Virus record (IMG/VR): IMGVR_UViG_3300042876_000486
Coordinates: 1-22,833 of that record
Direction: 5' to 3' (one strand)
DNA length: 22,833 bases
From: a virus
Positions within the stretch are counted from its first letter, which is position 1; every line of letters begins with the position of its first letter. Of the stretch, positions 1 through 22,833 are shown one piece after another. The position numbers and the translations under genes are program-made. The notes under the pieces were generated by a model. The model ran no database searches. It was not told the DNA's origin and was given only the letters and a program-made list of their open reading frames with translations.

Positions 1-416
1 TTGTCAGCCTCCATCAGCTCGACGGCTTTGTCGACCGCTTCCTCGTAGCTTATACGCTCGTTGCTGTTCAGCACCTCACGGCGGATATCCCTGTCGTCCT
101 TGGCGGGAAGCTTGAGTGTACCATTGATGAGCCCGTCGAGTTTGGGAAGCACCTCGGCCTTCGACACCTGATCGAGTGATCTGAAACTGCCCCACCCGTG
201 GATGAATAGTGTGCTGGCTTCTTTGCTGCTGAGGTCGAGAAACTCCTGAGCAATAGATGAAACCTGGCTGGAGCTCATGAACTCCGTATCCTTGCCTGTG
301 GCAAGTATGGTGGCATGACCAGCGATGCAGCAAGAAGTACCGCACCAGTTGCTCATGTCGAAGTGATCAGAAGCTGCGATGGCGTCACGCACCTTCTTCA
401 TGTTCTCGAGGTTCAT
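1..416 (-). CDS. Small phage protein with NWCGTSCCIAGHA motif (C-terminus cut by window edge)
   Basis: The reading frame starts at ATG 416-414 after an AGGAGAG ribosome site and stays open to base 1, so at least 138 residues are visible and the C-terminus is missing. Around residues 20-35 there is a conserved-looking stretch (FDMSNWCGTSCCIAGHA). From memory, similar Cys/His/Trp motifs recur in small uncharacterised proteins of many phages, followed by a helical part with a Trp-containing hydrophobic patch (residues about 68-80). The function is unknown. It is the most distal visible gene of the minus-strand operon and overlaps the upstream gene by ATGA, which indicates translational coupling. 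The Cys pairs could bind metal, but this is not shown. Confidence 0.8.
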   Translation of the reverse strand, partial: MNLENMKKVRDAIAASDHFDMSNWCGTSCCIAGHATILATGKDTEFMSSSQVSSIAQEFLDLSSKEASTLFIHGWGSFRSLDQVSKAEVLPKLDGLINGTLKLPAKDDRDIRREVLNSNERISYEEAVDKAVELMEAD

Positions 417-601
417 GTTCTCTCCTGAGCTAGCTGTTGAACAACCTGAGTGACTTCACCCACAACTGTCGACTCCTTACCGTCAGTGGTGTAGACAAAG
501 GTGTTTTCGCCGCTGATGCTGGGGAACACCATCGTCACCTGGTCTGGGTTGATGTAGAGCGGGATGCGGGTCTGGTAGGTGATGAGTCGGACGAGTCTCA
601 T
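413..601 (-). CDS. 62-aa beta-rich protein resembling FlbD-type small domains
   Basis: The start chosen is ATG 601-599, which overlaps the upstream stop (ATGA) and follows GGAG five bases away; a longer in-frame start at 631 lies inside the upstream gene. The product is 62 residues with alternating hydrophobic strands: an N-terminal RLVRLITYQ strand, then YINPDQVTMVFP, a short turn and a C-terminal helix (VGEVTQVVQQL). The NPDQV...G...V...V..V..L layout resembles the small FlbD-like beta fold, but this is resemblance by eye only. The role is unknown, and it is cotranscribed with six other small genes. Confidence 0.75.
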   Translation of the reverse strand: MRLVRLITYQTRIPLYINPDQVTMVFPSISGENTFVYTTDGKESTVVGEVTQVVQQLAQERT

Positions 602-831
602 TTCAGCTCCACTTGCTTGAGATAATACCACGTGTCCTCGTCAGCGATACGGCCGCCACCTTTCTGAACGTGGAGGATAAGCTTCAGAAGGCTGTTCAGC
701 GTAGCGCCGGGCGGCGGCATGATGAAGTCAGCCAGAGCTTCGGGATCGGGTAAATCCTTAAAGACCGCCAAGAAGATCTGGCCGAAGTCGTCGTGGCTGT
801 TGTGCTCACAGGTGAGTACCCAGACCTTCAC
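598..831 (-). CDS. 77-aa small phage protein, GTG start
   Basis: The start is GTG 831-829, which overlaps the stop of the upstream gene as GTGA; no ATG lies near it. The 77-residue product begins VWVLTCEHNSHDDFGQIF and ends in GGGRIADEDTWYYLKQVEL. The ending GGGRI..EDTWYYL looks like a small conserved phage family of unknown function, with a short beta N-terminus and an alpha/beta remainder. It overlaps the downstream gene by ATGA, so translation is probably coupled through the whole operon. No catalytic motif is visible. Confidence 0.75.
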   Translation of the reverse strand: MKVWVLTCEHNSHDDFGQIFLAVFKDLPDPEALADFIMPPPGATLNSLLKLILHVQKGGGRIADEDTWYYLKQVELK

Positions 832-1085
832 TTGAACAGCTCCTTGTGCTCGGGCCGTATCCAAAAGTAGGCCTTTTGTCTCGTGTCGTTCGGATTGGTG
901 AACACCTCGAGCTCTTCTTGGCAGTAGGCGAGCGCCACTGCAGTGAATGCGCCGTTGTTCACCCACACTGCGACGAGTTCACCGTCGTCGTTCTTGTAGC
1001 TGGTCGGCGTATAGCCGATTGGCGTGGCGTTATGCATCAGCCAAGTTTCCTTGGGGATGTTCGGGAAGTTGAGATAGAGTCCCAT
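828..1085 (-). CDS. 85-aa uncharacterised small phage protein
   Basis: The ORF runs from ATG 1085 to the TGA that overlaps the next gene's GTG. The 85-residue product is rich in aromatics (MGLYLNFPNIPKETWLMHN; FWIRPEHKELF) and carries a central AVWVNNGAFTAVALAYCQEE segment. No membrane segment, signal peptide or catalytic motif is visible. The gene starts one base after the upstream stop (1087), the packing typical of this operon. Function unknown. Confidence 0.75.
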   Translation of the reverse strand: MGLYLNFPNIPKETWLMHNATPIGYTPTSYKNDDGELVAVWVNNGAFTAVALAYCQEELEVFTNPNDTRQKAYFWIRPEHKELFK

Positions 1086-1086
1086 G

Positions 1087-1281
1087 CTATTCCTTGTAGG
1101 TGAGAGAGCACATGATGCAGGATGCCTTCATGTGGGTGCCGGATTTCAGGATCTTGACACTGTTCTTGGTCTTGCACACCGGGCATGTTGCTTTAGCTCG
1201 GGTGAGGTTGTTTGCTTCGAGCTTTCGTTTCCATTCCTTGGCGGCCTCGAATACCGCTTGGAGCTCTTCGGGGTCAACCAT
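1087..1281 (-). CDS. 64-aa zinc-ribbon protein
   Basis: The start chosen is ATG 1281-1279, overlapping the end of the upstream gene by 8 nt; a longer frame to 1407 would run entirely inside that gene. An N-terminal amphipathic helix (residues 3-25) is followed by a four-cysteine zinc ribbon with C33-P-V-C36 and C55-I-M-C58. Two CxxC knuckles about 18 residues apart are typical of small nucleic-acid- or protein-binding zinc ribbons. No obvious Shine-Dalgarno precedes this ATG, which fits termination-reinitiation from the upstream gene. The target is unknown. Confidence 0.75.
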   Translation of the reverse strand: MVDPEELQAVFEAAKEWKRKLEANNLTRAKATCPVCKTKNSVKILKSGTHMKASCIMCSLTYKE

Positions 1282-1474
1282 CGCTAGTGACCACGGTGAG
1301 AAGTGACTTGTGATAGGCTTCGGGGTCTCGTCTACCATCCCACAGGACCATCGCTTGCTTCGCTCGGGTGATTGCGGTGATAGTGCCCCGCCTTTCCGGC
1401 GGGACACGGGGGTGCACCTGTTGTGCTAGGTGCGGCTTGATGATGACCCGATCACCTGGGCTCATTCCACCCAT
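1274..1474 (-). CDS. Small SH3/KOW-like beta-barrel protein
   Basis: A 66-residue product with the pattern PGDRVIIKPHLAQQ...RRGTITAI...MVLWDGRRDPEAYHKSLLTVV. A basic GDRV strand, an RGTI strand and a V.WDG strand ending in a hydrophobic LLTVV strand is the usual layout of a small SH3/KOW-type barrel. The start is uncertain: ATG 1474 or the ATG three codons later. Both lie inside the upstream gene, giving an overlap of 23 or 14 nt. It may bind nucleic acid or protein. The family is inferred from pattern only. Confidence 0.7.
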   Translation of the reverse strand: MGGMSPGDRVIIKPHLAQQVHPRVPPERRGTITAITRAKQAMVLWDGRRDPEAYHKSLLTVVTSDG

Positions 1475-1670
1475 CCATGTGGGCGCTTTCGCTGCCGGGT
1501 GGGTTGACTTTGAGGTAGCAATCGTCGCCCTCGACGGATTTCTCGAGGACTTCGTAGGCGTTACCCGAGAAGGGCAGGATAACGTGATCGCCTACTGAGA
1601 TGTGGTGGTGTGATTTGAACTTGCGGCTATAGTTACCGCGGTGGTCTGACGCTACTAAAGTGTACTTCAT
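1452..1670 (-). CDS. First gene of the minus-strand operon, small SH3-like protein
   Basis: ATG 1670 follows AAGGAG with an 8-nt spacer, the best ribosome site in this operon. The 72-residue product begins MKYTLVASDHRGNYSRKFKS and contains VGDHVILPFSGNAYEVLEKS...DCYLKV, a beta pattern like that of its downstream neighbour (GDHVIL/GDRVII), so the two may be diverged duplicates. Function unknown. It is promoter-proximal: a sigma70-like promoter lies about 30-60 bases upstream. Confidence 0.75.
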   Translation of the reverse strand: MKYTLVASDHRGNYSRKFKSHHHISVGDHVILPFSGNAYEVLEKSVEGDDCYLKVNPPGSESAHMDGWNEPR

Positions 1671-1699
1671 CGCTCTTCTCCTTGTTATGGCGATAATCT

Positions 1700-1729
1700 A
1701 CGATATCACGTGGGCATTATGCGCGTCAA
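1700..1729 (-). promoter_or_regulatory. Promoter of the 1-1670 operon
   Basis: On the minus strand, TTGACG (1729-1724) is followed after 17 bases by ATATCG (1706-1701), or after 18 by TATCGT. The spacer ends in CCCACGTG, matching the CCCATGTG in the spacers of the cassette promoters further right, so it appears to belong to the same promoter family. The predicted start point lies about 25 bases before the first ATG. Confidence 0.6.
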
Positions 1730-1859
1730 CACTGGCTGGGCCATGTAGCGAAAATTATTTGTCCTCTATGGGGTATGGTGGGAATTTAATAAGGCCCAAG
1801 CCATGCCCTTGTTGGGGAGAGTCTGCGTATCTCTGCAGTGCCCAGCCGACGCGATGAGG
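1730..1859. other. Intergenic stretch without recognised gene
   Basis: These 130 bases lie between the operon promoter and the terminator of the next unit. No convincing ORF, repeat or hairpin is seen. Short AT-rich runs near 1750-1790 could act as an upstream promoter element, but nothing specific supports this. Confidence 0.4.
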
Positions 1860-1893
1860 CAAAGAAAGGGCGAGAGTTTTTCAACCCTCGCCC
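1860..1893 (-). terminator. Intrinsic terminator for the 2200-1943 gene
   Basis: On the minus strand an 11-bp stem (GGGCGAGGGTT / AACTCTCGCCC, one G-U pair) closed by a GAAA tetraloop is followed by TTTCTTTG. This is a strong rho-independent terminator. Confidence 0.85.
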
Positions 1894-1908
1894 GGGACGT
1901 TGGGTGAT

Positions 1909-1934
1909 GCGCGCCCCCGAGGGAGGGGGCGCGC
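1909..1934 (-). terminator. GC-rich hairpin just after the stop codon
   Basis: A perfect 10-bp stem (GCGCGCCCCC / GGGGGCGCGC, 6-nt loop) begins 8 bases beyond the stop of the 85-aa gene and precedes the terminator at 1860-1893. It has no T tract of its own, so it may stabilise the mRNA 3' end or help termination. Confidence 0.5.
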
Positions 1935-1942
1935 GTGTCGCG

Positions 1943-2200
1943 TCATTTGATGATCGCAACGATCATTTCGAGGTTCGCCTTCGTGAGCGCGTATTCGTAT
2001 TTCACGTTCGCGCGCGAGGTCGCGTCAACGCGCTTCGCAACCTTCTGCTGATCCTTCGACGCGCGCGCTGCGTTCGCGCGCATACGACGACGCGCGATTT
2101 TTTCGTTCACCTTCATCGCGCGGGCGAGGGCAGCGACGGTGAACGTTTTGTCGTTCGCCGTTTTGAGGGAGGCGAGGAGGGCGTCGATATCGTAGGTCAT
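1943..2200 (-). CDS. 85-aa basic DNA-binding-like protein, paralogue of 7034-7291
   Basis: The start is ATG 2200, preceded by the leader CAAACGAAGGATACGATC. The longer open frame upstream of it (to 2764) is GC-rich non-coding DNA. Residues 18-50 (KTFTVAALARAMKVNEKIAR, then RRMRANAAR) form a basic helix-turn-helix-like segment, followed by a C-terminal KYEY...I strand/helix. The plus-strand gene at 7034 has the same length and the same segments (KTFTLAQLARELKTDPKLAR; RYEW), so they are paralogues. It is probably a DNA-binding or nucleoid-type protein. It has its own promoter and a double-hairpin 3' end. Confidence 0.85.
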   Translation of the reverse strand: MTYDIDALLASLKTANDKTFTVAALARAMKVNEKIARRRMRANAARASKDQQKVAKRVDATSRANVKYEYALTKANLEMIVAIIK

Positions 2201-2287
2201 GATCGTATCCTTCGTTTGTGCCCGGGCGCGCGTGACGACGGGGGCGCGTGAGGCGGGCGGGGTGTGTTGCGTCGTCGTCATGCATAC

Positions 2288-2316
2288 AATGTAAGGATGG
2301 GCGAGACGACATTCAA
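2288..2316 (-). promoter_or_regulatory. Probable promoter of the 2200-1943 gene
   Basis: Minus strand TTGAAT (2316-2311), 17 bases, TACATT (2293-2288), followed by GTATGC. The -10 is weak but its position and the downstream CAAACGAAGG leader match the other cassette units. The spacer contains CTCGCCCAT. Confidence 0.45.
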
Positions 2317-2984
2317 TCCGTCCAAAACGAGAACACGAAATTATTTTGCCTCCTCCTCGCAAGGGGGTGCGCGTCGACCTCGCAAGGGGTTCGACCTCGT
2401 CCTCGACGGGAGGGGGAGAGGTCGCCCCGCCCTCGAAGGGGAGGCTGGCAACCGCTGGCTGCTGACCAGGGGGCGTCAAAAAAGGGGGTTGACGGATTGG
2501 ACGCCCGTGGACCGGGGCTACACGGCGGGTTGGGAGCTCCGCAGGTATCCATGCGAGGGGGATGTGCAAAACCTCTGTAGCCCGCTGGACATAATGAGAA
2601 CATCGGGCGTCGGCTGACGCCTTGTAGGGCAGGCTACACGGCGGGTCGGAAACCGTGTAGCTAGCATACGGGGCGAGATCAGGCCGCCCGACAAAACGAG
2701 AACGGACGGGTGTTGCGGCCGGGACACGGCCTGTTGCGGATGGGCAACTGTGACCTTTCGGCAACGGGGGCTGGCAACCGGAGGTGTGCTCCGCGGGTCA
2801 CAGTGACCGGAAGGACACAGGGGGGTGTTGCGGACGGGCAACAGGTGGAGGGGGGTCGGGGCGACCAGCGGTGGGCCACTAGAGGCCAGCCATAAGGCGC
2901 CGTTCCACTCTAGGGGTTTGAGTGAGTTCGTTCTTGCCAGGGTTCCCACAGGAAGGCAACTACTGGTCCGTCCTGCTGAGGCCG
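2317..2984. other. GC-rich non-coding region with repeated motifs and hairpins
   Basis: No credible gene is seen in about 670 bases; the open frames here translate to Pro/Ser/Arg-rich sequence and arise from base composition. It holds three copies of CAWAAYGAGAAC (2323-2334, 2590-2601, 2692-2703), two copies of CTACACGGCGGGT (near 2519 and 2635), an 8-bp stem CTACACGG/CCGTGTAG (about 2635-2660), a GGCGTC-GGCT-GACGCC hairpin near 2608, two hairpins built from GTTGC-GGAYGG-GCAAC (2733-2748 and 2826-2843), and a GGTCAC-A-GTGACC palindrome near 2796. It could be an operator-rich regulatory region or encode a structured RNA. Confidence 0.55.
2882..2936 (+). repeat. Dispersed repeat family 2, copy A
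   Basis: Contains GAGGCCA, then GCCGTTCCACTCTAGGGG (from about 2899), then TTCGTTCTTG. It matches the copies at 4755-4799, 6375-6404 and 7625-7660. It lies in the spacer just beyond a cassette terminator. Confidence 0.65.
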
Positions 2985-3011
2985 AAAAAAGAGCGCCTAC
3001 GTGAGGCGCTC
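2985..3011 (-). terminator. Intrinsic terminator for the 3308-3024 gene
   Basis: Minus strand 8-bp stem GAGCGCCT / AGGCGCTC with a 5-nt loop followed by six T. A textbook rho-independent terminator 12 bases past the stop codon. Confidence 0.9.
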
Positions 3012-3023
3012 AGTTGGGCAGTG

Positions 3024-3308
3024 TCAGAGGCGGAAGACGCGCGGTTCGAAGTCGACGGCCATACGCGACGGGGCCCAATCATAGCCGCCGGCGTCGTAGC
3101 GATGCATAACCGCGCGGGCGAAGATCTCCGGGAAGCGCTCCCAGCGGGCGAGCTGATCGGGCGAGGTCGACACGTCGCGGAACACGCCGGAGATCATGCG
3201 GCTGAAGTCATCGAAGCGAAGCTCGAGCGTAGCGGGATCGTAGGTCGCCCGGATGACTTGGCCGTCGCGGGCATACATGCGCGAGGTGTTGAAGGTGAGG
3301 TCGAGCAT
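3024..3308 (-). CDS. 94-aa unknown protein, single-gene cassette
   Basis: The start is ATG 3308 after the leader GCAAACGAAAGGTACTCACT; the longer frame upstream runs through the promoter and is not coding. The 94-residue product has an N-terminal beta-like part (MLDLTFNTSRMYARDGQVIR), RATYDPATLELRFDDFSRM and an aromatic/basic C-terminus (YDAGGYDWAP..MAVDFEP). I recognise no family. It is a complete transcription unit with promoter 3339-3367 and terminator 2985-3011, and no other gene shares the transcript. Confidence 0.8.
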   Translation of the reverse strand: MLDLTFNTSRMYARDGQVIRATYDPATLELRFDDFSRMISGVFRDVSTSPDQLARWERFPEIFARAVMHRYDAGGYDWAPSRMAVDFEPRVFRL

Positions 3309-3338
3309 AGTGAGTACCTTTCGTTTGCGTTGCAGCAT

Positions 3339-3367
3339 ATCATCGCACATGGGCATCCACAGATCAA
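3339..3367 (-). promoter_or_regulatory. Cassette promoter (94-aa gene)
   Basis: Minus strand TTGATC (3367-3362), 17 bases, GATGAT (3344-3339). It is flanked upstream by ATTGGCG and has GCCCATGTGC in the spacer and ATGCTGCAACGCAAACGAA downstream, all shared with the neighbouring units. Confidence 0.7.
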
Positions 3368-3440
3368 CGCCAATCTCGCCAGGCATTTAGGAACCAGGGG
3401 CAACCCCGAAACCCATTTCCCTAATGCCAGCCCCTGGCCC

Positions 3441-3457
3441 CTGGCAACTACTGGTAG
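3441..3457 (+). repeat. Dispersed repeat family 1 copy (GGCAACTACTGGTAGC)
   Basis: CTGGCAACTACTGGTAGC. The core CTAC-TG-GTAG is an interrupted palindrome. The copy lies between the terminator of one cassette and the promoter of the next. Confidence 0.7.
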
Positions 3458-3471
3458 CTGAACCTATAGAG

Positions 3472-3487
3472 GAGGCCTGAAGGCCTC
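3472..3487 (-). terminator. Hairpin, possible terminator of the 3889-3491 gene
   Basis: Minus strand GAGGCC-TTCA-GGCCTC begins 4 bases past the TAA stop. The tail is not T-rich (CTCTATAGG), so termination would be weak or factor-assisted. Confidence 0.5.
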
Positions 3488-3490
3488 GCC

Positions 3491-3889
3491 TTAGCGATAG
3501 GAGGGTCGATGGCGCGGAAACACGCGGGCGACTTGTTCGGGCGTCACGCGCACCATCACGTCGCGGTGATCGGCGTAGCGCATCCGCAGGTGCTCCTCAT
3601 ACTGCTTGGCCGCGGGGAAGTCGCAGGCGTGGAATTCACGCGCGGTCCCGCGCATCGGTTCGCCCGCGGTGTAATACCAACCACCCTCCTCGGGCCCGCC
3701 GTAGACGCGGTCGGTTTCGTAGGCGGCGACGGTGGCCCATTCGGCCTCGCGCAGGCCCTTGTCGGTCACGCCCTCGTCGTTGCCGCAGTACGGGCAGTAG
3801 ACGCGGCCGTCCTCGAACTCGGCCTGGTCAGCCCGGAAAGTGCCGCAGGAAGGCGTGTCGCAGAAGTAGGTCTGGATCGGGTAATTCAT
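3491..3889 (-). CDS. 132-aa zinc-ribbon protein, single-gene cassette
   Basis: The start chosen is ATG 3889. An in-frame ATG 15 bases upstream is the GAATGGAG that serves as ribosome site in this promoter family, as in the neighbouring units. Residues 10-35 form a zinc ribbon (C10-DTPS-C15 ... C32-PY-C35-GNDEG). Aromatic and Arg/His-rich sequence follows, including EEGGWYYTAGEPMRGTAREF and an RMRYADHRDVMVRV segment. The C-terminus has no recognised domain. It may bind nucleic acid or protein through the ribbon. The unit is served by promoter 3921-3950. Confidence 0.8.
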   Translation of the reverse strand: MNYPIQTYFCDTPSCGTFRADQAEFEDGRVYCPYCGNDEGVTDKGLREAEWATVAAYETDRVYGGPEEGGWYYTAGEPMRGTAREFHACDFPAAKQYEEHLRMRYADHRDVMVRVTPEQVARVFPRHRPSYR

Positions 3890-3920
3890 GGTAGTCTCCA
3901 TTCGATTGCGTTGCCTGAAC

Positions 3921-3950
3921 ATCATCGCACGTGGGCGTCCCACCGCTCAA
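3921..3950 (-). promoter_or_regulatory. Cassette promoter (132-aa gene)
   Basis: Minus strand TTGAGC (3950-3945), 18 bases, GATGAT (3926-3921), with GCCCACGTGC in the spacer and GGCAACGCAATCGAATGGAG as leader. Same family as the other cassette promoters. Confidence 0.65.
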
Positions 3951-4002
3951 CCGCAATTTGACCAGGTCTACGGAGGAGTAGTTGCCGAGACAGGCTTGAT
4001 CC

Positions 4003-4021
4003 TCAGCTACCAGCAGTTGCC
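4003..4021 (-). repeat. Dispersed repeat family 1 copy in minus orientation
   Basis: Reads GGCAACTGCTGGTAGCTGA on the minus strand, while most copies read on the plus strand. It encodes the last residues and stop codon of the small membrane protein at 4143-4003. A half copy (GGCAACTACTCC, minus) lies near 3975-3986. Confidence 0.6.
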
Positions 4022-4143
4022 GATCTACTAAAGTAGGCCCGAAGGCCTACCATAGTGATGCAGATTCCCGGCGTCATGAAGACGAGCATGCCCGGGTGGA
4101 CGAGGGCGAACGCAAGCGCGATAATCCACAGGAACAGGGTCAT
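4003..4143 (-). CDS. 46-aa membrane protein whose 3' end runs through a terminator and a repeat
   Basis: ATG 4143 overlaps the stop of the 22-aa ORF (ATGA). Residues 2-36 are almost entirely hydrophobic (MTLFLWIIALAFALVH; MLVFMTPGICITMVGL), giving one long or two short membrane segments. The last codons are unusual: GLRAYFSR is encoded by the hairpin at 4033-4050, and SATAGS plus the stop by the dispersed repeat at 4003-4021. The original stop may have been lost when the repeat was inserted, or the tail may simply be tolerated. Unknown inner-membrane role. Confidence 0.65.
   Translation of the reverse strand: MTLFLWIIALAFALVHPGMLVFMTPGICITMVGLRAYFSRSATAGS
4033..4050 (-). terminator. UUCG-loop terminator inside the end of the 46-aa gene
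   Basis: Minus strand GTAGGCC-TTCG-GGCCTAC followed by TTTAGTAG. It has a 7-bp stem with a stable UUCG tetraloop and lies within the coding sequence, so the full-length 46-aa product needs read-through. Confidence 0.65.
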
Positions 4144-4208
4144 TCGAGCAACCTCACCACGCAGTAGAACAGCGCTAGGAACAGCAGGACGGAAACGAGA
4201 AGCTCCAT
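4140..4208 (-). CDS. 22-aa hydrophobic peptide
   Basis: This tiny ORF starts at ATG 4208 (TGATG with the upstream stop) and ends in TGA overlapping the next ATG (ATGA). The product begins MELLVSVLLFLALFYC and ends RLLE: one membrane span with a charged end. The exact coupling on both sides, with no other ORF in this gap, supports real translation. Such single-span peptides in phages may act on host membrane proteins, but no function can be assigned. Confidence 0.65.
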   Translation of the reverse strand: MELLVSVLLFLALFYCVVRLLE

Positions 4209-4576
4209 CAGTACTCATCCTCCGGGTAGAACTCACCGTTCATCTCGGCCTCGATGCGGGCATACATGCGCTGCTCACGCTCGCGCGTGTCGTCGGGCGA
4301 CTCGATCTGCACGATCCCGCGGGATTCGGGGTACTCCTCACGGAGCATCCGCCGTGCGGTTTCGCGGTCAGGCGCATCGACGCCGGCGCCAAACTCATCG
4401 CCACATTCGTCGAGCATGACGGCGTGGAAGTGGATCAGGGGTTTCTTCATGACTACGTCGGGCTCCCAGCCAAGTGCGCGGCGCATTTGGGACGAAGTCA
4501 TCGTGCGGGCGCCGGGTTCCACACGGGTGACGGTGTTGGTCGCGAGGTAGGCGCGGATCAGTTCATCGTCGGTCAT
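4208..4576 (-). CDS. 122-aa acidic unknown protein, first gene of a three-gene cassette
   Basis: ATG 4576 follows the conserved leader AAACGAATGAGG. The 122-residue product has a basic N-terminal helical region (ATNTVTRVEPGARTMTSSQM then RRALG, about residues 12-36) that could be helix-turn-helix-like. The C-terminus is very acidic with many Glu (EREQRMYARIEAEMNGEF then YPEDEY). No family is recognised. It is cotranscribed with two hydrophobic peptides from promoter 4607-4636, so it may be the soluble partner of a small membrane system. Confidence 0.8.
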   Translation of the reverse strand: MTDDELIRAYLATNTVTRVEPGARTMTSSQMRRALGWEPDVVMKKPLIHFHAVMLDECGDEFGAGVDAPDRETARRMLREEYPESRGIVQIESPDDTREREQRMYARIEAEMNGEFYPEDEY

Positions 4577-4606
4577 CGGAGTGCCTCATTCGTTTGGTTG
4601 CGAGAC

Positions 4607-4636
4607 ATCATCACATGTGGGTTTTCCGGTTGTCAA
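4607..4636 (-). promoter_or_regulatory. Cassette promoter (122-aa gene)
   Basis: Minus strand TTGACA (4636-4631, perfect -35), 18 bases, GATGAT (4612-4607). ATTGGCG precedes it, CCCACATGT is in the spacer, and TCGCAACCAAACGAATGAGG is the leader. Confidence 0.75.
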
Positions 4637-4699
4637 CGCCAATGTGACCTCCCACCTTGCAGGAGAGGTAGCCAGACCAGACTTACCGGAGGGGACGCG

Positions 4700-4748
4700 G
4701 GCAACTACTGGTAGCTCAGATCCAGACCAGCTGGCAACTACTGGTAGG
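4700..4748 (+). repeat. Dispersed repeat family 1, two tandem copies
   Basis: GGCAACTACTGGTAGC at 4700-4715 and CTGGCAACTACTGGTAGG at 4731-4748, separated by 15 bases containing CCAGACCAG. Both are in the same orientation, between two cassettes. Confidence 0.75.
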
Positions 4749-4754
4749 GAACTC

Positions 4755-4799
4755 GAGGCCACGCCAGAGAGGCCGTTCCAGCCTAGGGGTTCGTTCTTG
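4755..4799 (+). repeat. Dispersed repeat family 2, copy B
   Basis: GAGGCCACG, then GGCCGTTCCAGCCTAGGGG, then TTCGTTCTTG. The closest match to copy A at 2882-2936. It lies directly after two family 1 copies. Confidence 0.7.
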
Positions 4800-4880
4800 A
4801 GTTTAGTGAGCCGGGTCCATACCGCGATCAACTCCCCAGGCAGTAGAGAGTCAACCGCAGCCGCAACAGGACCCGGCTCG

Positions 4881-4916
4881 CCGACTGAGTAAACGAATGG
4901 TAGAAACCTCAGTCGG
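4881..4916 (-). terminator. 9-bp inverted repeat over the stop codon of the 81-aa gene
   Basis: CCGACTGAG / CTCAGTCGG with an 18-nt loop. The minus-strand stop codon lies within the stem. No T tract follows, so it is a candidate terminator or mRNA-end structure only. Confidence 0.4.
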
Positions 4917-5154
4917 TGTTGCGGTAGACGAGCAGCACATCGCGGCGGATCTCGAGCGCCTTGATAGCTTCGTCGTAGTCACGAGGCCGAAGATCATGTC
5001 GGCCGGTCAGCTTACGCGCGAGCTCCATCAGTCGGGCGCGTGTCACGCCGCGAGGTGGAGTCAGCCCGGCTTTCACGAGTTTCAGGTGAGCCTTGACAGT
5101 GCAGACCTGCAAGTACTCGCGAGCGTGCGGGTTGGTCATGTCGATGGTGGTCAT
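4909..5154 (-). CDS. 81-aa helical basic unknown protein, single-gene cassette
   Basis: The start is ATG 5154 after the leader GCAAACGAAAGGCTTAGACCC; the longer frame to 5199 runs into the promoter. The 81-residue product is helical and basic: HAREYLQVCTVKAHLKLVKA, TRARLMELARKL, then DYDEAIKALEIRRDVLLVYR. The two helical blocks could form a small helical bundle; no family is recognised. Promoter 5190-5218. Confidence 0.8.
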   Translation of the reverse strand: MTTIDMTNPHAREYLQVCTVKAHLKLVKAGLTPPRGVTRARLMELARKLTGRHDLRPRDYDEAIKALEIRRDVLLVYRNTD

Positions 5155-5189
5155 GGGTCTAAGCCTTTCGTTTGCGTCGTTGCAGGCAT

Positions 5190-5218
5190 ATATTCGCACA
5201 TGGGCAACCCATGCACAA
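5190..5218 (-). promoter_or_regulatory. Cassette promoter (81-aa gene)
   Basis: Minus strand TTGTGC (5218-5213), 17 bases, GAATAT (5195-5190), with GCCCATGTGC in the spacer and CTGCAACGACGCAAACGAAAGG as leader. Confidence 0.65.
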
Positions 5219-5255
5219 TATCCAATTAACCAGACGTGGCAAGGGCGCTAGGCAT

Positions 5256-5271
5256 CTGGCAACCGCTGGTA
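5256..5271 (+). repeat. Dispersed repeat family 1, variant copy
   Basis: CTGGCAACCGCTGGTA, between a cassette promoter and the preceding unit's terminator. The same variant (GGCAACCGCTGG) occurs at 2447-2458. Confidence 0.6.
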
Positions 5272-5282
5272 TCCTGAAACCT

Positions 5283-5303
5283 AAAAGGGGGTTGCTAGCC
5301 CCC
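5283..5303 (-). terminator. Terminator of the 5764-5309 two-gene cassette
   Basis: Minus strand GGGGG-CTAGCAA-CCCCC followed by TTTTAGG, six bases past the TAG stop. The stem is short but all G-C. Confidence 0.65.
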
Positions 5304-5308
5304 AGCCC

Positions 5309-5554
5309 CTATGTGGCTTCATACGCAGCAACGATTGCGAGGTCGGTGATGCGGGCAACCTCATCGGGGTCAGCATCCTCATTGTCGATCAAAGCCAGAT
5401 ATGCATCGTAGTGCTCACGGGCATACACGTGGGCCTCGTCGGTGAAGTATTCGAGGATATAGTTAACCTCGAGTTCTGGAGGCAGAACGTAGGTGTCGGG
5501 GTCGATCGTCTGCGGCAAGGGCAGGTCACGATCATTGGCGAACAGTGTCAGCAT
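5309..5554 (-). CDS. 81-aa acidic unknown protein, second gene of a cassette
   Basis: ATG 5554 lies three bases after the upstream stop; the end of that gene supplies a GGGTGA ribosome site. The 81-residue product is strongly acidic with many Asp/Glu and Tyr (DTYVLPPELEVNYILEYF; HYDAYLALIDNEDADPDEVA) and is probably helical in its second half. Acidic small phage proteins sometimes mimic DNA or bind host enzymes, but nothing here proves that. Cotranscribed with 5558-5764. Confidence 0.75.
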   Translation of the reverse strand: MLTLFANDRDLPLPQTIDPDTYVLPPELEVNYILEYFTDEAHVYAREHYDAYLALIDNEDADPDEVARITDLAIVAAYEAT

Positions 5555-5557
5555 GAG

Positions 5558-5764
5558 TCACCCATATACCCAGACGTCGATGGCCGTGGTGAGATAGTCA
5601 CAGCCGGGTTCGTGCTCATCCATCCCGCGCTGGTCGATGATGCGCTGGATATTGTCGATGGCTTCGGCATCACGCTGGTCGGCATGACGGGTAAAGCGTT
5701 CACGCAATGCGGTGACTGCGCGAAGCAAGGCGACTTCAGTGGTCATGGGTCGAGGATCAGGCAT
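5558..5764 (-). CDS. 68-aa helical unknown protein, first gene of a cassette
   Basis: The start is ATG 5764, preceded by AACGAATGGAGATACTC. The in-frame ATG inside GAATGGAG is taken as part of the ribosome site, as elsewhere in the array. The product has a helix-rich core (EVALLRAVTALRERFTRHAD; EAIDNIQRIIDQRGM) and a short C-terminal CDYLTTAIDVWVYG. Unknown function. Promoter 5792-5820. Confidence 0.75.
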   Translation of the reverse strand: MPDPRPMTTEVALLRAVTALRERFTRHADQRDAEAIDNIQRIIDQRGMDEHEPGCDYLTTAIDVWVYG

Positions 5765-5791
5765 GAGTATCTCCATTCGTTGCGATAGCAT

Positions 5792-5820
5792 ATCATCGCA
5801 TATTGGCTACCAGCAATCAA
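5792..5820 (-). promoter_or_regulatory. Cassette promoter (68-aa gene)
   Basis: Minus strand TTGATT (5820-5815), 17 bases, GATGAT (5797-5792), preceded by AAGATTGGCG and followed by ATGCTATCGCAACGAATGGAG. The spacer carries GCTGGTAGCC, which resembles part of repeat family 1. Confidence 0.7.
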
Positions 5821-5837
5821 CGCCAATCTTGCTTGCG

Positions 5838-5854
5838 GGCAACTACTGGTAGCC
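5838..5854 (+). repeat. Dispersed repeat family 1 copy
   Basis: GGCAACTACTGGTAGCC, 17 bases upstream of a cassette -35 box and just past the terminator of the next unit. Confidence 0.75.
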
Positions 5855-5867
5855 AAAATGTTACCCT

Positions 5868-5889
5868 GAAAGAAGCCCCGAAGGGCTTC
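5868..5889 (-). terminator. UUCG-loop terminator of the 6177-5896 gene
   Basis: Minus strand GAAGCCC-TTCG-GGGCTTC followed by TTTCAGGG, with a 7-bp stem six bases past the stop codon. Confidence 0.75.
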
Positions 5890-5895
5890 AATCAG

Positions 5896-6177
5896 TCAGG
5901 GCATAGTCACGCGGCGGATGTGAGCCCACAGGGACATGGTGATCCCGGTTTCGATCAGCTGGTCGATCTCGCCCGGGTTCAGGCGCAGCGCTTCGCCGAA
6001 GGCTTCGGCGTGTTCGACGGCTTCGCGGTCGAGGATCGAGCCACCGCTGATGTTCAGCCAGCGGGCGTCGGGGTCAAGCTCGACGGTGAGGCCCATCTCG
6101 CGCAGGCGGTCGAAGTCAAGAGTGACGCCGTGCTTCGGTGCGCTCGAAGCCGGGCGGGCAGTTTTCATCGTAGGCAT
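5896..6177 (-). CDS. 93-aa unknown protein, single-gene cassette
   Basis: ATG 6177 follows CAAACGAATGGAGGTGCTG, an excellent GGAGGT ribosome site. A basic, flexible N-terminus (MPTMKTARPASSAPK) precedes LDFDRLREMGLTVELDPDAR, a GGSILDREAVEHAEAFGEAL helix and LNPGEIDQLIETGITMSLWA. No family is recognised. The promoter is 6207-6235 and the terminator 5868-5889, making a complete single-gene unit. Confidence 0.8.
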   Translation of the reverse strand: MPTMKTARPASSAPKHGVTLDFDRLREMGLTVELDPDARWLNISGGSILDREAVEHAEAFGEALRLNPGEIDQLIETGITMSLWAHIRRVTMP

Positions 6178-6206
6178 CAGCACCTCCATTCGTTTGATGC
6201 AAGAAC

Positions 6207-6235
6207 ACAATCGCACATGGGCAGCCATCAATCAA
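6207..6235 (-). promoter_or_regulatory. Cassette promoter (93-aa gene)
   Basis: Minus strand TTGATT (6235-6230), 17 bases, GATTGT (6212-6207), with GCCCATGTGC in the spacer and TTGCATCAAACGAATGGAGG as leader. Confidence 0.7.
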
Positions 6236-6268
6236 CCGGAATCTTGCTTACTCCTAACCGGAGAGGCT

Positions 6269-6353
6269 GGCAACTACTGGTGGCCAAGCTACTGGCCCAC
6301 AGCAAGGCAACCACTGGTAGCCCGATTCCAGACCAGGCTGGCAACCAGTAGTG
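6269..6353 (+). repeat. Cluster of three family 1 repeats, one with inverted core
   Basis: GGCAACTACTGG (6269-6280), GGCAACCACTGGTAGC (6306-6321) and GGCAACCAGTAGTGG (6339-6353). In the third copy the CTACTGG core is inverted relative to the flanking GGCAAC. Between them lies CCAGACCAG, as between the copies near 4720. Confidence 0.65.
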
Positions 6354-6374
6354 GGAGGTAAGTCACCAGTCCAG

Positions 6375-6404
6375 GGGGCCGTTCCAGTCTAGGGGCCGTT
6401 CCAG
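6375..6404 (+). repeat. Dispersed repeat family 2, copy C
   Basis: GGGCCGTTCCAGTCTAGGGG followed at once by a second GCCGTTCCAG, i.e. one and a half copies, just beyond the stop of the 51-aa gene where a terminator would be expected. Confidence 0.6.
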
Positions 6405-6405
6405 T

Positions 6406-6561
6406 TCAAGCTTTGAGTGCTTCAATCTCTTTCTTGCGGCGCCACGTGGCTTCGTCTCTGCTCATGCCGGTCCACTTCGGCCAGCCATCCACAAAGACAG
6501 CCCAGGAGTACTGATCGTCTCCTTCGTACTTCCTCATCTTCACCCGCTGCTCAGGCCTCAT
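6406..6561 (-). CDS. 51-aa small phage protein (YSWAVFVDG motif)
   Basis: This short ORF starts at ATG 6561 in an ATGA overlap with the upstream stop. The 51-residue product has MRKYEGDDQYSWAVFVDGWP followed by KWTGMSRDEATWRRKKEIEA. The layout K-Y-x-G-D-D-x-Y-S-W-A-V-F ... T-G-(M/L)-S-R-x-E-A ... R-R-K resembles small phage/host proteins with a beta hairpin and a C-terminal helix that I recall as uncharacterised. It is coupled to the 75-aa gene. No clear hairpin terminator follows. Confidence 0.75.
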   Translation of the reverse strand: MRPEQRVKMRKYEGDDQYSWAVFVDGWPKWTGMSRDEATWRRKKEIEALKA

Positions 6562-6785
6562 GCTGAACCCACCATATCTGAGAAGCTACGGCCCGCGGCA
6601 ACAAGGTGGCTGTAGTAGAAGCCTTGCAGCCATTCGGTGGGTGAGTGGATGGACCACTTGGCCACAACGTATGGGTGCACGCTGTGGCCTTCGCGCCAGC
6701 AGCAGATCACCCATGTCTCATCGTCAAGTCGCTGACGCTCGATGACCGGGTAGCCATTGAGCATCTTCGGTGGTTCAGTCGTCAT
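6558..6785 (-). CDS. 75-aa unknown protein, first gene of a two-gene cassette
   Basis: ATG 6785 follows AAACGAATGGAGGTTAGC, so GGAGGT is the ribosome site and the in-frame ATG upstream is not used. The 75-residue product has MLNGYPVIERQRLDDETWVI, then HPYVVAKWSIHSPTEW, GFYYSHLVAAGRSF. The pattern of a YVVAKW strand, a G-(F/H)-Y strand and a closing helix recalls small phage proteins of unknown function. Promoter 6815-6843. Confidence 0.75.
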   Translation of the reverse strand: MTTEPPKMLNGYPVIERQRLDDETWVICCWREGHSVHPYVVAKWSIHSPTEWLQGFYYSHLVAAGRSFSDMVGSA

Positions 6786-6814
6786 GCTAACCTCCATTCG
6801 TTTAGCGTAAGATC

Positions 6815-6843
6815 ATAATATCGTCTAAGTATCCACAGTGCAA
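6815..6843 (-). promoter_or_regulatory. Cassette promoter (75-aa gene)
   Basis: Minus strand TTGCAC (6843-6838), 17 bases, TATTAT (6820-6815), the best -10 of the family. GATCGGCA precedes it and TTACGCTAAACGAATGGAGG follows. This copy confirms that GATGAT in the others sits at the -10 position. Confidence 0.75.
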
Positions 6844-6959
6844 TGCCGATCTCGCTAGGAAATTGCCCAAGGCTTTTGCTGGCAACCTCTAGTCTCCTTT
6901 CCCCAGCCCCCACAGGTAACCCCTGGCTACTTTTCTTGCCGTCCCTGGTTAGAATGGCG

Positions 6960-6988
6960 TTGAGAGTGAGCAAGAAACGTGATAGGCT
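6960..6988 (+). promoter_or_regulatory. Plus-strand promoter of the 7034 gene
   Basis: TTGAGA (6960-6965), 17 bases, TAGGCT (6983-6988), preceded by AATGGCG exactly as in the minus-strand family (TTGGCG-TTGA). It is divergent from 6815-6843. Confidence 0.65.
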
Positions 6989-7033
6989 GAATGTGTCACG
7001 ACGACGTGACTAACCCGAACGGAGCAACAAACG

Positions 7034-7291
7034 ATGACGACCGAACCCAAAACCCCCGAAGCGCCCGTCGAAAAATCGACGAAGGCCAAAACCTTCACGC
7101 TCGCCCAGCTTGCCCGGGAGCTGAAGACCGACCCGAAACTCGCCCGTCGCAAGTTCCGCGCGAACGCGGCGAAGGAGAAGCCGACGAAGCTTCCCGACCC
7201 GGTGAAGGCGCCCGGCCGCAAGAACACGCGGTACGAATGGCCCGACAACGCGGCCAACCGCAAGGCGGTCACCGACTTCCTCAAAGGCTAA
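7034..7291 (+). CDS. 85-aa basic DNA-binding-like protein, paralogue of 1943-2200
   Basis: ATG 7034 follows GAACGGAGCAACAAACG. An N-terminal Pro/Lys/Glu linker (MTTEPKTPEAPVEKSTKAK) leads into KTFTLAQLARELKTDPKLAR and a basic RRKFRANAAKEK segment, then KNTRYEWPDNAANRKAVTDF. The length and the KTFT.A.LAR...K.AR / RANAA / (K/R)YE(Y/W) pattern match the minus-strand gene at 2200-1943. It is probably a helix-turn-helix or nucleoid-like DNA binder. It has its own promoter and terminator and ends the cassette array on the right. Confidence 0.85.
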   Translation: MTTEPKTPEAPVEKSTKAKTFTLAQLARELKTDPKLARRKFRANAAKEKPTKLPDPVKAPGRKNTRYEWPDNAANRKAVTDFLKG

Positions 7292-7298
7292 CGGGATT

Positions 7299-7323
7299 GG
7301 GCGCTCCGGCGCCCTTTCTCTTG
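7299..7323 (+). terminator. Terminator of the 7034 gene
   Basis: GGGCGC-TCCG-GCGCCC followed by TTTCTCTTG, eight bases past the TAA stop. Confidence 0.8.
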
Positions 7324-7332
7324 CCCTAAAGA

Positions 7333-7371
7333 CTGGCAACTACTAGTCTCTTAACCTCTATCTGGGCAACT
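7333..7371 (+). repeat. Dispersed repeat family 1, two ACTAGT variants
   Basis: Two copies of GGCAACTACTAGTC, about 30 bases apart (near 7335 and 7361). Here the core is CTACTAGT instead of CTACTGGTAG. More degenerate copies follow at 7445 and 7487 (GCAACTACTTTTTGC, GCAACTAGTTTTTGC). Confidence 0.6.
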
Positions 7372-7624
7372 ACTAGTCCATCTTAGTAGGCAAGACGGAG
7401 TAGATAGATGGGTAAGATAGAGCAGACAGGTAGGCAAGAAGATAGCAACTACTTTTTGCTTGCTGGCTACTAGAGCTATCTTTCTAGCAACTAGTTTTTG
7501 CTTCTGGCCACCAGCCGGAGGCCTCTGGGGTCTAGTTGTAGGAAAGTTACGGTTCCAGAGTGGTCCAGTGTAGTGGGGAGTACAGTCCCCTACCAGAGCC
7601 TGGGCCGGGCCATTCCAGAGACTT

Positions 7625-7660
7625 GAGGCCACCTATAGGAGCCGTTCCACCCTAGGGGTC
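7625..7660 (+). repeat. Dispersed repeat family 2, copy D
   Basis: GAGGCCACC, then GAGCCGTTCCACCCTAGGGG; CCATTCCA follows. It marks the border between the GC-rich repeat zone and the AT-rich zone. Confidence 0.65.
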
Positions 7661-7918
7661 AGAGCCATTCCACTCAGCTACAAAAGTTTCCTCGCGCGTA
7701 TTACACACTTTTTTACAGTTTTGAATGGCGTTATAGTAATAACTACATGATACTATTCATTCTTTTTCGACAGCATTCGCCTAAACCTAGGGCGTTTGAC
7801 TTTTTTGAATCTATCAACGCTTCAAAACCTGTAAATATTCATACATGTAATCACGCGATGCTAGTAATGGCATGCCCTCAATGAAATCAAGCACTTACAA
7901 TCCAACACCCTCCATTTC

Positions 7919-7939
7919 ATAGCAAATTTGCATTGCTAT
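7919..7939. repeat. Inverted repeat in AT-rich region
   Basis: ATAGCAA-atttgca-TTGCTAT, a perfect 7-bp inverted repeat that includes the 10-bp palindrome GCAAATTTGC. No T tract follows; a possible protein-binding site. Confidence 0.5.
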
Positions 7940-8091
7940 ACAAGGTAATTTTTGCCGAAATTTCTCCCTCGATTTCGCATAAGTACTTGAAATCAAACGC
8001 TAATCGTCCAGATACCAAACAGGAGTGAAATGCTAGCGCTATACAGTTTTCGCCTATAGACATAGAGCCACCGTCTGGACACAAAAAGTAT

Positions 8092-8121
8092 TTGACATAC
8101 CCGCATAAGACGTGATACGTT
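8092..8121 (+). promoter_or_regulatory. Promoter of the large rightward operon
   Basis: TTGACA (8092-8097, consensus -35), 18 bases, TACGTT (8116-8121), or ATACGT after 17. The first gene starts about 38 bases downstream of the -10. It is the only strong promoter seen before the 8159-14622 gene run. Confidence 0.65.
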
Positions 8122-8158
8122 AGGAATATCCCTACAGCTCTAATAGGTAAAGCCCAAA

Positions 8159-8431
8159 ATGATCGGCAGTGCCCCCACGAAAAAAGATTTGCTCGAGCTG
8201 CTGTATTCCACGCAAGAGCTAGCCGTCATGGCGAGAGTCTCAACGCCTGCGTGGCGCAACTCTGGCCACGTCCGTGGTGGCGAAGCAGTCATTCGGAGAG
8301 CTGCATTCCAGGCACAGCGGGAACTGATGCATCTCCACAACGAGGCGCAGCGCGACGACGTTAAACTACTGCTGCTATCAATGGCTCAGGCTTTGGACAC
8401 ATTACCAACGAGGCACACCGATGTGGGGTGA
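8159..8431 (+). CDS. 90-aa HTH-like protein, first gene of the rightward operon
   Basis: ATG 8159 is the first start after promoter 8092-8121, although its ribosome site (TAGGTAAAGCCCAAA) is modest. Residues 9-35 (KDLLELLYSTQELAVMARVS, then TPAWRNSGH) look like a helix-turn-helix and closely resemble the 8597 protein (ELIRMFYTSNEAAALAHIS, STWS). The C-terminal half is helical (QRELMHLHNEAQRDDVKLLL). Probably a small DNA-binding regulator. Its stop overlaps the next gene by 11 nt. Confidence 0.75.
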   Translation: MIGSAPTKKDLLELLYSTQELAVMARVSTPAWRNSGHVRGGEAVIRRAAFQAQRELMHLHNEAQRDDVKLLLLSMAQALDTLPTRHTDVG

Positions 8432-8660
8432 GTGGATAAGAATTCATCACGCGCAACCAGCCGTGGGCGAATACATACAGATGGAATACAACTGCGGGTT
8501 TTGCGGCAACAGTCCCCTAGTTCTCGAAGGGTTCTATGGCACGGACACGCCCAAGTACATCAGCGGTGACGAACCATGCGACAGAAGGGCAGAAAGATGG
8601 CGAAAGTTGAAGCCAAACGCAAAAGAAAAAGCCGTAGAACGCCAAGCCGTCTTGAGCTGA
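8421..8660 (+). CDS. 79-aa cysteine-motif protein
   Basis: ATG 8421 lies inside the end of the previous gene. The product starts MWGEWIRIHHAQPAVGEYIQ and has C25-G-F-C28-GN, with C53 further on (GDEPCDRR), a possible degenerate zinc site. Its Lys/Arg-rich tail (RAERWRKLKPNAKEKAVERQ) overlaps the first 64 bases of the 8597 gene in another frame, so that tail may simply be read through the next gene's start. Function unknown. Confidence 0.65.
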   Translation: MWGEWIRIHHAQPAVGEYIQMEYNCGFCGNSPLVLEGFYGTDTPKYISGDEPCDRRAERWRKLKPNAKEKAVERQAVLS

Positions 8661-8887
8661 TCCGGATGTTCTACACCAGCAATGAGGCGGCGGCGCTGGC
8701 GCATATCTCAGCCAGCACTTGGAGCATCGCTCAGCAGCACCCCGACTGGGCGAGTACAAGGCGTCACACTGACACGATCATCCAAGAGCTCATCAGTGAA
8801 TTGGACCAGATAGCTACGTCGGGCACGTCAAAGACGTACCGCGACTGGGCAGTAGCAACAAGAGCTCTTGTGGGAGAAGCGGAATGA
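8597..8887 (+). CDS. 96-aa HTH-like protein, paralogue of the 8159 product
   Basis: The start chosen is ATG 8597 after AGAAGGGCAGAAAG; an in-frame ATG at 8576 is possible. A Lys/Arg-rich N-terminus (MAKVEAKRKRKSRRTPS) could bind nucleic acid. LELIRMFYTSNEAAALAHIS then STWSIAQQH matches the helix-turn-helix-like part of the operon's first protein, followed by a helical C-terminus (IIQELISELDQIA). The pair looks like a diverged duplication. Its stop is coupled to the next gene by ATGA. Confidence 0.75.
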   Translation: MAKVEAKRKRKSRRTPSRLELIRMFYTSNEAAALAHISASTWSIAQQHPDWASTRRHTDTIIQELISELDQIATSGTSKTYRDWAVATRALVGEAE

Positions 8888-9081
8888 AGACTCTGATAAA
8901 TAAAGGCAGCCTGGCAGATTTCGTCAGAGCAGGCCATTGTTTGGTGTTCAACATGCTCAGCGACAACAGGCCCAGCCTCATCTATGTGGGTAGCCGTAAA
9001 GGCTGGCCGAAAAGCAGGCACCATGGTCGACGCACGACAAAAAGCGTCAAATACCGGATCATAGTAAGAGGCAAACTATGA
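8884..9081 (+). CDS. 65-aa basic unknown protein
   Basis: ATGA overlap on both sides. A short helix (MKTLINKGSLADFVRAGHCL) is followed by NMLSDNRPSLIYVGSRKGWP and a very basic tail (KSRHHGRRTTKSVKYRIIVR). High Arg/Lys/His content suggests nucleic-acid contact, but no family is recognised. Confidence 0.7.
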   Translation: MKTLINKGSLADFVRAGHCLVFNMLSDNRPSLIYVGSRKGWPKSRHHGRRTTKSVKYRIIVRGKL

Positions 9082-9329
9082 GCATTCTCTGCACTATATT
9101 CGGCCATCGCTGGCAGCCGAGCAAATCCCGAGAGCTCCACACTTACTACTGCCCCTGGTGCAAGAGCTATGGCGTGACGACGGACTACCTACTGAACATC
9201 ATCCAAGAGTATGAGGAGATACTCCATGATCTTGGCGTGCTTCACAAAGACAATCCCAAAACAGGGGGAAAAGGTAAACGTCTACCTGACGGTTGGCGAG
9301 TTATCGACTCCGACGCAGATAAAGCGTGA
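9078..9329 (+). CDS. 83-aa Cys/His zinc-binding-like protein
   Basis: ATG 9078 overlaps the upstream stop (ATGA). It begins MSILCTIFGHRWQPSK and has YYC25-PW-C28-KSYG, so C5, H10, C25 and C28 could form one zinc site. The C-x-(I)-F-G-H-x-W ... C-x-x-C layout is frequent in small phage proteins of unknown role. The last 34 codons overlap the next gene in another frame. Confidence 0.7.
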   Translation: MSILCTIFGHRWQPSKSRELHTYYCPWCKSYGVTTDYLLNIIQEYEEILHDLGVLHKDNPKTGGKGKRLPDGWRVIDSDADKA

Positions 9330-9546
9330 GCTCCTCAAGGAGCAGATCATGCTGAGGAAGATCTACAAGAGCCTCGGCGACAATTCACCGCCGTTCGATC
9401 CGGCGCCGTTCCTCGATGTGACTGACGTACTGTTCCTCCAGCTCAAGGAGAACCGCACGCCAGACCGTGTGAAGTACGAGTTGACCGAGTACAAGAACGA
9501 AGATCAGAAGCGAGCCTTTATGGAGAGAATCAATGCAAAAGCTTAG
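9226..9546 (+). CDS. 106-aa unknown protein
   Basis: ATG 9226 has a strong ribosome site, AGGAGAT with a 5-nt spacer, inside the previous gene, giving a 104-nt out-of-frame overlap. The product continues with KQGEKVNVYLTVGELSTPTQ, a helix (IKRELLKEQIMLRKIYKSLG) and a C-terminal charged part (KENRTPDRVKYELTEYKNED). No family recognised. A shorter protein from ATG 9349 cannot be excluded. Confidence 0.65.
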   Translation: MILACFTKTIPKQGEKVNVYLTVGELSTPTQIKRELLKEQIMLRKIYKSLGDNSPPFDPAPFLDVTDVLFLQLKENRTPDRVKYELTEYKNEDQKRAFMERINAKA

Positions 9547-9706
9547 AGACATGGTCCGTGCCTACATCCTGCGCAAGCTGGTGGGCGAAGTCGACCGAGA
9601 GGCGCTGCTCGAGAAAGCCAGCGAAGAGGTGATCAACGATATCACCACCAAGGGGTTCACGCCGGCGGATGAGGCGGTCATTGACGCGGCGCTCAACACA
9701 CCCTGA
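9533..9706 (+). CDS. 57-aa helical unknown protein
   Basis: ATG 9533 follows GGAGAGAATCA and overlaps the upstream stop by 14 nt. The product is helical: MQKLRDMVRAYILRKLVGEV, REALLEKASEEVINDITTKG, then FTPADEAVIDAALNTP. It may be a small coiled-coil or helical-bundle protein. No family recognised, but it fills the gap between well-spaced neighbours. Confidence 0.7.
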   Translation: MQKLRDMVRAYILRKLVGEVDREALLEKASEEVINDITTKGFTPADEAVIDAALNTP

Positions 9707-10136
9707 CACCATCAGCGTGACGGTTGATGGCGTCCATTACCCAAGCCGCGGCGCAGCAGCCAAAGCATTGGGTGTATGTGTGGGCGTCATCACCCGGCAC
9801 TACAAGAGGTACGGCAGCAGCTTCACGCTACAGCTGGCTCACCACCGCAAGCCGGTGCCAACATACGGGCACAAGAGCATCGCAGAGGCAGCACGACAGC
9901 TCAACGTCAACCATCGAAAGCTAAGAACCGGCAGGGAACAAGGCGAAGAGTTTGAAAGAAAAATCAGGTGCCAGCTATTCAAGCCCCCGCCGCCCTGGCA
10001 TCAGTATACTCCATGGGCATGGGGATACTTACTTCACGGCAGTATGCTGCAGTACTGGCCGGGCACACGGAAGTGGCGCTGGAAAATGCAGACCTACATC
10101 GGCAACGTCCATCAGTTCATAGAGGATCACACATGA
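9669..10136 (+). CDS. Protein with two intron-nuclease-type DNA-binding repeats
   Basis: The start is uncertain: ATG 9669 gives 155 residues, and a GTG near 9717 would start just before the first domain. Residues about 17-52 (VTVDGVHYPSRGAAAKALGV ... ITRHYKRYG) match the NUMOD1/IENR pattern (DG..Y.S...AAK.LG.....I..), a helix-turn-helix module that homing endonucleases use for target binding. A second, weaker copy follows (KSIAEAARQLNVNHRKLRTG). No GIY-YIG or HNH catalytic motif is visible. The C-terminus is Trp/Pro-rich (PPPPWHQYTPWAWGYLL). It may be a nuclease relic or a DNA-binding regulator. Confidence 0.7.
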   Translation: MRRSLTRRSTHPDTISVTVDGVHYPSRGAAAKALGVCVGVITRHYKRYGSSFTLQLAHHRKPVPTYGHKSIAEAARQLNVNHRKLRTGREQGEEFERKIRCQLFKPPPPWHQYTPWAWGYLLHGSMLQYWPGTRKWRWKMQTYIGNVHQFIEDHT

Positions 10137-10297
10137 CCATACTTCTTCTCATCGCTACCTTCGTCGCCTTTCTTCTCTGGCTTAGGGCTTATCTAAGCTC
10201 AGCTGAAGATGCAATACCCAACGGCATCATTGCTGTAGTCGGCACGGCATTCGTCGCCGGCGGCTGGGCGTTCTGGATCTTGGATTGGTTTCTCTGA
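10133..10297 (+). CDS. 54-aa membrane protein, two spans
   Basis: ATG 10133 in an ATGA overlap; a longer frame upstream belongs to the previous gene in another frame. Residues 1-20 (MTILLLIATFVAFLLWLRAY) and 29-53 (PNGIIAVVGTAFVAGGWAFW) are two membrane segments joined by a short polar loop (LSSAEDAI). Unknown inner-membrane role. Confidence 0.75.
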   Translation: MTILLLIATFVAFLLWLRAYLSSAEDAIPNGIIAVVGTAFVAGGWAFWILDWFL

Positions 10298-10530
10298 TGA
10301 AACAGGTAGCTTTGAAGTACAGCGACGGCAGCACTAGTACGCCGGTGGATGCCCACTGGGAGCTGAACGAAAAAGGCCAGCTCGTCATTGACCCAGTTAC
10401 ACTCACCGGCAGCGGCCTGGCATTCTGGATCGTGATGCTAGAAGACGGCCGCATTGTGGGTGAGCTGTCACTGAGCGCAGTCTGTAACCCCGGCTACATG
10501 ACAGCCGGCGAGACACTGAGCATCACATGA
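10297..10530 (+). CDS. 77-aa beta-rich unknown protein
   Basis: ATG 10297 overlaps the upstream stop by one base (TGATG); a TTG start 12 bases upstream is less likely. The sequence alternates hydrophobic strands (MKQVALKYSDGSTSTPVDAH; GQLVIDPVTLTGSGLAFWIV; GRIVGELSLSAV), suggesting a small beta-sandwich. No family recognised. Confidence 0.7.
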   Translation: MKQVALKYSDGSTSTPVDAHWELNEKGQLVIDPVTLTGSGLAFWIVMLEDGRIVGELSLSAVCNPGYMTAGETLSIT

Positions 10531-10757
10531 CAGACCTGGCATTACAGACCATAACAACTGCGATGCAGCATTGGAAGCAGGCTAAGAAAACTGCGCCGCC
10601 ATGTCCGGTGTTTACAGCTGCTGCCATTGCGTCGTATGATGCAGCGATCCAACAACTCACACGACGAGTGGAGGAACTACATGGAGTACTCGACCGTGAA
10701 CGAAGTGGTGACACTGGGGATAGTCAGCTTGATGATCGTGTCGGCGGCGACCCGTGA
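10527..10757 (+). CDS. 76-aa helical unknown protein
   Basis: ATGA start at 10527. Residues 1-55 are predicted helical with a coiled-coil-like segment (SYDAAIQQLTRRVEELHGVL). The tail RERSGDTGDSQLDDRVGGDP is low-complexity and read from the bases that encode the next gene's start, so it may be a passenger of the 77-nt overlap. Confidence 0.65.
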   Translation: MTDLALQTITTAMQHWKQAKKTAPPCPVFTAAAIASYDAAIQQLTRRVEELHGVLDRERSGDTGDSQLDDRVGGDP

Positions 10758-10827
10758 CCGGTACATCATCGGCTCCACTTGGCTCGGCGGCGCTGTAGCA
10801 TTGGGGATTCTATGGCTGACCAGATAA
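10681..10827 (+). CDS. 48-aa membrane protein
   Basis: ATG 10681 has a GTGGAGG ribosome site in the preceding gene. Hydrophobic segments at residues 8-20 (EVVTLGIVSLMIVSA) and 27-46 (IIGSTWLGGAVALGILWL) give two likely membrane spans. Its stop overlaps the next gene by 16 nt. Confidence 0.7.
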   Translation: MEYSTVNEVVTLGIVSLMIVSAATRDRYIIGSTWLGGAVALGILWLTR

Positions 10828-11006
10828 GAGACATGATCACCTGCCCGATTTGTGGCAAGAAATCAAGCGTGATCGACACGGGTACCACGCGATACGACGG
10901 CTGGCCAACAATTTGGCGGCGGCGTAAGTGCAAGCCGTGCGACTACATCATCGGTTACACCATCGAGATTCCGAAACCCGAAAAGGTGAAGGTGAACCAG
11001 AAGTAA
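10812..11006 (+). CDS. 64-aa NrdR-like zinc ribbon without ATP-cone
   Basis: ATG 10812 follows GGGGATTCT; ATG 10833 is an alternative. The product has C11-PI-C14-GKKSSVIDTG, then WRRRKC40-KP-C43 and YIIGYTIEI. The order CPxCG ... S.V.DT ... G...WRRR.C..C ... .T.E matches the N-terminal zinc-ribbon domain of the ribonucleotide-reductase repressor NrdR. The ATP-cone domain that senses nucleotides in NrdR is absent. It may bind DNA on its own; regulation of nucleotide genes is inference only. Confidence 0.7.
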   Translation: MADQIRDMITCPICGKKSSVIDTGTTRYDGWPTIWRRRKCKPCDYIIGYTIEIPKPEKVKVNQK

Positions 11007-11671
11007 TGGTCAACATTCAGTGCACTCACCCTGATCCGTGGCTCAGCGCTGTAGCTATGGATGACAAGCGGGTCAACAAGATGACCCTTGAAACGGCGCA
11101 GCTCTATTGCACGATCACTGGCACGCCCACATACCGGCCGGTTCACCAGAACAACCCGACAACTGCTTGGTGTAAGCAGAACCTGAATTGGCTCGTGGAG
11201 TTTCATCATGCCCTCGCTGCCGAGTACTTCTACCGCTTCGGAAAGATCCACAAATCCTTCGTGGACGTCGGTCAAGCGATGCGTAGTCACGGTCCCGCGA
11301 AGCCGAAGTTCTTCCGTAATGGCGCCCGTACCACCCGAACAACGGACGACGGCCGACGGATCGACTTCACTTTCATCGAAGACACTCACCTTGCGTATCG
11401 TTACTATCTCCGCTGTCGGATGATGTTCGATACCAAGCAACCCGTGTGGACACGTAGACCTCCGCCGTTCTGGCTCGATGAGGCCAATATCACTGACATG
11501 CCCATGATCTTCAGCTGTGACGTTCATGAGCACTTCTTGAACCCCGTGCAATGGAGAGTCGTATGCACTACTATGAAGAAAAGAACTTTGCAGGAGCCTG
11601 GGCGGCGAAGTCGAGCGACGAATACCCAATCCAGCACAAGGATAGCCAATACCGCTTCATCACGAAGGTGA
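11006..11671 (+). CDS. Phage protein resembling pyrimidine-dimer-glycosylase-like family
   Basis: ATG 11006 overlaps the previous stop by one base (TAATG). The 221-residue product has CTHPDPWLSAVAMDDKRVNK, MTLETAQLYCTITGT, PVHQNNPTTAWCKQNLNWL and EYFYRFGKIHKSF. The order D.(D)K(R/H)V.KM.LE.AQL ... H.N(N/H)P...W......N..WL ... E(Y)..R(Y/F)GK.HKS matches, as I recall it, a common phage protein family related to small pyrimidine-dimer DNA glycosylases. Enzymatic function is not proven. The last 36 codons overlap the next gene. Confidence 0.65.
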   Translation: MVNIQCTHPDPWLSAVAMDDKRVNKMTLETAQLYCTITGTPTYRPVHQNNPTTAWCKQNLNWLVEFHHALAAEYFYRFGKIHKSFVDVGQAMRSHGPAKPKFFRNGARTTRTTDDGRRIDFTFIEDTHLAYRYYLRCRMMFDTKQPVWTRRPPPFWLDEANITDMPMIFSCDVHEHFLNPVQWRVVCTTMKKRTLQEPGRRSRATNTQSSTRIANTASSRR

Positions 11672-11967
11672 AGGACGAGCACGTCGGGCTGCCGCTGTAT
11701 CAGCTCCGCTTGATCTACGGCATGACGCCGGAGATGCAGGAGTGGCTCGACGCCGTGAACGACACCGGCCGTATCGGTATTCCGGGTCATGCCAAGGCTT
11801 TGGTGGATCGCCTGGCTGAGAGAAAGCTGATCCACCTGGATAAAACGGGGAGTATCTGGATTGCGCTCAGTCTTGGCGAAGCTGCATCAAGCGGTAAAGC
11901 TGCAGGATCCACAGAAGCTGGAAACAGCGATGCAGGAAGCGGAGGTAGTCCTCTCGAGGCAAAATAA
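11563..11967 (+). CDS. 134-aa unknown protein with low-complexity tail
   Basis: ATG 11563 follows ATGGAGAGTCGT, where GGAGAG is the ribosome site; the ATG in it (11551) is an alternative start. The folded part (residues 1-100: MHYYEEKNFAGAWAAKSSDE ... YQLRLIYGMTPEMQEWLDAV ... KALVDRLAERKLIHLD) looks winged-helix-like, with a final GSIWIALS strand. The tail EAASSGKAAGSTEAGNSDAG is Gly/Ser/Ala-rich and overlaps the next gene's coding frame. Confidence 0.65.
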   Translation: MHYYEEKNFAGAWAAKSSDEYPIQHKDSQYRFITKVKDEHVGLPLYQLRLIYGMTPEMQEWLDAVNDTGRIGIPGHAKALVDRLAERKLIHLDKTGSIWIALSLGEAASSGKAAGSTEAGNSDAGSGGSPLEAK

Positions 11968-12070
11968 AGAGGAAGCTCTCGAGTGGTACTTTGGCAAGAA
12001 GCTCAGGCTATGCCCACAGTGCAAGCAGTGGCGACCCGATTGGGACAAGTGTAAATGTTCGCCACGCTGA
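11861..12070 (+). CDS. Zinc-binding protein, TTG or internal ATG start
   Basis: The best start is TTG 11861 (GGGGAG 8 bases upstream), giving 69 residues; ATG 11930 would give 46. Helical N-terminus (LAKLHQAVKLQDPQKLETAM, EAEVVLSRQNKEEALEWYF) and C51-PQ-C54 ... C64-K-C66 at the C-terminus, a small zinc knuckle. Overlaps the previous gene by 107 nt out of frame. Function unknown. Confidence 0.55.
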   Translation: MRSVLAKLHQAVKLQDPQKLETAMQEAEVVLSRQNKEEALEWYFGKKLRLCPQCKQWRPDWDKCKCSPR

Positions 12071-12222
12071 AGGGCCACCAGGTTCAGATCGACCTTCAAG
12101 CCAAAGAAGAAGCGAAGGAGCTCGGCGAGGTTATACAAGCCGGGCTTCAGTCAGTCGACATAGACGCCAAGAACTATCGGCGGCTACATGAACTTGCAAC
12201 GAGGCTCAGGAGCATCAAATGA
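12055..12222 (+). CDS. 55-aa helical unknown protein
   Basis: ATG 12055 overlaps the previous gene by 16 nt and its TGA overlaps the next ATG (ATGA). Beta start (MFATLKGHQVQIDLQ) and a helical rest (KEEAKELGEVIQAGLQ, AKNYRRLHELATRLRSIK). No family recognised. The exact coupling to 12219 supports it. Confidence 0.7.
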   Translation: MFATLKGHQVQIDLQAKEEAKELGEVIQAGLQSVDIDAKNYRRLHELATRLRSIK

Positions 12223-12623
12223 AGCGAATGTGGTTGGACAGTCGAGAGCCGAACAAGCCAAGGCTCATCATCGAATACCCGGGGTTCGTTGAACCTGTAG
12301 AAAGCCCCTTCGTCATTCGACTGGTGCCGGCCGAGCCTAAGCGATCCTGCTTGTTCTGTGGGCGTTGGTGGGATGCGCGGAGGTATCCACGGGGTAGTGA
12401 GCCCTGCGAGCGTGGCGATGATATCTACAAGCCATGCACACTGGACATGACTGAGCATGAGGCGGCCATGCATTGGCGCCAGATATCTCATGACATGCGC
12501 CAGCATCTGACCAACGCCATGGACCTGCTGAGCCGTATGGGTGCCTACTCTGGTGAAGAACTGATGCGGCAGCTGGCCATTAAACAAGAACTCGAAGCGG
12601 CATTGCAGCGGTTTCGCGCTTGA
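12219..12623 (+). CDS. 134-aa four-cysteine unknown protein
   Basis: ATGA start at 12219. After a beta N-terminus (PRLIIEYPGFVEP; PFVIRLVPAEPK) comes a cysteine cluster C44-LF-C47-GRWWDARR, C63, C73, suited to one zinc ion. The C-terminal 50 residues form a helix (HEAAMHWRQISHDMRQHLTN; EELMRQLAIKQELEAALQRF). No known family recognised. Confidence 0.75.
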   Translation: MKRMWLDSREPNKPRLIIEYPGFVEPVESPFVIRLVPAEPKRSCLFCGRWWDARRYPRGSEPCERGDDIYKPCTLDMTEHEAAMHWRQISHDMRQHLTNAMDLLSRMGAYSGEELMRQLAIKQELEAALQRFRA

Positions 12624-12644
12624 CGTATGATGAAGGGGAAGAAC

Positions 12645-12869
12645 ATGGTAATCATCAATCCGAATGCTACACGTTGGGGTCTTCGAAACTTGGTTAGCTA
12701 TCATCGAAAGCGAACCCAAGACCCAACGGTGCCCAACTCGATGAAGGTCTACAGCGAAGAAGTTCTGGAACAGGTAAGAAAGGAACATGGCGATGTCTAT
12801 GCCGAAGTACGGGGGAATAGCACTGGGCGGCCCCGCGGCGGGAAGTTTCCTCGAAAACTTCAGACCTGA
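12645..12869 (+). CDS. 74-aa basic unknown protein
   Basis: The start chosen is ATG 12645 because AAGGGG lies 6 bases upstream; in-frame ATGs at 12627 and 12630 lack a site. The product (MVIINPNATRWGLRNLVSYH, KRTQDPTVPN) is basic, with a helix (SEEVLEQVRKEHGDVYAEV) and a basic Gly/Arg tail. Unknown function. It overlaps the next gene by 83 nt. Confidence 0.65.
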   Translation: MVIINPNATRWGLRNLVSYHRKRTQDPTVPNSMKVYSEEVLEQVRKEHGDVYAEVRGNSTGRPRGGKFPRKLQT

Positions 12870-13113
12870 GGTTCGTGTCACGCCGAAGGTCATCGGCATT
12901 GGCAAGTCGATGGAGTCGAGTCACTACTACTTCATTCCGCTGTTCGGGCTGAGGGGTTTTTGGCTTCATGAGTCGGAGACTCAGGGGCGTCACCCGTTTG
13001 ACGATATCATGCGGATCTTGGTGGAGAGCTACGTCAATGTCCACACTGGCGGAACTACTGAGGCAAGCGGCACTTCGTCAAATGACGGAGGAGGAGTTAC
13101 AGGCTCAGCGTGA
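12787..13113 (+). CDS. 108-aa unknown protein with low-complexity tail
   Basis: ATG 12787 follows AAAGGAAC; ATGs at 12793 and 12799 are alternatives. The core SSHYYFIPLFGLRGFWLHES, then HPFDDIMRILVESYV looks like a small folded domain. The N-terminal 30 residues and the final HTGGTTEASGTSSNDGGGVT overlap neighbouring genes in other frames and are low-complexity. No family recognised. Confidence 0.6.
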   Translation: MAMSMPKYGGIALGGPAAGSFLENFRPEVRVTPKVIGIGKSMESSHYYFIPLFGLRGFWLHESETQGRHPFDDIMRILVESYVNVHTGGTTEASGTSSNDGGGVTGSA

Positions 13114-13573
13114 GAGCTGGGTTCGAGGGATGGCGCCGTGCGAACACGGCGTCTATGATTGGGAAACTTGCAAGGAGTGTAAGGAGAAGTATGGGAAAAC
13201 CCGCAACGAAAAGCTCTGGCCCGCGGAGTTCAACCGCAGCGAAGGCGGGACGTCGCAAACCGCCGGCGGCGAAGAAGGGCAAGCACCTGACGACACCAGA
13301 GGATCGGAAACGCGCCAGGTGGCTTATGGAAAACTTCGGACTGAAACCCTACGAGCGCCCGAGGGCGTGGTATATTCAAGGAGCACAAGGATGAGCGTCA
13401 AGATGGAAGAAGTCTTCATCGTCGTGGATGACACGGGTCACCACCACTCGGTGAGAGAACTGTCGGATCAAGACTTGCATGAGGCTCGGATTGTTATCCG
13501 AGTACTCTACGAGGTTTCGACCGGCCTGACCCTCTCCAAGGTTATCAAGAATAGCTTGGGGTACAAGGGATGA
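13037..13573 (+). CDS. Zinc-site protein whose frame stays open into a downstream gene
   Basis: ATG 13037 gives MSTLAELLRQAALRQMTEEE, LQAQRESWVRGMAPCEHG, DWETCKECKEKYG: a helix followed by a C35-x-H37 ... C45-KE-C48 zinc-binding motif, clearly gene-like for about 55 residues. No stop then occurs until 13573, so the frame passes through a Gly/Thr/Arg-rich stretch (residues about 60-118) and ends in the same frame as the 60-aa protein starting at ATG 13391. It is either a 178-aa protein with an internal start, or a zinc gene that has lost its stop. See also 13191-13394. Confidence 0.55.
   Translation: MSTLAELLRQAALRQMTEEELQAQRESWVRGMAPCEHGVYDWETCKECKEKYGKTRNEKLWPAEFNRSEGGTSQTAGGEEGQAPDDTRGSETRQVAYGKLRTETLRAPEGVVYSRSTRMSVKMEEVFIVVDDTGHHHSVRELSDQDLHEARIVIRVLYEVSTGLTLSKVIKNSLGYKG
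13191..13394 (+). CDS. 67-aa basic protein nested inside another frame
   Basis: ATG 13191 follows AAGGAGAAGT, a strong site. A Lys/Ala/Pro-rich basic N-terminus (KAGRRKPPAAKKGKHL) is followed by a folded-looking segment (TPEDRKRARWLMENFGLKPY, RPRAWYIQGA). Its TGA overlaps ATG 13391 (ATGA). It lies completely inside the 13037-13573 frame, yet looks more protein-like than that frame does here. Probably nucleic-acid binding. Confidence 0.65.
   Translation: MGKPATKSSGPRSSTAAKAGRRKPPAAKKGKHLTTPEDRKRARWLMENFGLKPYERPRAWYIQGAQG
13391..13573 (+). CDS. 60-aa unknown protein
   Basis: ATGA start at 13391 from the nested gene. MSVKMEEVFIVVDDTGHHHS forms a beta hairpin, followed by a helical part (SDQDLHEARIVIRVLYEVST) and LSKVIKNSLGYKG. 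In frame with the upstream zinc-site ORF, so it could also be made as that protein's C-terminus. The stop overlaps the exonuclease start (ATGA). Confidence 0.65.
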   Translation: MSVKMEEVFIVVDDTGHHHSVRELSDQDLHEARIVIRVLYEVSTGLTLSKVIKNSLGYKG

Positions 13574-14160
13574 AGAACTACACCGACCTGATGATCGACC
13601 TGGAGACGCTTGGCACTACGGCTAATGCGTCGATCCTTGAGATTGGCTGGTGCTTCTTCGACCGCAAGGATCGCTGGCGCACCATCTGGTCTTGGTCATG
13701 GTTTCCCGACCTGAATGAACAGGCTGAAATGGGATTCAGCGTTGAAGCCGATACTCTTCAGTGGTGGCTGTCCCAACCCGAGGCGTATGAGCGTCAGCAG
13801 CTGGCCGAACGCAAGTCAGTGGTCGAGGTAGTCAAGCACATGTCCGACTGCTGGAACGGCCTCGCGACGGAGAACACGTTGGTGTGGGCGAAAGGCACCC
13901 ATTTCGACCTGCCGATCCTCAGGAAGCTCTTTCCGGAGCCGTGGGGTTTCAGAAATATCCATGACCTTCGGACGCTGAAGCTGATCGCCGGCCCCCATGT
14001 GGAAACGCCGGTGAAGAACCTGATGCCCCACAGCGCCATCGAGGATGCGGTGCATCAAGCACGGGAGGTAATTCATCTATGTTCTACAATCGACGAGGCC
14101 TTCTCTCAAGGGAGGTCCCCGGAAAACGTCCGCCAATCGTCCAGTGGCGAACCAGGCTGA
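13570..14160 (+). CDS. DnaQ-like (DEDDh) 3'-5' exonuclease
   Basis: ATGA start at 13570. Residues 7-16 read LMIDLETLGT (D10, E12; Exo I), residues 106-115 WAKGTHFDLP (D113; Exo II) and residues 153-162 PHSAIEDAVH (H154, D159; Exo III, h type). The complete DEDDh set identifies an RNase T/DnaQ-superfamily nuclease, closest in layout to the phage T4 DexA / DUF5051-type enzymes (ID(L)ET(L)GT..NA.IL.IG). It would hydrolyse single-stranded nucleic acid from the 3' end with two metal ions. Its Ser/Gly-rich tail overlaps the next gene by 82 nt. Confidence 0.85.
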   Translation: MKNYTDLMIDLETLGTTANASILEIGWCFFDRKDRWRTIWSWSWFPDLNEQAEMGFSVEADTLQWWLSQPEAYERQQLAERKSVVEVVKHMSDCWNGLATENTLVWAKGTHFDLPILRKLFPEPWGFRNIHDLRTLKLIAGPHVETPVKNLMPHSAIEDAVHQAREVIHLCSTIDEAFSQGRSPENVRQSSSGEPG

Positions 14161-14504
14161 ACCGACCCCTTGAACTTCGGGTTAGCAGAAACCTTGTCCC
14201 GTTCGACCGATACTTCCTATTGGTCGGGCGGGGTCATCACTTGGGTTGGATCGGCATCAAGTTCGACCTTGAAGGTGAGTACAAGGTGGATGTTAATCCG
14301 TTGGTCTGCACCTTTCGGATAGCTTCCCACAAGGCGGTTCGGGATTCTCGTCATGATCCGGTATTCGAGATCACCAAGAACGTACTCTTTGTTGCGCTAC
14401 CACCTGCCCGATGGGAACTTGACGCCTGGTGGCGTAAGATGCCCGAGGTGTCGGACAACCCAGGAACTAAGCGTCGGCGTATGGTCAAGATGCTCGGTGT
14501 GTGA
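14079..14504 (+). CDS. 141-aa unknown protein
   Basis: ATG 14079 lies inside the end of the exonuclease. The middle (RYFLLVGRGHHLGWIGIKFD, EGEYKVDVNPLVCTFRI) is beta-rich, followed by FEITKNVLFVALPPARWELD and AWWRKMPEVSDN. It is the only credible gene between 14160 and 14353. Its last 150 bases overlap the zinc-ribbon gene in another frame. No family recognised. Confidence 0.55.
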   Translation: MFYNRRGLLSREVPGKRPPIVQWRTRLNRPLELRVSRNLVPFDRYFLLVGRGHHLGWIGIKFDLEGEYKVDVNPLVCTFRIASHKAVRDSRHDPVFEITKNVLFVALPPARWELDAWWRKMPEVSDNPGTKRRRMVKMLGV

Positions 14505-14622
14505 GCAGTTGTTCATCCGTCGGGGCGGTCGAGTGATCGCCTACATGCCCTACGGAACCACCATCGACGGTGCATGGGCTCCGCCTTTTGTTATCGTTGA
14601 CACACAGAACCCGAGACGATAA
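14353..14622 (+). CDS. Zinc-ribbon protein, last gene of the rightward operon
   Basis: The start is uncertain; ATG 14353 is the longest ATG, and TTG codons near 14390 are alternatives. Residues 26-50 contain C30-PR-C33-RTTQELSVGVWSR-C47-SV-C50, a clear zinc ribbon, then EQLFIRRGGRVIAYMPYGTT and a short tail. The ribbon is convincing. It ends 26 bases before the strong terminator at 14649. Confidence 0.7.
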   Translation: MIRYSRSPRTYSLLRYHLPDGNLTPGGVRCPRCRTTQELSVGVWSRCSVCEQLFIRRGGRVIAYMPYGTTIDGAWAPPFVIVDTQNPRR

Positions 14623-14648
14623 CATAACATAGTCGGTCGTTCAACTCT

Positions 14649-14675
14649 GCGAGCCCTTGTGGCTCGCCTTTTTTT
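14649..14675 (+). terminator. Strong terminator ending the rightward operon
   Basis: GCGAGCC-CTTGT-GGCTCGC followed by C and seven T, then GGG. A classic rho-independent terminator. Confidence 0.9.
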
Positions 14676-14690
14676 GGGTCATTTCAGATA

Positions 14691-14720
14691 TTGCTTAGCA
14701 AATTACCCACGCGATACAAT
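14691..14720 (+). promoter_or_regulatory. Promoter of the cysteine-peptidase-like gene
   Basis: TTGCTT (14691-14696), 18 bases, TACAAT (14715-14720). The spacer end CCCACGCGA recalls the CCCAYGTGCGA of the cassette promoters. Confidence 0.65.
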
Positions 14721-14750
14721 GAAACGTCACCAAAAACAAGGGGAGCAGCT

Positions 14751-15383
14751 GTGACGATTGACGAAATACCAAATAACTGCGGTCTCGTTGCGTTCCGACA
14801 AATTCTTCCGGATCGTGATGAAGGCGAAATAATCGAGGCATGCTACGCAGCAGGCTTCCGCGACGATATGGGCATGTTCCCTCACCACATCGAAGAAGCG
14901 ATGCGGATCCTTCGCGTAAAGTATACGAAGCCCGATCTCACGCAATACAAGCCGACCTTCAACACTGATGACATGCGTACCGCAATGACGTTGCAGCAGG
15001 CGTTATCCGTGACGAAGAACGACGTCTGCTTGATCCGCGTCAACGGTCATGTGTTGGCGTCAAATCGAGGCATCCCGCTTGACGTGAACGCTCGAAAACG
15101 CGGCGCCCGTCGTCGCGTCCTGGGATTGTATGTGATACATAACGCAACGATTCCGCGGCGCGAATCCTTGGCGCTCTCAAACGATCCCAGGATTCTGTTC
15201 GTTCATGACATACGACGCGATGCGAACAAGGGTTCGAGTCGAGCTGTCGTTTACGAGAAAGTTTTCAAGGTGTTCGGTGATCCGCCCGACGCGGTTCAAT
15301 TTTCCGACATGCAACGTCATGGCTATACACGTCGGATGTTGCGTCGTCATCTCTCACGCGGTGATGCTATCATCGTGGAGTGA
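14751..15383 (+). CDS. Possible papain/C39-like cysteine peptidase
   Basis: The start chosen is GTG 14751, preceded by GGGGAGCAGCT; longer in-frame starts lie within the promoter. The layout is N8-N-C10-G followed by a helix (LVAFRQILPD), a second helical block (HHIEEAMRILRV), then CLIRVNGHVLASNRGIPLDV and a hydrophobic RVLGLYVIHN strand. A Cys in an N-terminal (N)CG followed about 100 residues later by a G-H-(V) strand and a D/N-containing strand is the C39/papain-like arrangement. A basic C-terminal domain of about 80 residues is unassigned. A peptidase role is inference. It is transcribed alone from 14691-14720 and converges on the primase-helicase gene. Confidence 0.6.
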   Translation: MTIDEIPNNCGLVAFRQILPDRDEGEIIEACYAAGFRDDMGMFPHHIEEAMRILRVKYTKPDLTQYKPTFNTDDMRTAMTLQQALSVTKNDVCLIRVNGHVLASNRGIPLDVNARKRGARRRVLGLYVIHNATIPRRESLALSNDPRILFVHDIRRDANKGSSRAVVYEKVFKVFGDPPDAVQFSDMQRHGYTRRMLRRHLSRGDAIIVE

Positions 15384-17382
15384 CACGAGTGTAGTAGACG
15401 TTTTTACCACGTCCTTCACATACATACCCGAGAGGAGCGAGGGCCCTTGACCAGTTGCTCACCTCGGGTATATTAGTCTGATTAGCTTTGATACGGATCT
15501 CACTCAGCGGTATTTTCGCGGGGTGACCGTTAGTGCGGAAGCGATCCTCTAGCTCGTTCATCATATCGGCGAGGATCTCCTTGTCCTTCTTCACCTCAGA
15601 CTGACGTTCCTCACGTTCCTTAAAGCTTAGTGTGAGGTCGGCGTCGGTGATATCGACGTAGCCATTCCACACCATCCGGGTTCGGTCACGCTTAGCAATG
15701 TCAGTGCTGCCCGGGAACACGCGCTCCAGCGAATACGACAGCGCTCGAATGCTAGCCGTATGAGCGAGCGAGTTCTTCCCAAGTGTAGCGATCCTAGTGT
15801 AGTCGTCGTCCGGGTGTTTGTAGACGCCGATGACGATACGAGCAGAGTTGCCGAACTGAGCTGAGCCAATACCACGATGCATCGGGTCCTTGTCACGGCT
15901 TGCTTTTGAATGGTGACGGATCGCTACGACGGAACAGTTGAAGTGGACGGCAAGCTCTTTCAGGTTGTTCATCACCTGGATCACATCGCCCTGCTTGTTC
16001 GTATCTGTAACGCCTGAGTAGTTGATAAGGGTATCAAAGACGATCATGGCTATGTCATCACGGTAACCCTTGTTGTTCTTCCATACCTCTCGAACCTCAT
16101 CCACAAAGGTAATGAACTCCTCGAGACAGAGCGGATCACCCAGCGATGGGGAGAACACTTCAGGTGGAATATGGAAGAAGGGTGCTGAGTCATCGGGGTT
16201 AGTAACCTTCGTGAGCATGCCGCTGTCCTGCATTCGAAGTGCTACGTTGCCCGACATGTTCTCGGCGTCGAAGTAGAACACCAATCCCTTCTGAGTTTTT
16301 TCAACCCAACCATCTTGTGGAAACTCAGTTTTCCCTTCAGAGATAGCGGCACCGGCAGCCATACATAACCAGGACTTACCAACTTCCGGCTGACCCTCGA
16401 TTGTCGTGATATGACCGCGCGCGAAGTAGGGGTACTGAATCCAGTCGACAACTTCATTCTCGACCGCACCCATGAGCGTATTTCGGATATCGGATGATCG
16501 CTCAACCGCCTCCTCACGCTCAATGGACGACTCTTTCTTGAAGTCGCTTACTGGATCGGGGCCGTCGAGTTTATTCTCAAAGACCTTGTTGATCTCCCGG
16601 CGAAGCTGATCTTCACCGTCACGCCGATCATAGAACTTGTTCCAGGGGGACATCCACAGAATGCGGAATGCTTCGTCCTCATCAGCTCCGGCCTCGATGA
16701 GTTCATTGGTGAGCTTCCAGAAAACCTCAGAACGCTTGCCCTTCTGTGGCCGACCGTTCAACAGTTCCCGACGCGCCCAAGGCGATAGGTATTTCTTGTA
16801 CTTGAAGAATAGCGACTTAACGTCTTGATCGGGGGATTTCTTTTTGACCTGATTGGGTAGCTTCGCAGCAATGTCGGCTTCTTTATAGACGATACCGGGG
16901 TCATCCCACATCAGCTTGACAAGTGGCTTTGACGGGTACTTGTGATTGTGGGTACCGGGTACGCGAAGAACTTGCGTAAGATCCCAGCCGCCCTTGTCAG
17001 CGCCGATCAGGTGAGTCCAACTACGGTTAAGCTGCTCATCAGTAAGGATTTCATCGAGGTACCACAGGGCCGCATAGCGATGCGGAGAGGATTCCCAAGC
17101 GACTGTTGGGCGTAGTGGAACACTTAGTGGACTTACTTCATCAAGGTCTGCCCACAACAGGTATGGCATAAGGGCGTATCGGCGAAGACGTCGTGGCTTA
17201 CTGAACCCATGCGGACACCAATAGACATCCATATTTTGAGTCTTCAGCTCATTGATGTAAGCTGGTATTGTTCTGAACTGCTTCCGAGTGAAAGCTTCGT
17301 CGTGCCAGTTTCCCTCCGGGTCTTTCGATGAGATGAAGAAGTATTTACCGGGCTGCTTGGCCCAGACCCTCATTAGGATCAT
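15370..17382 (-). CDS. Primase-helicase: AEP-type primase fused to RepA-like ATPase
   Basis: A 670-residue protein. Residues 1-180 carry archaeo-eukaryotic/RepB-type primase features: LLWADLDE (D79, D81) and SSPHRYAALWYLD (H101), followed by LRVPGTHNHKY. A linker with helical PriCT-like sequence spans about 195-300. Residues 310-560 form a RecA-like helicase of the RepA/AAA_25 type with Walker A G330-QPEVGKS, the strand FYFDAEN (371-375), Walker B MIVFD450, and RHHSK (489-493). The C-terminus (610-670) looks winged-helix-like. It would synthesise primers and unwind DNA at the phage fork. The gene runs opposite to its neighbours. Start ATG 17382 lies within the HTH gene; its 3' end overlaps the plus-strand peptidase gene by 14 nt. 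Confidence 0.85.
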   Translation of the reverse strand: MILMRVWAKQPGKYFFISSKDPEGNWHDEAFTRKQFRTIPAYINELKTQNMDVYWCPHGFSKPRRLRRYALMPYLLWADLDEVSPLSVPLRPTVAWESSPHRYAALWYLDEILTDEQLNRSWTHLIGADKGGWDLTQVLRVPGTHNHKYPSKPLVKLMWDDPGIVYKEADIAAKLPNQVKKKSPDQDVKSLFFKYKKYLSPWARRELLNGRPQKGKRSEVFWKLTNELIEAGADEDEAFRILWMSPWNKFYDRRDGEDQLRREINKVFENKLDGPDPVSDFKKESSIEREEAVERSSDIRNTLMGAVENEVVDWIQYPYFARGHITTIEGQPEVGKSWLCMAAGAAISEGKTEFPQDGWVEKTQKGLVFYFDAENMSGNVALRMQDSGMLTKVTNPDDSAPFFHIPPEVFSPSLGDPLCLEEFITFVDEVREVWKNNKGYRDDIAMIVFDTLINYSGVTDTNKQGDVIQVMNNLKELAVHFNCSVVAIRHHSKASRDKDPMHRGIGSAQFGNSARIVIGVYKHPDDDYTRIATLGKNSLAHTASIRALSYSLERVFPGSTDIAKRDRTRMVWNGYVDITDADLTLSFKEREERQSEVKKDKEILADMMNELEDRFRTNGHPAKIPLSEIRIKANQTNIPEVSNWSRALAPLGYVCEGRGKNVYYTRVTPR

Positions 17383-17560
17383 TGCTGTTTTCTCTCAGTC
17401 TTTTGATTTCTTCTCTGGAGATCATGTGGGAACGACCCACGCGAAGTGTAGACACGTGGCCGCGGTCGATACGCGCCCACAGTGCAGGGTAGTTGATACC
17501 CAACAGCCTAGCTGCTTCGGTGGTCGTGACATAATCCGCCAGGTTCACCACCATCGTCAT
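17345..17560 (-). CDS. Excisionase/MerR-type HTH protein
   Basis: ATG 17560 follows AAAGGTG five bases away; a GTG six bases further upstream is part of this site. Residues 11-58 read YVTTTEAARLLGINYPALWA, then RIDRGHVSTLRVGRSH and ISREEIKRLRE, the typical HTH_17/excisionase winged-helix fold. A short acidic tail overlaps the primase-helicase start by 38 nt. It probably binds DNA as a small regulator or replication accessory. It is transcribed divergently from the kinase operon from overlapping promoters (17574-17621), so autoregulation and control of the divergent operon are plausible. Confidence 0.85.
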   Translation of the reverse strand: MTMVVNLADYVTTTEAARLLGINYPALWARIDRGHVSTLRVGRSHMISREEIKRLRENSNDPNEGLGQAAR

Positions 17561-17573
17561 GGTCACACCTTTG

Positions 17574-17602
17574 TTGACTCCGTGAGTTTTTCAAATTACA
17601 AG
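17574..17602 (+). promoter_or_regulatory. Promoter of the nucleotide-metabolism operon
   Basis: TTGACT (17574-17579), 17 bases, TACAAG (17597-17602). It lies face to face with 17593-17621, and the two polymerases could not occupy both promoters at once. Confidence 0.6.
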
Positions 17603-17621
17603 GGTAATTCGATTAAATCAA
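17593..17621 (-). promoter_or_regulatory. Promoter of the HTH / primase-helicase unit
   Basis: Minus strand TTGATT (17621-17616), 17 bases, TAATTT (17598-17593). Its -10 overlaps the -10 of the plus-strand promoter 17574-17602. Confidence 0.65.
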
Positions 17622-17641
17622 CTGAAAGCGATGGTATCCGA

Positions 17642-18133
17642 ATGGTAGTTCTCGAAGGTCCTGACGGCGGTGGAAAGACGACGCTCGGTCAGCTTCTGGC
17701 TCAAACGCTTGGGTATGAACTTCGTCTCAGCGAAGGCCCCGAGAAATTCCCCGGTGAGATTGACGCGCGTATTCTAAGGTATGCGCGCGAATACACCAAC
17801 CGAAAGGACGTGATCTTCGACCGACACCCCTGCGTGTCTCAGATCGCATACCGACAGATCCACAGCCAAACAGAGCCCAACGTCGAGCTCGTCAACGACT
17901 TCTATCGAATGAAGCCGCTGCTGATCTACTGCCGCCCCGATCCGGCTAAGGTTACGCACACCGCCACGGGGGAATGGGATACGCCCGAGTATCTGGCCAA
18001 GGTTGACGCCGGCTTCGAGAAGCTGATGACCTGGTATGATCGCTGGGCCGTGTGGAACGCGCATCATATCTACCGCATTGGTGACAATGTGCGGGTGATC
18101 GAAGACCTAATTCGAGCATGGAGAAGAGTATGA
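17642..18133 (+). CDS. Thymidylate-kinase-like nucleotide kinase
   Basis: The start is ATG 17642, the first in-frame ATG directly before the conserved region. The 163-residue protein begins MVVLEGPDGGGKTTLGQLLA, a P-loop of the thymidylate-kinase type (G6-PDGGGKT). VIFDRHPCVSQIAYRQ (D60, R61) corresponds to the family's DR(Y/F) motif, and PLLIYCRPDPAKV to the next strand. The lid/C-terminal part is shorter than in cellular Tmk (about 210 residues). It probably phosphorylates a deoxynucleoside monophosphate; substrate specificity is not visible. First gene of the operon, coupled to the next by ATGA. Confidence 0.8.
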   Translation: MVVLEGPDGGGKTTLGQLLAQTLGYELRLSEGPEKFPGEIDARILRYAREYTNRKDVIFDRHPCVSQIAYRQIHSQTEPNVELVNDFYRMKPLLIYCRPDPAKVTHTATGEWDTPEYLAKVDAGFEKLMTWYDRWAVWNAHHIYRIGDNVRVIEDLIRAWRRV

Positions 18134-18639
18134 CTTACGACGAGCCATTTCGCCACGTTGATCCGGGCGACAGTGAAGACATGGTTGGTGATATCTGGAG
18201 CTTCCATGCGAAGTTCGACCTGCTGTATCAGGGAAAGCCCCGCCAGCTTCCCGAAGATATCCTGATGTTCCGGCTTCAATTCCTGAGAGAGGAGCTGAAT
18301 GAGTACGAGACTGCGGCCAATCGACTACATGCATCTCTCGCTCGAGGCCTTGAGGACGATGCCGAGGTTACTCACCTTCTTGAGCTACAGCTTGATGCTC
18401 TGGTGGATCTGGTATACGTCGCCCTTGGAACCGCCCACCTTCACGGATTCGATTTCAATGAAGCCTGGTCTCGAGTTCACCGAGCCAACATGGCTAAGGT
18501 TCGAGCTCAATCCGCCGACGAGTCCAAACGTGGTTCCACCTATGACGTGGTGAAGCCCAAGGGCTGGGAGCCGCCGTCGCACACTGACCTGGTCGAGGAT
18601 CACATCCATCGGGAGAGTCTTCGTGACAACACTGTCTAA
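18130..18639 (+). CDS. MazG-like nucleotide pyrophosphohydrolase
   Basis: ATG 18130 overlaps the kinase stop (ATGA). The 169-residue protein carries the all-alpha NTP-pyrophosphohydrolase pattern: FRLQFLREELNEYETA (E54, E55, E58), then LELQLDALVDLVYVALGTAH (D89, D93) and NEAWSRVHRANMAKV. The E-E-x-x-E ... D-x-x-x-D metal-binding set and the VD.(V/I)YV..G motif match phage MazG/PRA-PH-like proteins. Expected to hydrolyse a (d)NTP to the monophosphate, feeding or protecting the phage nucleotide pool. Confidence 0.85.
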   Translation: MTYDEPFRHVDPGDSEDMVGDIWSFHAKFDLLYQGKPRQLPEDILMFRLQFLREELNEYETAANRLHASLARGLEDDAEVTHLLELQLDALVDLVYVALGTAHLHGFDFNEAWSRVHRANMAKVRAQSADESKRGSTYDVVKPKGWEPPSHTDLVEDHIHRESLRDNTV

Positions 18640-19372
18640 GGAGTGGTGTAATTGGGTCGGCGAGCAGTCCCGAGTTCCGCCATACATTATCGCCGGAAGT
18701 CAGTCGATCTATCAGGACTTGACTTGGCAGATACCCGCGTCACTGTTGCTCAACGACACGGAGATGACCCCGGAGTCTATCGGTTTCACGCCGACGAAGA
18801 TACGGATGCTCAAGACTCACTACGAAAATCCGGAGACGATAGCTCGTGCAAAGCGTGACCTGGATGACCGACTCCGAGATCGAAAGTATGGCTCGGGTGT
18901 TTGGGATTTCCGAGGAGTGGAAAAAAAGACTACTAAGCAAGATTATTGCCTTACCGCCGGAGTCATTGCGTATTACCCGCCCAAGGGGCACACGTCCATC
19001 TTCATCCGATACCGAACGGTCGAGCTCATATTCCGGTACAGAGCCGATCTCATTTTCCTGCGAGACGTCATCCTACCACAGTTCGATCTCCAAACAGCCC
19101 CTCCCGATTTCATTACCTTTAGCTTCGTTAATGCTACCATTCACCCGATGTTCTACATCATGCTGCTACTTGAGCATTCTAAGCCATTACGACTCCTTCG
19201 AAGACTGGAGAAGGAAAACCCAAAGTTTCATCACCAGGTTGTCAGATGGACAAAGATTCATCTGGAGGGAGGGTATAAGTCCTATCAAACCGCTGCACGA
19301 GTTCAAAAGTTTGTGGACAAGTATCCACAGGATCGACGTGATCTAATCCTCAACGCCATCACGGATGAATGA
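18623..19372 (+). CDS. Possible divergent thymidylate-synthase-fold protein
   Basis: GTG 18623 with GGGAGAGTCTTC before it, overlapping the MazG-like gene by 17 nt. A 249-residue protein: N-terminal helical region, then KKTTKQDYCLTAGVIAYYPP, IRYRTVELIFRYRADLIFLR, LPQFD and ITFSFVNATIHPMFYIML. The order C...Y ... R(T)xE ... F..DLIFL ... F.FVN.TIHP loosely follows thymidylate synthase (Cys, RSxD, D/N, H), but key motifs are changed, so TS fold is inference from pattern and context. It is followed by a clear TS-like gene. It may be an inactive or modified-base enzyme. Confidence 0.5.
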   Translation: MTTLSKEWCNWVGEQSRVPPYIIAGSQSIYQDLTWQIPASLLLNDTEMTPESIGFTPTKIRMLKTHYENPETIARAKRDLDDRLRDRKYGSGVWDFRGVEKKTTKQDYCLTAGVIAYYPPKGHTSIFIRYRTVELIFRYRADLIFLRDVILPQFDLQTAPPDFITFSFVNATIHPMFYIMLLLEHSKPLRLLRRLEKENPKFHHQVVRWTKIHLEGGYKSYQTAARVQKFVDKYPQDRRDLILNAITDE

Positions 19373-20226
19373 GCCTCATGATCTACAATAACTTCCAACA
19401 TGCCCGGGAGGCGCTTTCCCGGCAGTTCATCACGGCCCCAGCCATTCATGGTCAGAAGTGGCAGGGCGTCGATATCTCGCAGCGACCCGAAGCGAAGATG
19501 ATCGAACTGCTTCACGAGTCATTCCGGGTCATGATGGTCAGCGAAGACCTCGAGCATTGGCGGGAGGACATCAAGCCCAACCTGCCTTGGGCTGACGACC
19601 ATTTTGAGGAGCGCGTCTGTGGATACCCGATCAACCCGGGCGTTCAGTGGAAGAAGTGGCCTTGGGGTCATAGCGCCGCCGACCACCTGGACCTTTATGG
19701 TGAACGGTTCAACCATAACTACATGGAGAGGTATTGGCCGAAGTTTGCCGGAGTGGTTGAACGCGCAACGGAAACGGCCGAAGAGTATGCTCAAGAGATT
19801 GAGGGCGACTTTACGCCCATCGCTCACCAGGGCATTCGTGCAGAGTATGGCGACCTGAATGACTTGGTCAACACGCTGGCCGAAGAGCCCGACACTCGCC
19901 AAGCATATCTGCCGATCTACTACCCGGAGGACGTTACCGTTCAAGGCCGAAAGCCCTGCACGCTCGGCTATCACTTCATCCTCCGCCACGGATACTTCCA
20001 CTGCACCTACTACATGAGGTCGTGTGACTTCTACCGACACTGGGCGGATGACTGCTACCTCACGATCAGGCTTCACCTGTGGATTATGCATCAGCTGCGG
20101 AAGCGTCGGCCCAAGGTCTGGGACTGGGTTCGACCAGGCTTCTTCATCATGCACATCACCAGCCTCCACATGTTCATCAATGACACCCGCCCAATGGGCA
20201 TTGAATGGAAAGGACCCCGTCGATGA
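19369..20226 (+). CDS. Thymidylate synthase-like enzyme
   Basis: ATGA start at 19369. In the 285-residue protein the C-terminal half shows the TS signatures: R177-QAYLP, then RKPC197-TLGYHFILR (catalytic Cys), YYMRS218-CD220 (the RSxD dUMP-phosphate-binding motif) and GFFIMH262-ITSLH267-MF. The first 170 residues are less conserved. It would add a one-carbon unit to a pyrimidine deoxynucleotide with folate. Motif spacing differs from cellular ThyA (PPCH absent, PCT present), so it could be a thymidylate synthase or a dUMP/dCMP hydroxymethylase-type relative. Part of the nucleotide operon. Confidence 0.75.
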   Translation: MSLMIYNNFQHAREALSRQFITAPAIHGQKWQGVDISQRPEAKMIELLHESFRVMMVSEDLEHWREDIKPNLPWADDHFEERVCGYPINPGVQWKKWPWGHSAADHLDLYGERFNHNYMERYWPKFAGVVERATETAEEYAQEIEGDFTPIAHQGIRAEYGDLNDLVNTLAEEPDTRQAYLPIYYPEDVTVQGRKPCTLGYHFILRHGYFHCTYYMRSCDFYRHWADDCYLTIRLHLWIMHQLRKRRPKVWDWVRPGFFIMHITSLHMFINDTRPMGIEWKGPRR

Positions 20227-20339
20227 AGAAAAGGATCACCAAAGGCCAGCCATATGGCAGGGTCATCCGGACTATTGTCAAGGGTGATCGAGAACGCTAT
20301 TATCATGCGACACGTGGTTGGAAATATCGGAAAAGGTGA
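20223..20339 (+). CDS. 38-aa highly basic peptide
   Basis: ATG 20223 overlaps the TS-like stop (ATGA). The product (MKKRITKGQPYGRVIRTIVK, GDRERYYHATRGWKYRKR) has about one third Lys/Arg and no acidic cluster, as in small nucleic-acid-binding proteins. Last gene of the operon, followed by a terminator. Function unknown. Confidence 0.65.
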   Translation: MKKRITKGQPYGRVIRTIVKGDRERYYHATRGWKYRKR

Positions 20340-20389
20340 TGATCGACTAGCAGACGCCCCACCCACCCCAAGGTTGGTCATCATCTTTC

Positions 20390-20428
20390 GGCGGGAGACA
20401 TTTCGCGGTGTCTCCCGCCAACTTTTAG
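20390..20428 (+). terminator. Terminator of the nucleotide operon
   Basis: 11-bp stem GGCGGGAGACA / TGTCTCCCGCC with an 8-nt loop followed by AACTTTTAGG. Confidence 0.8.
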
Positions 20429-20440
20429 GCAACATTGGCG

Positions 20441-20469
20441 TTGTCGTCAAGATCGCGTTATCATAGAAT
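20441..20469 (+). promoter_or_regulatory. Promoter of the deaminase/polymerase operon
   Basis: TTGTCG (20441-20446), 17 bases, TAGAAT (20464-20469), preceded by ATTGGCG as in the cassette promoters. The -10 ends 6 bases before ATG 20476, so the predicted start point coincides with the ATG. Confidence 0.65.
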
Positions 20470-20475
20470 GACGAC

Positions 20476-20961
20476 ATGAAAATCCAATCCCTTGACCCGT
20501 TGCAGCCCGGCTATGAATATCACGTCTCGCCTAATCGCGAGTATGATCCAGATTTCAAGCCTGACTTCACGCCCGCGCAATGTCTACGAATGGGCATTTT
20601 CGGCGGCGCATACTTTCGCGGCTATCCGAAGTTTGGCCGTGAATTCCCACACCTACGACACGTCATCAACGAAGCCGAAAACCCCGACGACAATTATTTC
20701 GGTGTTCTTGCATCGCTGAGTCGACATGACTGGCAGCAACGTGGCTGGATGCACGACGACGATCCGCGAGGTTGGTTTCAGTGGTACTGCCGCTATGACA
20801 TGGGTCGACGCCACGCCGACGATGATCGGCAGATCAGTCGTTGGGTCAAGTTCAAACAGCGAAAGCTTCGTGAAATAGGCGACAATGAAGACGTGGACTA
20901 CAAGCGAGCAACACGTCAGGGCTTGCTTCACTGGGGCATCAGATCACCGGGGATGGCATGA
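20476..20961 (+). CDS. Conserved phage protein (GWFQWYCRY motif)
   Basis: ATG 20476; no ribosome site is visible (GAATGACGAC), and the mRNA may be leaderless. The 161-residue protein has TPAQCLRMGIFGGAYFRGYP, EFPHLRHVINEAENPDDNYF, then DDDPRGWFQWYCRYDMGRRH and ADDDRQISRWVKFKQRKLRE. I recall the ML.(L/M)G(V/I)FGG.YF ... GW...DPRGWFQWYCRY..GRR ... D.RQI.RW layout from a family in phages and some eukaryotes without known function. First gene of its operon. Confidence 0.75.
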   Translation: MKIQSLDPLQPGYEYHVSPNREYDPDFKPDFTPAQCLRMGIFGGAYFRGYPKFGREFPHLRHVINEAENPDDNYFGVLASLSRHDWQQRGWMHDDDPRGWFQWYCRYDMGRRHADDDRQISRWVKFKQRKLREIGDNEDVDYKRATRQGLLHWGIRSPGMA

Positions 20962-21017
20962 CTGAACAAGAGCTGAAAGAAGCGATACTCGCCTGGAGAA
21001 AGGTACTGCCCAAATGA
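20958..21017 (+). CDS. 19-aa ORF linking two genes
   Basis: ATGA overlaps at both ends (start inside the stop of the previous gene, stop inside the start of the deaminase). Product MTEQELKEAILAWRKVLPK, an amphipathic helix. Too short to classify. It may act mainly as a translational relay to the deaminase. Confidence 0.5.
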   Translation: MTEQELKEAILAWRKVLPK

Positions 21018-21487
21018 GGATATCTCGAGCACAACTGTGGATGGGGATTGCTGAGTTGGCTGCTAGAAGATCAACTTGCTTTCGAGGCAACGTCGGCGCG
21101 GTCATCATCAGCAACAACCGAGACCCAGTTTCTATCGGCTACAATGGCCCACCTTCGGGTGAACCCCACTGCCAAGGCAACGGCTGTTCGTTGGGACCCA
21201 CAGGTGGTTGTGTTCGTTCGGTCCATGCGGAAATCAATGCTCTCGACCGAATGGAACTTCGAGTGGGTCAGGGGCCATTTGACCTGTATGTTACGAGCAA
21301 TCCATGTCCGGATTGTGCCAATGCCATCGTTGACTCGGGACTCATTCAGCGTGTATACTATCAATCTCCTTACAGAATAAAAACAGGGATTGGCGTGCTT
21401 CTCGATGCCCAAATTGAAGTTTTCCGGCTCTCGCCCTCAGGGTACCTCGTCAACGAAAGAACCCAAGAAGTCCTCGAAGCAAACTGA
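21014..21487 (+). CDS. dCMP deaminase
   Basis: ATGA start at 21014. The 157-residue protein has the zinc-dependent deaminase motifs H71-A-E73-INAL and PC98-PDC101, plus the N-terminal part GNVGAVIISNNRDPVSIGYN, GPPSGEPHC typical of deoxycytidylate deaminases of the ComE/T4 Cd type. It converts dCMP to dUMP, the substrate of thymidylate synthase, which links it to the 19369 enzyme. The last 83 bases overlap the polymerase gene. Confidence 0.9.
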   Translation: MRISRAQLWMGIAELAARRSTCFRGNVGAVIISNNRDPVSIGYNGPPSGEPHCQGNGCSLGPTGGCVRSVHAEINALDRMELRVGQGPFDLYVTSNPCPDCANAIVDSGLIQRVYYQSPYRIKTGIGVLLDAQIEVFRLSPSGYLVNERTQEVLEAN

Positions 21488-22833
21488 CTTCTTCGATAAG
21501 CTAACCTTAGCATTATCGGACAGCGGTTGTACCCGGTGCCGACTTCACGAAATGGGCTGCAAAACCGTTTGCTTGCCAGGTCGGGGCACTATCCCATGTG
21601 ACGTGATGGTCATAGGCGAAGCGCCGGGCGCCACGGAGGATGAAGCGGGTGAACCTTTCGTGGGTCGAATGGGCACGATGATCCGCGAAGAGCTGATCAA
21701 AGCCGGCATTGACCTAAGCAAGGTCTACTTCACCCACGCCGTTAGTTGTCGACCGCCGGACAACAAGACACCCTCCGCTGCTCAGCTACGCGAATGTCGC
21801 CATTGGGTTCAGGAACGGATTAAAGCGGTCAAGCCGAAGTATGTACTGCTACTCGGCAACACCCCACTCGAGTCACTGCTTCACATCAAAGGCATTAAGA
21901 AAGCACGGGGCAATCCCGTTGAACTTGACGGCATCATTTACCTGCCGACCTACAGTCCTGGCTACATTCTACATGATGATCGAGCGAAGGCACCCTTTGA
22001 GGCTGACCTTCGCCTTTTCAAGCGGCTGATCGACGGCGGCGGTATGCCTGAAGAAGAAGGGCTGAACATCACCGTTGTGGATAGTCGGGCAAAGCTCGAG
22101 GAAATGCTTCGAGCGCTTCGCGGTGACGTGTCCTACGATATCGAGACAAACAGCCTCTATCCATGGGATGTCCCGGGTACAGGCGAAGAAAAGAAGAAGA
22201 TCGTTTCGGTTCAGTTTGGCACGAAGCGCGGTCAGTTCATTCTGCTCATGGATCACCCGGCCTCGCCATGGTCAAAGCGTCAGCTAGTTGAGATCATTCA
22301 CCAGATTGATGACCGACTGAAGCGTTGCTACATCGTCACCCACAACGGTAAGTTCGATGCACTGTGGATGCTGGTTCATTACGGCGTTAGGTGGTTTCCC
22401 GACTTCGACACGATGCTCGCTCACTACCTGCTGGACGAAAATGCTCAGCACAGCCTGAAGGTACTTCCACAGGTGTTCCTGGGTGCCATGCCCTTCGATA
22501 TCGACGTGGAGACGAAGCGAACGGGCGACGACCTCGAGGCATTCCTGAAGTACGGTGCGAAGGATGCCTACTATACCCTCGAGCTCAAGAAGATATTTTA
22601 CCCCATGCTCTACAAGGATACGGCGTTGCTTCGTGTCTTTGAAGAGATTCTCATGCCTTGCGTGGCCCTCTTCGTTGAGGCTGAATACCACGGGGTGTTC
22701 ATCGACACTAAGCGCCTTGATGAAGTCGAGCAATACCTGAAGGAGAAGATTGATGAGGCACAAGAAAAACTCGACCGTTACTCGTCAAAGGTTGCATGGG
22801 ATACAAAGGACAAGACCTTTGTCGAGAAGTCCG
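21405..22833 (+). CDS. DNA polymerase A with N-terminal family-4 uracil-DNA glycosylase domain (C-terminus cut)
   Basis: ATG 21405 is the only in-frame ATG before the conserved part, though it overlaps the deaminase by 83 nt with a poor ribosome site. 476 residues are visible. Residues 38-210 are a family-4 UDG: iron-sulphur cysteines C42, C45, C115 and C131, GEAPGATEDEAGEPFVGRMG (71-90), SCRPPDNKTP (114-123). Residues 240-400 are a 3'-5' exonuclease domain: SYDIE (D245, E247), THNGKFDAL (D318), YGAKDAYYTL (D387). Helical polymerase palm-approach sequence follows to the window end. The same fusion is known from phage SPO1-type polymerases. It is the replicative polymerase. Confidence 0.9.
   Translation, partial: MPKLKFSGSRPQGTSSTKEPKKSSKQTDFFDKLTLALSDSGCTRCRLHEMGCKTVCLPGRGTIPCDVMVIGEAPGATEDEAGEPFVGRMGTMIREELIKAGIDLSKVYFTHAVSCRPPDNKTPSAAQLRECRHWVQERIKAVKPKYVLLLGNTPLESLLHIKGIKKARGNPVELDGIIYLPTYSPGYILHDDRAKAPFEADLRLFKRLIDGGGMPEEEGLNITVVDSRAKLEEMLRALRGDVSYDIETNSLYPWDVPGTGEEKKKIVSVQFGTKRGQFILLMDHPASPWSKRQLVEIIHQIDDRLKRCYIVTHNGKFDALWMLVHYGVRWFPDFDTMLAHYLLDENAQHSLKVLPQVFLGAMPFDIDVETKRTGDDLEAFLKYGAKDAYYTLELKKIFYPMLYKDTALLRVFEEILMPCVALFVEAEYHGVFIDTKRLDEVEQYLKEKIDEAQEKLDRYSSKVAWDTKDKTFVEKS

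Follow-up and report, generated by a model that had tools for sequence, protein, structure and literature searches.

The function and timing of most small phage genes are unknown, and a locus in which such genes stand in many short units raises the question of whether those units are exchangeable accessory cassettes or members of one jointly controlled set. We addressed this question for positions 2985–6843 of a 22,833-nt window (the whole stretch of DNA analyzed), taken from a siphovirus genome that is complete at 67,168 bp. This genome carries a tape-measure protein, a phrog_38 terminase, and a DNA polymerase of the family A type, and nothing T4-like was seen among its genes. The interval holds seven minus-strand units with 11 small ORFs in total (Table 1), all with coding-type GC3 profiles. 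The spacers measure 113–332 bp, whereas the right-hand genes mostly overlap. Rfam families and tRNAs were sought and none was found. A preliminary description had recognized an ordered array of self-contained units here; this holds as anatomy only, and the seven first-gene starts correct its count of six units to seven. With moderate confidence, we interpret the array as one co-regulated regulon of seven early units with their own promoters and a repeated dyad, rep1, as the regulator site, which fits better than a swappable accessory platform.

Table 1. Array units, flanking paralogues, and spacer repeats, in window coordinates
Feature	Position	Strand	Details
u1	2985-3385	-	promoter TTGATC-17-GATGAT; gene 3308-3024 (94 aa); terminator 3011-2991 + T6
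u2	3472-3970	-	promoter TTGAGC-18-GATGAT; gene 3889-3491 (132 aa, CxxC pair); weak hairpin 3487-3472
u3	4003-4650	-	promoter TTGACA-18-GATGAT; hairpin 4050-4033 within last ORF
u3 genes	4576-4208, 4208-4140, 4143-4003	-	122 aa; 22 aa, hydrophobic; 46 aa, hydrophobic
u4	4816-5235	-	promoter TTGTGC-17-GAATAT; gene 5154-4909 (81 aa); 70-nt giant hairpin 4889-4816
u5	5283-5835	-	promoter TTGATT-17-GATGAT; genes 5764-5558 (68 aa), 5554-5309 (81 aa); hairpin 5303-5287 + TTTT
u6	5868-6250	-	promoter TTGATT-17-GATTGT; gene 6177-5896 (93 aa); terminator hairpin 5889-5868
u7	6406-6840	-	promoter TTGCAC-17-TATTAT, -10 at ~6820-6815; genes 6785-6558 (75 aa), 6561-6406 (51 aa)
85-aa protein	1943-2200	-	predicted winged-HTH-like; followed by strong hairpins 1855-1945
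85-aa paralogue	7034-7291	+	other array end, divergent; terminator 7299-7314
rep1, best copy	3441-3458		CTGGCAACTACTGGTAGC, imperfect dyad
rep1, other copies (starts)	2445, 2771, 2953, 4006, 4698, 4731, 5256, 5836, 6267, 6304, 6338, 6879, 7333, 7363
rep2	2898-2916		GGCCGTTCCAgtCTAGGGG; other copies 4771, 6377 (partial second beside), 7640

The units share a block composed of GCCCAyGTGc, TTGAtc, 17–18 nt, a −10 element, and the RBS leader CRMAACGAAtGGAG common to the first genes. The −10 is GATGAT in four of the seven units and GAATAT, GATTGT, or TATTAT in the other three. In a leave-one-out PWM scan over both strands of the 67-kb genome, the blocks of u1–u6 were each other's best matches (ranks 1–7 of 134,286 positions), and that of u7 was a diverged copy at rank 34. 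The copies scored 22–37 bits, against 11 for the best non-member and 11–16 for shuffled maxima; the block of the six units had no further occurrence in the genome, the gene at 1670 showing a marginal resemblance (7.1 bits). The earlier claim that every unit carries the same near-identical block was thus right about the sharing and too strong about the likeness, as identity to the u1 copy is 63–83% over 46 nt and 80–90% over 20 nt. The claim also extended to the gene at 2200, where the block is absent and only the RBS-proximal AAACGAAGG is present. A promoter-core match in contig L020 was rejected because that contig is unrelated and the match falls within coding sequence. Since a generic sigma-70 scan gave no excess (5 vs. 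3.6 expected), the evidence for promoters is their repetition rather than their consensus. The u7 block has a better −10 but no TGn element, a trade-off that would be the compensation expected of sigma-70 promoters.

The spacers contain a further repeat that the preliminary description had missed. This repeat, rep1, is an imperfect dyad (consensus GCAACTACTGGTAGC) present in at least 14 copies; every inter-unit spacer has one or more, centered ~47–127 bp upstream of the next −10. Counting both orientations, 29 matches were found vs. 3.1 in shuffles; 26 lie at 2.4–7.5 kb, and the rest of the genome has three weak matches only. Its distance to the promoter is neither constant nor helically phased, and some copies (2445, 2771, and 7333–7500) have no array promoter after them. 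It is private to this phage, and the idea of a host repeat was dropped, as three single matches in 84,980 genomes are about what chance would give. A second repeat, rep2, sits close to rep1 in the spacers they share and also downstream of u7; CCAGACCAG, tried as a third repeat, did not exceed shuffles. By inspection, integron-type gene cassettes were rejected as well: the attC core GTTRRRY is not matched, rep1 having GTTGCC, and the units are preceded by individual promoters.

These repeats bear on two alternative explanations. The promoter and spacer copies could derive from recent local duplication or gene conversion and carry little regulatory meaning, the genes being simply early; the confinement of these copies to ~5 kb, private to this phage, would suit such an origin, as would the 71% similarity over 59 nt between spacers 2860–2918 and 4733–4791, a rep1–rep2 composite. 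However, conservation follows promoter logic, falling on the hexamers, the 17/18 spacing, and the RBS but not on the remaining spacer sequence, the genes downstream show no evident paralogy, and analogous but unrelated blocks exist in other phages, which makes this origin improbable. We regard it as very improbable that rep1 represents replication or partition iterons, with the array adjoining an origin beside the AT-rich, ORF-poor stretch at 7.7–8.15 kb from which transcription diverges. Although rep1 extends into non-coding sequence at 7.3–7.5 kb, beside the stretch of lowest GC content (0.45, 7501–8000), where the cumulative GC skew turns, most copies are gene-sized intervals apart, about one per spacer, unlike clustered iterons.

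The presence of a like promoter and a dyad in each spacer argues for shared control, whereas morons acquired one by one should differ in their promoters. Under the co-regulated reading, the array would comprise small, probably early genes in seven short transcription units forming one regulon. Each unit would begin at a separate copy of one weak sigma-70-type promoter, mostly of the extended −10 kind (TTGAtc-17/18-GATGAT). The presumed reader of these promoters is the host RNA polymerase, as the phage yielded no sigma region-4 domain: neither PF04545 (sigma region 4) nor PF00158 (sigma54 activator) had a match in it, and positive controls were detected. The units have a common RBS leader, and most finish in a hairpin. 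The rep1 copies upstream of every promoter are the likely binding sites of one regulator switching all units together, and the candidate regulators are the two winged-HTH-like 85-aa paralogues at the array ends, which are 39% identical. The paralogue model, built on two sequences, predicts a helix-strand-helix-helix-wing arrangement (pLDDT 77, pTM 0.65); no PDB entry matched it significantly (best E 0.7), and MarR-like folds ranked on top. Like control elements in every unit indicate which genes act together and make their regulator findable.

The unit ends are less uniform than the starts. The promoter block precedes all seven units, and behind them the hairpins are stable in three, weaker in two, and absent or atypical in two, so that plausible terminators end up to five units. 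The reported hairpin terminators behind most units are therefore confirmed in part: those at 3011–2991, 4050–4033, and 5889–5868 are stable relative to shuffles (z −3.0, −5.1, and −4.3), but those at 3487–3472 and 5303–5287 are at shuffle level (z −1.0 and +0.2). The overall terminator count is likewise not above chance (10 vs. 7.8 in shuffles). At the end of u4, a 116-nt stretch folds at −57.2 kcal/mol (z −6) and includes the giant hairpin, which has no U tract and no Rfam match; u7 has no terminator hairpin. The hairpin sequences are unlike one another between units. As side observations, the hairpin at 5303–5287 carries a T tail despite its z value, and the one at 4050–4033 sits inside the 46-aa ORF 4003–4143.

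An accessory (moron) platform would consist of cassettes recombining between terminator and promoter in PeSL-like fashion, with the repeats as homology patches. Morons, too, are small uncharacterized genes that carry a promoter and a terminator of their own; here the sequence features amount to a predicted promoter block before every unit and hairpins, some of them weak, behind most. What defines a moron is its insertion between two genes that lie side by side in a relative, and among the collections searched no relative with such a site left unoccupied turned up. A repeated common promoter is not known as a moron trait. The location of the repeats in the spacers and the spacer composite are compatible with such exchange, as is the distribution of the products. 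In the searches made, relatives came up for no more than two array proteins: the 94-aa protein of u1 has a lone relative, Rhizobium phage RHEph10 gp144 (39% identical), and a u2 domain (residues ~52–79) is widespread in phages, on ~70 otherwise unlike viral contigs. Also in keeping with a platform, G002, the nearest terminase relative, has structural and replication genes colinear with this phage but shares no array gene (local tblastn on eight genomes). However, the packed right-hand small genes are equally absent from G002, which means that replacement also affects genes outside the promoter-bearing units and that autonomy is unnecessary for turnover. That right-hand operon was tried as a homology control and set aside, since among the best-listed records its DNA-glycosylase-like gene alone has matches. 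Moreover, no related genome pair shows unit-sized gain or loss, the nearest terminase relative being 61% identical in the terminase scan, and the terminator stems vary from unit to unit, in contrast to the composite motif of PeSLs. We consequently judge the platform unlikely. No DNA relative of the array was found in 50,697 phage records by megablast and blastn, no second array was found through the proteins of u2, u3, or the winged-HTH pair, and a concatenated-protein search over 24 records, run without a positive control, gave no candidates.

The layout that we interpret as a regulon is already known from other phages, namely in cluster K ESAS motifs, the PeSLs of T4-type phages, and kayvirus early units. 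Adephagia has seven copies of a 46–47-bp intergenic motif, a sigma-70-like promoter with 17–18 bp spacing, before non-structural genes, often followed in cluster K by a SAS motif at the RBS position (PMC3203893, PMC11373665). The present array likewise has a repeated intergenic motif with −35 and −10 elements at 17–18 bp, but its leader differs in sequence from SAS (GGGATAGGAGCCC, 13 bp, at the start codon). The ESAS motif contains its 17-bp inverted repeat and is dispersed over the Adephagia genome (PMC3203893, PMC11373665), whereas rep1 stands apart from the promoter at a variable distance and the array is compact. PeSLs, each a terminator plus promoter between adjacent small-gene units, have been proposed as module-shuffling agents (Arbiol 2010 and Comeau 2014, as cited in PMC4503421); they belong to T4-like myoviruses and form a conserved composite motif, while the stem-loops of this siphovirus vary and two units have no ordinary one. 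Kayviruses carry many short early units, including a host-takeover module, with host sigma-70 promoters and terminators, and their 58 early promoters are spread genome-wide (PMC7698491); in the part of that report consulted, no dyad per spacer of the kind seen here is described. Stoperators of cluster A mycobacteriophages are short asymmetric repeats between genes, genome-wide, that act with the immunity repressor (PMC9283540). Although rep1 is also a short intergenic repeat, it has dyad symmetry, matching itself when reverse-complemented, and does not extend beyond 2.4–7.5 kb apart from the three weak matches; stoperators are protein-bound, and binding to rep1 is predicted only.

What appears to be new is the occurrence of analogous arrays in two distant terminase relatives, G002 and G006, whose promoters seem to be of differing sigma classes. 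These relatives repeat the layout with private promoters of their own, which also speaks for the co-regulated reading. When terminase loci were surveyed de novo for repeated leaders, G006 alone was clearly recovered and this phage's own array was missed; the survey is therefore insensitive and yields no prevalence. Tentatively, this terminase lineage may carry compact arrays of small units with one private promoter in each phage and a differing sigma class (extended −10 sigma-70 here, sigma54 in G002, and sigma28-like in G006). Neither a sigma54-activator domain nor a sigma region 4 of their own was seen in these phages, and each would thus assign its set of small genes to a different host regulon. 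If the comparison holds, phages would be wiring the same kind of gene set to different host sigma factors, and infection programmes could depend on host state. G006 has eight sigma28-like sites (TAAA-N16-GCCGATAA) with a hairpin leader, and G002 has seven sigma54-type (−24/−12) sites vs. 0.05 expected. The G002 sites have dyads ~100 bp upstream, roughly 73–128 bp for most promoters, which by analogy resemble enhancer sites.

Read along the minus strand from 6843 to 2985, the array holds 11 ORFs, seven of which are first genes of units (u1 to u7 from the lowest coordinates). Autonomous-looking units, as in the preliminary description, are present, although they number seven rather than six. GC by codon position was gene-like in all 11 ORFs. 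Spacers of 113–332 bp separate the units, whereas the right-hand genes (8159–13573) mostly overlap, in keeping with their earlier characterization as packed. Each of the seven starts is preceded by TTGAtc, 17–18 nt and a -10 element (GATGAT in 4/7 units), flanked by GCCCAyGTGc before and the leader CRMAACGAAtGGAG after. In a leave-one-out PWM scan of the whole genome, u1–u6 ranked with the other copies above all other positions and the u7 block ranked 34; with the full PWM, members scored 22–37 bits versus 11 for the best non-member and 11–16 for shuffled maxima. The promoter formerly also assigned to the gene starting at 2200 is absent there, and the gene at 1670 scored 7 bits. A generic promoter consensus scan revealed no excess; therefore, the blocks would not be called promoters but for their repetition. 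In sigma-70 promoters, an extended -10 (TGn) offsets a poorer -10. Judged by sequence, the array would follow the same trade-off, as u7 has the better -10 (TATTAT) without TGn and the other units a poorer -10 with it.

The proposal of a terminator hairpin behind most units held in part. Hairpins of u1, u3, and u6 were clearly stable, but those of u2 and u5 were not better than shuffles, and u7 has none. The 70-nt hairpin behind u4 lacks a U tract and matched no Rfam family, and genome-wide it belongs to the six most stable 100-nt windows; it may act as an atypical terminator, fold as a structured RNA or form a hairpin in DNA.

Every inter-unit spacer contains rep1, an imperfect dyad (consensus CTGGCAACTACTGGTAGC) that aligns with its reverse complement as GCWACYASTRGTWGC. 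Its PWM gave 29 matches counting both orientations versus 3.1 in shuffles; 26 of them lie at 2.4–7.5 kb, where the sole overlap with a called gene is the tail of a small ORF (4003–4143). The rep1 centre lies 47–127 bp upstream of the next -10, with no fixed phase. A second repeat, rep2 (four copies and one partial), accompanies rep1; a pair of rep1-rep2 composites shows 71% similarity across 59 nt. The exact rep1 16-mer occurred in seven stretches among 2.9 million viral contigs, two of them this phage, and the 18-mer at three single places among 84,980 genomes; rep1 is private to this phage. The stretches upstream of two flanking 85-aa genes are alike in inverted orientation (I1; 2260–2288/6988–7016). 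The predicted fold of their products is winged-HTH-like (pLDDT 77), and a PDB search returned no significant match, with MarR-type folds topping the list. These paralogues may bind rep1. Separately, 7300–8150 consists of a long stretch of non-coding sequence, in which rep1 copies are degenerate, and then an AT-rich, ORF-poor region; transcription diverges from the AT-rich region, the cumulative GC skew turns there, and an origin or control region is possible.

Coordinates of features in the window and in two relatives
Feature	Record	Position	Strand	Remark
85-aa protein	window	1943-2200	-	paralogue of 7034-7291, 39% identity
85-aa protein	window	7034-7291	+	paralogue of 1943-2200, other array end
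70-nt hairpin between u4 and u3	window	4816-4889	-	11-bp outer and 18-bp inner stem; z -6
Sigma54-type -24/-12 sites	G002	28403, 28897, 30104, 30882, 33872, 34613, 35668		each upstream of a small gene
Small-gene array	G006	40505-43771		each unit with near-identical sigma28-like promoter and hairpin leader AGGCCGGGGGAGACCCGGCCT

The 22,833-bp window is base-for-base identical to part of IMGVR_UViG_3300044712_001160 (67,168 bp), probably a complete genome because it carries a 127-bp direct terminal repeat. Given its gene content (phrog_38 terminase, portal, tape-measure protein, DNA polymerase, helicase, endolysin, and thymidylate synthase), the phage is most likely a siphovirus. The closest named phages by terminase or primase (33–49% identity) infect Rhizobium/Sinorhizobium, Shewanella, Erythrobacter, Paracoccus, and Brevundimonas; an alphaproteobacterial host is our guess.

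Since a repeated promoter, a repeated dyad, and a common leader occur in one place, shared control is indicated, and the array is best read as a regulon of short units, an interpretation that we hold somewhat more readily than its negation. The accessory-gene platform proposed earlier, with mobile units, is compatible with the evidence but appears doubtful: in G002 (IMGVR_UViG_3300031673_000043; 60.6 kb), the nearest colinear relative (identities: terminase 61%, primase 41%, polymerase 43%), the packed right-hand genes are as unshared as the array genes, so turnover does not depend on a gene having its own promoter.

Between its terminase and exonuclease genes, where nothing is common to the two phages, G002 has its own array, with six copies of TGGCACRG-N3-YTGCT upstream of small genes, most continuing into AACGCAAACA. 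Together with a seventh site outside this repeat family (30104), 7/7 fit TGGCACRNNNNYTGCW (0.05 expected) and 5/7 the strict consensus, with genes starting about 52–67 nt downstream. In a set of 47 terminase relatives, every other record had at most one match. A dyad, TGCA-N3-TGCA (de novo motif score 57 versus 50–51 in shuffles), precedes most sites by about 75–125 bp, the distance at which sigma54 enhancers sit. In G006 (IMGVR_UViG_3300032272_000011; 66.6 kb), about ten near-identical leaders precede small genes; eight sites fit TAAA-N16-GCCGATAA (0 expected), followed by the hairpin leader, the spacing being one base more than the usual sigma28 N15. This block was not found in other viral contigs. 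The sigma54-activator domain PF00158 and the sigma region-4 domain PF04545 had no match in G002, G006 or the window's phage, while controls matched.

The layout itself belongs to a kind already known. Seven ESAS promoters (46–47 bp, 17–18 spacing; PMC11373665) occur in Adephagia, the motif having been first described in PMC3203893, and the window's array resembles them in its seven repeated promoters with 17–18 spacing. PeSLs occur in T4-type phages (cited in PMC4503421) and many short early units in kayviruses (PMC7698491). The apparent sigma-class differences between the arrays of distant relatives were not found in a limited search of the open-access literature and are the part worth following.

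Among the array proteins, only u1 and u2 yielded relatives in the searches made. A short u2 domain (gene 3491–3889; residues about 52–79, around EAEWATVAAYETDRVYGGPEEGGWYY) recurs in about 70 otherwise unlike viral contigs, and u1 is 39% identical to gp144 of Rhizobium phage RHEph10. Near that homologue (8026–13634), the intergenic gaps hold their own dispersed GCTAAATCGCTAATTCGC-like repeat (about 11 copies), so that small genes and a spacer repeat again occur together.
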